Source: Paenibacillaceae bacterium
GTDB lineage: Bacteria; Bacillota; Bacilli; Paenibacillales; Paenibacillaceae
Direction of reading: 5' to 3'
Length of the DNA stretch: 64,000 bases
Assembly: GCA_004134985.1 (NCBI GenBank)
Contig: REGQ01000001.1
Location: 124,001 to 188,000 of the forward strand
Shown in pieces: positions 1-64,000 of this stretch. Position 1 is the stretch's first letter. The number at the start of each line of letters is the position of its first letter. A model generated the notes under the pieces. The model was not told the origin of the DNA, made no database searches, and saw only the letters and a list, made by a program, of their open reading frames with translations. The translations under genes were made by a program, and so were the position numbers.

Positions 1-350
1 ATCTGGGTTTCTCCAATGACCATCGAATCGAGGCCGCAAGCTACTCGCATCAAATGCTCAATCGCCTGGTCATCCTCATACATATAAAGATGGTTAGTAA
101 ATTGTCCGCGGGACAAATTAAACCATTTCTCCATAAAACTGCGGATATAATGGCCGCATATATGATGGCGGTCAACAACCGCGTAAATTTCTGTACGATT
201 ACAGGTCGCAACGATGACACATTCCATTATGCTTGCAGTCTGCTTCAGCTGCTTGAGAGCAAGCGGCAAGTCTCGTTCGGCGAACGTGAAGCGTTCCCTT
301 ACTTCGACCGGAGCTGTGCGATGATTCAGACCCACAACAATTATGTGCAT
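1..350 (-). CDS. hemA: Glutamyl-tRNA reductase, N-terminal part (runs off the window)
   Basis: Reduces glutamyl-tRNA(Glu) to glutamate-1-semialdehyde, the first committed step of tetrapyrrole (heme) synthesis. Only the first 116 codons are present; the gene continues past position 1. The start reads MHIIVVGLNHRTAPVEVRE, the family's typical N terminus, followed by a TCNRTE motif with the catalytic Cys, and the end reads DSMVIGETQ, also typical. The ATG at 350 is preceded by an AGG-rich Shine-Dalgarno. A TATAAT-like box lies at 385-390 on the minus strand. In Bacillus subtilis hemA also follows lonA and ysxC, so the context fits. Confidence 0.95.
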   Translation of the reverse strand, partial: MHIIVVGLNHRTAPVEVRERFTFAERDLPLALKQLKQTASIMECVIVATCNRTEIYAVVDRHHICGHYIRSFMEKWFNLSRGQFTNHLYMYEDDQAIEHLMRVACGLDSMVIGETQ

Positions 351-504
351 GCGCGTTCACCTGCCTTGTCTAAGATTCAACAACATTATAGCACAGCCAA
401 TAGAGGCTGGGACTTTGCAAATATGAAAAATATATGAAGAAAACAAAAAGCTCGTCGTTCTATTGTAAACAATAAAGATGCCAGGTATACAACAAGCCAA
501 GTCC

Positions 505-540
505 CTAAAAAAGAAAAAGCCATGGATCGCTCCATGGCGG
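505..540 (-). terminator. Rho-independent terminator after speD
   Basis: On the minus strand the arms CCATGGA and TCCATGG (stem 519-538) close a short loop and are followed by a T-rich stretch. It lies 23 bases past the speD stop codon and separates speD from hemA. Confidence 0.8.
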
Positions 541-562
541 CTTTGACGTACGTGCCGATTTC

Positions 563-961
563 TTACACCAATTCGACTTGCTTTACTTGAGGCTCTTCAA
601 CCTTCAGTTCACCCAAGCCGCGAATAAGCTTCTTGGCATGTGCGGTAGTTGGCTTCAACACAGCTAACATATAATCGATAGCTAGTTGCGGATCCACGGT
701 TTCGCCACAGGTATAGCAATCAAGCGCAGCGAATCCCCGCTCGGGATAAGTATGAATGGAGAGATGACTTTCAGACAGCATAACCAGTACTGTCGCTCCT
801 TGAGGTTCAAACTGTTGTGCTTGTACAGATAGTACAGTTGCACCGCAGCTTTCTGCTGCTTCTACCATATGGGCTTGCAAAAATTCCGCGCTGTTCAAGA
901 GATCGAAATCTACACCCCATGTGTCAACAGCTACGTGTCTTCCGAAAGTTGAGTATTCCAT
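563..961 (-). CDS. speD: S-adenosylmethionine decarboxylase proenzyme (class 1B)
   Basis: Decarboxylates S-adenosylmethionine to supply aminopropyl groups for spermidine. It is 132 aa, the usual length of the short bacterial proenzyme. The self-cleavage site reads LSESHLSIHTYPE: cleavage before Ser65 would give the pyruvoyl group. His70 and Cys85 match the known processing and catalytic residues of this family. It is flanked by its own terminator at 505-540 and by an upstream stretch of about 270 bp with no other gene, so it is probably transcribed alone. The N terminus and length match the B. subtilis-type enzyme. Confidence 0.96.
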   Translation of the reverse strand: MEYSTFGRHVAVDTWGVDFDLLNSAEFLQAHMVEAAESCGATVLSVQAQQFEPQGATVLVMLSESHLSIHTYPERGFAALDCYTCGETVDPQLAIDYMLAVLKPTTAHAKKLIRGLGELKVEEPQVKQVELV

Positions 962-1231
962 CTTCCGGTTCCCCCTTCCTAGGAATAAAATGTTTGAAAA
1001 ATTTCATCCGCTAGGACCTACGTCATTCACTACCCGAGGGAATAATCTCTCGCAACATTCCATGTCCTGAGTGAATCCTGGTTCCTAATATTCATTTCAA
1101 CGAAACTAAAAATAACATCTATTGCGAATAATTGCAACAGTTTTTTTGAAATGCACACAAATAATTATATGTGCCAGCCCCATTTTGGGTGCAGGACGAC
1201 TGCCCATTCCCATCAGGAAAGCTGTAAAAGA

Positions 1232-1277
1232 CTTATAAATAAAAACAAGCCAGTATAAAAATAATCTATACCGGCTT
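1232..1277 (-). terminator. Rho-independent terminator after the 1322-1912 gene
   Basis: An 11-bp stem on the minus strand (1267-1277 pairing with 1247-1257, one G-T wobble) is followed by TTTTTATTT. It lies 45 bases past the stop codon of the upstream gene. Confidence 0.85.
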
Positions 1278-1321
1278 GCAGGTCTAAATATGAGGTTTGG
1301 AATTGCGAGTGACGTTCAAAC

Positions 1322-1912
1322 TCACCCTTCCAGAATAAACAATCTCTTCGCCTGCTGGGCAAGCCGTTCGTCAATCGAAGCGATTTCACCCGGAAGCGTT
1401 GCCTGATTACGCAAATCCAGCAGTTCATTAATGGCATTGTGAGCCATCGCAATCTCCTGCTCAACCGCAAGGCTGCTGAACTGTTTCTCCAGCTGCAGAA
1501 CGGTATTTTTGCATTCGTAGACCGTGCGGTCTTTACCGCCCGACTGCTCTACAATTTTCTGAACAGCACCTTGAGAATAGTGGTAAACCATCGTATAAGT
1601 TGGATAAATGCGGTTAACAATTGCATCGCCTTTAAACAAGGAAACAGCTTTACGCAGTGCATTTGTCAATTTCGGATACACTAATCTGCAGGAAAGCACA
1701 CATACATAGAGCTCGTTCTGACGCGCAAAGGTTAAGCGAACCTCTTCCTTGCCTGCATCATCTTCAAGCACCATCTCCTGATTGCCCCCATCAAGCACAC
1801 GAACTTGCAGACGGACATGCTGGTCTCCGAAAAAACGAACAAATCTGGACATATCTTCTTCTGTTAACTTAAGACAAGCTTTCACGTATTCTGTGGCTAA
1901 CCGCTGAGCCAT
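1322..1912 (-). CDS. Conserved protein of unknown function, 196 aa
   Basis: I do not recognise a named family. The protein is soluble, with no signal peptide or membrane segment. The first half alternates charged beta-like stretches (FGDQHVRLQVRVLDGG, VRLTFARQ), the middle reads IYPTYTMVYHYSQGAVQKIVE, and the C-terminal third is helical and charged. It lies between ysxC and speD, where B. subtilis has a different gene (ysxD) before hemA. It ends in its own terminator and is separated from ysxC by 200 bp, so it is probably an independent unit. Reading frame and composition look genuine; the function is open. Confidence 0.75.
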   Translation of the reverse strand: MAQRLATEYVKACLKLTEEDMSRFVRFFGDQHVRLQVRVLDGGNQEMVLEDDAGKEEVRLTFARQNELYVCVLSCRLVYPKLTNALRKAVSLFKGDAIVNRIYPTYTMVYHYSQGAVQKIVEQSGGKDRTVYECKNTVLQLEKQFSSLAVEQEIAMAHNAINELLDLRNQATLPGEIASIDERLAQQAKRLFILEG

Positions 1913-2111
1913 AAAAATCTCCTCAATTCTTTAAACTTGCACATTGCTTGCTTTTTACCTAACTATATTATACGTGATTTAATCCTTTTATTCCTGCCGC
2001 CCATACGTGATATTCGCGCATATTTCTTAATAATCGGGAATAATTCGCGATATGATGCCCATTATTTGCGTTATCCTTGCTTTTCGGGCAATAGTTTGCC
2101 GCATTGCACCG

Positions 2112-2699
2112 TCATTCCGAAATTTTTTCGTTAATGACCTGCCACAATTGATCCCTGCCAAGTCCAAGCTCTGAGGAGAACAGCACGACTTGATCCTCAG
2201 GGGTCGTTTGCAATGCCTGTTTAATAATTTTCACATGCTTGTCCCATTTGCTGCGCGGTATTTTGTCCGCTTTGGTCGTGACAATACAAACCGGGATATT
2301 ATAATGCTTTAACCAATTATACATGATGAGATCGTCTTTGGACGGCGGATGACGCAAATCAACGAGCATCAGCACCAGCTTCAGCGGCTCGCGGTGCTGC
2401 AAATACGTTTCAATCATCGCGCCCCACTGTTGGCGTTCCGTCTTGGACACCCGGGCATAACCGTATCCCGGGAAGTCAACAAAATAAAGATCCCCATTGA
2501 TCCGGTAATAGTTAAGCTGCTGCGTTTTTCCTGGCTGTCCGCTTGTGCGCGCCAAATTTTTGCGCAAGATCATTTTGTTGATCAGCGACGATTTCCCGAC
2601 ATTTGAACGCCCTGCCAGAGCAATCTCCGGCAAGGCGTCGTCGGGATATTGGTGCGGCTGCACCGCGCTGATTACGAATTCTGATTCCGTAATTTTCAT
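2112..2699 (-). CDS. ysxC: Ribosome-biogenesis GTP-binding protein YsxC/EngB
   Basis: An essential GTPase that acts in assembly of the 50S ribosomal subunit. At 195 aa it is full length. The G1 motif GRSNVGKSS lies near residue 30, switch I is followed by the G3 stretch DFPGYGYA, and G4 reads TKADK. Its start lies 14 bp after the lonA stop, so it is probably co-transcribed with lonA, as in B. subtilis. Confidence 0.96.
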
Positions 2700-2713
2700 A
2701 GTATCCCTGCTTT

Positions 2714-5056
2714 CTAGTGCACATCCATCTTCGTTTGTATTAATGCATGCTGCAATACTTCATCCATGTGCGCGACCGGAATAAATTCGAGATCGCCGCG
2801 GACACTTTCAGGAATATCGCGCAGATCGCGTTCATTATCCTTGGGCATCAAAATTTTCTTAATGCCTGCGCGGTGCGCGGCAAGCGATTTCTCCTTCAAC
2901 CCGCCGATCGGCAGCACACGGCCGCGGAGCGTAATTTCTCCTGTCATTGCGACTTCTCTGGATACATACCGGCTGGTCAGCGCAGAGATGAGCGCGGTCG
3001 CCATCGTAATCCCGGCAGAAGGCCCGTCTTTGGGAATCGCTCCTTCTGGAATATGAATGTGAATATCATTCTTCTCATGAAAATCCGTCGGAATATTCAA
3101 TTCCTGCGCCTTGGATCGGGTGTAGCTGAACGCCGCTTGCGCCGATTCTTTCATCACATCGCCAAGCTTCCCTGTCAGCGTCAGCTTGCCGCTACCCGGC
3201 ATGACAGTCACTTCAATGACAAGGGTGTCTCCGCCTACTTCCGTCCAGGCTAGCCCGGTAACCGCGCCGATCTGATCTTCAACCTCGGCAAGGCCATAAC
3301 GAAACTTGGCTGGTCCCATCCATTCTTTCAGCTGTTCCGAATCGATATTAATCGGAACCTGGCTCTCGTCAGCCACAATTGCCTTCGCCGCCTTGCGGCA
3401 GAGCGCCGCGAGCTGCTGCTCCAAATTCCGCACGCCAGATTCACGCGTATATTCCCGAATAATCTGCTGCGCGGCTTCCTGACCGACAACGAGCTGCTCC
3501 TCTTCAAGCCCGTGTTCGCGCTTTTGCTTCGGAAGCAAAAACCGCTGGGCGATTTGCAACTTCTCAAGCTCGGTATACCCAGGGATGTAGAGCACTTCCA
3601 TTCGATCAAGGAGCGGCCGCGGAATGTTATGAATAACGTTGGCCGTTGTTATAAACATGACGTTCGAAAGGTCAAAAGGCACCTCAATGAAATGATCGCT
3701 GAACGTATTGTTCTGTTCGGGATCAAGCACTTCAAGCAAAGCCGAAGCGGGATCACCGCGGAAATCCATCGCCATCTTATCGATTTCATCAAGCAGGAAC
3801 ACCGGATTGACGGTACCTGCCGTCTTCATGCCTTGAATAATTCTTCCAGGCATAGCGCCGACATACGTGCGGCGATGACCGCGAATCTCGGCTTCATCGC
3901 GCACTCCGCCAAGCGAGATGCGCACGAACTCCCGGTCGAGCGATTTGGCAATCGAACGGGCCATCGAGGTTTTACCTACCCCTGGGGGGCCAACTAGGCA
4001 TAGAATCGGTCCTTTGAGCTTCTGCACGAGCTTCTGTACAGCCAAATACTCCAGCACACGCTCTTTGGGCTTCTCCAAACCGTAATGGTCTTCATCGAGA
4101 ATTTTTTCGGCGCGGGCAATATCCAGATTATCCTCCGTCTGTTTTTGCCACGGCAAGGAAAGTAACCAATCAATATAATTGCGGATGATGCCGCCTTCCG
4201 CCGAAGCGGCCGGCATCTTCTCCAGACGGTCAATCTCTTTTTCAATTTTCTCTCTCACTTTATCGGGCGCGCCGCACTGTGCGAGCTGTTCACGCAGTTC
4301 CTCGATTTCCCCGGCGCGGCCTTCCTTCTCGCCAAGTTCCTTTTGGATCGCCTTCATCTGCTCCCGCAGAAAATATTCCTTCTGAGTCTTTTCCATTTGC
4401 TTTTTGACCCGCTGGTTGATTTTGCGCTCCAGCTCGAGCACTTCACGCTCATTATTTAAAATATCAAGCAGCCGCTCCAGTCTTTCGCCAACATCGACCG
4501 TTTCCAAAATCATCTGTTTGTCCTTCATCTTCAATGACAGGTGACTGGTGATGACATCCGCAAGACGTCCCGGCTCATCAATATCGGAAACCGCGGCCAA
4601 CGTTTCCGGTGTCACTTTCTTCGATAAATTAATGTAATGCTCAAACTGGGTCAATACGGAACGCATGAGGGCATCCGTTTCCGGATTAGGAGTCTCCTCC
4701 TCATGCAGTTCAAGAGCATTTACCTCATAAAACTCTTCATTCGGCAAATATTCAATAATCTCTGCGCGCTGCACGCCCTCAACCAAAACGCGAATCGTGC
4801 CGTTAGGCAGCTTCAGCATCTGACGAACACGCGCAATTGTGCCCACCCGGTATATATCTTCCTGTGCAGGATCTTCAATATTGACCTCCGACTGCGAGCA
4901 CAGTAAAATCATATGGTCATCCACCATCGACCGTTCCAAAGCCCGGATCGATTTCTCCCTGCCAACATCGAGGTGGAGTACCATGCTTGGATATACGAGA
5001 AGCCCCCTTAAAGGCAATAAGGGCAGCTGACGACCTTTCCGTTTGCTAGGTCCCAA
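2714..5056 (-). CDS. lonA: ATP-dependent endopeptidase La (Lon)
   Basis: A cytoplasmic AAA+ serine protease that degrades misfolded and regulatory proteins. The 780-aa protein has the N-terminal substrate-binding domain, a central AAA+ module with Walker A GPPGVGKT and Walker B FLLDEIDK, and the C-terminal protease domain with the Ser-Lys dyad (Ser680 in KDGPSAG, Lys723 in GGLKEKSL). The start is TTG at 5056, preceded by GGAGGTG at good spacing; the protein begins [10 protein letters not shown]. It lies 36 bp after lonB and 14 bp before ysxC. Confidence 0.97.
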
Positions 5057-5092
5057 ACAAGCACCTCCATTTTTCTTTCTCCCCCTATTTTA

Positions 5093-6799
5093 TCATTCTA
5101 CAGAATCTGCCTGCAAATAGGAAACACTTTGGGGCATAAAAATATCCTTTTTCGGCGAAGCATGGTCAATTGCCGACAGTGCTGCGCCGGTCTCGGGAAG
5201 CGCATATGCGATGACTTCCTCAATATGTTCCACAGCGATGACCCGCACACCCTGCAAATCCTCAAAAATCGCCTGCCAGTTTTCTTTGGGAATAAGCACC
5301 GTATCCACTCCCGCCTGGAATGCCGCCTCCACTTTAGCGAGTACCCCGCCTACCGGTTTCACATTGCCATGAATGCCGACTTCGCCGGTCATGGCCAGTT
5401 TGTTGTTTACGGGCTCACCCTTGATCGCTGACGTGATTGCAGTCGCCATGGCAATACCTGCCGACGGACCGTCAATCGGCGTGCCGCCCGGGAAATTAAT
5501 ATGCAAATCGAATTGATCGGGCTGCAGGCCGAACCGGCGCAGTACCGTCAATACATTTTCGACCGAACCTTTGGCCATGCTTTTGCGGCGCAATGTCCTT
5601 GCGCCTCCGCCGAGCTCTTCTTCCTCTACAACACCCGTAATCGTAAAACGTCCCATTCCTGTACGCACGGGGATGGCGCTCACTTCGATTTCCAGCAGTG
5701 TGCCCATATTCGGGCCATAGACTGCCAAGCCGTTTACAAAGCCAACCTGGGGCGCAGAAGGCACCTTCCGATCGGGGCGCGGCGGAATTTGGGAACTGTT
5801 CACAACCCACTCGATATCGGCAGCGCTCATACCGTCACGGTTTTCGGACAAGGCAAGCCCTGCGGCAAGCTGGATCACATTGACGGCTTCGCGTCCGTTA
5901 GTCGCATACTTCTTGACCACCTCAATCGCCTCGGGACATGGCTGAAACCCGATTTTGCGAACGGCATTGGTCGCTACGAGACCAATCTCCTCCGCCAGCA
6001 GCGGCCGGAAAAACACTTCCATGCAGCGGGAACGGATGGCCGGAGGAATTTCCTGCGGCGAACGCGTTGTTGCCCCAACCAGACGAAAGTCGGCAGGCAA
6101 GCCATTTTGAAATATATCATGGATGTAGGATGGGATATTCGTATCTTCAGAATTGTAGTAGGCACTTTCCAAAAATACTTTGCGATCCTCCAGCACCTTT
6201 AACAATTTATTCATTTGCACCGGATGCAATTCACCAATTTCGTCGATAAACAAAATTCCGCCATGCGCCTTCGTAACAGCCCCCGGCTTCGGCTGCGGAA
6301 TTCCCGCAACGCCCATCGCACCTGCACCCTGATAAATCGGATCATGGACGGAGCCGATTAACGGATCGGCAATCCCCCGTTCGTCAAACCGGGCTGTCGT
6401 CGCATCAATCTCTGTAAATTTCGCCTCCTGCAAAAACGGCGACGTTTTATTCTTCTTCGCTTCTTCCAGCACAACGCGCGCGGCAGCTGTCTTCCCTACC
6501 CCTGGCGGTCCATAAATGATGACATGCTGCGGGTTCGCGCTGCAGAGCGCTGCTTTGAGCGCCCGCAATCCGTCTACCTGCCCGATGATGTCCTGCATCG
6601 TTTGCGGGCGTGTTTTCTCGGCGAGCGGCTTGGTCAAAGATACCGAGCGCAGTTTGCGCAGTTTGTCCATTTCCTTGCGGGACTCCTTATCAACAGCCGA
6701 TCGGTTTGTTTTCTGGTTGCGCAGCAAGTTCCAGAAGTACAAACCGATAACAATAGCAAAGAACAGTTGAATCATCATAATTACAATCGTTAAATTCAT
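5093..6799 (-). CDS. lonB: ATP-dependent protease LonB
   Basis: A Lon-family protease of spore formers; in B. subtilis lonB is made under forespore control. The 568-aa protein starts with one membrane segment (about residues 4-24), then a linker, an AAA+ domain with Walker A GPPGVGKT and LFIDEIGEL, and a protease domain with the Ser in DGPSAGIA and the Lys in the GGVLAKVEAA stretch. It lacks the long N-terminal domain of LonA, as expected. ATG at 6799 follows GGGAGGAG. No forespore-type promoter was identified by eye. Confidence 0.95.
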   Translation of the reverse strand: MNLTIVIMMIQLFFAIVIGLYFWNLLRNQKTNRSAVDKESRKEMDKLRKLRSVSLTKPLAEKTRPQTMQDIIGQVDGLRALKAALCSANPQHVIIYGPPGVGKTAAARVVLEEAKKNKTSPFLQEAKFTEIDATTARFDERGIADPLIGSVHDPIYQGAGAMGVAGIPQPKPGAVTKAHGGILFIDEIGELHPVQMNKLLKVLEDRKVFLESAYYNSEDTNIPSYIHDIFQNGLPADFRLVGATTRSPQEIPPAIRSRCMEVFFRPLLAEEIGLVATNAVRKIGFQPCPEAIEVVKKYATNGREAVNVIQLAAGLALSENRDGMSAADIEWVVNSSQIPPRPDRKVPSAPQVGFVNGLAVYGPNMGTLLEIEVSAIPVRTGMGRFTITGVVEEEELGGGARTLRRKSMAKGSVENVLTVLRRFGLQPDQFDLHINFPGGTPIDGPSAGIAMATAITSAIKGEPVNNKLAMTGEVGIHGNVKPVGGVLAKVEAAFQAGVDTVLIPKENWQAIFEDLQGVRVIAVEHIEEVIAYALPETGAALSAIDHASPKKDIFMPQSVSYLQADSVE

Positions 6800-6879
6800 T
6801 TTTAATCTCTCCTCCCGGTCGTGCGTTACTTTTAGTAGTATTGCCGCCGAGCGGAAGGAATAACCACATTCGAGATTGA

Positions 6880-6916
6880 AAAATTGACAAAAAATAACCT
6901 CCGCTAAGGGAGGTTA
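6880..6916 (-). terminator. Rho-independent terminator after ispG
   Basis: The arms TAACCTCC and GGAGGTTA (6895-6916) form a perfect 8-bp stem on the minus strand, followed by TTTTTTGTC. It lies 68 bp after the ispG stop and separates ispG from lonB. Confidence 0.9.
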
Positions 6917-6983
6917 GGATAGATATAAGTTCGTTTGTTCAAGCATGAACAGCTTGGCCGTTCTTGGACGCGAGAGCAATGTC

Positions 6984-8099
6984 TTAAGACGATTGCGGCG
7001 CATGATGCTTGCGTCCCGGGATTTCACCTGTTTCTTCATAGACGCGAACGATCTCATCGATCTCCTTCTTCAGCTCGCTTAGCAGCTCTGCTTCAGGAAC
7101 TTTCCTAATCATCACGCCATAACGGAACAGCATGCCTTCACCGCGCGCACCGGCAATACCGATATCTGCTTCCTTCGCTTCACCCGGCCCGTTAACTGCA
7201 CAGCCAAGCACCGAAACCTTGATAGGCACCTTGATGGTCGAAATATATTCTTCCACTTCATTGGCAATGGAGAACAGGTCGATATCGAGCCTTCCGCAAG
7301 TCGGACAGGAAACAAGTGTCGCCGCATTCGTAATCAAGCCGAACGTTTTTAATAAATCACGCGCAACCTTTACCTCTTCCACCGGATCGGCGCTCAGGCT
7401 GATTCGCAGCGTATTGCCGACACCCAGTGACAACAAAGCCCCAATCCCCGCTGAGCTCTTGATCGTACCGGAGAACAGTGTTCCAGCTTCCGTAATGCCT
7501 AAGTGAAGCGGATATTTGATCTTTTCGGCGGCGAGCGTATAGGCTTTGATTGCCATCGGAACGTCAGAAGCTTTCAAGGAGACGATAATATCATGGAAAT
7601 CAAGTTCCTCAAGAATGCCGATATGGAACAAGGCGCTTTCCACCATCGCTTCAGGAGTCGGATAACCGTATTTCTCCAGCAGGTGATTCTCAAGCGATCC
7701 GGCATTTACCCCGATTCGAATCGGAATCCCCTTCTCCTTGCACGCCTTCACAACAGCTTCCACTTTCTCACGACGGCCGATATTGCCGGGATTGATCCGC
7801 ACCTTGTCAATGCCGTTTTCAATCGCCAGCAGTGCCAGTCGATAGTCAAAGTGAATATCCGCTACAAGCGGGATATGAATTCGCTGCTTAATTTCTTTGA
7901 TTGCGGCTGCCGCTTCCTTGTTGTTCACCGTTACGCGAACAAGTTGGCATCCCGCTTCCTCAAGACGCAAAATCTCAGCCACAGTGGCTTCCACATCTGC
8001 TGTTTTGGTCGTACACATACTCTGAATAACAACTTCATTGCTGCCGCCGATTGTCAGGTTTCCGACTTTAACCGGTACCGTATTCTGGCGTAAGTACAT
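6984..8099 (-). CDS. ispG: 4-hydroxy-3-methylbut-2-enyl diphosphate synthase (IspG/GcpE)
   Basis: Converts methylerythritol cyclodiphosphate to HMBPP in the MEP isoprenoid pathway, using a [4Fe-4S] cluster. The 371-aa length fits the bacterial form. Visible landmarks are the N-terminal TIM-barrel opening [15 protein letters not shown] and the cluster cysteines in CPTCGR and [10 protein letters not shown] in the C-terminal third. ATG at 8099 has GGGAGAG upstream. It sits between clpX and lonB, an unusual partner for protease genes, with a terminator after it and a long hairpin just before it. Confidence 0.96.
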
Positions 8100-8118
8100 A
8101 GGTAATCTCTCCCATGAA

Positions 8119-8180
8119 CGTCAAAGTCCACCCGCGTTTTGATGACCTCCATCGGGGTCGCACGGGTGGAAACCTTGACG
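8119..8180 (-). promoter_or_regulatory. Long hairpin filling the clpX-ispG intergenic space
   Basis: The arms 8119-8134 and 8163-8180 (CCACCCG pairing with CGGGTGG, extended outward by CGTCAA and TTGACG) enclose a second small stem GACC/GGTC. It fills nearly all of the 88 bp between the genes and has no T-run on either side, so it is not a standard terminator. It ends about 10 bases before the ispG Shine-Dalgarno. An mRNA-processing, attenuation or translation-control role is possible but unproven. Confidence 0.6.
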
Positions 8181-8187
8181 AAAGTAA

Positions 8188-9444
8188 TTAGGCGCTTTCC
8201 TCTTTTTTCTTATTTTTCTTCGAGGACAGCTCCGGCATGATTTTATCTTCAACGACTTTCTCGGTAATGAGACAATTGTTCACATCTTCACGTGAAGGAA
8301 CCTCATACATCACATCAAGCATGATCCCTTCAATAATCGCACGCAAACCACGAGCTCCGGTATTGCGCTTGATCGCTTCCTTGGCAATGGCTTCGAGTGC
8401 AGGCTGTTCAAAATCCAGCTTCACATTGTCCATCTCCAGCAGTTTTTGGTACTGTTTGACAAGCGCGTTCTTCGGCTCGGAAAGAATCCGTACCAACGCT
8501 TCTTCATCAAGCGGCTCCAATGTGGAGATAACTGGCAAACGGCCGACAAACTCGGGGATCAAGCCGAATTTGAGCAAGTCTTCTGGAAGTACAAGCGAAA
8601 GATATTCGCCGGCTTTCAGATCCTTTTGCCCTTCGCCGCCAGTGCTGAAACCAATGACTTTCTTACCAATTCTCCGTTTGATCAACTGCTCCAGGCCATC
8701 AAAGGCACCGCCGCAGATGAACAGAATATTGGTGGTATCGATTTGGATGAACTCTTGATGAGGGTGCTTCCTTCCGCCTTGCGGAGGTACAGAGGCAACC
8801 GTGCCTTCCAAAATTTTAAGAAGCGCCTGCTGCACGCCCTCCCCGGAAACATCACGGGTAATGGAAGGATTCTCTGATTTACGAGCTACTTTATCAATCT
8901 CATCAATGTAAATAATGCCGCGTTCCGCTTTTTCCACATCGTAGTCAGCCGCTTGGATCAGCTTGAGAAGGATGTTCTCTACATCTTCACCGACATAGCC
9001 TGCTTCCGTAAGCGAAGTCGCATCTGCAATGGCAAAAGGCACATTCAAAATTTTGGCCATTGTCTGAGCCAGCAATGTCTTACCGGAGCCGGTAGGACCA
9101 ACGAGCAGAATGTTGCTCTTGGTCAGCTCGACATCTTCGTTTTTATTCTGGGAATTAATCCGTTTGTAGTGATTGTATACTGCCACCGAAAGGGATTTCT
9201 TCGCCTGCTCCTGGCCAATAACATATTGGTCAAGAATATTGCGAATATCTTTCGGTTTCGGAATATCTTGCAGATCAAGCTCTTCCTCGTGGCCCAATTC
9301 TTCTTCCACGATTTCGGTACAAAGCTCGATACATTCATCACATATATATACGCCGGGTCCGGCGACCAATTTACGAACCTGGTCTTGCGATTTCCCGCAG
9401 AAGGAACATTTCAGCTGTCCCTTTTCATCGTTGAACTTAAACAT
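8188..9444 (-). CDS. clpX: ATP-dependent Clp protease ATP-binding subunit ClpX
   Basis: A AAA+ unfoldase that feeds tagged or regulatory proteins into ClpP. The 418-aa protein begins with the zinc-binding domain (CSFCGKSQ then CDECIELC), followed by Walker A GPTGSGKT and Walker [10 protein letters not shown]. The ClpP-binding IGF loop is visible as VIGFSTGG. It starts 25 bp after clpP ends, so the two subunits of ClpXP are adjacent and probably co-transcribed. Confidence 0.97.
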
Positions 9445-9469
9445 CGAATCACCTCTTTGCTTGAAATGG

Positions 9470-10057
9470 TTAGAGCGTCGGTGACGTTACAACCTTGTCG
9501 ATCAGGCCGTAATCCAACGCCTCTTCCGCACTCATGAAATAATCACGGTCGGTATCCCGATCAATCTTTTCATAGGATTGACCTGTGCGGTCGACCAAAA
9601 TTTGATTCAGCTTCTGCTTTGTCTTAAGAATCCAGTCGGCATGAATTTTAATGTCTGTCGCCTGTCCTCTGACGCCGCCAAGCGGCTGGTGAATCATGAC
9701 TTCGCTGTTAGGCAGCGCCAACCGTTTGCCTTTGGCACCGGCTGTCAACAGCAACGAGCCCATGCTCGCAGCCATGCCCACACAAATTGTGGATACGTCC
9801 GGTTTAATAAACTGCATCGTATCGTAAATGCCCATCCCTGCGGTTACTGAACCGCCAGGCGAATTAATATAAAGATGGATATCTTTCTCAGGATCGTCTG
9901 CCGCAAGAAACAGCAGCTGCGCAATAATGAGATTGGCGACATCATCGTCAATAGCGCTTCCCAGAAAAATGATTCGATCCTTCAGAAGTCTCGAGTAAAT
10001 ATCATACGATCTTTCTCCACGGTTGCTTTGTTCGACCACAATGGGTACCAGATTCAT
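9470..10057 (-). CDS. clpP: ATP-dependent Clp protease proteolytic subunit
   Basis: The serine peptidase barrel of ClpXP/ClpCP. At 195 aa it is full length. The catalytic triad is Ser98 (GMAASMGS), His123 (MIHQPLGG) and Asp172 (RDTDRDYFM). In B. subtilis clpP is elsewhere in the genome; here it lies between tig and clpX, the order known from enterobacteria. Upstream, around 10080-10110, is a TTGACAT-containing stretch that only weakly resembles a CtsR site. Confidence 0.97.
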
Positions 10058-10271
10058 GTGACCAACCTCTTTTCCTTTTTGACATAAGTTTCAACTCTTA
10101 TTTTAACACTTTCCAAAGACGATGTCATTTTTACGTCTCATCCGGTAGTACAGTATACGTTGATTCATGGCGGAATTATACACGGGTTCCTTTTTTTGCT
10201 TTACAGCCAGTTTTCTTTACCAGATTGCCCTGCTTTGTTCATTGCATACCAAACAAGTTATGTATTTCCAC

Positions 10272-10313
10272 ACGTTCTTTTAAAATAAGGCACGTACAAT
10301 GCACGTGCCTTAT
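10272..10313 (-). terminator. Rho-independent terminator after tig
   Basis: The arms ATAAGGCACGT (10285-10295) and ACGTGCCTTAT (10303-10313) form a perfect stem on the minus strand followed by TTTTAAAAG. It makes clpP transcription independent of tig. Confidence 0.85.
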
Positions 10314-10341
10314 CCTTTAAACTCCTCACCCAGCTAGGTGG

Positions 10342-11649
10342 TTAAGCATTTTCCGAAACGGCAGCTTCTTTGCTGTTTTCAAGCAGGAAAGCGATCGTTT
10401 TGCGCAAAGTGAGGTCTTCTTTTAAATTGTCAATGTTGCCGTTTTTCGTGAAGATGTCACGCAATTCTTCTACAGGACGCTTGTAAAGTTCGGACAGTTT
10501 CTCCAGCTCTACATTCAGATCCTCTTCAGTTGCAGTAATATCTTCTGTTTTGGCGATTTGCTCAAGAACAAGGTTATTGCGTACGCGCTTATCAGCATCG
10601 CCGCTCATTTGAGCGCGAAGGGCAGCCTCGTCTTGTCCTGAGAACTGATAGTAAAGTTCCAGGTTCATCCCTTGGGAGCTCAGTCTGCTTTCGAAATCAC
10701 GCAGAAGGAAATCCGTCTCGCTGTCGATCATAGCCTGTGGGATTTCAACCTCTGCCGCTGCTGTAACTTTCTCAACAACTGCCTGCTCACGCGCTTGCTC
10801 AATTTCTTTCACTTTGCGCTCTTGGAGATTTTTCTTCAGGTCTTCCTTGTATTCTTCAAGCGTATCAAATTCACTCACATCTTTCGCGAACTCATCATCC
10901 AGTTCAGGAAGCTGCTTGCGCTTGATTTCATGCAGTTTTACTTTGAAAATAGCCGCTTTGCCTGCCAATTGCTCCGCATGGTATTCTGCAGGGAATGTCA
11001 CTTCTACATCCTTGAAATCACCAATATTCATGCCGACAACTTGCTCTTCGAAACCAGGGATGAAAGAACCTGATCCCAGCTCAAGGCTATAGCGTTCGCT
11101 TTTGCCGCCTTCAAACGGCTCGCCATCGACATATCCGTCAAAATCGATAACCGTCGTGTCGCCGTTTTGCGCTTCGCCTTCATCAATGACGACAAGCTCA
11201 GCGTGGCGGGTTTGCAAGCGGGCAAGTTCAGCATCCAGCTCTTCATCAGTTACAACCGCTTCGGTTACTGGAATTTCAACGCCTTTGTACTCGCCAAGCG
11301 AAACTTCCGGCTTCACGGTAACTGTCGCTTTGAATTTGAAGGTTTCACCTTTGCCGAATTGCTCGACATCGATTTCCGGACGGCTTACAGGCAAAATACC
11401 TGCTTCGTCAACGGCTGCGCTATAAACCTCTGGCAGCAAAATATCAATAGCATCTTGATACAAGCTTTCCACACCAAAACGGGATTCAAACAGTCCACGA
11501 GGAACTTTTCCTTTACGGAAACCAGGTACATTCACTTTCGCTACAACTTTCTTAAAAGCCTTGTCCAAAGCACCTGTAACCTGCTCCGTTCCAACTTCTA
11601 CATCCAATACGCCAACGTTTGCTTCTATCTTTTCCCAATTCACTTTCAT
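10342..11649 (-). CDS. tig: Trigger factor
   Basis: A ribosome-bound chaperone and peptidyl-prolyl isomerase that meets nascent chains at the tunnel exit. The 435-aa protein begins [11 protein letters not shown] and carries the ribosome-docking signature GFRKGKVPR near residue 45, then the FKBP-type domain and the helical C-terminal arms. The frame is open further upstream, but ATG at 11649 is chosen because it follows a GGAGGGG ribosome site at 10-base spacing and gives the family's usual N terminus. Confidence 0.96.
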
Positions 11650-11738
11650 TGTATGCTTTCCCCTCCGTAAATACGCATCCGTAATTTCAATTTTTCCGAT
11701 CATAAACCATTCTATTATAAACAACATCACACCATAAT

Positions 11739-12665
11739 TCAAGACTCGAAATCATTAAAATCTGTATCCTCTGCTTCAATCACCTGCCGCAACACCCGGC
11801 ACGCCTGTTCGTACCTGAATCTGAGCGTCTCCGTAATGCCGTATGTATCCCTCACTTCCTCTTCATCCACTGCGCCATAAACGGACATAAGCAGTGTAGC
11901 ATGAAGTGCGGCGGCAAAACATTCAATTGTTTCCTCTTCTTCGCGCTGCATCCATACATACGTCGAAGTGCCGTACAAATATTGCAGACAATCCCGCCAC
12001 ATCTCCCGGGCAAAATGAGGCAAAGTTGGATCGAACACATCGGTCGCCTGCTCCACACGCTCCAGGATCTGAACCAGTACACTCGGAAAATCTGCCATAG
12101 TGAGCGGCGTGGCCTCAATGTCGAGCTCCAGCAGCTTGCCTGATCTGCTAACCGTCACCTTGCCTTCAAGACCTCGCTTGCGCAAGCATTGCAGCGCTCT
12201 GAATTGCAGGAAAGGGTGCAGCGGCGTGGAAGCAAGCCACTGGATAATCGCCTGGTCCACCTCCGGGTCGCGCAGCAATGCGGCCCGCTCCAGCGCAAGC
12301 ATCTGTTGATCCATCATCGGATGATGCTTCATTATATAAAGTACTTGACGAATATAAGCCTCATCCTGCTGACCCGGATCAAGCGCGTTCTGCCTGATCG
12401 TTTCCTCATCCTCAACTTGCTCCGGCTCCCGCCTGCCCTCTCCGTCAGGAAAAGCCATATCCAGCCAGGTCAGGAGATTTTCCCATTCTTCATAATGCCG
12501 CTTGTCCTCTCCCTGACATTGCAGAAGAAAACGAAGCAAGCCACGCGCTTCACTGTACTGCTCCGCTTCCAGCATGCGGGTAAGCTGTACCTGATAGTGG
12601 TCCAGCATTCTGGGAAACAAGTATACATTTTCTTTGTGGGATTCATCTTGTGGTGGATTGGTCAT
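11739..12665 (-). CDS. YsoA-like helical-repeat protein
   Basis: The 308-aa protein is acidic and helix-rich, with repeat-like segments ([20 protein letters not shown] and following) that suggest TPR-type folding. There is no signal peptide, membrane segment or catalytic motif. Its place directly upstream of tig matches B. subtilis ysoA, a TPR protein of unknown function; the assignment rests on position plus helical character. The gap to tig is 89 bp. Confidence 0.7.
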
Positions 12666-12854
12666 TGTAATGTTATCACCGCCTCTTATGCCAGGAAATC
12701 GCTATAAAAAACTGCAGTATTCTATGTACTTGAGTCATTATAACACATGGAGCGTAAAATCAAAAAAACTGTACCTCCATCCGCTTGATTCCAGCATTCT
12801 TTTTACTCTATTTATCGGCAGCCGCCGCCTATTTAATTATTTTTAAAATAAGTG

Positions 12855-12883
12855 TTGATTTTAAACTACGTGCGTGATATGAT
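12855..12883 (+). promoter_or_regulatory. Sigma-A promoter of the tRNA-Arg gene
   Basis: TTGATT at 12855-12860 and TATGAT at 12878-12883 are 17 bp apart. The expected start of transcription lies about 20 bp before the tRNA. Confidence 0.7.
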
Positions 12884-12911
12884 AATTCATGTTCTGTTTT
12901 TGGTATATTTT

Positions 12912-12985
12912 GTCCCAGTAGCTCAGTTGGATAGAGCATACGCCTTCTAAGCGTACGGTCGGGGGTTCGAATCCCTCCTGGGACG
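12912..12985 (+). tRNA. tRNA-Arg (anticodon UCU)
   Basis: The 74-nt cloverleaf has acceptor arms GTCCCAG and CTGGGAC with a G discriminator, a D-loop AGCTCAGTTGGATAGAGC, the anticodon stem TACGC/GCGTA with loop CTTCTAA (anticodon TCT), and a T-arm GGGTTCGAATCCC. CCA is not encoded. The gene reads AGA codons. Its 3' end is the prophage attachment core, and the tRNA remains intact after integration. Confidence 0.98.
12974..12985 (+). repeat. attL core (3' end of tRNA-Arg)
   Basis: CCTCCTGGGACG is repeated identically at 57520-57531, next to the integrase gene. The flanking base differs on both sides, so the identical core is 12 bp. Confidence 0.85.
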
Positions 12986-13030
12986 TTTCGAAGTTGATTT
13001 AGATTGATTTAGATCTTTTACAAAAACAGA

Positions 13031-13077
13031 AAAAAGCCCCTAAAACCCTTGTATATCAAGTGTTTGGGGCTTTTTTT
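13031..13077 (+). terminator. Terminator just inside attL
   Basis: AAGCCCC and GGGGCTT form the main stem, the upper part pairs CTTG with CAAG, and a run of seven T follows. A-rich sequence on the other side could let it act in both directions. It would terminate tRNA-Arg transcription in the lysogen. Confidence 0.85.
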
Positions 13078-13130
13078 ATTTTTTTAACACAAGTCGAGAA
13101 TGTCATAGAATAATATAGGTTTTTGAATTT

Positions 13131-13150
13131 TTCTACACATTTTCTACACA
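13131..13150 (+). repeat. Integrase arm-type sites, left arm
   Basis: TTCTACACA occurs at 13131-13139 and 13142-13150, 11 bp (one helical turn) apart. The same pair with the same spacing is found inside attR at 57449-57468, which fits binding by the N-terminal domain of the integrase. Confidence 0.6.
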
Positions 13151-13189
13151 CAGATCGCATTTTCTTTTTCGGGTTTCTTCATTAAATAT

Positions 13190-13228
13190 TAAGAAGGAGC
13201 CACAGGGATGCTTCCGACTCATGGCTCC
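13190..13228 (-). terminator. Terminator of the phage lipoprotein gene
   Basis: GGAGCCA (13196-13202) pairs with TGGCTCC (13222-13228); T-rich sequence follows on the minus strand. It closely resembles the terminators at 14489-14519 and 57715-57752. Confidence 0.7.
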
Positions 13229-13234
13229 AATTCG

Positions 13235-13798
13235 TTAATGAAGTAGGACTAGCATTTTACGATCAGCGAGCCAGAGCCTCGTGATCTTGCCACCCTGGAC
13301 CCCAACAGACAACATAGAAGTTTTCTCTAATGATTCAGGAGTATGATCTTCCAACGAGACAGCACCTAAAAATTTGTTGTCTTTATTGTCATAGTAATAT
13401 TCCATACTGTTTTCAGCGATATCAATTGCGTACTTACTTCCATGCAATGATTTAACATCCTCTTTCGTTTGGCCAACTTTTACTCCTCGGGCTGTTGTAT
13501 AAACTGATTCCGATCCTTCCTGCAACATTAAACCTCTTGCTATGTCATCTCGATACATAAGATTAACGCCAAAATCGTACTCAGTATATATCCTCAGATT
13601 TTCTCCCTCCTTGCCCTTGCCCAGGATTTTTTCTACATCAGTTCTACTCATCCCGTAGCAAACCTTCACTTTCTCGTCATCAACTTTCACAATACACATA
13701 TCTTTGTCTGAAAATGTGTCTGGCTTGAAACTTGAAGCGCTACCGCAACCAAGCAGTACAATGAATAGCGCCGCAGCCAAGATCCCCTTTAATTTCAT
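13235..13798 (-). CDS. Putative lipoprotein (phage copy), BamE/SmpA-like signature
   Basis: The 187-aa protein has a lipoprotein signal peptide with lipobox LLGC, so it is predicted to be anchored outside the cell membrane. The mature part contains two GMSRTDVEKILG / GVKVGQTKEDVKSLHG motifs of the kind seen in BamE/SmpA-like folds. A paralogue of roughly 80 percent identity lies just outside attR at 57765-58325, in the same orientation and at nearly the same distance from the att core. In the lysogen it may act as a conversion gene; its function is unknown. Confidence 0.85.
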   Translation of the reverse strand: MKLKGILAAALFIVLLGCGSASSFKPDTFSDKDMCIVKVDDEKVKVCYGMSRTDVEKILGKGKEGENLRIYTEYDFGVNLMYRDDIARGLMLQEGSESVYTTARGVKVGQTKEDVKSLHGSKYAIDIAENSMEYYYDNKDNKFLGAVSLEDHTPESLEKTSMLSVGVQGGKITRLWLADRKMLVLLH

Positions 13799-13890
13799 TT
13801 ATACACCTCCAAATTTTACCTTAAATATTAACATCTTTAAGACAAGAGGTACAGGGATTTTCGACAAAAACTAACAATAGCCAACAAAAC

Positions 13891-13914
13891 AAAATCCCAA
13901 ACGTTTGGGATTTT
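13891..13914. terminator. Perfect 24-bp palindrome between divergent genes
   Basis: The sequence AAAATCCCAAACG and its exact complement form a perfect palindrome with A-runs before and T-runs after it. It may terminate transcription in either direction or bind a protein. A closely related hairpin follows the capsid gene at 31997-32012. Confidence 0.5.
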
Positions 13915-13939
13915 CATACTCGAAACCTAAAAATACATG

Positions 13940-13968
13940 TTGTTCACAAACATTCGTTCGTATATAAT
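13940..13968 (+). promoter_or_regulatory. SOS promoter of the YolD-like gene with LexA box
   Basis: TTGTTC (13940-13945) and TATAAT (13963-13968) are 17 bp apart. The spacer holds CAAACATTCGTTCG (13947-13960), close to the Bacillus LexA consensus CGAAC-RNRY-GTTYG. Confidence 0.7.
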
Positions 13969-13999
13969 AATCTCAAAAACATACGAAGGGATGTTCCCT

Positions 14000-14320
14000 G
14001 TGGAAAGGAAGAAGTTAGAAGGAAACGGATTTTGGGAAAGTAGCCGCATTTTACTGCCTGAGCACAGAAGAGCTGCTAAACAGCTAAGTCAGGAGCAAAA
14101 GCGCCGTCAAAGAATTGAATACGATGACCAGGAACTTGAACAGTTTGGCCGAGTATTGGCTGAATCCAAGGAGCTTGGCCAACCAGTTACAATTAAGCTG
14201 TTTGACGAGAGGGAGCATTTAGTGGTAATTGGAATTGTTGATCGACTCGATCCGTATAAACGCCGATTCATGGTGGATGGTGAGTGGTTTTGCTTGGCCG
14301 ATGTGGAAGGAGTTGAATAA
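14000..14320 (+). CDS. YolD-like protein
   Basis: The 106-aa protein matches the YolD family: a short basic N terminus, the signature ESSRILLPEHRRA, then a small beta domain ending in WFCLADVEGVE. YolD-type genes are usually paired with the error-prone polymerase gene uvrX and induced by DNA damage; here there is no polymerase gene but the promoter has a LexA box. GTG at 14000 is chosen because GAAGGG precedes it at 9 bases; an ATG at 13991 has no room for a ribosome site. Confidence 0.75.
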   Translation: MERKKLEGNGFWESSRILLPEHRRAAKQLSQEQKRRQRIEYDDQELEQFGRVLAESKELGQPVTIKLFDEREHLVVIGIVDRLDPYKRRFMVDGEWFCLADVEGVE

Positions 14321-14321
14321 A

Positions 14322-14477
14322 ATGAAACAGTGGTTAAAAACTATGTGGCCTCCCGCGCTTGTATGTTTAATGTTTATTCATGCGCTATCTTATCAGCTCG
14401 GTGCGATCATTGCTTATGGATCTATGCTTTTGCTGTTTGCTGTATATGCCATAATTAGACGAAGAAACCATACATAA
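14322..14477 (+). CDS. Small membrane protein, 51 aa
   Basis: ATG at 14322 follows the YolD stop by one base and has GAAGGAG upstream. The protein has two hydrophobic segments (about residues 9-25 and 28-43) and ends in IRRRNHT, suggesting a hairpin in the membrane with both ends inside. Function is unknown. It shares the SOS-type promoter with the YolD-like gene and ends at its own terminator. Confidence 0.65.
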   Translation: MKQWLKTMWPPALVCLMFIHALSYQLGAIIAYGSMLLLFAVYAIIRRRNHT

Positions 14478-14488
14478 ATAAATTCAAA

Positions 14489-14523
14489 GAGCCGCAGGGA
14501 TGCTTTCCTCATGCGGCTCATTT
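14489..14523 (+). terminator. Terminator between convergent genes
   Basis: GAGCCGCA (14489-14496) pairs with TGCGGCTC (14512-14519), followed by ATTTTATATT. It may serve both the plus-strand gene pair and the minus-strand winged-helix gene ending at 14528. Confidence 0.8.
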
Positions 14524-14527
14524 TATA

Positions 14528-14740
14528 TTACCAGTTTTTCTCCCTGGAGTAAACGACTCGGCTCTTACCATCATTATGCTCCAAATACCCCTGCCGCCAT
14601 AAACTATTGAGCGCAGCCCTTACCTGTTGCTGCGACCGGACAGACAGATGTGCGATCCTTGGTATATCCAGCCGTACCCATTCGTTCCGGTTTAAATTAA
14701 ATACGACGCGCAGCAGCTTCCGCTCCAGATCAGATAGCAT
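14528..14740 (-). CDS. Small winged-helix DNA-binding protein
   Basis: The 70-aa protein looks like a complete winged helix: helix 1 MLSDLERKLLRVVFNL, a turn, then a recognition helix around SVRSQQQVRAALNSLWRQ and a wing GYLEHNDGKSRVVY. The ATG at 14740 lies inside the upstream gene (11-base overlap), so translation is probably coupled. The frame is open further upstream, but that stretch overlaps the preceding gene and looks unlike protein. Probably an SOS-linked regulator; its target is unknown. Confidence 0.7.
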   Translation of the reverse strand: MLSDLERKLLRVVFNLNRNEWVRLDIPRIAHLSVRSQQQVRAALNSLWRQGYLEHNDGKSRVVYSREKNW

Positions 14741-14921
14741 GCCGGGCTGGCTCCATCGCAAGGATGTTCGATGCCAATAGCAGCCGCGGCGCCTTGGCAG
14801 TATGGCAATAAACTTTGACACGATCCCCTTGCAACTCAATCACCCGCACACGGCGCTGCGTGATCTGGTTAGCTTTATCTACATATATAATAGTAACAGT
14901 CTGGCCGATGTACTTTCTCAT
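14730..14921 (-). CDS. Small WYL-like protein
   Basis: The 63-aa protein reads MRKYIGQTVTIIYVDKANQI at the start and continues with RRVRVIELQGDRVKVYC, then APRLLLASNILAMEP. This is the Sm-like beta fold of WYL ligand-sensing domains, without a separate DNA-binding part; the winged helix is supplied by the next gene. ATG at 14921 is preferred over two upstream ATGs because GGAGG lies 8 bases before it. The promoter carries LexA boxes. The function is inferred from the fold only. Confidence 0.65.
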   Translation of the reverse strand: MRKYIGQTVTIIYVDKANQITQRRVRVIELQGDRVKVYCHTAKAPRLLLASNILAMEPARHAI

Positions 14922-14936
14922 GCTCATCGCCTCCAA

Positions 14937-14980
14937 GAACATTTGTTCCTATTATATACGAATATATGTTTGGTAAACAA
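14937..14980 (-). promoter_or_regulatory. Promoter of the WYL/winged-helix pair with two LexA-like boxes
   Basis: On the minus strand TTGTTT (14975-14980) and TATAAT (14951-14956) are 18 bp apart. GAACATTTGTTC (14937-14948) is a symmetric GAAC-N4-GTTC site just downstream of the -10, and CGAATATATGTTTG (14959-14972) lies in the spacer. Confidence 0.65.
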
Positions 14981-15022
14981 CAAGAAAAATCCCCCATCAA
15001 CCATGAAATCAAATTCTATTTA

Positions 15023-15076
15023 TTGACGTACATACGACAATGCTGTATATTCAAGTTAATAAGTCGTACATACGAC
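15023..15076 (+). promoter_or_regulatory. Promoter with two palindromic operators
   Basis: TTGACG (15023-15028) and TATATT (15046-15051) are 17 bp apart. GACGTACATACGAC (15025-15038) overlaps the -35 and spacer, and the fully symmetric GTCGTACATACGAC (15063-15076) lies just past the start of transcription, 38 bp away. This looks like a repressed promoter; which protein binds is unknown. Confidence 0.7.
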
Positions 15077-15097
15077 AATAACGGGAGGGTTAAAGAG

Positions 15098-15535
15098 ATG
15101 AATGAAATTACAATCCGAAAAGTTAGATACCAATTGCCAGAAGGATTTACATCAGTAGGTAGAGACATTTACGACGAAACAGGCCGTATATGTTCGCTGT
15201 TTCTCGGGGGGTACAGAGTAGGTGACGACCGCCCTTACGTGATGACTTTTTGGCAGCAGAGTCACCCGTTGAGAAGAATCGAGCCTGTTGAAGTGAGTAA
15301 TGATAGCGGAGTAAACAACGCTTACGCATGGGAACTATCGATGAAGTTGCTAAAAATGCTTATGGATGGAGGGAAATTGGCAGAAGATTACGAGGAAAAG
15401 CTTAAGATCGTTGATTCCGAGTTCGAAAAATTTGGTGATGAAGCATTGAAGGTGCATGTATTAAGTCGAATCGATGCTGTGATTAAGGAATACAAGAAAT
15501 CTAGAGTATGGGACTATACTCTGCTGGGAAAGTAA
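15098..15535 (+). CDS. Phage protein of unknown function, 145 aa
   Basis: I do not recognise a family. ATG at 15098 lies 3 bases after a GGGAGGG-TTAAAGAG stretch and is the natural start; the frame is open upstream through the promoter. The protein is mixed alpha/beta, with beta strands up to residue 65 and a helical, charged C-terminal half (LLKMLMDGGKLAEDYEEKLK). No membrane segment. It is expressed from the two-operator promoter and overlaps the next gene by 28 bases. Confidence 0.65.
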   Translation: MNEITIRKVRYQLPEGFTSVGRDIYDETGRICSLFLGGYRVGDDRPYVMTFWQQSHPLRRIEPVEVSNDSGVNNAYAWELSMKLLKMLMDGGKLAEDYEEKLKIVDSEFEKFGDEALKVHVLSRIDAVIKEYKKSRVWDYTLLGK

Positions 15536-15681
15536 CCCCGCTGGATCGGGTGACAACGGTAAAGGGGTACTCGGAACGCATGGGGATCCATATAAGAACG
15601 GTTCAGCGGATGTGCGAAGACGGTCGCTTGAAGGCTAGAAATGAATATGGAGTCTGGTTGATAGAGTTGGAAGATAACTAG
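15508..15681 (+). CDS. 57-aa MerR/excisionase-like HTH protein
   Basis: ATG at 15508 lies inside the previous gene in another frame. The protein reads TTVKGYSERMGIHIRTVQRM, then CEDGRLKARNEYGVWLIELED, which is the helix-turn-helix plus wing of the MerR/excisionase (HTH_17) type. Translation is probably coupled to the gene it overlaps. As a small DNA-bending type protein it is one candidate for the phage excisionase, although it is far from the integrase. The ribosome site is weak. Confidence 0.6.
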   Translation: MGLYSAGKVTPLDRVTTVKGYSERMGIHIRTVQRMCEDGRLKARNEYGVWLIELEDN

Positions 15682-15719
15682 AGTATATATTTCAGCCTAT
15701 AAATCGGGGAGGAAACCAA

Positions 15720-16022
15720 TTGATCAAAGAACAAGAATTTGAGAATAAACTACACGCTTTATCCTGTACAACTCATTTGCCTAACAATCAGCTTTATAAT
15801 GTTTTATTTGTTATCGCAAATAAGCGCGGTAATGAATTTGTTTTCTCAGAAGATAACGTTTGGAAAGTGATTGCAAAGGATTATGCACTTCAGATATATG
15901 AGGATCAAGCTAATCAACTGCATATTATAAATCAGTTTATGCAGTTTTCGGAGAATGATAATGAAGGAATGAAACATTTGCTCGCAGAGTTGGGCGATTC
16001 TCAAATTTTAATTCCTGAATAA
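15720..16022 (+). CDS. Phage protein of unknown function, 100 aa
   Basis: TTG at 15720 follows GGGGAGG at 7 bases. The protein is helical and acidic at its end (FSENDNEGMKHLLAELGDSQ), without membrane segments or recognised motif. It is the last gene of the plus-strand operon and ends 9 bases before a strong terminator. Confidence 0.6.
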   Translation: MIKEQEFENKLHALSCTTHLPNNQLYNVLFVIANKRGNEFVFSEDNVWKVIAKDYALQIYEDQANQLHIINQFMQFSENDNEGMKHLLAELGDSQILIPE

Positions 16023-16030
16023 AAGCAAAA

Positions 16031-16070
16031 GCACCCCCACCAGCCACGAGGCCAGTGGGGATATTTTTTT
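16031..16070 (+). terminator. Terminator between the plus-strand operon and the endolysin gene
   Basis: CCCCAC (16035-16040) pairs with GTGGGG (16055-16060), with inner pairs GCC/GGC, followed by ATATTTTTTT. The T-run reaches the stop codon of the convergent endolysin gene. Confidence 0.9.
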
Positions 16071-17442
16071 ATTTCAACAACCCTACCCGATCCAAGATGA
16101 CTGCAAGTTGCTCCCGCGTCACAGGCTGACCCAGCCCAAATACCCCAGGCGACACGCCAGCCAACACGCCGGACGCCGCAGCCTTCGCAATCGACGCCTC
16201 TGCCCAATGACCTGCCGACACATCTTTAAATTCTGTTTTCTTTGGCACTTGTGGTTCCTCCTCACTTCTTTCTATTCCAAGAGCCTCAGCGATCCCCGAC
16301 GCGGTAGCCTGTGCCAGTTGCTCCAGCCATATGGCGTCCTTGAGCAGTGCCACATCCTCCGCATGAGAGATAAAACCGTATTCCATCAGCACGGCAGGCA
16401 TCTTGGTTTCCCTAAGAACCGCAAGATTGGCCGTCTTGACTCCTCTGTCTGGTCTGCCTTTGGCCTTGTACAGCGCGGCCACATGACGGTGTATCGTCTC
16501 CTGATACGTCTTACTGGCAGCAGAAGAACTGGTATGACGGAAGGTTTCGAAGCCGCCTTTATCGGTCGCGCCAGCGTTGATGTGGGTGGAAAGGAAGAAA
16601 TCTGCCCCTGCTTTATTAGCGATTGCTGCCCGATCTGAAAGTTCCAAAAACACATCAGTTTGTCGGGTATAACTCACCTCAGCGCCCCAATCATTCAGCA
16701 GCTTACCAATTCGCAGCGCCAGCTTGAGAGACAAATCCTTCTCCTGCAAGTCGTTTCCGACCGCCCCGGGATCCTTGCCGCCATGTCCTCCGTCAATGAC
16801 AATCTTTTTGCTCAATCTGTCCACTCCCCTTTTTATTGTAATTGCCGATCCCATCAACCGGCCCCATCCATCATCTTGCGGCCATAGGTAGGTGCTGCCC
16901 CCGCCGTCACCATTGAGGGCATGCACACATCCCAGCCCCAGCATTACGTCTGCCATCTGGTCGAGTGTCAGAGCGCCGGAAGATGTGGCCAGTACCAAAT
17001 AACCTTCTCTGGTAATTCCCGCCGCCGTGCGCCTGCTGGAGCCATTAAGGATATCGGCGCCAGTCTGGTCACGTTTGGCTGTCTCGGCAATTACCTTGCG
17101 ACTGGCCCGCAGAAGCACTGGCGATCCCTGTACCGACCAAATAGCACCGGCTGGCGCTTTACCTATGTGCAGCGTTTTGTTTGGTAACATGTACAACTCG
17201 TCCCGCGGCGCAGTCTTTGGTGTATCCTGAACTACAGTCTTGCCGTTAGAAATGACTCGTCCAATCGGAGTGCCGCGGCTTGTGTCGGCAAAATTGAAAT
17301 TGCAGGCAACGTCAGCCTTGGACTCCTGCCCTAGCTGCTTGACGGTCGCTCCCTCCCGGTATGCCGCCGCGATCTTGTCAAAAAGAGGTCTTGAAACAAC
17401 GTATCGGATCTGGTGGCCTTTAATCGTTTTAGTTTGAATCAT
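16069..17442 (-). CDS. Endolysin: phosphodiester-glycosidase-like, Amidase_3 and SLH domains
   Basis: Cleaves the bond between N-acetylmuramic acid and L-alanine for lysis. The 457-aa protein has three parts. Residues about 90-205 resemble phosphodiester glycosidases (NAGPA family): RRTAAGI, GYLVLATSSG and LNGDGGGST. Residues 212-390 are a zinc amidase (Amidase_3) with His220 in IDGGHGGKDPG, Glu234, His287 in STHINAG and Glu354 in LMEYGF. Residues about 405-457 are one S-layer homology repeat (FKDVSAGHWAEASI, then VTREQLAVILDR) that should bind the secondary wall polymer. It overlaps the holin-like gene by 14 bases. Confidence 0.85.
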   Translation of the reverse strand: MIQTKTIKGHQIRYVVSRPLFDKIAAAYREGATVKQLGQESKADVACNFNFADTSRGTPIGRVISNGKTVVQDTPKTAPRDELYMLPNKTLHIGKAPAGAIWSVQGSPVLLRASRKVIAETAKRDQTGADILNGSSRRTAAGITREGYLVLATSSGALTLDQMADVMLGLGCVHALNGDGGGSTYLWPQDDGWGRLMGSAITIKRGVDRLSKKIVIDGGHGGKDPGAVGNDLQEKDLSLKLALRIGKLLNDWGAEVSYTRQTDVFLELSDRAAIANKAGADFFLSTHINAGATDKGGFETFRHTSSSAASKTYQETIHRHVAALYKAKGRPDRGVKTANLAVLRETKMPAVLMEYGFISHAEDVALLKDAIWLEQLAQATASGIAEALGIERSEEEPQVPKKTEFKDVSAGHWAEASIAKAAASGVLAGVSPGVFGLGQPVTREQLAVILDRVGLLK

Positions 17443-17701
17443 TGGCCGCTACCTTGACTTGCTTTACAAATTGGTGACCAAAGACCGCAAACGCCCCAAC
17501 CAGAATTCCCTGAATGACCGACAGGACAGACCAGCCGAGGACAAAGCCTGCAGCCACAATAGCAAGTGCAGTTACGATATACACAATGCTCCAGTTAGGC
17601 ACTCTTGGTGTTTTCTTAAGGGTGAAACCAACAATCCAGCATGCTACCAAAACTCCCAATAACTCAGGTGCAATCATTTCCAATACAATATTCCATTCCA
17701 T
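17429..17701 (-). CDS. Holin-like membrane protein
   Basis: The 90-aa protein has three hydrophobic segments (about residues 10-26, 39-58 and 59-77) and a charged tail FVKQVKVAANDSN, the layout of a class I holin. Holins open the cell membrane so the endolysin can reach the wall. ATG at 17701 is preferred over one at 17710, which has the ribosome site GGGAG directly against it. The exact holin family is not certain. Confidence 0.7.
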   Translation of the reverse strand: MEWNIVLEMIAPELLGVLVACWIVGFTLKKTPRVPNWSIVYIVTALAIVAAGFVLGWSVLSVIQGILVGAFAVFGHQFVKQVKVAANDSN

Positions 17702-17716
17702 TTCTATCATCTCCCT

Positions 17717-18001
17717 TTATTGTTTTCCTTCAATACGATCTAAGCGCCGATGTGCTGACTTGGCGCTCTCCTCGATACGTGTAACCCTCTCAGATACCCC
17801 GTCAATACGTTGGCTCTGGGAGCGTTGCTCAAAGCGTATATCGTCTACACCCCTGATTAGATATTGCATGTCTGACCGGATAGTGGCATCCTGAGCCGCT
17901 TCTGACGCCGTATCCTGCTTTGCGGTTCGATTTCTTCCAATCCAGCCAAGCGCCGCTCCACTGAGTGCCGACAATATTGCGATAATTGTTGCTATTTCCA
18001 A
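17717..18001 (-). CDS. Membrane-anchored coiled-coil protein of the lysis cassette
   Basis: TTG at 18001 follows GGGGGTG. The 94-aa protein has an N-terminal membrane helix (about residues 4-20, with the end WIGRNRTAK) and a long coiled coil with regular heptads (IRFEQRSQSQRIDGVSERVT). It resembles the XhlA type in size and partnership but has the reverse topology, since XhlA's membrane helix is C-terminal. It probably assists holin function. Confidence 0.65.
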   Translation of the reverse strand: MEIATIIAILSALSGAALGWIGRNRTAKQDTASEAAQDATIRSDMQYLIRGVDDIRFEQRSQSQRIDGVSERVTRIEESAKSAHRRLDRIEGKQ

Positions 18002-18024
18002 GCCAACACCCCCTTTCTCTCATA

Positions 18025-18053
18025 TAAAAAGCCCCGCATGACACACGGGGCTG
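18025..18053 (-). terminator. Terminator after the CD1375-like gene
   Basis: AGCCCCG (18031-18037) pairs with CGGGGCT (18047-18053), followed on the minus strand by TTTTTATATG. It lies between the 45-aa gene and the rest of the lysis cassette. Confidence 0.85.
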
Positions 18054-18060
18054 CTGTTGG

Positions 18061-18198
18061 TTACTCTGGTCGTCCATCTTTGTTGAGTCCGAGGGCTGCC
18101 AATTCAACTTCCACATCTTGCTGCAGCGTAGCAGGAACTTGCGCGAACGTACGCCTTCCTGCAATGATCAGCGTCGCAAATACAGTAACGAGTGCCAT
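18061..18198 (-). CDS. CD1375-like small phage protein, 45 aa
   Basis: The protein starts MALVTVFATLIIAGRRTFAQ, then VPATLQQDVEVELAALGL. This N terminus and size match the small CD1375/XkdX-type proteins found between tail and lysis genes of Firmicute phages; their function is not known. ATG at 18198 follows GGAGGAGG. The open frame extends upstream but into the preceding terminator. Terminators flank it on both sides. Confidence 0.75.
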   Translation of the reverse strand: MALVTVFATLIIAGRRTFAQVPATLQQDVEVELAALGLNKDGRPE

Positions 18199-18221
18199 TG
18201 TGTATCCACCTCCTCCCCATA

Positions 18222-18269
18222 ATAAAAGGAGCCGCAGAAGCATATTAAAAATCATGCTATCCGGCTCCT
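18222..18269 (-). terminator. Terminator at the end of the tail operon
   Basis: AGGAGCCG (18227-18234) pairs with CGGCTCCT (18262-18269), with an inner stem AGCAT/ATGCT, followed by TTTTATTATG on the minus strand. Its distal arm overlaps the stop region of the 18257-18484 gene. Confidence 0.85.
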
Positions 18270-18484
18270 AAAAACAAGACATATAGTTCGGCGATTGCTT
18301 CCATGGCCGTCAGATTCTCCCGCCTGGACTCCGCAAGTTCGGCTTCAAGCTGCGCAATTCGTTCCTCGGCTGACGGTGATGGTTCCGGCTTTGGTTCCGG
18401 CGGTGTGTACGGGTATTTGTATTCGACGCCGTTGACTTCTTCAATGATGTATTGAACGCCGTCTTCTTCGATTATTTTAGCCAA
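18257..18484 (-). CDS. Small tail-associated protein, 75 aa (XkdW-like position)
   Basis: TTG at 18484 follows GGGGGCGG. The N-terminal half is beta-like (MAKIIEEDGVQYIIEEVNG), a proline-rich linker PPEPKPEPSPS follows, and the C-terminal half is a coiled coil (AEERIAQLEAELAESRREN). It sits at the end of the tail operon after the fibre genes, where PBSX-like phages have XkdW. Function is unknown. Confidence 0.65.
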   Translation of the reverse strand: MAKIIEEDGVQYIIEEVNGVEYKYPYTPPEPKPEPSPSAEERIAQLEAELAESRRENLTAMEAIAELYVLFLGAG

Positions 18485-18487
18485 AAT

Positions 18488-19486
18488 TTACCGCCCCCTC
18501 ACATATTTGAGCACAAAACCGTCACCGCCGTTAGTCCCATCTTGGGAAGCGTGTAAAGCTCCAGAACTATACCTGCGGCCTCCTAATCCACCAGTCGCAG
18601 ATATAGTTACTGTTTCAACTATCTTCTTTGCGACTGTCACAATCAGACCACCGCCTCCGCCTCCGCCTCCGCCTCCGCCAAGTCTTGTTTTGTTAGAGGG
18701 TTCTGGAAATAAGCCGTCACCGCCATTGAGACCTTTAGCGGCAATTGAACCAGTTCCTGTTATGTTGTCAGCAATCAAAAATACACTCCCCCCGCCAAAA
18801 CCGCCTCCTCCGCCTAATCCACCATCCAAATGAGGCGACCACTCATTTTGATTCGCTCCTCTACCGCCATTACCACCACCAGCACCCTTATAAAGACCAA
18901 CAATTTCAAGGGATTTTGATGACTTTATTAATGTTATATTGGTGGAGAACCCTGGTGTTGGCAGGGTTACAATTCCAAAACGTATGCCTCCTCCATTTCC
19001 TCCTGCCGAGCCTTCTCCTGCTACGCCTCCACCACCACCTTCACCACCAATATTGCTACCCTCACCACCACCATTTCCACCATTTCCACCGGCGCCTCCG
19101 CCACCACCGCCAACACCGCCATACCAATTCATCGGAGTTCCCCCAATCGACCCAGGAACCCCTTCACCTTTGCCTCCTCCGCCTCCACCAGCACCTGCTC
19201 CACCCCCTCTGCCACTGGCCGATCCACCTTTTCCACTCACAGAGAGTAGTCCATCTACTCTTGCATCGCCACTAACTAGAATGATGATCCAGGAATCACT
19301 AGGTGTGACGGTCACCCCAGATGGAATGTATATACTACTGAATCGATGTATGCCACTCGGCAACTGTACGTTGGCCGTAGGATTAAACGCCCCGTCCGAG
19401 CCGTCATTAAAAACCTCAAGCTCGGCCAACCAATCCGGGCAGCATCCGCCCCCGCCATTTTGTTGCGGAATCTTAACAATACCCAT
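18488..19486 (-). CDS. Glycine-rich tail tip or fibre adhesin
   Basis: The 332-aa protein has a non-repetitive N terminus (MGIVKIPQQNGGGGCCPDWL and a beta region LPSGIHRFSSIYIPSGVTVT), then about 230 residues dominated by glycine runs of up to 11 separated by short beta segments, ending in DGFVLKYVRGR. Such glycine-rich domains in phage tail adhesins (for example the gp38 type) form polyglycine-II sheets whose loops choose the receptor. The role here is inferred from composition and from its position at the end of the fibre genes. Confidence 0.7.
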   Translation of the reverse strand: MGIVKIPQQNGGGGCCPDWLAELEVFNDGSDGAFNPTANVQLPSGIHRFSSIYIPSGVTVTPSDSWIIILVSGDARVDGLLSVSGKGGSASGRGGGAGAGGGGGGKGEGVPGSIGGTPMNWYGGVGGGGGGAGGNGGNGGGEGSNIGGEGGGGGVAGEGSAGGNGGGIRFGIVTLPTPGFSTNITLIKSSKSLEIVGLYKGAGGGNGGRGANQNEWSPHLDGGLGGGGGFGGGSVFLIADNITGTGSIAAKGLNGGDGLFPEPSNKTRLGGGGGGGGGGGLIVTVAKKIVETVTISATGGLGGRRYSSGALHASQDGTNGGDGFVLKYVRGR

Positions 19487-19487
19487 G

Positions 19488-19808
19488 CTATACCTCCTCC
19501 ACGCCGTAAACGGTCATTGTAATATCCGTGCCGACATCCTGCTTCGCCGCAAGGACCTGGGATGCAGCTATGACAATTTTAGTATCCTGGATGATGACTG
19601 ATCCTCCCGGCTCTATAGCCAGCCCGTTGATAATCATATTGCCGTTGGCCGCACCGCCCTGATAGATGCTGACTTTGCGCTCTGTCGTCCCTGTGTTAGC
19701 AAGGTAAATTTCCGTGACCTGCGCTGTCGCTCCAGCAGGAGCTGTATATCTTGTAGTGACGGTAGCTGATAGCGCCGCCTGCGCCAGCCGTTTAATCGTG
19801 ACTGCCAA
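19488..19808 (-). CDS. Small beta-rich tail protein, 106 aa
   Basis: TTG at 19808 follows GGGGGCGATG and lies directly after the fibre gene. The sequence is beta-sandwich-like: AAALSATVTTRYTAPAGATA is a typical receptor-region segment, with EIYLANTGTTERKVSIYQGG and IIINGLAIEPGGSVII following. Such small proteins occur next to fibre genes in several phages; the exact function is unknown. Confidence 0.6.
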   Translation of the reverse strand: MAVTIKRLAQAALSATVTTRYTAPAGATAQVTEIYLANTGTTERKVSIYQGGAANGNMIINGLAIEPGGSVIIQDTKIVIAASQVLAAKQDVGTDITMTVYGVEEV

Positions 19809-20573
19809 TTACATCGCCCCCATTCGCAATTTCCTATACAAATCATCCACCGCAGCAGCCGGCTTTTCGATCTGTCCATCAACATATTGCTTTGTCGCGA
19901 TGTGCGTTGGCTGTGTTGGTGCTCCAACATTGGCCTGTCCCGCTGCATCCCGCTGAATGATTCGGTTTGGTGTGGCGACAGCGGTCGCACCGTGTGCCGA
20001 TGTTGCATCCTTGTGCGCATTAATGTCGTCCTGCGCATTTTCGGCAGCGCCTTTTGCTTCGTTTGCTGTAGACTGAGCAGAACTTGCAATCTCCTTAGCT
20101 TCTTCCACTTCATCTTTTGTTGCCCAAACCAGTGATTGATCAATGACCGCGCTGACGTTGGGGGCATTTTGAACAATCGTGATTAAATCAATGTATTTTT
20201 CGACAATATCGGCCCCACCACGCGCAGGAATATACTCTGCAGCTACGCCAGCGTTAGCATAGCAATACAAAATTTCCCCGACGTCTGGATCTTCAGCAAA
20301 TACCCCGATTTCCCGGAAGTAAAACCCTTCCGTCACATCAGCATTTGTGAAGTACCCGCCAATTATAGCCCGGCCGTTCGGCCTCGCCTGTAGCTTTCGA
20401 ATATTAAGTGACATTCTCAGCGTGATCAATCCATTCAAATCCGGAATGATTTGCCCGCCGAGTTGGCCGCTTCCTATCCCGATGCGCGTAAACTTTAGGA
20501 GTGTGCCCGTTTGCGCCTTGGCCTGAAGCACTCTGCCCCTATTCGTTATTTGCATCCCACCGAATGCAGCCAT
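19809..20573 (-). CDS. Tail fibre / collar protein (P2 H N-terminal type)
   Basis: The 254-aa protein begins MAAFGGMQITNRGRVLQAKA, then LLKFTRIGIGSGQLGGQIIP and FTNADVTEGFYFREIGVFAED, which is the baseplate-attachment domain of P2-like tail fibres (DUF3751 type). The rest is a short coiled coil (EVEEAKEIASSAQSTANEAK) and a simple end, much shorter than P2 H. Receptor binding may be left to the glycine-rich protein that follows. Confidence 0.8.
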   Translation of the reverse strand: MAAFGGMQITNRGRVLQAKAQTGTLLKFTRIGIGSGQLGGQIIPDLNGLITLRMSLNIRKLQARPNGRAIIGGYFTNADVTEGFYFREIGVFAEDPDVGEILYCYANAGVAAEYIPARGGADIVEKYIDLITIVQNAPNVSAVIDQSLVWATKDEVEEAKEIASSAQSTANEAKGAAENAQDDINAHKDATSAHGATAVATPNRIIQRDAAGQANVGAPTQPTHIATKQYVDGQIEKPAAAVDDLYRKLRMGAM

Positions 20574-20576
20574 AAC

Positions 20577-21140
20577 TTACACCACCTGTTCTATTGTAAT
20601 GTGGTCCCCGATGTGCAGGACGTTCGCGAAATACAATTCCATGGTCGATTCTGTCGTAATTTCAATTGCTTCGAGCCAGGACCGTTCATTCTTGACGCTG
20701 TTGATTGCTGCAATGAACTCCTTCGCCTTTTCTGTTGTTGCTGAAGGATCGCTGGTCACAACCTTGAAATGATACGGCTCGCCGCCATACTCAAACCATT
20801 CTAAGACTTCACCGGTATCAAACACGGCAGCAATCAGCTCTGCCACTGCTGAAGGCGTGCCCTTACGCTTATGCCAGGGCAACGCGTTTTTCACCAGATC
20901 CCGCCGCTGCTCCAGCGATAAGTCCGGATCGTAGAAATCCACATGCCATTGCCATGCTAGTTCGTCAACCCATTGCTCCGGCAGGGTATCAATATGATGG
21001 ACAATGCTTAATTGTGGGATGAGCGTTGTGACGTCCTTTAGTTGTCGGTCCAGTGATTCGGCAGCCGCCGAAATTGTGGGATCATTCCGCAAGTTCGGTG
21101 GCACCAGATCGATCAATCGAACCATTTGAATGTCAATCAT
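20577..21140 (-). CDS. Baseplate/tail protein I (P2 gpI family)
   Basis: The 187-aa protein contains the family landmarks LVPPNLRNDPTISAAAESLD, then LPEQWVDELAWQWHVDFYDP and RDLVKNALPWHKRKGTPSAV. It builds the baseplate wedge and attaches fibres. ATG at 21140 (MIDIQMVRLID) is chosen because GGGGG lies 7 bases upstream; it overlaps the end of the J gene by 8 bases. Confidence 0.9.
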   Translation of the reverse strand: MIDIQMVRLIDLVPPNLRNDPTISAAAESLDRQLKDVTTLIPQLSIVHHIDTLPEQWVDELAWQWHVDFYDPDLSLEQRRDLVKNALPWHKRKGTPSAVAELIAAVFDTGEVLEWFEYGGEPYHFKVVTSDPSATTEKAKEFIAAINSVKNERSWLEAIEITTESTMELYFANVLHIGDHITIEQVV

Positions 21141-22263
21141 CCTCGATCCCCCCGTAAGTGACAATAATGTCTGTTTCAGGGTTGGTCACAATCGCAATTT
21201 GCGTGTCATCCAGCACAGTATATGATGGGGTAGTCATCTCTACACGGCGCGCTCCTGCATTCATAATCCGCCGCGTTAATTCGGAAGGAATGATATTTCG
21301 TCCGATCCGTGCTTTTTGCCATGACACATAGGCTTGCACTGCCTGATTGATGGATGACTGTATCGTCGACGCTTCAGAAGCGTTTTCGCTGTCAATCCAA
21401 TACTGCAGGTTGACGGTATACGGAACAACCGTAGGGGCTGCTACCGTCACCCGATCCGTTAACGGGCGAATGGTACGGTCATTGAGCACGCCGCTCACTG
21501 CATCGAGGATATCCTGTGTCGGCAACTCCCCGCCTCCCATTAACACCAGCACCGCTACTTCCGCCGGTGCTGGTGAGTAAACCCGCACATCCATGATTCC
21601 AGGATGCGCCGTGCGCGCCCAATACTCATAGGCCCCGGCCGGTCCAGCAACGCTGAATCGCTCAGGCGACGTGTGGATACGCTCCCGATACGGGTCGTCT
21701 GCTTCCATATTCGTTCCACCGGAAGTTTGGGTTAGATTCTCCACAGCAGCAATGTACGGCAGCGGATCGACCAATGTACTTAGCTGACCGGGCATGTATC
21801 CATTGCCAATGGTGCCCGGCTCCATACAAGTAACAGGGATATCGGACGTCAAAGCTCCCGGCGGAATTTCGGCATATGCAGCTGTGGCAAAGAAAACTTC
21901 ATTACCGGCTGAAACGCGGGTGCCCGCTGGGATCGGCGCAGCAGAAGGCAATACTGCAGATAGTCTAAATCGTTGCGTAGTGACCGCCGCTGTAGCGGCC
22001 AGGCGCGTCGTCTCCACAAATGCACCTAAGTGATCCAAATAGTCTTCGGCTGCATAGCGCAATAAATTCCGCTTTGCTGAATGGTCGATCAGCACGCGCT
22101 GTTGAATAATCAAATCAGCAATCGTCATTAAAAAAAGCCGTACCGGATCGCCGGGAAACAGCTTGCGACCAGATACGGCCTCATAGACCGTGATGATTTC
22201 CGTTTTTATCTTTTCTGGATCGACATCCACAAACTGAATGTCCGGCAGATCGAAAACACTCAT
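21133..22263 (-). CDS. Baseplate protein J (gp47 family)
   Basis: A wedge component of the contractile-tail baseplate. The 376-aa protein opens with LPDIQFVDVDPEKI and carries the motifs TRLAATAAVTTQRFRL, then IPAGTRVSAGNEVFFATA and GTNMEADDPYRERIHTSPE, followed by PGIMDVRVYSPAPAEVAVLV, all typical of gpJ. It overlaps the W gene by 4 bases. Confidence 0.93.
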   Translation of the reverse strand: MSVFDLPDIQFVDVDPEKIKTEIITVYEAVSGRKLFPGDPVRLFLMTIADLIIQQRVLIDHSAKRNLLRYAAEDYLDHLGAFVETTRLAATAAVTTQRFRLSAVLPSAAPIPAGTRVSAGNEVFFATAAYAEIPPGALTSDIPVTCMEPGTIGNGYMPGQLSTLVDPLPYIAAVENLTQTSGGTNMEADDPYRERIHTSPERFSVAGPAGAYEYWARTAHPGIMDVRVYSPAPAEVAVLVLMGGGELPTQDILDAVSGVLNDRTIRPLTDRVTVAAPTVVPYTVNLQYWIDSENASEASTIQSSINQAVQAYVSWQKARIGRNIIPSELTRRIMNAGARRVEMTTPSYTVLDDTQIAIVTNPETDIIVTYGGIEDD

Positions 22264-22580
22264 AGCTCTATCCCTTCTTTCAAACGTATGGCCACAACCG
22301 TCATTAATTTCCCGTCGCTCTCGTCGGTATCAAATGTGACGGACACAACTTCGACACGAGGCTCAAAATCAGTAATCGCGGTAACGATATCGGACGTCAT
22401 GATCGCTTGTGAGACTTCCAGCGGCTTATCAAGCGATGCCACGCTAATGCCAAATGACCGATGCAGCGGCACCGTTCCCGACACCGTTGTTATAATGGTG
22501 CGGACGTTTTGTAAAAGCTCATCTATGCCACTAGCAGAAAAATTTATCGGCTGCGGCTTTGAAGAAACGGTATAATCCAT
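22260..22580 (-). CDS. Baseplate protein W (gpW/gp25 family)
   Basis: The 106-aa protein has the lysozyme-like gp25 fold signature: ELLQNVRTIITTVSGTVPLH, RSFGISVASLDKPL and VTAITDFEPRVEVVSVTF. It joins the baseplate to the start of the sheath. ATG at 22580 has GGTGATGAG upstream. Confidence 0.92.
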   Translation of the reverse strand: MDYTVSSKPQPINFSASGIDELLQNVRTIITTVSGTVPLHRSFGISVASLDKPLEVSQAIMTSDIVTAITDFEPRVEVVSVTFDTDESDGKLMTVVAIRLKEGIEL

Positions 22581-22588
22581 CTCATCAC

Positions 22589-22978
22589 CTACACATATTC
22601 CTGGAGTGTAATATCTGCACCGCCCACAAGCAGCTTCCCTCTGTTATCAAGGGAGGTCCATTGCTGACTGATCGCAGATATGTACCATGATTTCGCCCCG
22701 ATCGGCACACCGCCGATGATCAACCTTTCGATTCTTCCTTCATTGCAATACTTAGTTAGACGGGACAATTCATTCCTCGGCTTCATTCCGTACCGGACAT
22801 CGAACCGAATAGAGAATGTTATTTGATCCTGCCCCGGCCCCAAATATTCCGGCTTTGGCTGAGCCAAATGAATATCATGAACCGCCCATCTTGCAGAGCT
22901 GCTTCGCTGGAAATTATCAAACGTCCGGATCTTCTTCTCGCTGGCAACAAAGACGAGCGGCCCGAAAGTCCCGATCAT
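22589..22978 (-). CDS. Tail protein U (P2 gpU family)
   Basis: The 129-aa protein begins MIGTFGPLVFVASEKKIRTF, then SSSARWAVHDIHLAQPKPEY and LGPGQDQITFSIRFDVRYGM, the clear gpU pattern. gpU helps end the tail tube. ATG at 22978 overlaps the stop of the upstream gene (ATGA). Confidence 0.9.
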   Translation of the reverse strand: MIGTFGPLVFVASEKKIRTFDNFQRSSSARWAVHDIHLAQPKPEYLGPGQDQITFSIRFDVRYGMKPRNELSRLTKYCNEGRIERLIIGGVPIGAKSWYISAISQQWTSLDNRGKLLVGGADITLQEYV

Positions 22979-23205
22979 AATTCCCCTACCGTTCCAATAA
23001 AAAATCCTGTCTCGATGCCATTGCCAAGAAATAGACAAAGAACCGGTTCACCTATCACAGGAAGTTGAATGACCGCGTTAGCTATGGGAGGAATCACGGG
23101 TTCTAGCCAATCCGAAACCTGATCATCCTTATCCGGAAATGTTGCCCTTATGGCCTGCTGGCTGGCATCCACGGCCGACACAATGCCTAGTCGTATGTTT
23201 TGCAT
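22975..23205 (-). CDS. Baseplate assembly protein V-like, short
   Basis: At 76 aa this is much shorter than P2 gpV (about 210 aa) and corresponds to its N-terminal OB-type domain: RLGIVSAVDASQQAIRATFP, then PVIGEPVLCLFLGNGIETGF. The spike's C-terminal needle part is absent, so the tip may be made by another protein, or this is a shortened form. It overlaps both neighbours by one or a few bases. Confidence 0.7.
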   Translation of the reverse strand: MQNIRLGIVSAVDASQQAIRATFPDKDDQVSDWLEPVIPPIANAVIQLPVIGEPVLCLFLGNGIETGFFIGTVGEL

Positions 23206-24218
23206 CAGTACCCCAGCACCTTTCTAATTTCAATTCTTGTTTCATATCCATTGCCAATCATATGATTAGCCGAATCAATAATGTACTTACCGTCGAATGC
23301 GCCAAATCCAGCCACCGTAATCGTAACACCTTGCATTAACGAAGGATCACCCATAAGTGTCAAGGAGGCTTTCTCAGCCTCCTTGTTTTTATTCCGGAGT
23401 GCTTTCTGCGCTTTTTTCGTCGCTTCAGCTGCACTAGCCACACGCTCATTAAGTTTCAGTGTAGGCCCTGTCTTGCCGGGAATGCGGTACGTCCCTGTGA
23501 TGGTTGTCTTCTTTTTTTTCTTAGTCATCAGGTAAGTAATCGTACAGGCAGCATAGGCTGCATCTGTCGTGGAAAGATCAAAGTTGTGTGATTTCAAATT
23601 CGACTCACCACGTTTGATGCTTCGCACGGGAGGCATGGATTCATATTTTCGATCATCAAAAAGGACGATTGTGTCATTCGTTACCTTGACACTTACGCCC
23701 TCTTTCGATGCTACTTCTTCTAAAAAACCTATTCCCGTCTGTTCCGTTTGATCCAACCGATCAAACTTTACATCCTGGGTTTCCATCATAACTTTCATCC
23801 CAGCAGCTGCTGCTATTTTACGGGCAATTTGGGAAAGGGATACTTTTTCCCAAGCTTTTGTTGACCGCTCATTTTTAAGCTTGGAGTTAGCAGGCAAGCT
23901 AGCTGCCTTGATGGCTACTGTTTCGGGCGGACCACTAAAATTGACCGAATCAACCGCGAATACACCGCAATTCAGGTATAATGTTTTTCCTGAATTCTCC
24001 CAACTAGGCAAGTTGATCTTTGCTTTAATTCGATCCCCATCTTTCGGCAACCAAGGTTTGCGCCAGTTCCCTTCCCGATCCTCCAGCGTTAACTGCAGGT
24101 CGTCCGCCTGTCCGGTACCGTTATCGGTGTACGAGAAAGAGGTCATAAATTGTGATATGGTGCTTGTAATATTTAACCCTTGATACTCAATTTCTACCTC
24201 TGCGCGGCGCGGATTCAT
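23205..24218 (-). CDS. Late control protein D-like baseplate hub (P2 gpD family)
   Basis: The 337-aa protein starts MNPRRAEVEIEYQGLNIT and includes FSYTDNGTGQADDLQLTLED, LSQIARKIAAAAGMKVMMET and GIGFLEEVASKEGVSVKVTN, the hub pattern of gpD (gp27-like). It forms the trimeric centre of the baseplate. ATG at 24218 overlaps the stop of the X gene; GGGAGG precedes it. Confidence 0.9.
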   Translation of the reverse strand: MNPRRAEVEIEYQGLNITSTISQFMTSFSYTDNGTGQADDLQLTLEDREGNWRKPWLPKDGDRIKAKINLPSWENSGKTLYLNCGVFAVDSVNFSGPPETVAIKAASLPANSKLKNERSTKAWEKVSLSQIARKIAAAAGMKVMMETQDVKFDRLDQTEQTGIGFLEEVASKEGVSVKVTNDTIVLFDDRKYESMPPVRSIKRGESNLKSHNFDLSTTDAAYAACTITYLMTKKKKKTTITGTYRIPGKTGPTLKLNERVASAAEATKKAQKALRNKNKEAEKASLTLMGDPSLMQGVTITVAGFGAFDGKYIIDSANHMIGNGYETRIEIRKVLGY

Positions 24219-24219
24219 C

Positions 24220-24423
24220 CTATTCCTCCCGTCGCCACGGTGGAATACTTTCAGGCGCTGCCGGTTGTATGATAGGCACTTGCAGCAAAACACCTGAAGG
24301 AAACACCGTCGTCTCGATAAAGGAAGGATTGGCCTGCATCAGTAAGGACATGCCATTCTCAGTGCCATACACTTTGAAACTAATAATGTCCCATTGATCA
24401 CCTTGAATGGTTTTGTATGTCAT
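24220..24423 (-). CDS. Tail protein X, LysM-like (P2 gpX family)
   Basis: The 67-aa protein reads MTYKTIQGDQWDIISFKVYG, then LLMQANPSFIETTVFPSGVL and LQVPII, a LysM-type fold as in gpX. It is thought to help mount the baseplate hub. ATG at 24423 overlaps the tape measure stop (ATGA), which settles the start. Confidence 0.9.
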   Translation of the reverse strand: MTYKTIQGDQWDIISFKVYGTENGMSLLMQANPSFIETTVFPSGVLLQVPIIQPAAPESIPPWRREE

Positions 24424-27400
24424 TGGAAACTCAATCTCCTTTCCTGTTGCCTCATCTGCTTGTACCAACGAGAAAAATCATCAAAGGATTGTTTCGATCC
24501 CTGCTCCACCTGCTTTTGCACATCCCCCGGAGCGCCACCCTGAACGACAATTTGGGGGGAGTATACAATAGATGTCTCACTGTTATTGACTGCATGGTTT
24601 TTAATCAGCTTATTGGTTTGCGATGCAAGATCGGACGTGGTGTCATGTCCCATTATTCTATTGGTCTCTTCCAGCAGCGCATGCGATCGCGGTTTGTTGT
24701 TAATCGGAATGGCCATCTCTGGCCCTTCCTCTGCAAAGATAGATGGACGGTTTGCTAAACCACCATCCGCATATTCATCCAGCTTAAGCCCCGTCTTATA
24801 GTCCATCCCCAATCGCTGCCTTGCTTCCGCTGGAATGTTGGATGTGCCGCGTGATTCGTTGAAGACCACATCTACGTTGATTTTATGCTCCGTTGGCATC
24901 TCACTCATCCGATTGTTAATATCATTTATTCTAACGAGAGCAGCGTCGAATCTTGCCTGCTCTTCGGTTGACATATCTTTAAACTTCTTCGCCTGCTCTT
25001 CAAGTGTGCCGCCGAGGTCGATTTCTATGATGTTTTTCTGGGCGTTGTACAATTCTTCGTAGCTGGATTTCGCTGTATTCAGTTCAGCCGTTTTCTCAGA
25101 TTGTTTACTAATTTCATTGAATATTTTCTTGTTAACCTCTTCCGCCTTTTTAAACAAATCATCAGAAGTTCCACTAATAAGACCAATATTTCCAAAATGC
25201 AAGCCAACCGTGTTTCCAAGTTCATTCGCTCTTTTGATCAAGTCTTGCATCTTCGCTGTTCTTTCTTCTGAGAACTCCATTTGATTTATTTTTTGAAACT
25301 CTGCCTCATAGCGCCGAAATAAAGGGATAGCCGCATCAATGGCGTCTCTTTCTGCTGCAAAAGCTTTGACTCGCTCTTCTTGTTTCGCTATTTGATCCCC
25401 AATATTCCCAATTTCTTTTTCTAACTTTGACTGTTGGGCTCGTTTTTCAGCGACAACCCCTTCGAGACGCAATTTTTCCAACGCTAGCTCTGCTTCGTTC
25501 ATCTGGTCGATGATTCCTAGTTTTTCAAGCATCTTTCCTCGCTCGATGTCGTAGTTAGTCAAAGTTTGCGGAAACATGTCTTGTAACTGCTGAGTTAATT
25601 CGGCCATTCTCTCCTGCGCCGCAGTTAGTTCCTCGGCCGTGCCGACATTATTTTTAACCGCATCGTCAAGCGAACGGTATTCATCGGTTAGGGTTTTGGT
25701 CAGTGCGGATTTATCCGCCACTTCCTGATAGCTCTCTGCCGCTTCCCGCAGCGCGCCTCCCATATTGATCATTTCTTTCCGGGCCTTCTCTTGATGCTTG
25801 CGATAGGCAACAAATCCCAAGCCGAGCGCTCCAATACCAGCAACAGCCAAACCGATCGGATTGGCAAGCAAGCCCAGCGCAGGTCCTAACAAACTTACCC
25901 CTTTTGCTGCACCGCCGCCGACACTTGCCAGCTCTTTCATCACCTTAACGGTTCCAAAAATTCCTTTACCCGCTTTCATTGCTGGCATTGCCAGCACACC
26001 AGCTGACAATACAGATGAGGCTCCATTAAAGGAGAATGCCTCTTTAAGCAGACCGCCCAGGATTTTTTTACCCGACCTGGCGATCTCTTTGCCGACCTTT
26101 TCGAATTCCTTCTTCCCTGTGCCCTGCCACCAAGCAGAGAAAGGTTTGGAAACCAGACGATCCCAGGCAATTTTCACTTTGCCGATCCAGTCTGCATTTT
26201 GCCAAACCGGGCTTTTCGTCATGGCGTCATATTCTTTTTCCGCTTGAGCCATGAGATTCGGAATAAGCGCGGTCAGTTGCGTAGCTGCTTTACGGATCGT
26301 TGGGGCCAACTTACTGCCTATCGTGATTTTAGCGCCATCGACAGCGGCTTTGAGCAAGTTCATTGCGCCGGAATAGGTATCCATTTGCGTCTTAGCCATA
26401 TCCATCAAGGCTCCGTCTGCAGAAGATACACTTCCCTTCAAGCTGTCGTACTCATTGCCTAGACCGTCGAGGATGCCTGTGAAGGTCTTTAGATGTTCCT
26501 TACCCGCAATCATCGAAATGTACTGCGCTTTTTGGGCATCGGTCATGGGGTCAATCTTTGCCTTTACCTCACGGAATACCTGTTCAAGTCCCTTAAAATT
26601 TCCTTTGGCATCAAAAGCAGAGAGGCTTAGCTTTCTCATTGCCTTTCCGGGATTACCCAAACCACTTGTAATGTTGGATGTAATGGCATTAATTGCTGTA
26701 CCCGCTTCCGAACCCTTGAAACCACGGTTGGCCAGAATCCCAAGTAAAGCGGCCGATTCTTCGAGTGGCACGTTGTTGGTTTTGAACACGCCACCAGCGA
26801 TAACAAAGGCATCCATCAGTTGCTCAACACTCGTGTTGGCTTTTCGTCCGGTTTGCGCGACCTTGTCCAAATACGGCATTAAATCACCAACGCCGATTCC
26901 CATGGCCGCCATAGAGTCGGTAGCCAGATCCGATGCGCGGCCCAAATTCATGGTACCCGCCTCAGATAGACGTAGGACTGGCTCAATACCGGCCAATACC
27001 TGCTCGGTATTCCAGCCAGCAAGGGATAAGTATTTCAACCCCTCCGCGGCTTCTGTCGCCGTCTTTGATGTTTCGCTACCCATTTCCTTGGCTTTGGCTG
27101 ACAAACGTTCAAAATCATCACCTGATGCGCCTGATACAGCCTTCACATCCGCCATTCCCTGCTCAAACCCCGCGAACGTATCCATAATGTCTTTTCCAAA
27201 GCCGATCACCCTGCGAGCGGCGAAGATGCCGCCGATCATGGTCCCTGCACTTTGAGCCATCGTCGTAAATTTTGTGAAAGCATTTCGCGTGTTGTTCAGT
27301 TCAATCCGAGTGCGCTTGAGGTCTTCTCGCAATGGGCGCGTTGCATCAGGCGGTGACCTTACACGATTAAGCCGCGTCAGGTTGTCCTGCAGCGTGCGAA

Positions 27401-27497
27401 ACTCGCGGGAAGCCGTCGAGAAGGACTTGGCAAAGGTCGATTCCAGATTGGCGCCCAGTTTAAACGCTATCTCATATTCCTTACCCACCCTTGCCAC
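24420..27497 (-). CDS. Tail tape measure protein
   Basis: Sets tail length and passes through the tube during DNA ejection. The 1025-aa protein has a coiled-coil N terminus, the TP901-type region GFEQGMADVKAVSGASGDDF, GYLSLAGW-like and TNNVPLEESAALLGILANRG segments around residues 130-260, hydrophobic stretches around 500-560 (ASVGGGAAKGVSLLGPALGL, LGLLANPIGLAVAGIGALGL) and long coiled coils beyond. GTG at 27497 or GTG at 27488 could be the start; both lie just inside the end of the E' frame. Confidence 0.93.
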   Translation of the reverse strand: MARVGKEYEIAFKLGANLESTFAKSFSTASREFRTLQDNLTRLNRVRSPPDATRPLREDLKRTRIELNNTRNAFTKFTTMAQSAGTMIGGIFAARRVIGFGKDIMDTFAGFEQGMADVKAVSGASGDDFERLSAKAKEMGSETSKTATEAAEGLKYLSLAGWNTEQVLAGIEPVLRLSEAGTMNLGRASDLATDSMAAMGIGVGDLMPYLDKVAQTGRKANTSVEQLMDAFVIAGGVFKTNNVPLEESAALLGILANRGFKGSEAGTAINAITSNITSGLGNPGKAMRKLSLSAFDAKGNFKGLEQVFREVKAKIDPMTDAQKAQYISMIAGKEHLKTFTGILDGLGNEYDSLKGSVSSADGALMDMAKTQMDTYSGAMNLLKAAVDGAKITIGSKLAPTIRKAATQLTALIPNLMAQAEKEYDAMTKSPVWQNADWIGKVKIAWDRLVSKPFSAWWQGTGKKEFEKVGKEIARSGKKILGGLLKEAFSFNGASSVLSAGVLAMPAMKAGKGIFGTVKVMKELASVGGGAAKGVSLLGPALGLLANPIGLAVAGIGALGLGFVAYRKHQEKARKEMINMGGALREAAESYQEVADKSALTKTLTDEYRSLDDAVKNNVGTAEELTAAQERMAELTQQLQDMFPQTLTNYDIERGKMLEKLGIIDQMNEAELALEKLRLEGVVAEKRAQQSKLEKEIGNIGDQIAKQEERVKAFAAERDAIDAAIPLFRRYEAEFQKINQMEFSEERTAKMQDLIKRANELGNTVGLHFGNIGLISGTSDDLFKKAEEVNKKIFNEISKQSEKTAELNTAKSSYEELYNAQKNIIEIDLGGTLEEQAKKFKDMSTEEQARFDAALVRINDINNRMSEMPTEHKINVDVVFNESRGTSNIPAEARQRLGMDYKTGLKLDEYADGGLANRPSIFAEEGPEMAIPINNKPRSHALLEETNRIMGHDTTSDLASQTNKLIKNHAVNNSETSIVYSPQIVVQGGAPGDVQKQVEQGSKQSFDDFSRWYKQMRQQERRLSFQ

Positions 27498-27669
27498 CTT
27501 CCTTCAATTCAATAACTGTTTTTTGCCAAACAAAAAGCTCTCGCAAGGGGAGCGAGAGCCAATATGGAATTGGGGTGTGAGTTAAAATGGACAGCACGGC
27601 GGCAGCGCGCTTAATCAGCTCTGCTGTTCCGCCTGCGCCATGGTTGCCAATTCCGCTTCGATAAAAAAA
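27481..27669 (-). CDS. Tail assembly E' extension, reached by -1 frameshift
   Basis: From a T-TTT-TTT slippery site (27663-27669) the -1 frame stays open to TAA at 27481-27483. The extension ends ELIKRAAAVLSILTHTPIPY, then WLSLPLRELFVWQKTVIELK, the pattern of E'-type tail chaperones. It would give an E-E' fusion of 153 aa. P2 uses T-TTT-TTG at the equivalent point. The frame has no good start of its own. Confidence 0.8.
   Translation of the reverse strand, partial: FFYRSGIGNHGAGGTAELIKRAAAVLSILTHTPIPYWLSLPLRELFVWQKTVIELKEGGKGG
27531..27559 (-). terminator. Terminator-like hairpin inside the E' frame
   Basis: GCTCTCGC (27537-27544) pairs perfectly with GCGAGAGC (27552-27559), followed on the minus strand by TTTTTGTTTGG. 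It lies between the end of E (27615) and the tape measure start (27497). Ribosomes that shift into E' would run through it, so folding could depend on frameshifting. Confidence 0.65.
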
Positions 27670-27941
27670 TTGTTCACCCGCATGGTAAGCTGTGAAAAAT
27701 CCTGTGCTTTCAGCGCAAAGAAAAATTCAACGGGCTTTCCCGCAGCTTTGGCCAGTACATAAACCTGAAACTCCTTCGTAGTTTCCTTGACCATAATATA
27801 TTGATTCCCATTAGACGTATTCAAAAATTGACGCTCAATGGCAAGCATATCGCCGCCATTAAGGGATTCCAAGTCATAAGAGATTTCTGTAACCCTCTCT
27901 CCTTCAAAATCAATGGGACGTAATAATGTGTAATTTTCCAT
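27615..27941 (-). CDS. Tail assembly chaperone E (P2 gpE family)
   Basis: The 108-aa protein reads LLRPIDFEGERVTEISYDLE and ends EAELATMAQAEQQS. It lies between the tube and the tape measure genes, where contractile and long-tailed phages code for assembly chaperones. A run of seven T in phase near residue 91 allows a -1 frameshift to the E' extension. It is probably not part of the final virion. Confidence 0.85.
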   Translation of the reverse strand: MENYTLLRPIDFEGERVTEISYDLESLNGGDMLAIERQFLNTSNGNQYIMVKETTKEFQVYVLAKAAGKPVEFFFALKAQDFSQLTMRVNNFFIEAELATMAQAEQQS

Positions 27942-27944
27942 GAT

Positions 27945-28463
27945 CTACAGTCCTAACTGCTGCCGAACTTGGGCAAGGTAATCCTTGCCGTTGAACACAG
28001 CTTTGAAATTTAGTTTGTCGATCTCCAGTACCGTTTTTCCATCGATCATGATTTTGATGTAAGTGACTTCCATTTCGTTCGTCGTATCGGTTGTCGTTCC
28101 AGGATCAAGCTTGCCGATGTCGCCCGACTTGGGAAGGGCTTTAACCGTTACCTTGATTCCCTGGGACTTCATCTCTCCCGTTCCTGTGTTGTGAACCTGC
28201 TGCGCTCCCCTGAAATCCAGTGTGTGAGAAACAGGCGCATGCAAACTCATTGTCTGGCCTGTGATCGTCCGCCAATTTAGCGTAACTGACATACTGGCAT
28301 AATGACCAAGTGTCGGGCTGTCAATTTCCCCCGCAATTCCTGCGCCCCGCATTGTTTCGGTCAGCGCCTCAATGCTGGGTAACGTGACATCAACGGTTCC
28401 CAAAAACTCGGAACCGTTACGATAAGCGGTATAGTTAATTAGTTTGTCTGGTATTTGCTTCAA
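27945..28463 (-). CDS. Major tail tube protein (P2 FII family)
   Basis: The 172-aa protein has MKQIPDKLINYTAYRNGSEF, then LGTVDVTLPSIEALTETMRG and AGIAGEIDSPTLGHYASM, the characteristic FII pattern. It forms the inner tube under the sheath. The start is TTG at 28463 with AAGGAGG upstream. Confidence 0.94.
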   Translation of the reverse strand: MKQIPDKLINYTAYRNGSEFLGTVDVTLPSIEALTETMRGAGIAGEIDSPTLGHYASMSVTLNWRTITGQTMSLHAPVSHTLDFRGAQQVHNTGTGEMKSQGIKVTVKALPKSGDIGKLDPGTTTDTTNEMEVTYIKIMIDGKTVLEIDKLNFKAVFNGKDYLAQVRQQLGL

Positions 28464-28476
28464 TGGTTAGTCCTCC

Positions 28477-29919
28477 TTATGCGAATGTGTCGCTCACGTA
28501 TTGCGCATCGTATTCCACAATAAATTCCAAATCTCGCGCAGGAGACGGCGGCGTCGCGTAGACATGAAAACGTACAATACCATCCGCCAAATCCTCCACG
28601 GGGTTGTCTGTTGCTTGGAACTCAACACGCCCGCCCAACAGAGCACCCTGTGCGACCAGACCATTCAGCCACAAATTAAGGGCATCCGTCACTGCCTCCG
28701 TCAGACGGCGGTCGCCTGGCCGGTCCACATACTCCCAATAAGTGAGAATAATCATGTTTTGTATCCAACTAAACATGCGCCGAACCGGAATGAAGTTGTC
28801 TTTTGGGCCAATCGTTGTCGGATAAGCCCCCGTACGATTCCCCCATACTCGCCATCCGCCAATAAAATTAAGGGCAGTAACAATTCCCTCCCCGTTAAGG
28901 TAGGCCGCCTGATCCGGACCTAAAAACATGGGCGTTCCGTCTTCCAGTACCGCTCCAGACGCCTGCAAAGGTTGATTGCTTGGCGACACATACGGGATAT
29001 TGTCGTTTAAAGCATCCGTCGCAGCGATTGCCCCGGCCAACTGTGTCGACAGGTGATATTGTCTCCCCTGATGCTCCACCTTAGGGTAGCAAACAAATTG
29101 ACTTGGGGCGGTATAGTTGTTTGCTGCCTTCCAGATAGGCGCATCGGTGTAACGATTCACAGTGTCGCTTGGAATATCGGTTAGCGAAACGGCTTTAAAC
29201 AAACTGTTAATGCTCCATGCTTTGGCCGTCATCAAAGTTGCGACAATAGGGTCCTTGGAATAGCCTGGTGCCAGTACCATGCCCGGCACGCGTCGAAAAC
29301 GCGGGAAAATCTGATTGAGCAATTCTAATCCTGTCGGTTGCCCCGCACTGCCAATGCCGCCAATAATGTCTGCTGACGTGACTGCCGACGGATCAAGCTT
29401 GTCATAGGAAGCCGACAATGCGGGTGCAGTGCCGATCGCTCCGCCCGTGATCACCTGGATAACAAGTTGGCCTTTATCGTCAAAATCCAATTCGTAATCC
29501 GCACCTAGATCATATGTTGTTGCCCCGTCACTCGATTTGACCACAACGGACGGCTTCAGAACACCCTGTTCCTTCACTGTACCCAAGCCGCTGAGGACCT
29601 GTACCGTTGCAGAGGATACAGACTTTTTGTGTATTTCCGGATCAAGTACGTTAACCAACACCACCGGCGACATCCCATAAAGCACAAATTGCGAATATAT
29701 AAACTCGCTCAGTGTGAAATCCCATTCATCGCTATAACCAAAAGCTTGCACAGCCTCGTCAAAGGAAAAACAAATAATGGGCTCGTTTACCGGCGGAGTC
29801 GCTCGTTTGGACAAATTGACAGCCGCTGTGCCGAACACAATGGGCAATGCGCCAGATAGCTCCGGTGGCTTTACTTGTGGCGGCGCTTCTCTTGTGCTAA
29901 CCCCATGCTTGTACACCAT
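28477..29919 (-). CDS. Contractile tail sheath protein (P2 FI family)
   Basis: The 480-aa protein includes HGVSTREAPPQVKPPELSGA at the N terminus, GLELLNQIFPRFRRVPGMVL and APGYSKDPIVATLMTAKAW in the middle, and GGWRVWGNRTGAYPTTIGPK plus PVRRMFSWIQNMIILTYWEY near the end, all typical of phage sheath proteins. Its presence shows that the virion is a myovirus. It overlaps the upstream gene by one base. Confidence 0.95.
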   Translation of the reverse strand: MVYKHGVSTREAPPQVKPPELSGALPIVFGTAAVNLSKRATPPVNEPIICFSFDEAVQAFGYSDEWDFTLSEFIYSQFVLYGMSPVVLVNVLDPEIHKKSVSSATVQVLSGLGTVKEQGVLKPSVVVKSSDGATTYDLGADYELDFDDKGQLVIQVITGGAIGTAPALSASYDKLDPSAVTSADIIGGIGSAGQPTGLELLNQIFPRFRRVPGMVLAPGYSKDPIVATLMTAKAWSINSLFKAVSLTDIPSDTVNRYTDAPIWKAANNYTAPSQFVCYPKVEHQGRQYHLSTQLAGAIAATDALNDNIPYVSPSNQPLQASGAVLEDGTPMFLGPDQAAYLNGEGIVTALNFIGGWRVWGNRTGAYPTTIGPKDNFIPVRRMFSWIQNMIILTYWEYVDRPGDRRLTEAVTDALNLWLNGLVAQGALLGGRVEFQATDNPVEDLADGIVRFHVYATPPSPARDLEFIVEYDAQYVSDTFA

Positions 29920-30218
29920 TACGCTTCATCCTTTCTGTGTTTCAATGCTTCAAAGGCTTTATGTTCCAACGTTCCCGCCGTGTCCACTCGTTGAAGTGTT
30001 TCAGACAAGGCAGAAACGGGAACAAGCAGGCGGCTGACTTCTGGCTGCTTCACCAACTCTGACAGGTAATCAGGCACTCCTTCCCGAAAAACGGTAAAAC
30101 GCAAAAGTCGGCCACCGCGAAGATTGGGGCCGACATAGATCAATTGTTCTTTACTCACTTTAGGCTCTTTCTTCGTCTTAATTGGCTGCTCATTGGCAGC
30201 TGATTCCTTACCAGCCAT
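29919..30218 (-). CDS. Small tail-module protein, 99 aa
   Basis: The N terminus is charged and probably flexible (KTKKEPKVSKEQ), followed by YVGPNLRGGRLLRFTVFREG, then PDYLSELVKQPEVSRLLVPV. It lies just upstream of the sheath gene, a position used in P2-like phages for small proteins of unknown role. ATG at 30218 is chosen for the GAAGGAG site 8 bases before it. Confidence 0.65.
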   Translation of the reverse strand: MAGKESAANEQPIKTKKEPKVSKEQLIYVGPNLRGGRLLRFTVFREGVPDYLSELVKQPEVSRLLVPVSALSETLQRVDTAGTLEHKAFEALKHRKDEA

Positions 30219-30735
30219 GTAAATCAACTCCTTCATAGTTTTGCCGCGTGACCGTCTGCACGCTCCAAGTGGTGTGAGCCAATCCTACCCATAACGGATA
30301 GGGCTGCTCATCGGGTATTTCCCAGGAATAGGGGTACTCAACCGTAAACTTGTTATCAATGATCACTTCCTCGAAAAGCGCCTGACGCACATACTCCATC
30401 AGATTAAGCAAATCATATGCCCCGTCCGGATGGACAAAGGCTTCTGGGTCCTGATCATTTACACTGTCTTGATAGATCCCAAAGTAAAGATCGATTTTCA
30501 CACTAGAAAACAGCAGGGAATCCGGTTTCTGTTGCTGATCTTCGCCGTTTATAATACGGGCAACGATGTAAGGAAAGTCGATCTTCTCCGCCTGTCTCGC
30601 ATTTTTGAATGGCAGGTTCCACTCAAACACTTCCGGCTTTCGAAATTCGCCTCCTTGTCCTTGTGCGGCGGTGTATTCATCCACCGCTTGCCGCAAGAAG
30701 GCAGTCAAGCTTTTGAGCAGCAAAAACGCCGTCAT
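30208..30735 (-). CDS. Tail completion/terminator-type protein, 175 aa
   Basis: Not a confident family match. The protein has FPYIVARIINGEDQQQKPDS, then SVKIDLYFGIYQDSVNDQDP and ayDLLNLMEYVRQALFEE, the strand-strand-helix arrangement of tail terminator proteins. It lies between the Z-type gene and the sheath. Start ATG 30735 overlaps the upstream stop (ATGA). Confidence 0.55.
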   Translation of the reverse strand: MTAFLLLKSLTAFLRQAVDEYTAAQGQGGEFRKPEVFEWNLPFKNARQAEKIDFPYIVARIINGEDQQQKPDSLLFSSVKIDLYFGIYQDSVNDQDPEAFVHPDGAYDLLNLMEYVRQALFEEVIIDNKFTVEYPYSWEIPDEQPYPLWVGLAHTTWSVQTVTRQNYEGVDLHGW

Positions 30736-31304
30736 ATCGTTTTCAACCTCCCCAGGACGCGGCCGACCTCGTGATCAAGCCGCTTTCGCATCCGTTTATT
30801 CGCTTCGTTATTGATGTGCTCCGCAACACCCGGCTCGCCCATCATGATTGGGACAGCAGGTCCATAAAGCTCCTGTATTGGCATCCGCGATCGCCCCGCT
30901 CGCTTAAATACGCCGATATGACCGCTACCCATCGAAGCGATGAACGCGCCTGGAATCGGCTTACCACCGCTACGCTTAACGGATGCTTTCAACACCCTCG
31001 GCGGTCTAGCGGGCTGCTTGGTCGGACTCGTTTTAAACCGAATTAGTGGGATGTTTGTTCCCTTGGACGTCATTAGCAATTCCATCTTGGCTGCGTTGGC
31101 TTTTTTCACCTTAATGTTGCCATACTTGCTAATGTCTTTATGCTTAATGTCATACGTCTTGCGGATCGTTCGAGACGCTTCCGTTTTGATCCCCTGCCCC
31201 ACACGATTCAGGGCAGAGGAAAAAGCCTTCGGAATATTTTTTTGCACAAATTGTATGCCAATCGTCGCCTGCTTGATTTGTTTGGCATCCACAGAAAGCT
31301 TCAT
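30732..31304 (-). CDS. Minor tail protein Z-like (lambda gpZ family)
   Basis: The 190-aa protein is basic and fits the gpZ pattern: IPKAFSSALNRVGQGIKTEA, SRTIRKTYDIKHKDISKYGN and GKPIPGAFIASMGSGHIGVF, then QELYGPAVPIMM. In lambda gpZ helps complete the tail before joining; here it stands at the head-tail boundary. Confidence 0.8.
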   Translation of the reverse strand: MKLSVDAKQIKQATIGIQFVQKNIPKAFSSALNRVGQGIKTEASRTIRKTYDIKHKDISKYGNIKVKKANAAKMELLMTSKGTNIPLIRFKTSPTKQPARPPRVLKASVKRSGGKPIPGAFIASMGSGHIGVFKRAGRSRMPIQELYGPAVPIMMGEPGVAEHINNEANKRMRKRLDHEVGRVLGRLKTI

Positions 31305-31657
31305 GATTGGTTTCCTTCAATTGTGACTTCGATGACACCCATGTTTACGGCTACCTTGTCGACGATATAAGGATATCCACGCTCTCCAAGATCTCCAAAC
31401 AGCATTTGTTCTCCTTCCACGGGCACATATCCCAGATCGCGCTGACGGACAAAGAATGTCACCGTGGAAAGATAGACGCCTTCGGGGTTGGTATTTGTCG
31501 TGCCTGAAGTAGACAAGCGCTGGCGCTCGTTAATCAGATCATTATCAATGACGACAAGTACTTTCCGGCCGCGGATGCTTTTTTCCTCGCCAAATTCATC
31601 AAAATTGATGAAAACAGCGAGGTTGTCCTGCTCAACCTGTTGTTTAAATGTCGTCAT
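31301..31657 (-). CDS. Head-tail joining protein, 118 aa
   Basis: The protein includes NLAVFINFDEFGEEKSIRGR, then VVIDNDLINERQR, GVYLSTVTFFVRQRDLGYVP and VEGEQMLFGDLGERGYPYIV, which fits head-tail attachment proteins of the lambda FII type. ATG at 31657 is chosen since GAGGAGG lies 9 bases upstream; the ATG at 31663 is too close to it. Confidence 0.65.
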   Translation of the reverse strand: MTTFKQQVEQDNLAVFINFDEFGEEKSIRGRKVLVVIDNDLINERQRLSTSGTTNTNPEGVYLSTVTFFVRQRDLGYVPVEGEQMLFGDLGERGYPYIVDKVAVNMGVIEVTIEGNQS

Positions 31658-31976
31658 GCTCATCGGCCTCCTCGTAGAGATCCGTATATTGCTGCAGGCG
31701 TTGATCTGCGTTGGAGGCTGGATCGATATCCACCTTGAACAGCAGCTCTTTTTGTTTCTCGGCGGTTAACTTGCTGAATTCCTCCAATGTTGGAAGTTCC
31801 ACCGTTTCCCCGCCCTCTGGTGGGGGGATATGTCCAGGCTGCAGCGGCGTCGTTTCTGTCAACTTGCCCGACTGCAGCAGGTGAAAGACATCCCCTGGAT
31901 CGGCATCAAAAAGGGAGCCTCTACCGTACAAGGCTCCCTGATGCTTTACAAACCCTTTATTCACTTGATATTGCAT
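31644..31976 (-). CDS. Head-module protein, 110 aa, probable head-tail connector
   Basis: Reads MQYQVNKGFVKHQGALYGRG, then DADPGDVFHLLQSGKLTETT, a proline-rich linker PGHIPPPEGGETVELPT and a helical acidic end. Similar small proteins follow the capsid gene in many lambda-type head modules. ATG at 31976 has GGAG 8 bases upstream. Exact role is unknown. Confidence 0.6.
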   Translation of the reverse strand: MQYQVNKGFVKHQGALYGRGSLFDADPGDVFHLLQSGKLTETTPLQPGHIPPPEGGETVELPTLEEFSKLTAEKQKELLFKVDIDPASNADQRLQQYTDLYEEADEHDDI

Positions 31977-31996
31977 TCTCCATTCTCCTTTCATTT

Positions 31997-32012
31997 TCCC
32001 AAGCGTTTGGGA
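31997..32012 (-). terminator. Hairpin just after the capsid gene
   Basis: TCCCAA and TTGGGA form a 6-bp stem closing a GCGT loop, 3 bases before the capsid stop region ends. Outer A and T runs extend it. It may stabilise capsid mRNA or reduce read-through into the tail genes. The palindrome at 13891-13914 has almost the same core. Confidence 0.45.
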
Positions 32013-32014
32013 TT

Positions 32015-33148
32015 TTAAGTATTGATGACCGCCCAGGAATCGACATCGAACGGCTTCGGCAGCGGACGAGATTTCAGCAGCAGCTTTTTCGTATCATTCT
32101 CACGATTGACAGTTACTTTCGGTACGCGAGTCGCTTCGATCGTTACGAAATTATCCGACCCTTCCGGAATTTGCGTAATGGCTCCATACACCATTTCACC
32201 AATATTCCTTGCACCAACAATGACCTTCTCAGGGGAGATGTATGGTTTGAGTTCTTCATCGGTATCATCCCAATACCATGCAATGTACTGATAAAGATCA
32301 ATTCCGAGTTCCGTTAAGCGACCAATATAGGCATAGCCATTGCCATTTTGCAGGTTAAGCTGCGGATTGATTGCTCCGAACTGGGCGAATCGCAAGTCCA
32401 TGTACTGTTTTGTAAAGCGCTCGTCAGCCAGCAGTTGGCGAGTGGCAGCCTGCCCGAGAATCGCAATTTCTGGATTGTAACCAGCCTTTCTTACGAGTGA
32501 TACCGCTTCATCCAAGTCATCATACTTCTTCGATGTGGCTTGGTTCCATTTCCCGCTACCAGTCAGATCAATCAGATTGTCGAAGCCATAATCGATGGTG
32601 TCTGTACGTACTTGTGTCGCCGTATCATCGATGTACCCTGTTACAGTTACTGTACCCGATTGAAGGAGATCAGACACCATCACTTCCTCACGGCGTGTAA
32701 TTTGGTCATCCAGTTCGTTGTAATCATTCTGCATGTGGACTAATGCCCGTTCCTCTGGCGTAACCCCGCTATTAAACGGGTTTTCTCCAGGCAGCCTACC
32801 TTGCAGCAAATCCACATCATATGGCTTATTAATATCGATAAAGGGCGCAGTATATATTTGTGTTTTAAACCCATCCCTGCGCACGTTGACTGATCTGGCG
32901 CCTTCTGCCACAAATGGAGCTGCACGCTGTTTGTTTTTGTAAAAGTCCATTAGCACGTGCTTCGTCGGGAAAGTATCAAACCCTGGGAAAAAGGTGTCCC
33001 GCATGAACGTGGTGACTGGCATCCGTTTACTGTGCGGCCTGAGCATCGTTTGTGGTTCGTTAATATTAACATTTGGACCTGCTGCGTTTTGCGGGGATGA
33101 AAACCCGCCTCTCAGTCGATTCATGATCGCGCTTTGCTTAAGTTTCAT
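32015..33148 (-). CDS. Major capsid protein (lambda gpE family)
   Basis: The 377-aa protein contains MRDTFFPGFDTFPTKHVLMD, then VNVRRDGFKTQIYTAPFIDI and TRREEVMVSDLLQSGTVTVT, with ITQIPEGSDNFVTIEATRVP near the end: the gpE family layout (HK97 fold). GGAGG precedes ATG 33148. It follows the decoration gene directly. Confidence 0.94.
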   Translation of the reverse strand: MKLKQSAIMNRLRGGFSSPQNAAGPNVNINEPQTMLRPHSKRMPVTTFMRDTFFPGFDTFPTKHVLMDFYKNKQRAAPFVAEGARSVNVRRDGFKTQIYTAPFIDINKPYDVDLLQGRLPGENPFNSGVTPEERALVHMQNDYNELDDQITRREEVMVSDLLQSGTVTVTGYIDDTATQVRTDTIDYGFDNLIDLTGSGKWNQATSKKYDDLDEAVSLVRKAGYNPEIAILGQAATRQLLADERFTKQYMDLRFAQFGAINPQLNLQNGNGYAYIGRLTELGIDLYQYIAWYWDDTDEELKPYISPEKVIVGARNIGEMVYGAITQIPEGSDNFVTIEATRVPKVTVNRENDTKKLLLKSRPLPKPFDVDSWAVINT

Positions 33149-33158
33149 GGTTATCCTC

Positions 33159-33533
33159 CTAGTAATCCGTCTTGTAATGAATATTGACTTCGCGCAACTC
33201 GTCGGCGTGCTTGTCTACGGCATCGCCCTCGGCAACATAAAGAGCGTCACGATTGAAAATACCCGTTTTGTAGGCTACCGCTACCAGATCGGTTGTGCTC
33301 GTATCTACTTCCGGCGTAGCCAGCACGAACAATGCGACTTCGCTACCATCCTCAGCAGTACCATCAACTAATTTATAGTCGCCGCTCTCCGTCACCTTAC
33401 CCAGCAGAGCCCCTTTATAGAGCACGCCTTGACCTGATGCCAGTTTGACCGACGTCGTGAGTGGCGTAACCTCGGTGCCGCCAAAGAACGTACGGTCATC
33501 CGAAGAAGCGAATTGTGTTGAAATCGTCCCCAT
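33159..33533 (-). CDS. Head decoration protein (lambda gpD family)
   Basis: The 124-aa protein includes LASGQGVLYKGALLGKVTES, then AVAYKTGIFNRDALYVAEGD, typical of gpD, which binds the expanded capsid and stabilises it. It lies between protease-scaffold and capsid genes as in lambda. Confidence 0.92.
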   Translation of the reverse strand: MGTISTQFASSDDRTFFGGTEVTPLTTSVKLASGQGVLYKGALLGKVTESGDYKLVDGTAEDGSEVALFVLATPEVDTSTTDLVAVAYKTGIFNRDALYVAEGDAVDKHADELREVNIHYKTDY

Positions 33534-33538
33534 ACCTG

Positions 33539-34639
33539 TTACCCCCTTCCTTGTTGTCGATTGGCTTGTGCATGAGCCGCCAATGCTTGGAACACCGAAT
33601 TGACGCCAGCAACATTACTCAGATCAACATCCGGATCATTGGTTTGCTGCTGCTGAGACAATGCCTGAACTTGTTCAGTGCCTGCAGCTTGATTTGCTGC
33701 CACCGCTTGATGGAACATTCCCGCATTCAGCAGTTTGCCTTCCTTCATCGCCTTGAAGGCGAGCTGCTCGGCAGTGATTGGGTTGTCGTATTTGGCTTCA
33801 TTAACCAATGAAGGATCAATATTGGCTGCGATGGCGTCAATGCCCTTCAATCTTTCCCGCTCCTGGGCGGCGATGTCTGGCGTTGCTCCTGCAGCCTGCG
33901 GCGCAGGAACGACAGGTGCGGCAGCAACTGGGGGTTGTGCAACTGCTTGGTTTACAGGCGCAGCATTAGTTTGTTGTCCGTTCATTTCTTCATTCTCTCC
34001 TTCACTTTGTTTTAATTTGGCAAATTCATTTCTGATTCGCTCGATGACCTTATCCGGTATCGCATCATTACTTACTGATGTGCTGGCCAGTACGCCGATT
34101 TGGTTGTTATGGTCAAACATAATTTCATCGACAAATCCCTTTTTCAGTGCAGTCTGGGCATCCAACCATGTTTCTTTTTCCATCAGTCCCAATATTTCTG
34201 CTTGCGGCAGTCCGGTTTTGAGGATATAAGCATTGGCAATGGCCCTATCAACGCTCTGCAACAGTTCAACAGTCTGCTGATGATCATTACGATCACCGTA
34301 ACTGGAAATCGATGCACAATGAATCATGATTTGTCCAGTAGGGGCAATCATTACTTTACTTCCCGCTGTCCCAATGACGCTCGCAGCACTTCCGGCAAAG
34401 ATGATCTTTACCGTCACTTTGCCTGAGTAACTATTCAGTGCCGTACAGATTTCCGATCCGGCGAAGACGTCACCACCGCCGGAATTGATCAACACTTCCA
34501 CATCCTCGCCGCCCGCTTCCTGCAGCAGCGCGTCTACTTTCGCAGGCGATGTGGCTTCCATTTCGAATAAATCGTAAATCCATTGGGAATTCGAGCGAAT
34601 AATCGGTCCCTTAATATCAATCCTTTTCAGCTTGTTCAC
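33539..34639 (-). CDS. Head maturation protease fused to scaffold-like region (lambda C type)
   Basis: The 366-aa protein has a ClpP-like N-terminal protease (about residues 1-190): DVEVLINSGGGDVFAGSEIC, FAGSAASVIGTAGSKV with the catalytic Ser, and MIHCASISSYG with the His. The C-terminal part is rich in Ala, Gln and Pro (VAQPPVAAAPVVPAPQAAGA) and then helical, as in the scaffold part of lambda C/Nu3. GTG at 34639 is preferred because GAGGAAGG precedes it; it overlaps the portal gene by 23 bases. Confidence 0.88.
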   Translation of the reverse strand: MNKLKRIDIKGPIIRSNSQWIYDLFEMEATSPAKVDALLQEAGGEDVEVLINSGGGDVFAGSEICTALNSYSGKVTVKIIFAGSAASVIGTAGSKVMIAPTGQIMIHCASISSYGDRNDHQQTVELLQSVDRAIANAYILKTGLPQAEILGLMEKETWLDAQTALKKGFVDEIMFDHNNQIGVLASTSVSNDAIPDKVIERIRNEFAKLKQSEGENEEMNGQQTNAAPVNQAVAQPPVAAAPVVPAPQAAGATPDIAAQERERLKGIDAIAANIDPSLVNEAKYDNPITAEQLAFKAMKEGKLLNAGMFHQAVAANQAAGTEQVQALSQQQQTNDPDVDLSNVAGVNSVFQALAAHAQANRQQGRG

Positions 34640-36269
34640 CCCCTTCCTCGGGATTCTTTCCGGTGTGAGCTGTCGGAAGGTCGCGCCGGCGCTCCCACTC
34701 CCGCTCCAGCACATCAACATTGCTATCCCAGTCCATACCGGTTAACTCACTTGTCTCCTTCTCATGGGTGGAGAATCCGTTATTGATACGGTGTACAGCA
34801 GCCTGAACCTCTTTAATCGGATCGATCTGCCCCGGACTCGGCCCAATCCAAAGCGCTTGGCTCCACATCTTACGTGTTGCCGCATCGCGGAAGAATCCTG
34901 GTGCCTTGATCCTCCCGGTCGCCACCGCCTCAAATAGCCATGTTTCATAAATGGGTTGGCAAAAGTCGGTAGCAAACCAGTCTCTGCGGTCGCGGAAGGC
35001 ACGCCAGGCTTGCAGCAGGGCAGCGCGGCTCGCGGAATAACTGGAATTAAAGACACTCAACAGCACCTCATAAGGCATGTCCAGCGCTGCACCTGCAAGC
35101 TTAGCCATGGTCATTGTAAAGGGTTCAAACCCGGCTGTCGGGTGCTTCGGATCACCGAACGTAACATCCTCGCCTGCTCCAAGGATGTTAATTGTGCCCG
35201 GTCCCATCTCGTAACTGGACAAGCGATCCTCAGGCGACATTTCAATTTGATCTTCTGTCGCGATCGAGCTGCCAAAAGGGATTTCGTTTTTCGGTCCATC
35301 GACCTTGATGAAGGCGGCGAAGAAGCTATTAACGATTGCAGCAGCGATTTCGGCATCTGCATAACGATTCATCTGCTTGACTTGCTCAATGACGGGAGAC
35401 AAATACGGCACCCCCCGATACTGTTCCGGTCGATCTGGATCAACAATGAAGACACAGTTTGGCAGCCCTGTAACGGGATTGGTTGCATCCACACGCGCCC
35501 AATCTAAAGGCTTCGGCGAAGGTAGCATGGAATTCGGATGCCGGTTACTGAGCCAGAATGCAATAACCTTGCCGCTCTCATCTGTTTCAACGCCATTGTG
35601 TATGGCGCCGCCGGAGCTAAGAGCCATATAGCTATTTGCGCCGACAGAGTCGCCAAAAGCTGTGACAAATGAAGAAGAATTGCTGAATCGTTCCGGATTG
35701 CAAAGTCGGTCCGCCTCCACCAGATGCAGACGAAGCCGATATGGATTCAGCATCTCCGCGTCTGCATACTTGACCACGGCGCAGGAGTCGCCGTTCAGCA
35801 GCCATCCTGCGAGCGCGATGCGTTGGGAGTCATAAAAATCGTTCAGGCCGGTATGATCAATCTTTGATTCTGCCCAAAGACGGAATTCGAACTCCGTCTT
35901 GTCTTCCCATTCCTTTGCCTGCTCCGGGGTCAGTCCGAGCATCCGATGATTAAGCTGGCATTTGAGCGTCAGCCCACTACCAAGCACATTGGATTTGTTT
36001 TTGTTAATTGCTGCAGCGGCGATCCCGCCACTCATGTACAAATCCCGTGACCTTTCCCGTAGTAGGTTAAGGTTATTTCCAACGTCTTCCTGAGGACTGC
36101 GACTATCGCTTACCCAGCCCTGCATGGATTTCTTGCGGCGACTCGCGCCGCTCTGGCTGTACCCGCTGTTCGTAACTGACCGGAACATACTTAATTTGGC
36201 TCTTGCTACCTCCCGTTTAAGTCCAAAAGACGGCGCGGCCCACGCGATGGCGCGGTCTATAAGATTCAA
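34617..36269 (-). CDS. Portal protein (lambda gpB family)
   Basis: Forms the dodecameric ring through which DNA enters and leaves. The 550-aa protein shows GGIAAAAINKNKSNVLGSGL, then LTLKCQLNHRM and YRGVPYLSPVIEQVKQMNRY and DMPYEVLLSVFNSSYSASRA, a clear lambda portal pattern. The start is TTG at 36269 with AGGAGGTGAG upstream. Confidence 0.95.
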   Translation of the reverse strand: MNLIDRAIAWAAPSFGLKREVARAKLSMFRSVTNSGYSQSGASRRKKSMQGWVSDSRSPQEDVGNNLNLLRERSRDLYMSGGIAAAAINKNKSNVLGSGLTLKCQLNHRMLGLTPEQAKEWEDKTEFEFRLWAESKIDHTGLNDFYDSQRIALAGWLLNGDSCAVVKYADAEMLNPYRLRLHLVEADRLCNPERFSNSSSFVTAFGDSVGANSYMALSSGGAIHNGVETDESGKVIAFWLSNRHPNSMLPSPKPLDWARVDATNPVTGLPNCVFIVDPDRPEQYRGVPYLSPVIEQVKQMNRYADAEIAAAIVNSFFAAFIKVDGPKNEIPFGSSIATEDQIEMSPEDRLSSYEMGPGTINILGAGEDVTFGDPKHPTAGFEPFTMTMAKLAGAALDMPYEVLLSVFNSSYSASRAALLQAWRAFRDRRDWFATDFCQPIYETWLFEAVATGRIKAPGFFRDAATRKMWSQALWIGPSPGQIDPIKEVQAAVHRINNGFSTHEKETSELTGMDWDSNVDVLEREWERRRDLPTAHTGKNPEEGGEQAEKD

Positions 36270-36275
36270 AAAGTC

Positions 36276-36965
36276 TCACCTCCTGAGCGAATCGATTCGT
36301 TCTTTGGACACCTCATACCAATGAGGGTCGATTTCAAAAGCGGTCAATTTTCTATCGTTACGGATCACAGCCTCTCCGGCTGGAGCCGAACCCGAAAAGA
36401 AGTCAACGACCCATTCCCCCGGCTCGCTGCTGTTCAGCACCATTTTTTCCATCACTTCTAGCGGCTTCTCCGTCGGGTGAATGGTCTTGTTTCCAGAGAT
36501 GCGCGGAATTGACCAGATGTCGGTCGCTGACCTCGTACTAATTCGGCGCGATTTCTCCCCTTTTACCGCAAAGATGATAAATTCATGCTGAAAGCGATAC
36601 TGCCAGCCCATGCCCATGTTTACTTTGTTCCAAACGATACAGTTTTTAACAATGAAACCGACACGTCTCATCCAAAGGGCCATGTAAGGATACATGCGCC
36701 AATCAATGCACACATAAATGTGACGGCCAGGCTTCAATATCCGGTGCGCCTGTCGCAACCATTGGAACGTAAACCGCTGGTAATTCCGCTGCGATAGTTG
36801 ATCATTCGCTATGATGTCGAACCGTGGTCTTTTTGTTTTTGTATGACTCGTGCCGCCAAAGCCAAGGTTGTATGGTGGGTCAGCGATAACTAAATCGACT
36901 GTTGCATCTGCAATAAACTGTTGTGCCCCTGTTATGCAATCTAAGTTGTAAATGATAGGTATCAC
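36276..36965 (-). CDS. Orphan DNA methyltransferase (DPPY type)
   Basis: The 229-aa protein has the catalytic motif DLVIADPPYNLGF near residue 27 and the AdoMet-binding motif DFFSGSAPAGEAV near residue 195. Catalytic motif before AdoMet motif is the beta-class order, used by N6-adenine or N4-cytosine enzymes. HPTEKPLEVMEKMV is also typical. There is no partner nuclease, so it may protect phage DNA from host restriction. It stands inside the head module, between the portal and joining genes. The GTG start overlaps GGAG, an odd arrangement. Confidence 0.88.
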   Translation of the reverse strand: MIPIIYNLDCITGAQQFIADATVDLVIADPPYNLGFGGTSHTKTKRPRFDIIANDQLSQRNYQRFTFQWLRQAHRILKPGRHIYVCIDWRMYPYMALWMRRVGFIVKNCIVWNKVNMGMGWQYRFQHEFIIFAVKGEKSRRISTRSATDIWSIPRISGNKTIHPTEKPLEVMEKMVLNSSEPGEWVVDFFSGSAPAGEAVIRNDRKLTAFEIDPHWYEVSKERIDSLRR

Positions 36966-36998
36966 TCCTTAATTTATTGAGGTCCTTGGCGGCTGCAT

Positions 36999-37271
36999 TT
37001 ACAAATCGCGCGGAATTATACGATACGCCTTCCGCTGATTCGGATTGCCGCATGTTGCAATGGAATTTTCCAGTTCGTCCTTACGATCATTCAAGCGGCG
37101 AATTTCCTCTTGGATTGCATTCAGATCCGCCCGCTTCAGGCTACGTGTGCCGATGCGATACTCTTGCGAGGCAAGCACAGCTTCCTCCGCCTTGTAGTAA
37201 GCGTCCAAACGCTGCAGCACAACACTTAATTCATCTTTCCACTTCTTCAAATTGCGCGGATCGCACCGCAT
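36999..37271 (-). CDS. Head-tail joining protein, lambda gpW / DUF6148-like
   Basis: The 90-aa protein is helical and charged: VLQRLDAYYKAEEAVLASQE, then YRIGTRSLKRADLNAIQEEI. This resembles the small joining proteins that follow the large terminase gene in lambda-type head modules. AGGTGAT precedes ATG 37271. It lies 8 bp after the terminase stop. Confidence 0.75.
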   Translation of the reverse strand: MRCDPRNLKKWKDELSVVLQRLDAYYKAEEAVLASQEYRIGTRSLKRADLNAIQEEIRRLNDRKDELENSIATCGNPNQRKAYRIIPRDL

Positions 37272-37279
37272 ATAATCAC

Positions 37280-39094
37280 CTACCAGATGTTCGATTTTTT
37301 AACAAACCGCCTTTTCGCCGCAGGCTTGCTTGCTGCAGGCTTTGGAGCAGTTGGGGGTGGATTATCTAATTGCGGATTCAGGATTTCCAATGCTGCCGTG
37401 TTGTACACTCGCAAGTCAAGTGGCTCATTTCGGTCCCTAATCTTCTTCCAGACCTTATAAGCCACCCCGGAACGATATTTCGTCTGCTGCTTTTCCGCTG
37501 TCAGTCCCTTGAAGTATTCCAAACTGTAACCGCGGTCCTTCGGGAAATGACAATAACCGGGGCTTGGCTCCGTGATTTTCAAACTGCTAAATATTTTCCC
37601 CTTGCCCTCATCCACCCCGATTTTAAACAGCACAGCTTTTTCCCGCGGCGTACGAGAGTGGCCGTTGATCAAAGGCACATATTCGCCGTTTTGCGCCCCT
37701 TGCCCCTTAATCGCAAAGATACGACGGGTTTCCCGCGGTGCGCAAAAGCGATAGACTTCCGTTGTATAGTGACCGCCGGAGTCAATGCAGCAGCTGGCCA
37801 CTGAAAAGCGAGCGCCCGCCGCGCTCTCCCATGTACGCAACAGGAATTGATCCAAGTCCTGCCATATCTGCGGCTGGCGAAGGTCGCCAAAAATTTTATG
37901 ATAGGAAATGCCCCAGGACTCTTTGCCTGCTCCCCAACCGACAACCTCGATTTCAAAGCGGTCATCCTGTACGTCGACGGCTGCGGTCAAAATTTTTACG
38001 GCATCGGGCACATCAGCCTCGTATTCCTCTGCCCGCTTCATCAGCTCTTCTTCTTCAAGCTGTTCGCCTTCTTCTTCCCATGTTTCACCTAAGATGGTAT
38101 TGATGAAGGTTTTCAGCATCTCCGGCCCGCCGCGCTTCGCTTCTTTGAAATCGCTAATGATTTCAGACCACTTTTTCCAAGGGCTGGCCATTGCATTTAA
38201 ATGGAAGCCTCTCAAAGCGCTTTTCTTTCTAGCGATCCATTCCCCTTCACCGGATTTCCACTCATGCTCGTCATGCAGTGCCCCACAATCTTTACAGGAC
38301 ATTTGAACCGTATCAAAATGTAACTGTTCCCATTTCAGAGGCTGCTTACTGTGGCAACTTGGACATGGGAGACACCACTGTTCCATCGTACTGTCGTTAT
38401 AAGCAAACTCTATACGTGATGTCCCCTTAATCGTAGGCGTGGAAACAAGAACGCGTTTTCGATTCCAGAATGTTTCTGAGCGGCGGCTGACAAGGGAAAC
38501 AGGGTCACCCTCTGTCCCTGCAGATACCGGGTAACGATCCACTTCATCCAGCAGCACAATTCGTATGGGGCGACTGGCGAGGGAAGCCGGCGAGTTAGCT
38601 CCAGCAATCGTAATATGACCGCCCGGAAAAGTTTTATGAAGTAGCGTATTTCCTGAATCTTTACTCTTAACATCCTTCACTTTCCCACGAAGTGCCGGTG
38701 TATCCCGTAGCATGGGTGCAAGTCGGTCCTTGGAGAATGCTTGTCCCAAGTCCAACGTAGGCTGTACCAGCATAATCGGAGCCGGATCGTAATCAATGTA
38801 ATAACCGATGATGTTCAGCAAGAATTCCGTTTTCCCGATCTGGGCTGAGGACATTACAACAATCGTCACCGTCTCCACGTCATTGATGGCATCCATAATC
38901 GCCCGTTGGTACGGAGCTCGATTAGTTCGCCATTGCCCTGGTTCAGCAGAGGCTTCCGACGATAATCGTCGGCGCTCATCGGCCCACTGCGAAACCGTCC
39001 AAAGTGGCGGCGGTGCAATCAAACTGGCGATCTTTTGAAAAAGCTGCTGGAGTTTACGTTTCTGCTTCTTCATCGTCTTCGTCCAGGTCGACAT
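37280..39094 (-). CDS. Terminase large subunit (lambda gpA family)
   Basis: The packaging motor and endonuclease. Visible parts are the ATPase region VVMSSAQIGKTEFLLNIIGY, PIRIVLLDEVDRYP, a zinc-binding-like stretch CPSCHSKQPL...CKDCGALHDEH, and the nuclease domain with VDVQDDRFEIEVVGWGAGKE. Lambda A-type terminases cut at cos sites. The start is uncertain: ATG at 39094 or at 39073 are both possible, and the gene overlaps the small subunit gene. Confidence 0.93.
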   Translation of the reverse strand: MSTWTKTMKKQKRKLQQLFQKIASLIAPPPLWTVSQWADERRRLSSEASAEPGQWRTNRAPYQRAIMDAINDVETVTIVVMSSAQIGKTEFLLNIIGYYIDYDPAPIMLVQPTLDLGQAFSKDRLAPMLRDTPALRGKVKDVKSKDSGNTLLHKTFPGGHITIAGANSPASLASRPIRIVLLDEVDRYPVSAGTEGDPVSLVSRRSETFWNRKRVLVSTPTIKGTSRIEFAYNDSTMEQWCLPCPSCHSKQPLKWEQLHFDTVQMSCKDCGALHDEHEWKSGEGEWIARKKSALRGFHLNAMASPWKKWSEIISDFKEAKRGGPEMLKTFINTILGETWEEEGEQLEEEELMKRAEEYEADVPDAVKILTAAVDVQDDRFEIEVVGWGAGKESWGISYHKIFGDLRQPQIWQDLDQFLLRTWESAAGARFSVASCCIDSGGHYTTEVYRFCAPRETRRIFAIKGQGAQNGEYVPLINGHSRTPREKAVLFKIGVDEGKGKIFSSLKITEPSPGYCHFPKDRGYSLEYFKGLTAEKQQTKYRSGVAYKVWKKIRDRNEPLDLRVYNTAALEILNPQLDNPPPTAPKPAASKPAAKRRFVKKSNIW

Positions 39095-39593
39095 ATTCTT
39101 TACTTCTCTGGTAAAACACCGGCGCGGAATACTCCGACAGTTCGTAGAGCGCTTCACGAACTTCGGTTGTCAGTAATTCCAATATGGCAGGAATCTCCTT
39201 CTTTCCGATCAACCGGGGGGCGACTTTGGAAGGGAGTGACAGAATCCGCGACCGAAAGGCTGCGATCATATCATTCATAACATACTCGACGTCCTCGGAA
39301 CGGTGCATTTCACCTTTCATGACAGCCAACTGCATTTCCGTCTTCTGTCGCTTCACCCGTTCATGCAAGGCCCGCTCAAGGTCCAGATTAACATCGCCAT
39401 CGCCCGTTTTAGACTGTAGGAAGTTAATGTAATTTTTCACGCATTCAATTGCCAAATATTTGCCGCGCCCGACTTTCGGGAACAAACCTTCCTCTGCTAG
39501 CTGCTGCACCCGACGCGTTGTCAAATCCAGCATCTCGGAAAGCTGGGTAGCGTTCAAAACCATTTCGCTTTCCTTGCTCTTGCCGTTCGACAT
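39054..39593 (-). CDS. Terminase small subunit (Nu1-like)
   Basis: The 179-aa protein starts MSNGKSKESEMVLNATQLSE, followed by MLDLTTRRVQQLAEEGLFPK, the winged helix-turn-helix of Nu1 that recognises phage DNA, then a long helical part and an acidic tail DLDEDDEEAET that should contact the large subunit. ATG at 39593 is chosen because GGGGGTGG lies upstream. Confidence 0.88.
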   Translation of the reverse strand: MSNGKSKESEMVLNATQLSEMLDLTTRRVQQLAEEGLFPKVGRGKYLAIECVKNYINFLQSKTGDGDVNLDLERALHERVKRQKTEMQLAVMKGEMHRSEDVEYVMNDMIAAFRSRILSLPSKVAPRLIGKKEIPAILELLTTEVREALYELSEYSAPVFYQRSKEYVDLDEDDEEAET

Positions 39594-40000
39594 GTTTGCC
39601 TGCCACCCCCTTTCCCCGCCGTCAATATGATGACCGAAAACACAAATAATCCCATGTTTATCAAGGGAATCAGTTTGTTGTATGAAAATGCATGACACTG
39701 TATATTCAAAAGAGTCGAAATCAACTCGAAACGAAATGACCTAAAAAAATCTGTATCTAGCCGAAAATCGGGGTCGCTAGCACCCGTACCCATTTCGATG
39801 CCCCGGAAGTACCTTTTTTCGCTGGGCTGGCGCTGGATTTCGACACTGAATCTGCTCTTCTTCTTCACTTATCCACAGTATCCACGGATTAACCATATCT
39901 TATATTGTGGTGAACTCGGCAGCATCTTCTAAACCCTGTCACATCAACGGTTTGGTCCGCATCAGGAAAATGAGTTCGCCATGACTCTTACACGGGTAAT
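39594..40000. other. 407-bp gap upstream of the terminases; candidate cos region
   Basis: No convincing gene is found here. Since the terminases are lambda-type, the cos site should be near, and this is the largest gap on that side. Candidate features are an imperfect palindrome around GGGTCGCTAGCACCC (39768-39785) and a nearby CCGAAAATCGG (39760-39770). This is an inference; the cut site cannot be fixed by reading. Confidence 0.35.
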
Positions 40001-40549
40001 TCAAACCTTGAAACGTTTGGTCATCGCGTTGATCGTATCCTGCGCATACCCGATGTATCGAAGCGTTATGCTTGGATCAGAATGGTTAAAAATCTTTTGC
40101 AGAGCGACAACGTCTTTTGTTTCTAAATAGAAGTGATAGCCGTAAGTCTTCCTCAGCGTGTGATTCCCGAAGCCGCCATCCAAGTTGTAAATTAGCGTTA
40201 TTTTACGAAGTATCTTGTAGGTCATCGACCGCGTTAGTGGTTTGTTGACACCCTCTCGACTCTTAATAAGAAACTCATAATCATCGCGGTCTTTAACCAT
40301 GGTAAGCAGTTCCCGTCTAACGCTCGGGTTCATCTCAAACGGCTTTTGTTTTCCCGTCTTCTTCTCTGTTATGTGCATCACTCTTTTTTTCAGATGATGC
40401 ACTCTTAGCTGCAACAAATCAGATATTCGCAGTCCGGTGTTTACCCCCAATTGGAAAAGAATATAATCCCGTTTGTCTGCCTTTGCATATAGCCGATTTC
40501 TGATATCGTTGATTATTTCAGGATCTCGTATGGGTTCTACATACTTCAT
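40001..40549 (-). CDS. Small tyrosine recombinase, catalytic domain only
   Basis: The 182-aa protein is a complete catalytic domain without the usual N-terminal DNA-binding part. The active residues are visible: Arg in NTGLRISDLLQL, Lys in KKTGKQKPFEM, HTLRKTYGYHFY (HxxR), His in FNHSDPSITLRY and the Tyr in RYIGYAQDT. It lies next to the packaging genes, far from att, and faces away from the true integrase, so it probably serves something else, such as resolving multimers. GGTGGTGAG precedes ATG 40549. Confidence 0.85.
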   Translation of the reverse strand: MKYVEPIRDPEIINDIRNRLYAKADKRDYILFQLGVNTGLRISDLLQLRVHHLKKRVMHITEKKTGKQKPFEMNPSVRRELLTMVKDRDDYEFLIKSREGVNKPLTRSMTYKILRKITLIYNLDGGFGNHTLRKTYGYHFYLETKDVVALQKIFNHSDPSITLRYIGYAQDTINAMTKRFKV

Positions 40550-40587
40550 CTCACCACCTCGCCATTCATTTCAGTCATCAATATTTT

Positions 40588-41001
40588 CTATTGCCGCAGC
40601 CGATAGTTCCACCAAAATGTCATTGTTTCTCGAGCCGCGTTATCGATCCAGTTAAGTAAACGGTAAATACGAAGTTCCTTCTCAATTGCAGCAAGCAGCG
40701 CCCTAGAAGCTTCTCGGAATTTCTCATGCGCTTCGATCTTGGATTTGTATTCTAAACACTTGGTACAGTAAAAAATATCTTGTTGTTCATAATGATATCT
40801 ATATGATGAAGAGATATCTGATCGCAGGTATTCATATTGGTGATCACATTGCTTCTTATCATTAATTACAAAACCTTGAAGACCTTCTGCCGCTTCCTTC
40901 GCTGATAGGAATGTGACTTCCCCGCTCACCCTTGCATATTCACATAATGAGTTTAATGGGTAAACGCATTCCTTTTCTTCATTTTTATTGATCCTTCCCA
41001 T
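40588..41001 (-). CDS. Phage protein with a possible zinc site, 137 aa
   Basis: Not recognised. It contains CDHQYEYLRSD and, further on, FYCTKCLEYKSKIEAH, which could bind a metal through Cys and His, and a charged helical end with YRLLNWIDNAARETMTFWWN. GGAGGG lies before ATG 41001. Confidence 0.6.
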   Translation of the reverse strand: MGRINKNEEKECVYPLNSLCEYARVSGEVTFLSAKEAAEGLQGFVINDKKQCDHQYEYLRSDISSSYRYHYEQQDIFYCTKCLEYKSKIEAHEKFREASRALLAAIEKELRIYRLLNWIDNAARETMTFWWNYRLRQ

Positions 41002-41049
41002 ATCAAGAACCCTCCTCTATAGACATCGCCCATGCCTCCAAGAAATAGA

Positions 41050-41081
41050 AAAAGCCCTGGAATCACTCTCCAGAGCCTTCG
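41050..41081 (-). terminator. Terminator at the end of the XRE gene
   Basis: TCTGGA and TTCCAG(GG) form a stem with a GAGTGA loop, followed by CTTTTTC on the minus strand. The 5' arm lies in the last codons of the gene. Confidence 0.8.
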
Positions 41082-41281
41082 TCCTTATATTCAATTAAAT
41101 CTTCGACACTTTTGATATCCAAGACCTTCATGATCTTTTCCAAGTTTTCTGGCGACCAATGCTTCGCCTTATTCTTAGCCAGGTCATCGACGGTATTCCA
41201 TCTTACCCCAGCCATTTGACTGACCTGCCTTGTGTTCAACCCTAATTCTTCTATCCGCTCACCAATGCGTAATCGCAGCAT
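41063..41281 (-). CDS. Small XRE-type repressor
   Basis: The 72-aa protein is a single helix-turn-helix domain of the Cro/CI type: LRIGERIEELGLNTRQVSQM, then AGVRWNTVDDLAKNKAKHWS. ATG at 41281 has GAGGTG 7 bases upstream. It is divergent from a strong promoter with two tandem operators (41323-41366) and is the most likely protein to bind them. Its stop overlaps a terminator. Confidence 0.82.
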   Translation of the reverse strand: MLRLRIGERIEELGLNTRQVSQMAGVRWNTVDDLAKNKAKHWSPENLEKIMKVLDIKSVEDLIEYKDEGSGE

Positions 41282-41322
41282 CCTAATCACCTCATGAATA
41301 CATTACCATATTCATTCAAATA

Positions 41323-41366
41323 ATTCAACGTTTTTCGTTGACATTCAACGTTTTTCGTTGTATAAT
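41323..41366 (+). promoter_or_regulatory. Consensus promoter with two tandem inverted-repeat operators
   Basis: TTGACA (41338-41343) and TATAAT (41361-41366), 17 bp apart, are both perfect sigma-A consensus. CAACGTTTTTCGTTG occurs twice, at 41326-41340 and 41346-41360, each an inverted repeat CAACG-N5-CGTTG, 20 bp apart, covering the -35 and the entire spacer. Strong repression and strong firing when free are expected. Confidence 0.88.
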
Positions 41367-41390
41367 AAGAGTATAAGGAGGTGAGGAACA

Positions 41391-41501
41391 TTGAGAAGAA
41401 CAAGAAAGAAGAAGCGCAAATATGATTGGAGAACTGACCTCATGCTAGTGATCGCACTCGCTAGCCTGACAATCTCCATCATCTCCTTCATCCGCAGATA
41501 A
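41391..41501 (+). CDS. 36-aa basic, single-pass membrane peptide
   Basis: TTG at 41391 has AGGAGGTGAGG upstream. The peptide has a basic start (MRRTRKKKRKYDWRTDL), one hydrophobic helix (MLVIALASLTISIISF) and ends IRR. The layout recalls holin-like or type I toxin peptides (TxpA/BsrG/Fst type), but this is only by appearance. It is driven by the tandem-operator promoter. Confidence 0.6.
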   Translation: MRRTRKKKRKYDWRTDLMLVIALASLTISIISFIRR

Positions 41502-41515
41502 CACACATTGCAAGG

Positions 41516-41539
41516 GGAGCCGCCGGAAGGCGGTTCTCC
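41516..41539 (+). other. GC-rich hairpin between the two peptide genes
   Basis: CCGCC (41520-41524) and GGCGG (41529-41533) with a GGAA loop, extended by GGAG/CTCC. No T-run follows directly. It may limit transcription or protect the mRNA. Confidence 0.45.
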
Positions 41540-41603
41540 AAACAAGATGAAATCCAAAGGGGCGCTTCTTTCTTCTTTATTATAGCACAAAGGAGCTGAT
41601 CGC

Positions 41604-41687
41604 ATGAAAGCAAAGATTACGTATGGGCTGGTAATTGCCGCTTTTATCATGAGCATTGCAGCGCTGATCAACTCATTTATAAGGTAA
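41604..41687 (+). CDS. 27-aa membrane peptide
   Basis: ATG at 41604 has AAGGAGCTGATCGC upstream. The peptide starts MKAKITYGLVIAAFIMSIAA and ends LINSFIR: one membrane helix with a basic tail, similar in pattern to the upstream peptide (both end in FIR). Probably expressed from the same promoter. Confidence 0.5.
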   Translation: MKAKITYGLVIAAFIMSIAALINSFIR

Positions 41688-41708
41688 TGCGCGGTGTTCC
41701 TTGCCTGG

Positions 41709-41855
41709 CTAACTGCCGGGCTTCTTTTGTGCCGAAGTTTTCACACAGTACACACGGCAACAATATTGCACTGTGTCTTGCCAGCGGCCCCATGGGCAAT
41801 TCCGACATTTTTCTGGCTGCACGACAGGCGGCGGCCTTTTCAATCGCCTTTTCAC
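41709..41855 (-). CDS. 48-aa Cys-rich small protein
   Basis: GTG at 41855 has GGAGGG 7 bases upstream. The peptide is basic at the start (MKRRLKRPPPVV) and then holds CRNCPWGRWQDTVQYCCRVY and CV: five Cys in 24 residues, suggesting a small metal-binding fold. It lies opposite to the peptide operon. Function is unknown. Confidence 0.6.
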   Translation of the reverse strand: MKRRLKRPPPVVQPEKCRNCPWGRWQDTVQYCCRVYCVKTSAQKKPGS

Positions 41856-42004
41856 CTCAATTCCCTCCTATTGTCCGTTCTTCAACAATCCGGTAAATCC
41901 GAATCATTGAACAAGGGACAAGTCTACCTTGTTACTCGGCTCGCACCCTCGCAATACTGCTAAGGTTACCAAGACCATTCAGCGCGTCCGAGTGTCACAA
42001 TGAT

Positions 42005-42075
42005 AAAGGTACAGTGACATTACCTGAGCCAGAAGCTCTTTGTAATATCACTGTACCTTTGTTTGGTCTTTTTTT
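42005..42075 (+). terminator. Very long hairpin with T-run
   Basis: Arms 42005-42023 and 42042-42060 (19 bp, one mismatch; outer part AAAGGTACAGTGA) enclose an 18-base loop, and a run of nine T follows at 42067-42075. It is probably the terminator of the plus-strand peptide transcript, giving a 3' untranslated tail of over 300 bases. It could also be the end of a separate small RNA. Confidence 0.65.
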
Positions 42076-42109
42076 TTATGGCATATGTCCGTCAAAATAC
42101 CGTCATTTT

Positions 42110-42475
42110 TTACAGCCATAGCAAGGTATCAGCTACCGCTGCTATGCCTTTATTCAGTTTACGGTCAACAGTTCGGTCGTCCATTTTTGAAGAAAAATGA
42201 GCGATTGTTGCGGTGTATGATTGGCCGTCCATATAGCGATACTTTACGATCTCTTGGATCTCTTTGTCAATGATCGTCCTAACTGCGCTATCCAGGTTGT
42301 CAACCGTATTTTTATAAAAGTGATACGAATCGAGCTGCTTGCTACTCAATGACAATACGCCGCGCCTTTCTAACTCATTTACATTGGCTGTATATTTTGC
42401 ATATCGGCACAGGAGCCGCTTGGCTTGCTTAATGTCAGCAGCCGTTGCCCGAGGAAACAAGTCTAATTGCGTCAT
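42110..42475 (-). CDS. ArpU/RinA-type late transcription regulator
   Basis: The 121-aa protein has YRYMDGQSYTATIAHFSSKM, then DDRTVDRKLNKGIAAVAD: a sigma-factor region-4-like helix-turn-helix seen in late-gene regulators of Firmicute phages. Its position between the early region and the terminases fits this role. ATG at 42475 (MTQLDLFP) is preferred over an upstream GTG, which lies against the ribosome site. Confidence 0.65.
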   Translation of the reverse strand: MTQLDLFPRATAADIKQAKRLLCRYAKYTANVNELERRGVLSLSSKQLDSYHFYKNTVDNLDSAVRTIIDKEIQEIVKYRYMDGQSYTATIAHFSSKMDDRTVDRKLNKGIAAVADTLLWL

Positions 42476-42489
42476 GCCAATCAACACTC

Positions 42490-42513
42490 CCTATGATATA
42501 ATGTAATCATAGG
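42490..42513. promoter_or_regulatory. Palindrome upstream of the ArpU-like gene
   Basis: CCTATGAT and ATCATAGG form an 8-bp inverted repeat around an 8-base centre. Its minus-strand left part lies next to the ribosome site of the regulator gene. On the plus strand TTTTTG follows, so it may also stop antisense transcripts. Confidence 0.45.
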
Positions 42514-42563
42514 TTTTTGTTATAGCCCTTCACCGTTCCCCAACGTATGTATAGGGCTTATAT

Positions 42564-42950
42564 TTATTCCTGACCTGGAAGATTAAATTCCGCGTAATGA
42601 GTGACCGCAATATCGTTAACTGGATCGTCCGGCTTGTAACTGCCCTCGCGGAACCACTTGTATCCTTGCGGACTTGCTGCATGTTGCGCCGACCGGATGC
42701 ACACACCCTCTGATACAAGGTATAGCTTATGGCTTTCTGGCTGGTTAAGCGGATATTCCTTCCATGCAATTCTTGGTTGGCTGAAAAGTTCGTCATACTC
42801 TTGTTCGATTTCAGCCAACTTCTCCTCTGTACTTTCGATCAATTCAAGTGCTCTTCCAGCAATCACGCGTAATGCTTGATGCTCAACGTTCTCGCCTGCT
42901 GCATATCGCCTCAAAACATCTTTAATGGCGTCTTTCTCTCTTTTATGCAT
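42564..42950 (-). CDS. Early phage protein, 128 aa, REKD-type N terminus
   Basis: Unknown function. The N terminus MHKREKDAIKDVLRRYAAGE is similar to that of the gene at 43278-43766, including the spacing to VEHQALRVIAGRALELI. The middle is coiled coil; the end reads YKWFREGSYKPDDPVNDIAV. ATG at 42950 has GGGAGG upstream and overlaps the preceding gene by 8 bases. Confidence 0.65.
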   Translation of the reverse strand: MHKREKDAIKDVLRRYAAGENVEHQALRVIAGRALELIESTEEKLAEIEQEYDELFSQPRIAWKEYPLNQPESHKLYLVSEGVCIRSAQHAASPQGYKWFREGSYKPDDPVNDIAVTHYAEFNLPGQE

Positions 42951-43281
42951 GTTCAACCTCCCTTGCTTCAAATTCACTGTCCAATTCTTCACGGTATGCC
43001 TTGAGCCAGCAAGATTTGCAAATTACATCATGTTCTACATGTTTTGGATAAGGAAAGACTTTTCCTTTCTTGTATGGCTCACGCGTTTTATCCCCGCATG
43101 ATTGGCAATTTTCATACACAATTTCACTTGAACATAATGAAGGCTCGTAAGCAACGTGTATTTCGAATTCCCTTTCGCAAGACTCGCATTCATGATCAAA
43201 TTCATCCCCACGTACATCTGTAAGATACTCTGTCAGATCATTTTCATGCTCACAGTATGGGCATTCAACTTCTTTGCTCAT
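42943..43281 (-). CDS. Double zinc-ribbon protein, 112 aa
   Basis: It has two pairs of CxxC: module A CPYCEHEN...CESCEREFEIHV and module B CQSCGDKT...CKSCWLKAY. The protein at 46908-47267 has the same two modules in the opposite order. The role may be DNA, RNA or protein binding. It overlaps both neighbours by a few bases. Confidence 0.65.
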   Translation of the reverse strand: MSKEVECPYCEHENDLTEYLTDVRGDEFDHECESCEREFEIHVAYEPSLCSSEIVYENCQSCGDKTREPYKKGKVFPYPKHVEHDVICKSCWLKAYREELDSEFEAREVEHA

Positions 43282-43766
43282 TCTCCGCTCTCTCCCTTCT
43301 CGAACTCAATACGCCTCTTTAAATAACGATTCTGTCTTCTCAATCCTTTTTTCACTTCGTCGCTCATTTCAAGAGACTGTTCCAGCATTGCGACTCTTGC
43401 AACTAATCGATCATGCTCCTTAATTTCAGATGTTAATTGGTCTGCGAGAACATTAACACCTATAGATTTTTCTTCCTCCGTAGTTTCAGCCATGTACTTT
43501 AGGAAAACTCCGAAATTTTCGGAAGCAAACTCCTGCATCACTCTATAGGCCTTATAATGATCGCAAGAAATTGCGATGGACATAACATCCGTGTCAGAGT
43601 TCCCTTGCCTGCATGAAGCGATGTTTTCTTTCACTTCATCTGGCGGCTGCTGTGCCCCTGTACTGCTTAAATCAATCATTCGTTTTGTAATGCTGCGTAA
43701 CACACTATGCGAAATGTATTCGCCTTTTACATATCGAATCAACGTGTCCTTTTCTCTCTCATGCAT
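43278..43766 (-). CDS. Early phage protein, 162 aa, REKD-type N terminus
   Basis: Starts MHEREKDTLIRYVKGEYISH, then SVLRSITKRMIDL, related to the gene at 42564-42950. The C-terminal half is a coiled coil ending in basic repeats (GLRRQNRYLKRRIEFEKGE). ATG at 43766 is chosen because GGGG lies 6 bases upstream of it and directly against the ATG at 43772. Function is unknown. Confidence 0.65.
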   Translation of the reverse strand: MHEREKDTLIRYVKGEYISHSVLRSITKRMIDLSSTGAQQPPDEVKENIASCRQGNSDTDVMSIAISCDHYKAYRVMQEFASENFGVFLKYMAETTEEEKSIGVNVLADQLTSEIKEHDRLVARVAMLEQSLEMSDEVKKGLRRQNRYLKRRIEFEKGESGE

Positions 43767-43795
43767 ACTCATCCCCGTCCTTTCGTATCAACCTA

Positions 43796-45136
43796 TTAAG
43801 AATGATAACTTTCAAGTTCAGCGAACTTGTTGAAGTTTTTCAGGAACGCCAGCTCCACCGATCCTACCGGTCCATTTCTTTGTTTTGCAATGATGATCTC
43901 TATTATATTTTTCTTCTCTGTTTCTTTATCGTAGTAATCTTCCCTGTGAAGAAACCCTACGATATCCGCATCCTGCTCGATACTTCCTGACTCTCTAAGA
44001 TCGGACAACACCGGACGCTTGTCCTGTCGTTGCTCCACGCCGCGGCTGAGCTGAGATAAGGCAATAACCGGAACATCCAACTCTCGTGCCAGCTCCTTTA
44101 ATTGCCGGGAGATTTCAGCTACTTCCTGCTGCCGGTTTTCCATCCGCTTGCCACTCAACCGGATGAGCTGCAGGTAATCGATCAAGATCATGCCCAGCCC
44201 CTGCTCACGTTTCATCATCCTACATTTCGCCCGAATCTCCCCTATCGTGATTCCTGGCGTATCATCAATAAAGATGTTGGATGAAGATAGAATGCCAATC
44301 GAAGAAGCAACATCTTCCCAATCCTTTGCCGCAAGTCTTGCTGTTCGCAGCGCACCTGCATCCACCAGTCCCTCGGAGCTAATTATTCGACCGACAAGCT
44401 GCATTTTGGACATCTCCAGGCTGAACAATGCTAATGTTTCCTTTGCCCGAACACCAACATTCTGAGCAATGTTGAGCGCGAAGGCGGTCTTCCCGACAGA
44501 TGGCCGGGCCGCTATGATAATCAAATCACTTTTTTGGAACCCCGCTGTTAGCTTATCCAGTTCAGCAAACCCGGAAGGGATGCCGGTAACCCCACCTTGC
44601 CCTGTATGGTATCTGTACTCCAGATTTTCATAGTAAGCCATTAGTAGTTCCCTCAGCGGCTGCATGCTCTTTGGAGCTGTCGATTGCTCGGAAAGGGAAG
44701 AAGCAGCTTCTTGAAGCGCTGCGATGACTTCGCTAGAGCTCTCTGCTTGCCTTGCCGTCCGATCAAGCGATTGAAGGGTAATGATCGCGGAGCGATGAAC
44801 AAATCGCTCTTTGACTGTCTCAATGTAATGCAGCACATTATCCGCTGTCGGTACCCCTTGCTGTAATCTGGCCAGGTAGCCCATGCCTCCGATATCATGC
44901 AACTTCCCCGACCCTTGCAGGCTAGATGTCAATGTGACCAGATCTATCACTTCGCCGCCCTCGCGCATCTCACACATCATCTCGTATATGATGCCATGGC
45001 GAGAATCATAAAACTCTCCGCCCTGGAGGTGCTCCATTGCGGTGTCAATGGCTTTACGATCCAGCAGGATTGCTCCTAAAACAGATTGTTCGGACTCGAT
45101 GCTATATGGCAATCCAAAATCATTTTCCGGATACAC
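43796..45136 (-). CDS. Replicative DNA helicase (DnaB family)
   Basis: Unwinds DNA at the phage fork as a hexamer. The 446-aa protein has the N-terminal helical domain (PYSIESEQSVLGAILLDRKA) and the RecA-like domain with Walker A ARPSVGKTAFALN, FSLEMSKMQL and LIDYLQLI, plus LRESGSIEQDADIVGFLHRE. GTG at 45136 has GGGTG upstream and overlaps the loader gene by 17 bases. Confidence 0.96.
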   Translation of the reverse strand: MYPENDFGLPYSIESEQSVLGAILLDRKAIDTAMEHLQGGEFYDSRHGIIYEMMCEMREGGEVIDLVTLTSSLQGSGKLHDIGGMGYLARLQQGVPTADNVLHYIETVKERFVHRSAIITLQSLDRTARQAESSSEVIAALQEAASSLSEQSTAPKSMQPLRELLMAYYENLEYRYHTGQGGVTGIPSGFAELDKLTAGFQKSDLIIIAARPSVGKTAFALNIAQNVGVRAKETLALFSLEMSKMQLVGRIISSEGLVDAGALRTARLAAKDWEDVASSIGILSSSNIFIDDTPGITIGEIRAKCRMMKREQGLGMILIDYLQLIRLSGKRMENRQQEVAEISRQLKELARELDVPVIALSQLSRGVEQRQDKRPVLSDLRESGSIEQDADIVGFLHREDYYDKETEKKNIIEIIIAKQRNGPVGSVELAFLKNFNKFAELESYHS

Positions 45137-45482
45137 TATTCTTCACCCTTTCGAGCAAGCCCGCTGGAGGCGGTACTGCCTTGGTGTTCATCTCCGCCAT
45201 GTCCTCTGCAAAGTGTGTTGCTGAATTGCGCAGGAACTCCTGATACCGATCAGCGGTTGATCTTGCCAAAATTCCCGGGTGCGGCGGCTGCTTGTTGTCT
45301 GGATTAGATACATACTTATCTAGATTTTTATTTACTGTCTCAACAGGAACGCCCCGCAAATATCTGAGCCAGTCGTCAATCATTTGGCGCAGCTCATCCT
45401 CTTGTCCGGCACCAGGAATGTAAAAGAGTGAGTAAACTCGTTTGATGCGCTTGAACAACATCGTCACATCACGTTTTTCCAT
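45120..45482 (-). CDS. Helicase loader / inhibitor, G39P-like
   Basis: The 120-aa protein has a helical N-terminal domain (FKRIKRVYSLFYIPGAGQED, WLRYLRGVPVETVNKNLDKY, PPHPGILA) similar in layout to SPP1 G39P, which loads the phage helicase onto the initiator complex. The tail is less ordered. Its place between initiator and helicase genes supports this. Confidence 0.7.
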   Translation of the reverse strand: MEKRDVTMLFKRIKRVYSLFYIPGAGQEDELRQMIDDWLRYLRGVPVETVNKNLDKYVSNPDNKQPPHPGILARSTADRYQEFLRNSATHFAEDMAEMNTKAVPPPAGLLERVKNSVSGK

Positions 45483-45485
45483 TGC

Positions 45486-46235
45486 CTACACCTCCCCAGC
45501 AATTTGATCAAGCAGCGAAAAGGTATCTTGCCGACTCGGCCGTTTGCTCTCCCTTGGCGGATTGTCAAACTGCGCATCAATTGCTTCGGCAGCTTCCAGT
45601 GTTAAGGCTCCGGCTTTAAAATAGTCATTCACAATTTTTAAAATGAACCGGAAATTATATCCCTTGCTGGCCGTCGCAGCACGCTCTATGGCTCGTACAA
45701 CAACCTTCTCGTCCATGCCATCCTGATCGATATAGTCTGCAAGCTGTTGCGCTTGGAATTGATTGCATCCAAACTTAAACACTCTTTCGTGGGCGGCATA
45801 AAACGATTCATACCCGTCAGCAGCAGAAGAAGCAGAAGAAGAATTATTAAAGCTTTTAAGTTCTTTTAATGCGGAACGATTGACGGAAGTCATGTCGGAA
45901 TCATTACCGGAACGATTGTCGGAAGTCATGTCGGAATCACTGTCGGCAAAATTTGCCTGCAAAGCATTTAACCGATAGATTGCCGCTTTGTTTCCTCCTC
46001 TTGATTGAAAATCCAGATAACCTTTTGTTTTTAATTCGTTTCGAGCATTGGAAATGCTGCGCTCACTCAATCCGGATTTTAGAGATAGCGTTCCGACGGG
46101 CACGGTAAACTTATCTTTCGATCCGCGACGGCTGCAGATATGCAACAAGGCATACCACAGGGAAATAGCGGATGAGGAAAGTGGGTTTATCTCTAGCTCG
46201 TTATAAAACGCGTGTACCTCTCGGATGTAATTCAA
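45486..46235 (-). CDS. Replication initiator with winged helix and DnaD-like domain
   Basis: The 249-aa protein has an N-terminal winged helix (SAISLWYALLHICSRRGSKD, GTLSLKSGLSERSISNARNE), a Ser/Asn-rich linker, and a DnaD-like C-terminal domain (FQAQQLADYIDQDGMDEKVV, YNFRFILKIVNDYFKAG). The linker is encoded by 12-bp repeats that may be the origin. TTG at 46235 fits the ribosome site GAAGGAG at 8 bases; a GTG at 46244 lies against that site. Confidence 0.85.
   Translation of the reverse strand: MNYIREVHAFYNELEINPLSSSAISLWYALLHICSRRGSKDKFTVPVGTLSLKSGLSERSISNARNELKTKGYLDFQSRGGNKAAIYRLNALQANFADSDSDMTSDNRSGNDSDMTSVNRSALKELKSFNNSSSASSAADGYESFYAAHERVFKFGCNQFQAQQLADYIDQDGMDEKVVVRAIERAATASKGYNFRFILKIVNDYFKAGALTLEAAEAIDAQFDNPPRESKRPSRQDTFSLLDQIAGEV
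45841..45942. other. Putative phage replication origin: six 12-bp iterons plus AT-rich tract
   Basis: Six tandem 12-mers of the form NCGGAA-N4-TN run from 45871 to 45942; two 32-bp units (45872-45903 and 45908-45939) differ at one base. A 30-bp tract at 45841-45870 is 83 percent A+T. Iterons beside an AT-rich tract inside an initiator gene is the arrangement known from lambda O. Confidence 0.65.
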
Positions 46236-46240
46236 GCTGC

Positions 46241-46555
46241 TCACTCCTTCATGATTTCGTGCGGGTATAGCCGGGCATCAGCCACGGCCTGCATAGCGTC
46301 TGTGCGATCATATAATGGAATATAACGATGCCGCTTATCGTTTGTTCCTGTGCCAGCTGAAGCGGAGTAAAGGAACGCCGATGGCTTTTCCCGATTCCGG
46401 GTAATTGGTACCCGGAATCTGTCACACCTTGATTCGGGCAGCAGCACTGCAAAACGATATGGCTTACTGGTCCAGCGCTTGCTGGCTGGAATGTAATACG
46501 GCAGGCCAGATGCGACAACCTCCGCTTTGGTGTAACGGCCTTGTGCGTTAGGCAT
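46241..46555 (-). CDS. Early phage protein, 104 aa
   Basis: Reads MPNAQGRYTKAEVVASGLPY, then SKRWTSKPYRFAVLLPESRC and RFRVPITRNREKPSAFLYSA. Rich in Arg and Tyr; no known motif. It overlaps the initiator's GTG by 4 bases. The start is ATG at 46555, with AAGG upstream; an ATG at 46564 is too close to it. Confidence 0.6.
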   Translation of the reverse strand: MPNAQGRYTKAEVVASGLPYYIPASKRWTSKPYRFAVLLPESRCDRFRVPITRNREKPSAFLYSASAGTGTNDKRHRYIPLYDRTDAMQAVADARLYPHEIMKE

Positions 46556-46763
46556 GATTTCCATCCTTATCTAATCTAAACAGTTTTTTTTCGCAATTTC
46601 GGCAAAATGCAAACTTGCTTCTTAGCTTATAAGTCAAACCCTCATGCATTTCTCCATTGTCTGCTTCGCTTCCATCGAAGTTGTGGTAAAAGACAGTTTC
46701 CCCACTGGCTGTATATTTTTCATAGTATCCTTCGTCTGATTTGCAATGAGAGCATTCTTTCAT
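46548..46763 (-). CDS. Small zinc-ribbon protein, 71 aa
   Basis: Starts MKECSHCKSDEGYYEKYTA and later FAFCRNCEKKLFRLDKDG: two CxxC pairs able to hold one zinc. ATG at 46763 has AAAGGAG upstream. Function is unknown. Confidence 0.65.
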   Translation of the reverse strand: MKECSHCKSDEGYYEKYTASGETVFYHNFDGSEADNGEMHEGLTYKLRSKFAFCRNCEKKLFRLDKDGNHA

Positions 46764-46767
46764 AACG

Positions 46768-46911
46768 TTACTCCACTCCTTTAGCAATTAGTCTCAGCCG
46801 CTCAGCTTCTTGCAGCAGTTCCTCCGGCGATTGATCGGACGCACGAATAATAGCCCCCTGATCGTCACGCGCTACCCAGATCAGTTCTTGCTTCCATTCA
46901 GCTTGCTTCAT
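46768..46911 (-). CDS. Small phage protein, 47 aa
   Basis: ATG at 46911 has GGAAGG 8 bases upstream. The peptide starts MKQAEWKQELIWVARDDQGA and ends in an amphipathic helix (PEELLQEAERLRLIAKGVE). Not recognised. It fills exactly the space between two zinc-ribbon genes and overlaps the upstream one by 4 bases. Confidence 0.55.
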   Translation of the reverse strand: MKQAEWKQELIWVARDDQGAIIRASDQSPEELLQEAERLRLIAKGVE

Positions 46912-47267
46912 CTTTCTGGACCTTCCCTTCTTATGGTTTGGAAGGTATATGAGTATTCAACTTCTACATCGAATTCAAGGCCGCATTTTTTACATTGCCA
47001 TTCCTTCGGCTCGCCGCCATCAAAAGCATCCGCTGGTTCATTGTCATGACCGCAGTAGGGACATTTGATTTCGTCATTCCAGTCACATTCTCCACTTTCA
47101 TATCCTTTTGTAAATTCCTCAATTAATGGATTCACAGTTGATTCATGACATGGGAGGCAAAAAAGCTTATCTTCAAACCAACGCGTTTCATGAGCATTGG
47201 TTTCTTCGCTGCAGTTACCACACCTTGTGTAGGAAATACCATCTTTGTTATAACAGGGCCATCCCAT
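46908..47267 (-). CDS. Double zinc-ribbon protein, 119 aa
   Basis: It has CGNCSEETNAHETRWF...CLPCHE at the start and CPYCGHDNEPAD...CKKCGLEFDVEVEYS at the end. Both modules also occur in the 42943-43281 protein, in reverse order. ATG at 47267 has GGGAG 8 bases upstream; the frame is open further but overlaps the ASCH gene. Confidence 0.65.
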   Translation of the reverse strand: MGWPCYNKDGISYTRCGNCSEETNAHETRWFEDKLFCLPCHESTVNPLIEEFTKGYESGECDWNDEIKCPYCGHDNEPADAFDGGEPKEWQCKKCGLEFDVEVEYSYTFQTIRREGPER

Positions 47268-47272
47268 TGCTC

Positions 47273-47704
47273 TCACTCCCTTCCATCCCAATTCCAGATA
47301 CGCTGCTGCCCCTTGGCCGGGATCGTATCCGGTAGCTGCTGTACGTCTGTCAGTTCCCATGCATAGCGGCCTGGAGTGAAATCCCCAAATTCATATTCAG
47401 GGGAGTAAACCAACCGGCGACCTTCCAGTTCATAGCCATCCGTCCAGGTGTCTATCGATTTCAGACAATCCGACAACTCGGCGGTCGCAATAATCGCTCC
47501 AGTCGGCAGGTTGTCAGCAGTGTATCCGTACTCTGCCAGCGCCGATTTAATAGGCTCGCGCTCACAGGCTTCACGGTCAATCTGCTTGCCAGCATGTATC
47601 GCTAGCGGCCCTCGGTACTTTGTCGCCCAGCTGCGAGTTTCAAATCCCTTTAACCCGAGCGCCGCTAATGTCGCATGTGGCTGGTGTATCGTTATCGCCT
47701 TCAT
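47273..47704 (-). CDS. ASCH-domain protein
   Basis: The 143-aa protein reads MKAITIHQPHATLAALGLKG, then FETRSWATKYRGPLAIHAGK, the ASCH (PUA-like) signature, with FGDFTPGRYAWELTDVQQLP near the end. ASCH domains bind RNA or act as nucleoside-modifying enzymes such as the YqfB type; the activity here is not known. AGGAGGGTG precedes the start. Confidence 0.82.
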   Translation of the reverse strand: MKAITIHQPHATLAALGLKGFETRSWATKYRGPLAIHAGKQIDREACEREPIKSALAEYGYTADNLPTGAIIATAELSDCLKSIDTWTDGYELEGRRLVYSPEYEFGDFTPGRYAWELTDVQQLPDTIPAKGQQRIWNWDGRE

Positions 47705-47725
47705 TCCCTGTCACCCTCCTATTAT

Positions 47726-48037
47726 CTATCTCAGGCGTTTCCACCTGTATTCAGCTCCCCAGCCATCAACTTGCAAAGGGATCTCGTTCGTCACTTCAAG
47801 ATCATCATGGCTGTATATGGTTTGACAGCAAGCAGGATCAAAATCCAGCACCCTATCGCCTTTTCGGTTTATCCTGTGGCGTACAGGCCGGTTCTCATAA
47901 GCCCAATAGGAGTTTTCCCCTGCTTTATTCTCAACGACAACCAGTAACCCTGGTGTTCGTCGCCATACACCTTCCTTAACTCTGCAGACGGTTCCCGGCT
48001 GGATTTCTTCGATCTCAAAAAAGAAGAAGAAAAACAT
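47726..48037 (-). CDS. Small phage protein, 103 aa
   Basis: Starts with a poly-Phe run after ATG 48037, encoded by a TTC-rich stretch, so a later start is possible. The rest reads EEIQPGTVCRVKEGVWRRTP, then GLLVVVENKAGENSYWAYEN, an SH3-like beta barrel pattern. No known family. Confidence 0.5.
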   Translation of the reverse strand: MFFFFFFEIEEIQPGTVCRVKEGVWRRTPGLLVVVENKAGENSYWAYENRPVRHRINRKGDRVLDFDPACCQTIYSHDDLEVTNEIPLQVDGWGAEYRWKRLR

Positions 48038-48043
48038 TGTCCG

Positions 48044-49087
48044 TTACTTCGCCTTTTCCTTCTGGGATGGCTGGAGCTGATCAAGGAGCTTTGTTAAAAG
48101 CGTTACAGTAGCTTGGGTCAGCTTGTCTTGCTCGGCTTTGTCGTTAATCTCGGCAATGGCTTTAACTACACCGTCGCCATTGGAAACGATTTGTTGTAGA
48201 TACACCTTGCCGCGAAGAAAAGACTCGTTGTTGCTCCGCTGGAGCTGCTGGGTTGCCTTGTCCAATTGAGCTTGCAAAGCGCTCTCGCGCTCTCTGACCT
48301 CTTCCTGCAGCTCCTGCACACGTTTCTGGACCATTTCGACGGCTGCCTTCTCTGCCTCAGCCTGCTGGGCTTTAAGTGCCTCCTGCAACTCGGCAACCTT
48401 TGTTTCCTGCGCCTGCTTGGCCTTTTCGACCTTTCTCAACTCAGCCCTAGCCTTAGAAGCTGCCTTGTCATCGCCGCCTGCCTTTGCCTTATCCAGCTCA
48501 GACTGCAGGTCCGTCAGTTGCTGATCCGTCTGGTGGCGAAGTTCTTGCGCAAGGTCATATCGGGCCTGCAGCTCTTTTTGCTCCATGGCTTGCTGAGCTG
48601 CCCAGGCATCAAACTGAGCTTTCTGATCAGCCTGTTGCTTCTGTTCTTCCGCCAGTTGCTTGGCCAGCTCTTGATTCTCCTTGACCGCTGCCGCCAGCTC
48701 CCTGCTGGACATTTCAGCAGCGTTATTCTCCTCGACAAACGTTTCTCTCTCTTCTGCCGGTAGGGAGAGAAGGGCAACTGCTTGGCTGTAGCTCAAATTA
48801 GCAAGCGCTTGGGAATTTTGATATTCAGAAGCCACTTTCATAAAGTTGTTGGCCGATGACTGACTATAATTGACATGCTCTTTTAACCACGTTCCCCACT
48901 CGCCATGTGAAACGAGTGCCTTTGCCTCAGTAAGCTTGTTACCGATCTCGATTGCACTCTGCAGCACGTACTGTCGGGCCTGAGAATCAATGAAGCGGAT
49001 CTCCGATGCAATTACATCTGGAGTGCGATTTGAAACGGTTGTCTCATATACTGGCACGATTGCAGCAGCTTTTTTTACTTTTGTCAT
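48044..49087 (-). CDS. DUF3102-type coiled-coil protein
   Basis: The 347-aa protein has an N-terminal domain with IASEIRFIDSQARQYVLQSA, then EIGNKLTEAKALVSHGEWGT and WLKEHVNYSQSSANNFMKVA (DUF3102), followed by over 150 residues of coiled coil and a helical end. Such proteins occur in Firmicute phages and plasmids; some resemble ParB-like DNA-binding factors, but the function is unknown. The stop of PcfJ overlaps its start (ATGA). Confidence 0.8.
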   Translation of the reverse strand: MTKVKKAAAIVPVYETTVSNRTPDVIASEIRFIDSQARQYVLQSAIEIGNKLTEAKALVSHGEWGTWLKEHVNYSQSSANNFMKVASEYQNSQALANLSYSQAVALLSLPAEERETFVEENNAAEMSSRELAAAVKENQELAKQLAEEQKQQADQKAQFDAWAAQQAMEQKELQARYDLAQELRHQTDQQLTDLQSELDKAKAGGDDKAASKARAELRKVEKAKQAQETKVAELQEALKAQQAEAEKAAVEMVQKRVQELQEEVRERESALQAQLDKATQQLQRSNNESFLRGKVYLQQIVSNGDGVVKAIAEINDKAEQDKLTQATVTLLTKLLDQLQPSQKEKAK

Positions 49088-50628
49088 ACAACGGCCTCCT
49101 GTCTAATGGTTTGGTTTTTTATTGCAGTAACGGATTTTGGCTTTTTCTTGATCTCAATGATTTTCATAAACATGTTCACCGCATCTTGGACTTGCTTTGT
49201 CATCGAGCAATTCTTTAATCCTCGACACTGTACAAACTTGTTACTTGTAACTTGGAGTGTGTAATAAGGCTGTTCTGGTGCTGCCTTCCTTCTCACCGCA
49301 AAAAGTTCTGTTTCCCCTTTCGAGAATCGTTTGGCATAACCGCCCACACAATGATTAAGCTTCTCCCCTTCCTGAAACAGTTCAGATATAGAGCTGATCG
49401 GACGAATAATAATTCTTGAATTTTCATAGCAACGAGGTTCTTCGTTTGCTAACCGTTCTTGCAACTGTTTCTCTAGCGCCTCACTTTTCTTGTACTTGAT
49501 GCGTCCCGTCATCCTTTGGTGGGCAGCATGAAGATCATTTGGGAACAAATAGCGATCCTCACTCAATCTCATTCCCAACTCCTTGCACTGTCCTAAGTAA
49601 TCACGCCAGTCCCGCATTGTATCTGCGATTTCATCCCAGTGATTCCTTTTAAACTGTTTTAGTAGGTAATTCCAGATTTCTTCCTTCGAAGCGTATTTCA
49701 TCACATTTTGAAAGGTTGTAGTAAAGCGTTCATGATCTATTTGGGATAATAGGAAGGCATCATAGGCGCTTATTTGCTTTCCGTTCTTCAACTTATTTTG
49801 AAAATAACTGAGTTGTTTTACCCCCCATTCCAGGCCAGTAGTCTGAATATCTCTAATAGCTCGTTTGTCGATTCTAAGAACTTTTTCAATCGTTTTTCCA
49901 CGCCAATTAATGATAGGTCCTGTCGGGTTCCCGTAAAGTCTCTCCCAAATGCATTTCTTAAATCCTAGCTTGGATAAATACTCGACACACGGAAACCTTG
50001 CAGCCAGATCAAAAAAATCTACCATATCAGAAACATATCCACGATTATCGTATTTGGTGAACTGATCCCAAGTGCTGTATTGAAACATAGTCCCTTTAAC
50101 GGCTTGTCGAATATTGGCATGTGAAACGAACTTTTTTCCGTACAGCCTGTCAAATGCTGAAAAAACACTCTTACGCTTAGTGAATCCGTCCCAGTGCTGA
50201 GTCTTTCCTGGTTCGAAAAGATATCTGTGAGAACAATAATGCCCGGTTTCTACGTTCTCATAACTGCCGCTATAGTCACGGGTTACATGAACAATCCTTG
50301 CCGTAACAGCTTTGCTATTGATAACCGACTTCTCATACCAAATCACAACAGCAGTATCTTGCATATACTTTCTACTCACTCCAGCCGCCCGCACTTGGCA
50401 ATTCGAACCGCAGTTTGGACACCTCACACTTTCTTTTTGCTTATGCTTTAACTTAATCTCCGAGCGGTGACGCTGATTGCAATGCGTACAATGAGCATAT
50501 TGCAAGCCAAGAACAGTCTTGAAGAATAGATAACGGCTGTCTTTGAACACCGTTTCATTTACAAACTTACAAAGAGATTTGCTTATCTTCTCAGGAAAAT
50601 GGGCAGAGAACTCTTTAAATTCGCTCAT
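49084..50628 (-). CDS. PcfJ-like protein
   Basis: The 514-aa protein has a zinc-ribbon-like N-terminal part (HCTHCNQRHR, RCPNCGSNC), a long helical region and the PcfJ signature near the C terminus (ISELFQEGEKLNHCVGGYAK, then RFSKGETELFAVRR and YTLQV). PcfJ comes from conjugative plasmid pCF10, where its job is unknown. Its usual neighbour, PcfK, is the next gene upstream here. Confidence 0.85.
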   Translation of the reverse strand: MSEFKEFSAHFPEKISKSLCKFVNETVFKDSRYLFFKTVLGLQYAHCTHCNQRHRSEIKLKHKQKESVRCPNCGSNCQVRAAGVSRKYMQDTAVVIWYEKSVINSKAVTARIVHVTRDYSGSYENVETGHYCSHRYLFEPGKTQHWDGFTKRKSVFSAFDRLYGKKFVSHANIRQAVKGTMFQYSTWDQFTKYDNRGYVSDMVDFFDLAARFPCVEYLSKLGFKKCIWERLYGNPTGPIINWRGKTIEKVLRIDKRAIRDIQTTGLEWGVKQLSYFQNKLKNGKQISAYDAFLLSQIDHERFTTTFQNVMKYASKEEIWNYLLKQFKRNHWDEIADTMRDWRDYLGQCKELGMRLSEDRYLFPNDLHAAHQRMTGRIKYKKSEALEKQLQERLANEEPRCYENSRIIIRPISSISELFQEGEKLNHCVGGYAKRFSKGETELFAVRRKAAPEQPYYTLQVTSNKFVQCRGLKNCSMTKQVQDAVNMFMKIIEIKKKPKSVTAIKNQTIRQEAVV

Positions 50629-50638
50629 ACTGGCCTCC

Positions 50639-50968
50639 TCATAACAGATCGTCTATATCCACGCTAAACCCGACAGCAACCGGTTCCGGCTCGGCCTTGG
50701 CCGTCTGAATGCCGTAATACTCCAGTACAATGGACTTCCCCTCGTCCGGTGTCACTACGGCCATGTTGCCTTGCTTCTTCTTTTCGACTGCTTTTCGCAT
50801 TGCAGCGAGGCTTCCCTGAATTGACTTTCCTTGGGCTACAAACAACGGAGCTTTGTCCGGGTTTGCGCGCACGTAGTTAATCAACTCAGCACCCAGCATA
50901 CGGACATATTCATCCTTTGGGCTGTCAGCCACTTCCTTCTGCAACTTCTGCAGGGCTTCTTGCAACAT
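50639..50968 (-). CDS. PcfK/AcrIIA9-like protein, candidate anti-CRISPR
   Basis: The 109-aa protein starts MLQEALQKLQKEVADSPKDE, and the conserved centre reads SIQGSLAAMRKAVEKKKQGN, then MAVVTPDEGKSIVLEYYGI. This layout (helical start, basic KKK-Q/G-x-AV stretch, D-E-x4-IVLxYxGI end) matches the PcfK-like family that includes the Cas9 inhibitor AcrIIA9. The tail EPEPVAVGFSVDIDDLL is acidic. ATG at 50968 fits the ribosome site better than 50974. Confidence 0.7.
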   Translation of the reverse strand: MLQEALQKLQKEVADSPKDEYVRMLGAELINYVRANPDKAPLFVAQGKSIQGSLAAMRKAVEKKKQGNMAVVTPDEGKSIVLEYYGIQTAKAEPEPVAVGFSVDIDDLL

Positions 50969-50988
50969 CCTCATTCCTCCTTATTATT

Positions 50989-51025
50989 GGGCCGCAGTCC
51001 GTAGGCGAACGGAACGGTGCGGCCC
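50989..51025. other. Branched GC-rich hairpin in an intergenic gap
   Basis: GGGCCGC (50989-50995) pairs with GCGGCCC (51019-51025), with an inner CCGT/ACGG stem. It lies between two early genes and has no T-run, so a protein site or mRNA-stabilising role is more likely than termination. Confidence 0.45.
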
Positions 51026-51051
51026 TAGCAACTACATATTGTGTAAAGTGA

Positions 51052-51759
51052 CTAGCCGACGATTACAACTTCACCTGCTTGCACTCGCTCAGCAAGTGCA
51101 TTATCCAAATAAGATTTGATATCTCTGATGGCAATAATCTTCCAAGCACCGCCGTCAGCTTCGAATAGGGCTGCAGATGGGCCGTCCTTCATACGGAATA
51201 CAAACGCACTCTCTGGCTGCTCGATTTCAACAAATGTCCGGAATGGCTTGAGCCATACTGGATTCGGCAGTTTTACAGCCTCGACTGTAGCGACGCCTGT
51301 TTTGGCCGTTACTTGCTGGCTCACACCATCGTCACCGAAAGTCGTTACATTCTCATCACGTACATTGCCAACGATCCGAAGGATGCTCTCTCTGATCTCT
51401 GTTGACACAAAACAGCTCTGTAACAAAATATTGAAACTTTCAATGTCGTAGTAGCCGCCAAATCGGATTTCTGGCAGAATGGCAGTTGCAACGACCAATT
51501 CAGAGCGGCTAAGGTCGCGATTGAATCCAGTCAAGACATTCACCTTTGTAGGGGACTCGACATGAATGATAACCGGCAGATGTTTATCAAAATCATTTTT
51601 CAGGTAATCGATAATTCCAGACAAGTTACGAACTTTAAGTGTGTCTGTCAGCGAAGCAGTCACCCTTGATAGTTGGCTGCTTGTATAGACTTGTTCACCA
51701 ATCTTCGTCGTTTGGATCTCAGCCAAACCGAGAATTTTTTCAATTGCTTCTTTAATCAA
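51052..51759 (-). CDS. Conserved phage protein, 235 aa
   Basis: TTG at 51759 follows GGGAGGG. The protein has LPVIIHVESPTKVNVLTGFN, then RFGGYYDIESFNILLQSCFV, FRTFVEIEQPESAFVFRMKD and ALFEADGGAWKIIAIRDIKS, a pattern I have seen in early proteins of Firmicute phages, but no function is known to me. It is possibly linked to phage DNA handling because of its place among early genes. Confidence 0.65.
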   Translation of the reverse strand: MIKEAIEKILGLAEIQTTKIGEQVYTSSQLSRVTASLTDTLKVRNLSGIIDYLKNDFDKHLPVIIHVESPTKVNVLTGFNRDLSRSELVVATAILPEIRFGGYYDIESFNILLQSCFVSTEIRESILRIVGNVRDENVTTFGDDGVSQQVTAKTGVATVEAVKLPNPVWLKPFRTFVEIEQPESAFVFRMKDGPSAALFEADGGAWKIIAIRDIKSYLDNALAERVQAGEVVIVG

Positions 51760-51781
51760 TGAAATTCCCTCCCAAAGTTAA

Positions 51782-52165
51782 TTAGCGGAACACGCCGTTT
51801 ACGACTTTTTTGTTGACGGGCGTCCCAACTCCGTCCGTTACATCACCATCGCTGTTATGCTGCAATTGGTTAGGGTCAGCGCCTGCAGGAGCAAATTCCT
51901 TAACCACTGCTTTACCCTCGCGGTCGTAGTCAAAGACGAATGCAGACGGCAATCCCTTTGCTGGAGCAAGTGAAGATTTTACTGATATATCTGCATTACC
52001 CATCTGCCTTCCTTCATTTGGCTTGATGGTAATTTCGATCACGAGCTTCCTGGTCGCCGTTGCGTTCGTATTCGGATCGAGCACGTTTTCAGCGATCTTC
52101 TTCATTTCACGCTCAATCCGCTCGCTTGCTCCGCCGCCAGCAAGGCTATCAATACTGATTGGCAT
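51782..52165 (-). CDS. Early phage protein, 127 aa (often labelled replication terminator protein)
   Basis: Reads MPISIDSLAGGGASERIERE, then KKIAENVLDPNTNATATRKL and VIEITIKPNEGRQMGNADIS. Proteins of this look are commonly labelled replication terminator protein in phage records; I see no evidence for that activity. ATG at 52165 has GGGAGG 8 bases upstream. Confidence 0.6.
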   Translation of the reverse strand: MPISIDSLAGGGASERIEREMKKIAENVLDPNTNATATRKLVIEITIKPNEGRQMGNADISVKSSLAPAKGLPSAFVFDYDREGKAVVKEFAPAGADPNQLQHNSDGDVTDGVGTPVNKKVVNGVFR

Positions 52166-52202
52166 AATGTTCACCTCCCTCCTATTGGGAATGAAGTGTT
52201 AA

Positions 52203-52418
52203 CTACTCGTTGCGAGCAATTGAAGCGTTGGCCCAGAACATGGCTTGTTCCAAGTTTGTGTGTGCGCTGGAGCGTTCACGGCTATGTGGGCAAAGTTCAT
52301 CAATTAGATATGCAAGTTCTTTTGCCTTGGTGCGCAACTGCTCATACTTCTCTGGCTGTCCTACCTTTGGCGCGTGATACTTGTAGTTGTTTTCCAACTG
52401 TGGGTTTTTCTCTGGCAT
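52203..52418 (-). CDS. Acb2/Tad1-like cyclic-nucleotide sponge, candidate anti-CBASS
   Basis: The 71-aa protein contains KYHAPKVGQPEKYEQLRTKA, then KELAYLIDELCPHSRERSSA and HTNLEQAMFWANASIARNE. The opening YHAP-x3-Q-x3-Y-x2-LR, the CP-x-SRE turn and the WANAxIARNE end match the helical hairpin of the Acb2/Tad1 family, whose hexamers bind cyclic dinucleotide and related signals of CBASS and Thoeris defence. Residues that bind the ligand were not checked against a structure. GAGGGGAGGG precedes ATG 52418. Confidence 0.75.
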   Translation of the reverse strand: MPEKNPQLENNYKYHAPKVGQPEKYEQLRTKAKELAYLIDELCPHSRERSSAHTNLEQAMFWANASIARNE

Positions 52419-52516
52419 CTTATTCCCTCCCCTCGTATGTACTGATGCATCAGCTGCATCTCAGGGCACCAAAAAGTTTGATGTCCTGAGACATTGCCGA
52501 TCTTGGGGGCCGCGCA

Positions 52517-52714
52517 CTAACGCGCAGCCCTTGACTTGCTTCGTTTTACCGGGCGTTCTACAATTTCTGAAATGTCTTTCTCCATTATCGGGACACTCTT
52601 TCCCTCCTCCGGCCTAAACCGGAAGAAGGTACGAGCGATCCCCCAAACCTCTACGATCTCCCCCGTCATGCCGGACTTGGTGCGGACGATATCGCCCTTG
52701 AGGACTATCCGCAA
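52517..52714 (-). CDS. Small SH3/KOW-like protein, 65 aa
   Basis: TTG at 52714 has AAGGAG upstream. The protein begins MRIVLKGDIVRTKSGMTGEI, a KOW-like beta pattern, and ends in a basic tail (RPVKRSKSRAAR). It may bind nucleic acid. It overlaps the next gene by 10 bases. Confidence 0.55.
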   Translation of the reverse strand: MRIVLKGDIVRTKSGMTGEIVEVWGIARTFFRFRPEEGKSVPIMEKDISEIVERPVKRSKSRAAR

Positions 52715-52863
52715 ACGGGAATGCTCCTTGTTGTGTTGGTCAGACGATGGACAATGTGCAGCCGCTGGTCGTCTGTCTTATACACCAACCAGTTGGCCGG
52801 ATTAAGGTTGATCGCCTTAATCGCCAGCTTCTGGCGGCGCGTTGGGCGCTTTCCGTTCTTCAC
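52705..52863 (-). CDS. DUF6906-like small protein, 52 aa
   Basis: GTG at 52863 follows GGAGAGG. The peptide reads MKNGKRPTRRQKLAIKAINL, then NPANWLVYKTDDQRLHIVHR, the pattern of the small basic DUF6906 proteins of Firmicute phages (GKRPTRxQK, LNPxNWLV). Function unknown. It overlaps the genes on both sides by 4 to 10 bases. Confidence 0.7.
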   Translation of the reverse strand: MKNGKRPTRRQKLAIKAINLNPANWLVYKTDDQRLHIVHRLTNTTRSIPVCG

Positions 52864-53447
52864 AACTTCCTCTCCTTTCGATCACAAGAGCAATTATGAT
52901 TGTCCTTGTACTCGTCTATGATCTCTTTCTTAAATTCATTTTTTTCCGCATCCTCATACAAACTATCATGTTTCCAAGTCACAAAATCAAAAACAGTGCC
53001 TGTCGTATGTGCATGCATATTATGATGTAAATGAAGCCTTCCATCTGATTTCCAGAGGTTAAAACGAACCAGCCCTAAAACAATTGTAAAACCATTACCG
53101 CTTTCCTTAATTTCGCTATTAATTTTCGTTCTGGCATGCCCCGTGAGATCGGAAAAGAATTCGACTGCCATTTTTTTATTAAGCTTCTTTGCTTGAGCTA
53201 TTTGTTCATTTTTAACACATTCATTAATGCGGTCACCTTCAATAATGCATTCCAACGCTTCATCCATCTTCAAGTAAGAGATGTTGCGGTCAGATCGGTA
53301 AGATTTATATTTGAATGTTTCGTAGGGTTTTAAACCTTGGTACGCGAATACGCCATCATGATTCCCTGTCAAAGCATAAATAGTCCATACCCTACCCTTG
53401 TAATAAATCGCTTTATCGTACAGATTAACTTCCTGTCCCTGATTCAT
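52860..53447 (-). CDS. Early phage protein, 195 aa
   Basis: Unknown. Starts MNQGQEVNLYDKAIYYKGRV, has FAYQGLKPYETFKYKSYRSD and a His-rich stretch GRLHLHHNMHAHTTGTVF, and ends NHNCSCDRKERKL. GAGAGGAG precedes ATG 53447. The His and Cys content could bind metal. Confidence 0.6.
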   Translation of the reverse strand: MNQGQEVNLYDKAIYYKGRVWTIYALTGNHDGVFAYQGLKPYETFKYKSYRSDRNISYLKMDEALECIIEGDRINECVKNEQIAQAKKLNKKMAVEFFSDLTGHARTKINSEIKESGNGFTIVLGLVRFNLWKSDGRLHLHHNMHAHTTGTVFDFVTWKHDSLYEDAEKNEFKKEIIDEYKDNHNCSCDRKERKL

Positions 53448-53575
53448 TCACATTTCTCCTCTCTATTACCGGAATTGCGAGTCATCAGCCTGTCCAGCCG
53501 CCGATGCATCTCGGCAAGCTTGGCTGCAAGCAAAACCTGCTCCGCAATTAATTGCGCCTTTCTGCTGCTCAGCAC
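53444..53575 (-). CDS. Small helical protein, 43 aa
   Basis: GTG at 53575 overlaps the stop of the upstream gene. The peptide is one amphipathic helix (LSSRKAQLIAEQVLLAAKLA, EMHRRLDRLMTRNSGN). The ribosome site is weak, but the overlap at both ends suggests a coupled gene. Confidence 0.45.
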   Translation of the reverse strand: MLSSRKAQLIAEQVLLAAKLAEMHRRLDRLMTRNSGNREEKCE

Positions 53576-53829
53576 TTGGCATCTGCCTCCTTACGTGATA
53601 AGATGGAGGCAATCAATTTCAAAAGCTTTTGTTTCAACGATGTCCGGCCTGCCCGCCGGGCATTTTTGCGTTCCCACTTTTCAAATGCGATCAACTGCAG
53701 GAGTTGCCCCTCAACGTGAACCTTTTCGCCCGGCAGGATCTTATCCGGGTATTTCCGAAGCAATCGCAGGTTGTGCGAAGCCGCCTGCGCGCATAATCGC
53801 GCGTCCCTTACCATTTGCTCTCTATCCAC
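53569..53829 (-). CDS. Small helical phage protein, 86 aa
   Basis: GTG at 53829 follows GGAGG. The protein starts MDREQMVRDARLCAQAASHN and continues LLRKYPDKILPGEKVHVEGQ, then a basic helical end. Not recognised. Confidence 0.55.
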   Translation of the reverse strand: MDREQMVRDARLCAQAASHNLRLLRKYPDKILPGEKVHVEGQLLQLIAFEKWERKNARRAGRTSLKQKLLKLIASILSRKEADAKC

Positions 53830-53833
53830 TTAT

Positions 53834-54082
53834 TCAGCCTCCTATGAATGGCAATATATTCGTAATGATGGAAACCCCGTCCATGCCGTAAAGCAATGCG
53901 ACGATAGCTTCTCGGGCGTTTGTTACCTCGCCCCATTTAACAGCCGTCTGGAGATCAAGCGTTTTTTTGTTTGACTCCAACCGACTTATGCAGCTTTGCG
54001 TCCGGTGCAGCAGCTCTGCCATTTTTTCCTGTGTAAGTCCTGCTTTTTCCCGGCACGCTTCCAAAATCGCGCCGTATTTCAA
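53834..54082 (-). CDS. XRE-family regulator with hydrophobic tail, 82 aa
   Basis: TTG at 54082 follows GGGGGTGAG. The HTH is ILEACREKAGLTQEKMAELL, then HRTQSCISRLESNKKTLDLQ. The C-terminal 25 residues are hydrophobic (AIVALLYGMDGVSIITNILP), unusual for a small repressor; it could be membrane-associated or form an oligomer. Confidence 0.75.
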   Translation of the reverse strand: MKYGAILEACREKAGLTQEKMAELLHRTQSCISRLESNKKTLDLQTAVKWGEVTNAREAIVALLYGMDGVSIITNILPFIGG

Positions 54083-54174
54083 TTTCTCACCCCCTTTTAT
54101 GCAGTATCGGAATAGTGACGGAGAAGCCGACGCTGTATTATTGAGTTATACCGTTCCCTGGTGCCGCCGATCAT

Positions 54175-54513
54175 TTAGACGGCGGCTCTTTTTTTGCTAA
54201 AAATTTGATCGAATCTTTTATCCAAAAACTCAGCCATCTTTGCAGCATGAAAGCTCCAAGTTTGTCCTTGTACCTTTGGATAATAGACAAAGCCACCTTG
54301 ATCGACATCCAGAATCTTTTTGAAATTTTGTGGGTAAAGAATATTTTCTTTAATCCAAGCTTGTTTCTTATTTATCCGTTTCTCGAGATCACTCATCGTC
54401 CAGTAACTTCCGAGAAGTTCATTCTTTTTCAGTTCGGCCAATTCGACCTTACTAATCAGAATAGTGTCTGGTGGGATGGGGATAGTAATCTGAACATTGA
54501 GTTTTTGTTCCAT
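54175..54513 (-). CDS. DUF771-like phage regulator
   Basis: The 112-aa protein reads MEQKLNVQITIPIPPDTILI, then SYWTMSDLEKRINKKQAWIK and YPQNFKKILDVDQGGFVYYP, the DUF771 pattern common beside phage immunity genes. It has an HTH-like core (MSDLEKRINKKQAWIKENIL). ATG at 54513 has GAGGGTGATGAG upstream. Its transcription passes an operator at 54567-54581. Confidence 0.8.
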   Translation of the reverse strand: MEQKLNVQITIPIPPDTILISKVELAELKKNELLGSYWTMSDLEKRINKKQAWIKENILYPQNFKKILDVDQGGFVYYPKVQGQTWSFHAAKMAEFLDKRFDQIFSKKRAAV

Positions 54514-54547
54514 CTCATCACCCTCATATTTTGTTTTTCTAAAAAGT

Positions 54548-54781
54548 CTAACTAACAATCACTGAACTAAGCGTATCGCTTACTTTATGAGAAAAAGAAA
54601 AGCTTACTTCTAATCCTAAAGAATCTGCGATCGCAGAAATGTCTTCAAGGTATACTCTTCTTCTACCTTTGACAATATCGGAGTACCAAGGCACTGATCT
54701 CCCGCAGGATGTTGCTATATGAGTTTTAGTAATGCCTTTACGTTGTCTAATTTCTTCAATTTTAAGAATGACTGCATTCAA
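54548..54781 (-). CDS. Cro-like XRE repressor
   Basis: First gene of the early lytic operon. The 77-aa protein has KIEEIRQRKGITKTHIATSC, then GRSVPWYSDIVKGRRRVYLE. TTG at 54781 is chosen because GGAGG lies 8 bases upstream; an earlier TTG at 54796 would contain that ribosome site inside the gene. It is divergent from the CI-like gene. Confidence 0.82.
   Translation of the reverse strand: MNAVILKIEEIRQRKGITKTHIATSCGRSVPWYSDIVKGRRRVYLEDISAIADSLGLEVSFSFSHKVSDTLSSVIVS
54567..54581. promoter_or_regulatory. Operator inside the end of the Cro-like gene
   Basis: TAAGCGTATCGCTTA, identical to the central operator at 54835-54849, lies in the last codons of the Cro-like gene, before the DUF771-like gene. 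It may block transcription into the early genes or act by DNA looping. Confidence 0.7.
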
Positions 54782-54798
54782 TTCTTTCACCTCCAATA

Positions 54799-54911
54799 TA
54801 AGCGAAACGCTTACTTTATGAATTAAATATACACTAAGCGTATCGCTTAGTCAATAGAATATTTAGCTAATCGCTTACTTTATTAATCATAACGCTTAAT
54901 TTTGATATACT
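54799..54911. promoter_or_regulatory. Immunity control region: divergent promoters and operators
   Basis: Minus-strand promoter: TTGACT (54849-54854) and TATATT (54826-54831), 17 bp apart, with the operator TAAGCGTATCGCTTA (54835-54849) filling the spacer. TAAGCGAAACGCTTA (54799-54813) follows it. Degenerate copies lie near 54863-54877 and 54882-54898. Plus-strand promoter for the repressor: TATACT (54906-54911) with a weak -35 at 54883-54888. Confidence 0.85.
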
Positions 54912-54939
54912 AAACAATTAGAAAGGAGGAAGGTGTTTA

Positions 54940-55317
54940 ATGAGCAGTTTGGGAGTTAGACTAAAAAAAGCCAGAGAAAATAAACGCCTTACTCAAATGA
55001 AAGTCGCAAAAATATTAGGCATTTCAAACGGGACATTATCTGGATATGAAAGGAACTACCGTGATCCGGATACCACAACACTTGCTAATTTGGCTGATTT
55101 ATACAATGTGAGTGTTGACTGGTTGACCACGGGGGGGACAGAAAAAAGAGACCATTCCAGTGAAGAAATGATCACATCTATAATCGAGCATTCTGGAGAA
55201 CCTGGTAGTTCAGAGAGGGAGTTATTTACAGTTCAATTCCTTAAAGAATTTCGTAAGTTGCCTGATGATGTTCAAAATAACTTATATGAACTAATCAGGA
55301 ATATGCCCAAAAAGTAG
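54940..55317 (+). CDS. CI-like repressor of lysogeny
   Basis: The 125-aa protein has an XRE HTH at the start (LKKARENKRLTQMKVAKILG, ISNGTLSGYERNYRDPDTTT, LANLADLYNVSVDWLTTGG) and a helical C-terminal part without a LexA-type self-cleavage site. So induction would not follow the usual RecA cleavage; another signal or an antirepressor is needed. GAAAGGAGGAAGG precedes ATG. Confidence 0.88.
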   Translation: MSSLGVRLKKARENKRLTQMKVAKILGISNGTLSGYERNYRDPDTTTLANLADLYNVSVDWLTTGGTEKRDHSSEEMITSIIEHSGEPGSSERELFTVQFLKEFRKLPDDVQNNLYELIRNMPKK

Positions 55318-55416
55318 TGAAACAAGTTCATCAGACGAAGATAAAATTTCTACTAATTGCTCAGTTGATGATTCTTTGATTATTTTTGTCAGTTCAGTCT
55401 CTGTAATTTTATTCAA
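55291..55416 (-). CDS. Possible 41-aa peptide opposite the repressor end
   Basis: TTG at 55416 with AGGCGGG upstream opens a frame MNKITETELTKIIKESSTEQ, then LVEILSSSDELVSLLFGHIP. It is helical and acidic and overlaps the repressor's 3' end in antisense by 27 bases. Weak start and short length keep confidence low. Confidence 0.3.
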   Translation of the reverse strand: MNKITETELTKIIKESSTEQLVEILSSSDELVSLLFGHIPD

Positions 55417-55538
55417 TGTGAAACACCCGCCTTTTATGTATTTTATGAGGAAGTGTAGGTTATAAGCGGTAACAAGGGATGAAAAGTAAAGTCATGATTG
55501 ACAATATTAACAAATTGATTTATTTTTTTAGTATAACG

Positions 55539-55552
55539 CGAATGCATGTTCG
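55539..55552 (+). promoter_or_regulatory. LexA-type box upstream of the 55606 HTH gene
   Basis: CGAATGCATGTTCG matches 13 of 14 positions of the Bacillus LexA consensus. It also sits in a GAATGC/GCATTC inverted repeat (55540-55557). A TATAAC box lies just before it at 55532-55537. Confidence 0.6.
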
Positions 55553-55605
55553 CATTCAAGCTTTGCGATGATATTGTTCAAAAATAAAATAAGTTAGGGG
55601 TTTAT

Positions 55606-55818
55606 ATGGCTCTCCCTCGAATCGGGAGCAGCCGCCTATTAGAGCACTTGCATCGGATCGGTATGAAACAAAAGGATTTCGCCAAACAATTAAAAGTATC
55701 CAATTCCTTCGTTTCAAGGGTTATCAGTGGCGAACGCCATTTTTCCCTCGAACGAGCAAAGCAAGCTGCTACAATCCTTCGATGCAAGACTGATGATTTG
55801 CATCATTGGATCGAATAA
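55606..55818 (+). CDS. XRE-family regulator, 70 aa
   Basis: Reads SSRLLEHLHRIGMKQKDFAK, then QLKVSNSFVSRVISGERHFS and LERAKQAATILRCKTDDLHH: one complete HTH domain. GGGG lies before ATG 55606, weak as a ribosome site. With a LexA-type box upstream, it may be part of the induction route, for example as an antirepressor. Confidence 0.82.
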   Translation: MALPRIGSSRLLEHLHRIGMKQKDFAKQLKVSNSFVSRVISGERHFSLERAKQAATILRCKTDDLHHWIE

Positions 55819-55821
55819 CAG

Positions 55822-55866
55822 GCTGGCTGTGTTGACGCTTTGGCGTCTCCCGGCTCGATTTTTTGC
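55822..55866 (+). terminator. Terminator after the 55606 HTH gene
   Basis: GACGC/GCGTC (55834-55847) within an outer GCTGG/CCGGC stem, followed by TTTTTT at 55859-55864. Confidence 0.7.
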
Positions 55867-55955
55867 CCTATGAGTCAAATAAATTAAAATAATCTAATTA
55901 ATCAATATAAATTGTAACATCTTTTGTCATATTTTGCTGTCGAATTTTGACGAGT

Positions 55956-55990
55956 AATTCAACCAAATATGTGACGTATTTGGTTGAATT
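55956..55990. terminator. Perfect 14-bp inverted repeat after the LytTR gene
   Basis: AATTCAACCAAATA (55956-55969) and its complement (55977-55990) enclose a 7-base loop, directly after the LytTR stop codon. The stem is A+T-rich. It may end transcription or bind a regulator. Confidence 0.5.
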
Positions 55991-56266
55991 CTATTCATCC
56001 TGTTGAATTTTGTCGAATATATCTTTCAGTTTACTTACATTCCTTCTTGGTATTTGAAAAGTGTTGTCGCTATCCTTGAATATAAGAACATCTTTTTCCA
56101 ACTTTGATATTTGACTAATATTTACTAAGTTGCTTTGATCCGCTTTGACGAAGCCCAATGGGCCGAGAATTATTTCTAATTGATTCATAAGACTGCCTCT
56201 TAATTCACCTTCGGATGTTTGAATGACTATTTTTCTGTTTTCGATTTTAATCAATTGAATTTCCAT
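55991..56266 (-). CDS. LytTR-type DNA-binding protein, 91 aa
   Basis: Only the LytTR domain is present: IENRKIVIQTSEGELRGSLM, FVKADQSNLVNISQISKLEK and NTFQIPRRNVSKLKDIFDKI. LytTR domains bind direct repeats spaced by about one turn. Without a receiver domain it may be controlled by amount only. It lies divergent to the integrase gene, with 52 bp between the starts. ATG at 56266 follows GGGTGAT. Confidence 0.82.
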   Translation of the reverse strand: MEIQLIKIENRKIVIQTSEGELRGSLMNQLEIILGPLGFVKADQSNLVNISQISKLEKDVLIFKDSDNTFQIPRRNVSKLKDIFDKIQQDE

Positions 56267-56318
56267 ATATATCACCCTTTTTTTAATTCATTATGTCCCA
56301 ACGGAAGGATGAAACATC

Positions 56319-57443
56319 ATGGCAAGTTTTCAAAAGCGAGGTAAAACATGGCAGTACTGTATTAGCCGTATGGTTAATGGTAAGTATGACCCAATTCGTC
56401 AGGGCGGATTTTTAAGAAAAAAAGAGGCTGAAGTTGCCGCTGCGGCAGTAGAAGCAAAATTAAGAAGACAAATAAATCCGGAACTTATTAATGCGAAGGT
56501 TCCATTTGACGAGTATTTTGAAGATTGGTTACTTATTTATAAGCCTAATATTGGGAAGAACACAAAGGCCCGTTACAATAACACGCTCGAGTCGATCAAA
56601 GAGGAGTTTGAAGGAGTTTATATACAAGACATAACAAAACGAACTTATCAATCGTTTTTGAACAAATACGGAGAAAACAGAACGAAAGCAACGGTGCGGA
56701 AACTAAACAGTCATATACGTTCATGCGTCAAAGATGCTATTGATGAGGGACTTATACAAGTAGATTTTACACGGAGGGTTACTATAACAGGTAAAGTACC
56801 CTCAAAGCGTCCAGAAGAAAAACATCTTGATTACGATGAGAGTGAGATGCTGCTGGAAGGGTTGGTCGATGACCTCAATACGTTATCGCATTACTTGATC
56901 GTCCTTGGTCTTACATCAGGAATGAGATTTGCAGAAATGGTGGGACTAACGAGGGAAGACTTTAATTTTGAAAATAATGAAATTGACATAAACAAAACAT
57001 GGGGTTATACGAATAAAATGCACGAAGGTTTTGGTAATACAAAAAATGATCAATCAAAAAGGATAATAACAATGGATGAGTTTACCATGGGCCTATTTAA
57101 AAAAATGTTTGAATCTTTCCCGGAAAATCCCATTGGTCTAGTTTTTTACAGTCCATCATCCAAGTATAAAGTAATATCCAATAACGCTGTCAATAAAGCA
57201 TTATCTCTCGCATTAAAAAAATTAGACATAGATCCCATCACTGTACACGGCCTGCGGCATACTCACGCCAGCATCTTGCTTTATAAAAAGGTATCAATTT
57301 ACTATGTGAGCGAGCGTTTGGGGCATGCAAGTATTGATACCACCTTGGAGCACTATGCTCACATCGTTAAAGAGCTAAGGGAAGAAGATGAGGAAAGTAC
57401 AATCAGCACAATGGAATCTATGTTCAATAAAAATGCTTCTTAA
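56319..57443 (+). CDS. int: Integrase (tyrosine recombinase)
   Basis: The 374-aa protein has an arm-binding N terminus (FQKRGKTWQYCISRMVNGKY, QGGFLRKKEAEVAAAAVEAK), a SAM-like core-binding domain and the catalytic domain with Arg in LTSGMRFAEMVGL, HGLRHTHAS (HxxR), His in LGHASID and Tyr in TLEHYAHIV. It stands 77 bp before attR and should drive integration into tRNA-Arg. GGAAGGATG precedes the start. Confidence 0.96.
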   Translation: MASFQKRGKTWQYCISRMVNGKYDPIRQGGFLRKKEAEVAAAAVEAKLRRQINPELINAKVPFDEYFEDWLLIYKPNIGKNTKARYNNTLESIKEEFEGVYIQDITKRTYQSFLNKYGENRTKATVRKLNSHIRSCVKDAIDEGLIQVDFTRRVTITGKVPSKRPEEKHLDYDESEMLLEGLVDDLNTLSHYLIVLGLTSGMRFAEMVGLTREDFNFENNEIDINKTWGYTNKMHEGFGNTKNDQSKRIITMDEFTMGLFKKMFESFPENPIGLVFYSPSSKYKVISNNAVNKALSLALKKLDIDPITVHGLRHTHASILLYKKVSIYYVSERLGHASIDTTLEHYAHIVKELREEDEESTISTMESMFNKNAS

Positions 57444-57448
57444 TTTTT

Positions 57449-57468
57449 TTCTACACAAATTCTACACA
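57449..57468 (+). repeat. Integrase arm-type sites, right arm
   Basis: TTCTACACA at 57449-57457 and 57460-57468, with the same 11-bp step as the left arm at 13131-13150. Confidence 0.6.
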
Positions 57469-57519
57469 TGGTTTCAAAAAAACCAGTAATACCAACGGTT
57501 CAAGGCATAGTATTTGCGT

Positions 57520-57531
57520 CCTCCTGGGACG
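57520..57531 (+). repeat. attR core
   Basis: CCTCCTGGGACG, identical to the 3' end of tRNA-Arg at 12974-12985. Sequence on both sides differs from the left copy. Confidence 0.85.
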
Positions 57532-57566
57532 CCATTTAGTTATTAAAGATATATACGATGAATATT

Positions 57567-57613
57567 AATCTCTGAAACTCCTTATGCATTAAGGATTTTG
57601 GAGATTTTTTTGT
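57567..57613 (+). terminator. Terminator just outside attR
   Basis: AATCTC pairs with GAGATT around an inner CCTT/AAGG stem, followed by TTTTTTTG. Before this prophage inserted, it would have ended tRNA-Arg transcription. Confidence 0.75.
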
Positions 57614-57661
57614 TCTTCTCTTGTGACAGAAATATGTACGAAAATGATTGATGCCAGATTT

Positions 57662-57681
57662 GTCTACACCTTCTTTACACG
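57662..57681 (+). repeat. Degenerate arm-type sites outside attR
   Basis: GTCTACACC (57662-57670) and CTTTACACG (57673-57681) have the same 11-bp step as the phage arm sites, and GCGATC follows as GATCGC follows the left pair. They lie 142 bp from the attR core start; the phage pair lies 157 bp from attL. Confidence 0.5.
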
Positions 57682-57714
57682 CGATCTTACTTGAAGCGCC
57701 TCCATTAAAAATAA

Positions 57715-57752
57715 TAAAAAGGAGCCTCAGGAATGATTTCTCCTATGCTCCT
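57715..57752 (-). terminator. Terminator of the host-side lipoprotein gene
   Basis: AGGAGC (57720-57725) pairs with GCTCCT (57747-57752), with an inner AGGA/TCCT stem, followed on the minus strand by TTTTTATTATTTTT. Confidence 0.85.
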
Positions 57753-57764
57753 CACTCTAATCCG

Positions 57765-58325
57765 CTAGTTAAATTGAACAAGCATTTTACGATCAGCAAG
57801 CCAGACTCGTGCGATCTTGCCATCCTCAACCCAAACAGTTAAAACAGAAGTATTCACTAATGATTCAGGCGTCTTGTCTTCTAGCGAGACAACACCTAAA
57901 AATTTGTTATCTTTATTGTCATAGTAATATTCCATACTGTTTTCAGCGAGATCAATTGCATACTTACTTCCATGCAATGATTTAACATCATCTTTCGTTT
58001 GGCCAACTTTTACTCCCCGGGCTGTTTTATAAATGCCTTCCGATTCTTCGTTGAGCATTACACCTCTAGCTATGTCATCTCTATACATTAGATTAACCCC
58101 AACATCGTACTCGGTATATATATGTAAATTTCCCTCCCTACCGTTGCCTAGAATTTTTTCTACCTCCGATCGACTCATTCCGTAGCAAACCTTCGCTTTT
58201 TCATTATCAACTTTCACAATGCACATGTCTTTATCCGAAAATGTGTCTGGCTTGAAACTTGAAGCGCCGCCGCAACCAATCAATACAGTGAATAATGCCG
58301 CGGCCAAGATCCCCTTTAATTTCAT
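57765..58325 (-). CDS. Putative lipoprotein, paralogue of the phage-borne copy
   Basis: The 186-aa protein begins MKLKGILAAALFTVLIGC, with lipobox LIGC, and follows the 13235-13798 protein along its full length with few changes (GMSRSEVEKILG, GVKVGQTKDDVKSLHG, NSMEYYYDNKDNKFLGVVSL). It lies 234 bp outside attR; the phage copy lies 250 bp inside attL. Its upstream region is interrupted by a 131-bp palindromic insert 10 bp before the start, which may change its expression. Function is unknown. Confidence 0.85.
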   Translation of the reverse strand: MKLKGILAAALFTVLIGCGGASSFKPDTFSDKDMCIVKVDNEKAKVCYGMSRSEVEKILGNGREGNLHIYTEYDVGVNLMYRDDIARGVMLNEESEGIYKTARGVKVGQTKDDVKSLHGSKYAIDLAENSMEYYYDNKDNKFLGVVSLEDKTPESLVNTSVLTVWVEDGKIARVWLADRKMLVQFN

Positions 58326-58335
58326 TCGTACACCT

Positions 58336-58482
58336 CCAAATTTGGCTCTACCTAAAAATCAGTGCTTGACGAGACTCGGGTATGCTGCTGCGGGTTCGCA
58401 GGGTGTTTCCAACATCTCTGCAACCCTTCGCTGCCCTTCTCGCAGTAGGCAAGCACTGATTTTGGTTTTGAACGCCAAATTT
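58336..58482. mobile_element. 131-bp palindromic MITE-like insert with 8-bp target duplication
   Basis: CCAAATTT occurs at 58336-58343 and 58475-58482. Between them lie 131 bp with inverted repeats AAAATCAGTGCTTG (58355-58368) and CAAGCACTGATTTT (58450-58463) and an inner hairpin-forming part. The phage copy of this region (13805-13830) has one CCAAATTT and continues uninterrupted, so it shows the empty site. No transposase is encoded. Confidence 0.8.
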
Positions 58483-58727
58483 CACCTTAAATATTATCAT
58501 CCTTAAGGCAAGGTGGCATGACTCCCACGCCCCTCGTTCGCCCTGCTTGTGCAACAATAGCTTAGGACACTTGTGCTAAATCAGCTGCTGCTGCCCCTGC
58601 AGCTTGGGTGCCCTAGACGTATGATAAATACTTTCCTGACCTAACTATCCTACGCTGCACGGACTTTGCCAAACTGCCTGCGGAGCCCTGCCTGGCCCAA
58701 CTGTTTGCTAGCCGGCCAACCCGTCTG

Positions 58728-59615
58728 CTAATTATCCCACAGCTTGTACAAAGCCTGTGTCCCTTCGTCTTCGTGCCCCAACTCCGCCAACTGCTGGTAC
58801 AGCGAGTGCGCCTGTGCCAGGCCCGGCGTGTCCATGCCCATTTCGCGCGCGGCTTCCAGGGCAATGCCCATATCCTTAATGAAATGCTTCACATAAAAAC
58901 CCGGTTCAAAATTGCCGTCGATGATCCGCGGGCCCAGGTTGCTCAGCGACCAGCTGCCGGCAGCGCCTGTCTCAATGCTGGCCAGGACGGTCTTCGGGTT
59001 CAGCCCCGCCTTCTTGGCATAGGCGATCGATTCACATACCCCAATCATATTCGAGGCGATGACAATCTGGTTGCACATTTTCGTATGCTGTCCGGCTCCC
59101 GGTTCGCCTTGTCTTACAATATTGCTTCCCATCAGCTTCAACAGCGGCAGCACATTCTCAAACACCTGCTCGTCCGCACCGACCATAATCGACAATGCGG
59201 CATTGCGCGCGCCGATATCTCCGCCTGATACGGGGGCATCCAAAACATGCAGCCCCTTAGTGGCGGCAGCTTCATAAATTCGTTTGGCCAGCAGCGGACT
59301 GGAGGTGGTCATATCAATTAAATAGGCACCCTCTTTGGCATGACGGATTAGACCGTTCTCACCATTGTACAGCTCATCCACATCCTGAGGAAACCCTACC
59401 ATTGTAATGATAACATCGCTGGCAGCGGCAAGCTTGGCCGGCGTATCATGCCATATAGCCCCCTGCTCCAGCAGCTGCTTTGCCTTGGCGGCTGTACGGG
59501 TATATACATGCAGCTCGTAACCGGCCTTGGCGATATGCCCGGCCATACTGTTGCCCATAACCCCTAATCCGATAAATCCTACTGTCGTTGTTCCTGGCTG
59601 CAATTGCAAACTCAT
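58728..59615 (-). CDS. 3-hydroxyisobutyrate dehydrogenase-family oxidoreductase
   Basis: The 295-aa protein has the Rossmann motif VGFIGLGVMGNSMAGHIAKA, then DVIITMVGFPQDVDELYNGE, LIDMTTSSPLLAKRI, DAPVSGGDIGARNAALSIMV and the catalytic Lys in GAGQHTKMCNQIV. The family oxidises beta-hydroxy acids such as hydroxyisobutyrate, tartronate semialdehyde or glyoxylate-type substrates; the exact substrate cannot be told. Confidence 0.92.
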   Translation of the reverse strand: MSLQLQPGTTTVGFIGLGVMGNSMAGHIAKAGYELHVYTRTAAKAKQLLEQGAIWHDTPAKLAAASDVIITMVGFPQDVDELYNGENGLIRHAKEGAYLIDMTTSSPLLAKRIYEAAATKGLHVLDAPVSGGDIGARNAALSIMVGADEQVFENVLPLLKLMGSNIVRQGEPGAGQHTKMCNQIVIASNMIGVCESIAYAKKAGLNPKTVLASIETGAAGSWSLSNLGPRIIDGNFEPGFYVKHFIKDMGIALEAAREMGMDTPGLAQAHSLYQQLAELGHEDEGTQALYKLWDN

Positions 59616-59800
59616 TTTCTAATTCCTCCTTTACCCATAGGGATATATATAAATCTGCCATGTTTTACCGTGATTCGTCAATCTTTTTATCGGCATTACC
59701 CAGGAAATAATGGCATTTCCTATTGTTTTCCAATGTCATTAGGCGATGAAAGTCGTGTATTTCATTCCACATAAGGACTTCGGCTATATCGACTAATTTG

Positions 59801-60616
59801 TCAGCCCTGTTCCATCTCCCGCCGATATTCCTCTGGCGCTTTGCCAACAAATTTTTTAAAGTCCTTAATGAAATGCGCCTGATCATAGTAACCAAGGTTC
59901 AGCGCCAGTTGAAGCCAGTCAACTCCCCCTTCGCGCTCCATCTGCTCAGCGGCTTCATGAAGCCGGTATCGCCCGATCACCCATTTGGGACTGACACCGA
60001 CGTAGCTGTTGAACAGGCGCTGTATTGTGCGCTTGTTCAACCCTGTATGCTCACTAATGTCATCGACCCTGGTAATGTCTGGTTTGGACGCAATCGCCTT
60101 CACAATACAACCCACCCTGTCCACATTGCGATCCTGCAGCGGCAGACGGGTGCTCAGAAACCGTTCGAAAATCGCTACCATTGCCCGATGATCCGGCGCG
60201 GTCAAGATATCATCTTCAAGCTGGCTCTCTTGGCCGGCTATATCCGGGAACACTTCTCCCAGCCTGATCATCCTGTCGCTCAGCCCGGATACGGGCTTCT
60301 TCCAGAAGGGATAAAATCCGCCTACCTTGAATTTCACACCGAATACGTTTCCCTGTCCTGCAAGTAGATGGGATGATGTTCGTGATGATACGCCAAATAT
60401 TCCTGTCGCCTGGCGGTCAAAAACAAGATTAACATTCGGATGAGAAAGCACGGTCTGGCAATGCTGCTCCCCATCCTGCAAATCCCAGGTGATGATCCAA
60501 TAATGCTGAACAAAATGCTGATGCGCCTGTATCGGCTCCCATCTGGTCAACACAAATTTTTCAGATGCCCGTTTGGCACTCAAAATCCCTTTTCTGCTTT
60601 CCTTGGCAAGCGTCAT
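59801..60616 (-). CDS. AraC-family transcriptional regulator
   Basis: The 271-aa protein has an N-terminal sensing part (DUF6597-like: FVQHYWIITWDLQDGEQHCQ, LSHPNVNLVFDR, GVKFKVGGFYPFWKKPVS) and two HTH motifs at the end (DDISEHTGLNKRTIQRLFNS, LNLGYYDQAHFIKDFKKFVG with PEEYRREM). It is divergent from the SRPBCC gene and may control it. Confidence 0.92.
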   Translation of the reverse strand: MTLAKESRKGILSAKRASEKFVLTRWEPIQAHQHFVQHYWIITWDLQDGEQHCQTVLSHPNVNLVFDRQATGIFGVSSRTSSHLLAGQGNVFGVKFKVGGFYPFWKKPVSGLSDRMIRLGEVFPDIAGQESQLEDDILTAPDHRAMVAIFERFLSTRLPLQDRNVDRVGCIVKAIASKPDITRVDDISEHTGLNKRTIQRLFNSYVGVSPKWVIGRYRLHEAAEQMEREGGVDWLQLALNLGYYDQAHFIKDFKKFVGKAPEEYRREMEQG

Positions 60617-60772
60617 CGCCGCTCCCCCTTCTTTCCAGCCTCATTCCGTTTTCCCCTGCAATTTCTCAACAATGTCGCGTTTTTACAATACATCCTAGCT
60701 AGTCTGTTCTAACATAAGAGTAGCAGTTGACCTGCAGCTAGGCAACCGCCAGTCAAACATTTCAGGAGGAAT

Positions 60773-61225
60773 ATGATGGATTTGAAATATGTTTTCTTTA
60801 TCGCTGCAGCCCCAGAGAAAGTATGGAATATTCTTGTCTCACCTGAAGGGACTTCACGGACTTTATTCGGTTCTGTCATCCGCTCTTCATTCAAACCAGG
60901 CGAGGATCTTGCCTATGTGGGACCAGGCAACGAAGGCGATGAAACCGTTCATGTCTATGGAAAATTACTGGAATTTATTCCACTTGAACGATTCAGCTAC
61001 ACCGAACACCCTGGACCTTCCTACTCACCAAATCACGAAGCGCTTGAATCACGGATTACCTTTACACTGGAGTCCGTGGGCGAATGTACCAAGTTAACGC
61101 TTGTTAATGACAAGTGGTCATCAAACCACCCGTCGCATAGTAAAACACAGGAAGTGTGGCCGGTCGTTATGAGCAATATCAAGACGCTTGCCGAAACCGG
61201 GCAAACCTTAGATCTCGGCTGGTAA
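60773..61225 (+). CDS. SRPBCC (AHSA1-like) protein
   Basis: The 150-aa protein reads DLKYVFFIAAAPEKVWNILV, then FKPGEDLAYVGPGNEGDETV and ERFSYTEHPGPSYSPNHEAL, and ends in LAETGQTLDLGW: the helix-grip fold that binds hydrophobic ligands. ATG at 60773 or 60776 follows AGGAGGA. It faces away from the AraC gene. Confidence 0.85.
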   Translation: MMDLKYVFFIAAAPEKVWNILVSPEGTSRTLFGSVIRSSFKPGEDLAYVGPGNEGDETVHVYGKLLEFIPLERFSYTEHPGPSYSPNHEALESRITFTLESVGECTKLTLVNDKWSSNHPSHSKTQEVWPVVMSNIKTLAETGQTLDLGW

Positions 61226-61341
61226 TGAGACGTTTCAAGTCTAGCCTCCATCGGTTATTACTATAGTACCTGCAATTGTTTGCTTTACGAACTAAGGCAA
61301 ATACGGAAGGGCTATAAAAGGTCGAATGGAGGTTGCTTCTT

Positions 61342-62250
61342 ATGAAATCTGACAAACGGCGGTTCGACGTTAAAATATTCCTTCAGCAGATGCAGTGCCG
61401 GATCAGAGACAATGAGGTGCCCGCACTGAGTGCGCAATTGACCTATTATTTGATTTTGTCCTTTTTCCCGTTTCTCATATTTCTGATTGCTGCAATCGGC
61501 TACCTTGAATTGTCTGGAGACGAATTTATGAAGGGAATCACCACGCTGCTTCCTGTGGAATCGGGAGGAATTGTAACGACCATCCTTGATGAGGTAACAA
61601 CGAGCAGCAGCAATACGCTTCTGTCCGCCGGGATGCTGGCGACGTTATGGGCCGCTTCCAACGGAATCAATGCGGTCATCAAAGGTTTAAACAAAGCGTA
61701 TGACGAAGAGGAAACAAGACCATTCTGGAAGGTTCGTGGAATCGCCCTTCTTGCTACGCTTGTGCTAGTCGTTATTATTTTACTCTGTATGGGTTTGCTT
61801 ATCTTCGGCCGGCTGATCGGCGAGTCATTGTTCCGCTTGCTCGATTATCCTGGCGGCTTTGCTGCAGTCTGGGGCATCGGCCAGTACATTATCCCTCTTG
61901 TAATCATGACATTTGTATTCATGATGCTCTACCGCATCGGACCGAATCGCAGCATCACGTTTCGGGAGGCCATGCCAGGGGCAATTTTTGCCACTGCAGG
62001 ATGGATTATCGCTTCGCTGCTCTTTTCCTACTATGTCAGTCAGTTTGGAAACTACACCAAAACCTACGGCAGCCTTGGCGGAGTAATCGTATTGCTAATC
62101 TGGCTATATATCAGTTCCATCATTTTGCTGCTGGGCGGAGAAATTAATGCGGCGCTCGCCTTCGAACGAGAGGGACGACAGCGTACAGCAGCGAAATCGT
62201 TCAGTCTGGGCTTTCCCTATTTTCAGCGCAAAAACAATCCCCGCGCATAA
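61342..62250 (+). CDS. YihY/BrkB-family membrane protein
   Basis: The 302-aa protein has six membrane segments and the family signature near the N terminus (LSAQLTYYLILSFFPFLIFL), then LWAASNGINAVIKGLNKAYD and NYTKTYGSLGGVIVLLIWLY at the end. Its function is unknown; it was once mislabelled ribonuclease BN. ATG at 61342 follows GGAGG at 9 bases and is preferred to an upstream TTG. Confidence 0.93.
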   Translation: MKSDKRRFDVKIFLQQMQCRIRDNEVPALSAQLTYYLILSFFPFLIFLIAAIGYLELSGDEFMKGITTLLPVESGGIVTTILDEVTTSSSNTLLSAGMLATLWAASNGINAVIKGLNKAYDEEETRPFWKVRGIALLATLVLVVIILLCMGLLIFGRLIGESLFRLLDYPGGFAAVWGIGQYIIPLVIMTFVFMMLYRIGPNRSITFREAMPGAIFATAGWIIASLLFSYYVSQFGNYTKTYGSLGGVIVLLIWLYISSIILLLGGEINAALAFEREGRQRTAAKSFSLGFPYFQRKNNPRA

Positions 62251-62256
62251 TAACAG

Positions 62257-62298
62257 CAAATGGCGTGTCAAATTGGTTATCAATTTGCACGCCATTTG
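62257..62298. terminator. Bidirectional hairpin between convergent genes
   Basis: CAAATGGCGTG (62257 on) pairs with CACGCCATTTG with an inner CAAATTG/CAATTTG stem. It lies between the YihY gene and the convergent gene ending at 62338. No clear T-run follows, so termination strength is uncertain. Confidence 0.6.
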
Positions 62299-62337
62299 GC
62301 CGTTTCATTACAATTGGCTTACTGGTCCGGTTTGCTC

Positions 62338-62703
62338 CTAGTTTTCATACTGATTCAGCTCAATTCCCATCGAATCAATGTGCTGTCTGGTTGATTCCGT
62401 TCCAAGTTCATGGATCAAACTGTAAATTTTATTGAGCAGAATATCATATCCCAAATTGAGCCGGTCGTTCGACACGGAGGAGACAGGCCCAAAAAAGTGA
62501 ATCGTTTGCGCCTCGTCCCAACTCGACAGCTCCTCCATTAACTCCTGCAGGCGTCCGACCTCTTCCTCATTAGCGCGAATTTCCAGCTCATAGGATGACG
62601 CTTGCTGATCCTCCAAAATCTGGCCTGCTCCGACAGCGACATAGAACAATTTACGCGCTTCGGCTTGTTGCCCAGACACCCCTGTATGCTCTGACGCTTC
62701 CAT
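62338..62703 (-). CDS. Conserved protein of unknown function, 121 aa
   Basis: Reads ARKLFYVAVGAGQILEDQQA, then SSYELEIRANEEEVGRLQEL and LGYDILLNKIYSLIHELGTE. Small, acidic, soluble, alternating strands and helices. No family recognised. It is divergent from the asparagine synthase gene. Confidence 0.7.
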   Translation of the reverse strand: MEASEHTGVSGQQAEARKLFYVAVGAGQILEDQQASSYELEIRANEEEVGRLQELMEELSSWDEAQTIHFFGPVSSVSNDRLNLGYDILLNKIYSLIHELGTESTRQHIDSMGIELNQYEN

Positions 62704-62819
62704 TTCACCGACCTCCTAAACCGATTTTGACCACTGACTATAGCTTCCCCAGCAGGACAGACATTTTATGCCCCTCATAAGCATATATCTCTTAAACCCA
62801 GAGATAGGAGGATGAGAGC

Positions 62820-64000
62820 ATGTGCGGTATTACCGGATGGATCAATTGGAATGCTGATTTGACGCAGCAAAGCGAAAGTCTTGAACGAATGACGGAAACG
62901 CTGGCTCCGCGCGGCCCGGACGCATCCGGCACATGGATAACGACCCATTGCGCGCTCGGGCACCGCAGACTTAGTGTTATCGATCCTGAAAATGGTGCTC
63001 AGCCGATGATTCGTTTGTCCTCGGATGATGAGCACTTTGTCATTGTATATAACGGCGAATTGTACAACGCGCTCGAATTGCGCAAAGAGCTAGAAAGCAG
63101 AGGCCGACAGTTTACGACCCAGTGCGACACAGAAGTGCTGCTAGTCGCCTATATGGAGTGGGGAATGTCGTGCCTGGATCGACTGAATGGCATCTTCGCC
63201 TTTGCTGTCTGGGATCATAAAGAACAACGTTTGTTTCTTGCACGGGACCGTCTTGGCGTAAAGCCGCTGTTTTATAGCACCGTTAATGGTCTGTTCCTGT
63301 TTGGCTCGGAACCCAAAGCAATTCTTGCGCATCCGGACTGTCCGTCTGAGGTTGGAGCGGATGGACTCGCGGAGGTATTCATCGTTGGCCCTGCCCGCAC
63401 GCCCGGTCATGGCGTATACAAACATCTTTCGGAGTTGCGGCCTGGCAAATGCATGATCGTTGACCGTTCTGGAGTACGTACTCGCACCTATTGGGAGCTG
63501 GAAAGCCAGCCGCATGGCGACGATGTCGAACAGACCGCTCAACATGTAAGAGAACTACTCGAAGATGCCGCCAAACGGCAGCTCATCTCAGATGTGCCGA
63601 TCTGCACCTTGCTATCGGGAGGGCTGGACTCCAGCGCTCTGACCTCACTCGCTGTCAATCACTACAATGATACGCAGCAAGGCCGCGTTCATACCTATTC
63701 AGTGGATTTTACCGACAATGACAAGCATTTCAAAGCGAATACCTTCCAACCCAATGCCGATGCACCATGGATCAAACGAATTAGCGAGCATTTGAACACC
63801 CAGCATCACTATATTCAGTTTGATACGGCCGATCTGACGGATGCGCTTGATGATGCGCTGCGGGCGCGTGATTTGCCCGGGATGACTGATGTGGATGCAT
63901 CGCTGTATTTATTTTGCAAAGAAATAAAGAAAGGAGCGACAGTCGCCCTCTCAGGTGAAGCGGCAGATGAAATATTCGGCGGCTACCCCTGGTTCCACAG
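62820..64000 (+). CDS. asnB: Asparagine synthase (glutamine-hydrolysing), N-terminal part
   Basis: Makes asparagine from aspartate, ATP and glutamine. The first 393 codons are present; the gene runs off the window. It begins MCGITGWINWNADLTQQSES with the catalytic Cys2, and includes LAPRGPDASGTW, YNGELYN, the glutaminase core, and the ATP-pyrophosphatase loop LLSGGLDSSAL near residue 257 plus ALSGEAADEIFGGYPWF. The frame is intact. Asparagine synthase-like enzymes also act in antibiotic clusters, so the exact substrate is not certain. AGGAGGATG precedes the start. Confidence 0.92.
   Translation, partial: MCGITGWINWNADLTQQSESLERMTETLAPRGPDASGTWITTHCALGHRRLSVIDPENGAQPMIRLSSDDEHFVIVYNGELYNALELRKELESRGRQFTTQCDTEVLLVAYMEWGMSCLDRLNGIFAFAVWDHKEQRLFLARDRLGVKPLFYSTVNGLFLFGSEPKAILAHPDCPSEVGADGLAEVFIVGPARTPGHGVYKHLSELRPGKCMIVDRSGVRTRTYWELESQPHGDDVEQTAQHVRELLEDAAKRQLISDVPICTLLSGGLDSSALTSLAVNHYNDTQQGRVHTYSVDFTDNDKHFKANTFQPNADAPWIKRISEHLNTQHHYIQFDTADLTDALDDALRARDLPGMTDVDASLYLFCKEIKKGATVALSGEAADEIFGGYPWFH

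Follow-up and report, generated by a model that had tools for sequence, protein, structure and literature searches.

A putative Acb2-type nucleotide sponge encoded among the early genes of a Paenibacillus-type prophage

The 71-aa hairpin protein and its described relatives

Phage proteins of the Acb2/Tad1 family soak up bacterial alarm nucleotides. Within this family, the Y8A mutation reportedly disrupts the binding of cyclic dinucleotides by the T4 protein (PMC12657218), and Tad1 is described as carrying an N-terminal beta-sheet domain (PMC12043709). A further family, built on the RyR domain, reportedly degrades or binds the signals of Thoeris; its founding phage member, RyDEP, cleaves 2'/3'cADPR, and H75, W78, H100 and D117 are given as ligand residues (PMC13232231).

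In the window, by which we mean the whole stretch of 64,000 nucleotides analysed, a candidate cyclic-nucleotide sponge of 71 aa is encoded on the minus strand (52203..52418), with an ATG start codon preceded by the Shine-Dalgarno-like GGGGAGGG. The initial annotation had picked out three motifs in this frame, YHAP-x3-Q, CP-x-SRE and WANASIARNE, and all of them are present, as YHAPKVGQ at residues 14-21, CPHSRE at 43-48 and WANASIARNE at 62-71. It had also proposed membership of the Acb2/Tad1 family and called for a profile search, which bears the proposal out: the protein matches the Pfam model for the Acb2/Tad1 hairpin domain, PF24729, at a score of 78.4 bits and an E-value of 4.6e-22, well above the curated gathering score of 27 bits, and the match spans residues 13-69 and all 58 model positions (1-58). 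This is its sole Pfam match at E <= 0.01, and in PHROGs it matches phrog_1454 (E 8.7e-29). Both matches lie far beyond chance and, judged by its sequence, the protein is a member of the Acb2/Tad1 hairpin family, which is already known. Searches of PADLOC and NCBIfam with the protein gave no match, and the whole 7.71 Mb genome holds one PF24729 match, the gene described here.

To compare the protein with Acb2, we used the single PF24729 matches of the T4 and PaP2 records, namely Vs.4 (88 aa, 71.4 bits) and the PaP2 gene at 24096-24377 (66.1 bits), which are taken here as the Acb2 proteins treated in PMC12657218 and PMC11722364; Vs.4 carries Y8 and F82, as numbered in the former. The window protein resembles both in matching PF24729 along the whole model and in consisting of a short N-terminal segment and a helical hairpin. 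In profile comparisons with hhalign, the profile of the branch to which the window protein belongs (see below) matched the PaP2 clade with a probability of 75% (E 3.1e-6), and the T4 clade with a probability of just 10.5% (E 7.4e-4). Specifically, three MAFFT modes agreed in aligning window Y14 with PaP2 Y11 and T4 Y8, window R29 with PaP2 K26 and T4 K23, and window R47 with PaP2 R67, so that a tyrosine and a basic residue occupy the dinucleotide-pocket positions in all three proteins. We take PaP2 K26 to be a ligand contact and PaP2 R67 to be a trinucleotide contact. At the latter position the window protein shares the arginine of PaP2, whereas T4 Acb2 has an aspartate and the arginine is not conserved across the T4 clade. 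The column of the base-stacking F82 of T4 holds an alanine both in the window protein (A68) and in PaP2 (A88).

Two features set the window protein apart from both Acb2 proteins. The insertion that these carry between the hairpin helices is missing, and their C-terminal tail R-[AS]-[VI]-[AF]-x-P is absent, its place being taken by WANASIARNE in the window protein and by W-A-N-A-x-[IV]-A-R-N in its branch. Owing to the tail mismatch we file the protein as a separate PF24729 branch and do not call it an orthologue of either Acb2 protein, and, as the tail differs from both clades, the ligand preference of this branch is not readable from T4 or PaP2. The solved sequence closest to the branch profile is 'Acb2 homolog 43' (9ptq; E 2.5e-7), where 'Acb2' is the depositor's name. 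It shares the F-x2-H start and the P-x-GREKS turn but is without WANA, and in a single-sequence search its E-value is just 0.088.

The likeness to Tad1 is confined to the C-terminal hairpin, where the Tad1 chains (7uav, 8kbg and others) show the pattern SREN-x2-A-x-T-x2-E-x3-MW-x-N; the branch profile matched them weakly (E 0.02 or worse). The ligand residues of Tad1 are presumably F82, N92, R109 and R113, and their columns fall on I39, R49, S66 and N70 of the window protein, none of the four being kept in what is a by-eye, gap-free comparison with assumed numbering and spacing, made through a relative's protein (L074) that we read as Tad1-like and that scores below the PF24729 cut-off. In addition, the N-terminal beta domain is missing: of the 71 residues of the protein, the hairpin match already takes in the 13th, and the protein shows the Acb2-type architecture of a short N-terminal segment plus hairpin, with no further domain. 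A Tad1-type sponge was therefore lowered as a candidate. Of the initial label 'Acb2/Tad1-like', the Acb2 half stands, and the Tad1 half is not supported by either domain architecture or aligned residues.

The W-A-N branch and its labels in phage records

The branch was defined on an alignment of 109 distinct proteins from viral contigs and genomes, one of which (L079) is a truncated copy. In this set W62-A63-N64 is invariant (109/109), and H15 occurs in 108/109, the remaining protein having a gap. H15, P44, R47, E48, A65 and A68 are each found in 106-108 of the 109, and these residues, together with the near-C-terminal W-A-N, are the hallmarks of the branch as the alignment defines it. The pocket-aligned positions are 94-97% conserved (Y14 103/109, R29 104/109, R47 106/109).

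The branch has many members. At least 583 stretches encoding them were found in the viral scan, and a tblastn search (E <= 1e-3) found one in 319 of 50,697 phage records, mostly of phages of Mycobacterium (186), Paenibacillus (59) and Gordonia (43). Among the phage records listed, 16 of 60 label the relative 'phosphomannomutase'. These are Paenibacillus phage records (H5, H26-H34, H42, H45, H46, H51, H52 and H60), and an Acb2-type protein of Brevibacillus phage Jenst (H68) bears the same label. The phrog_1454/'phosphomannomutase' proteins of Paenibacillus and Brevibacillus phages belong to the same branch and are about 62-79% identical to the window protein. The three such proteins that we examined are 67, 71 and 68 aa long, a size into which a mutase domain cannot fit; the label looks like a propagated misannotation. 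Replacing 'hypothetical protein' or 'phosphomannomutase' would give a testable counter-defence function to this family of small genes, which is present in the Mycobacterium, Paenibacillus and Gordonia phage records counted above.

Some relatives carry additional sequence. A small, N-terminal, Cys-rich extension, zinc-ribbon-like by eye, precedes the hairpin in L011, L197, L198, L212, L216 and L253, and in L071 a phrog_419-type phage domain is followed by the hairpin in one fusion, with a PGDYG match below cut-off.

Position of the gene in the prophage

The hairpin gene lies in a leftward operon on the minus strand. Downstream of it are a phrog_997 gene (51782..52174), for which the PHROGs label is replication terminator, and an early-module gene of 235 aa matching phrog_1029 (51052..51759). 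Upstream, the other flank of the slot is formed by a gene for a 65-aa protein with no Pfam or PHROG match (52517..52714), followed by one for a small DUF6906 protein (52705..52863; PF21847, 78 bits). The operon's first gene encodes an HTH regulator (54548..54796) with PHROG transcription-regulator matches, which we call Cro-like from its position, and a repressor-like HTH gene diverges from it on the plus strand (54940..55317; phrog_8, E 8.6e-21). A promoter-like TTGACT-17-TATATT on the minus strand (54826..54854) overlaps a palindrome (54833-54851); it is a consensus match only, and the nine promoter-like sites found in the region against 8.3 expected are at chance level. From this gene order only, that is, the divergent repressor-like gene, the Cro-like gene and then the operon, expression of the hairpin gene is most likely early upon prophage induction.

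The prophage integrase is encoded on the plus strand (56319..57443; phrog_1, E 3.6e-75). Direct copies flank the prophage at 13184-13816 and 57709-58343, being 84% identical over 641 bp; the duplicated gene appears lipoprotein-like by eye, and a tRNA-Arg (12911-12986) lies near one flanking copy. A megablast search of positions 49000-64000 of the window against phage records gave no match. An IMG/VR contig of 45 kb is 100% identical at both the hairpin and the phrog_1029 genes, and probably represents the same prophage. To judge by the relatives of the phage, the host is a Bacillota bacterium that is probably Paenibacillus-like.

We then compared the slot across related modules. The phrog_1029 gene has relatives in 470 viral stretches, and among the best 80 of these 470 phrog_997 is present in 63, while within their 1.5 kb flanks the hairpin is found only as the window's own copy. 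The two genes flanking the slot occur together in 12 other loci, some of them near-duplicates: in 9 the gap between them is 8-62 bp (aligned ends), in 2 the gene order is different, and in L328 the slot measures 552 bp and holds DUF6906 and a phrog_2293 gene. Conversely, when homologues of 17 neighbour genes of the window were sought around the hairpin in 43 loci, again with some near-duplicates, none recurred. The module is thus conserved without the hairpin, and the hairpin is found without the module, which is accessory, counter-defence-like behaviour, and on this comparison of loci the gene is best described as an accessory cassette slotted into a conserved early module. The same two facts led us to reject a fixed replication-module gene as an explanation.

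RyR partners, possible targets and alternative readings

In a few viral records the hairpin is joined to, or lies next to, an RyR domain. One viral contig (L024/L274) encodes the RyR domain followed by the hairpin in a single frame (L024:3632-4189), and another encodes the fusion in the opposite order (L289:1036-1836). Separate but adjoining RyR and hairpin genes were found in L036, L300 and L295; in L036, from Bacillus canaveralius, the RyR frame has its first ATG 15 bp after the hairpin stop, and the hairpin adjoining RyR in L295 is of the PaP2 type. At the level of whole records, PF24729 is present in 7 of the 48 records with RyR and in 2 of the 48 controls, drawn from the 79 phrog_1029 relatives (p = 0.08). 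In these seven records the two domains are fused in two, adjacent in two, about 1.7 kb apart in one and about 5.5-6 kb apart in two. Within loci of about 3.3-3.7 kb, the hairpin occurs in 4 of 48 RyR loci and in none of the 79 phrog_1029 loci, the window's own copy excluded (p = 0.019), a comparison that was picked after the data had been seen and in which the four omit a weak match (L298) that the record-level scan did not confirm.

Seen from the hairpin side, the pairing is scarcer. Of 147 hairpin loci, some of which share contigs, two (L024 and L036) have an RyR domain joined to the hairpin or close to it. A set of 50 viral records with the hairpin gave no PF02026 match (0/50); these records represent part of the viral hairpin loci and leave out the known fusion L024 (1/51 if it is included); the control genomes were also without a match. 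Among the 295 host-family genomes sampled, three have RyR (PF02026) over the cut-off, and one genome (G213) carries hairpin and RyR genes about 6 kb apart, at two places. The H-W-H-D spacing of the RyR ligand residues is kept by the RyR frame in all seven records that also carry a hairpin, in L298 and in L036; since it is kept in 47 of the 48 RyR frames, it marks the RyR domain and not the pairing with the hairpin.

We read this pairing as real but rare or occasional, and as apparently joining two signal-disarming modules. It supports a probable signal-related role for the hairpin, leaving the ligand unnamed. RyR fusion alone does not fix function, as the domain is also fused to PF13876 (L302) and to phrog_2293 (L285). 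Our literature searches found nothing joining the RyR domain with Acb2, a wider search being needed before the fusions can be called unpublished, and nothing on Acb2 together with Paenibacillus and phage; the main text of PMC13232231 contains no occurrence of 'acb', 'tad1' or 'fused'. If functional, the fusions would be naturally occurring inhibitors of two targets, and they would give a clue to the signals handled by the W-A-N branch.

Turning to possible targets, SMODS CD-NTase genes score over the cut-off in 33, STALD (ThsA-type) genes in 18 and PF24729 in 19 of the 295 sampled host-family genomes. In the genome of the window and six genus relatives SMODS and STALD were found in 0 of 7, the STALD control genomes also giving no match, although the model does match in the 18 genomes above; given none in its own genome, the gene would have its targets in other hosts or in other systems. 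Two host-family genomes carry broken hairpin copies, with an in-frame TGA in L072 and a truncation in L079, perhaps, by analogy with Panoptes-type defence, a trace of selection against sponges.

In the light of these comparisons, we consider it likely that the product is a phage-encoded nucleotide sponge of the Acb2 type and that its gene belongs, as an accessory gene or moron, to the early operon of a Paenibacillus-type prophage. The protein would be made early, on induction or infection, would assemble as a hexamer and would bind cyclic di- and/or trinucleotides of the CBASS type, leaving them uncut; with the signal sequestered, the effectors would not be triggered. That the protein works as Tad1 does, sequestering the TIR-made cADPR isomers of Thoeris, is in our estimate unlikely: the pattern SRE-x3-A-x-T-x2-E-x4-W-x-N shared by the window protein and the Tad1 chains and the STALD genes in 18/295 family genomes would suit it, but none of the four presumed Tad1 ligand residues is kept in the by-eye alignment through L074. 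The N-terminal beta-sheet domain of Tad1 (PMC12043709) is absent as well. Fusion of the hairpin to RyR in two viral contigs could be taken in favour of a Thoeris signal, RyDEP being a 2'/3'cADPR-cleaving enzyme (PMC13232231); however, the RyR partner would already deal with cADPR, so a different signal is more plausible for the hairpin fused to it.

It is less probable still that the protein has kept the hairpin fold of the family but no longer sequesters nucleotides and serves another early role, for instance in DNA metabolism or host takeover. The adjoining gene labelled replication terminator would fit such a role, as would the finding that no W-A-N branch member is named as tested in the portions of the literature covered, yet the neighbours are not conserved with the hairpin gene and the pocket-aligned Y14, R29 and R47 are strongly conserved. 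As to a decaying, non-functional copy, the broken L072 and L079 show that decay occurs in the host family, but the copy in the window is unbroken, has a start codon and a Shine-Dalgarno-like site, and keeps all the invariant and near-invariant residues (A1) bar F12, which is a tyrosine here; we regard decay as highly improbable. We also raise, with considerable doubt, a broader proposal, in which the W-A-N branch would be a distinct and widespread sponge type, mainly of phages with Gram-positive or actinobacterial hosts, with a ligand preference set by WANAxIAR, and some two-headed RyR fusions would hit both cADPR (Thoeris) and cyclic-oligonucleotide (CBASS) signals.

Finally, two further small domains turned up beside those discussed. 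A Phage_gp49_66 (PF13876) domain precedes RyR in one fusion (L302:1171-1836). A small phrog_2293 protein sits in the hairpin slot of L328 (835-1044) and is encoded close by in L329, L330 and L339, while L285 (1168-1833) has it fused to RyR; phrog_2293 is a candidate for a further counter-defence family.
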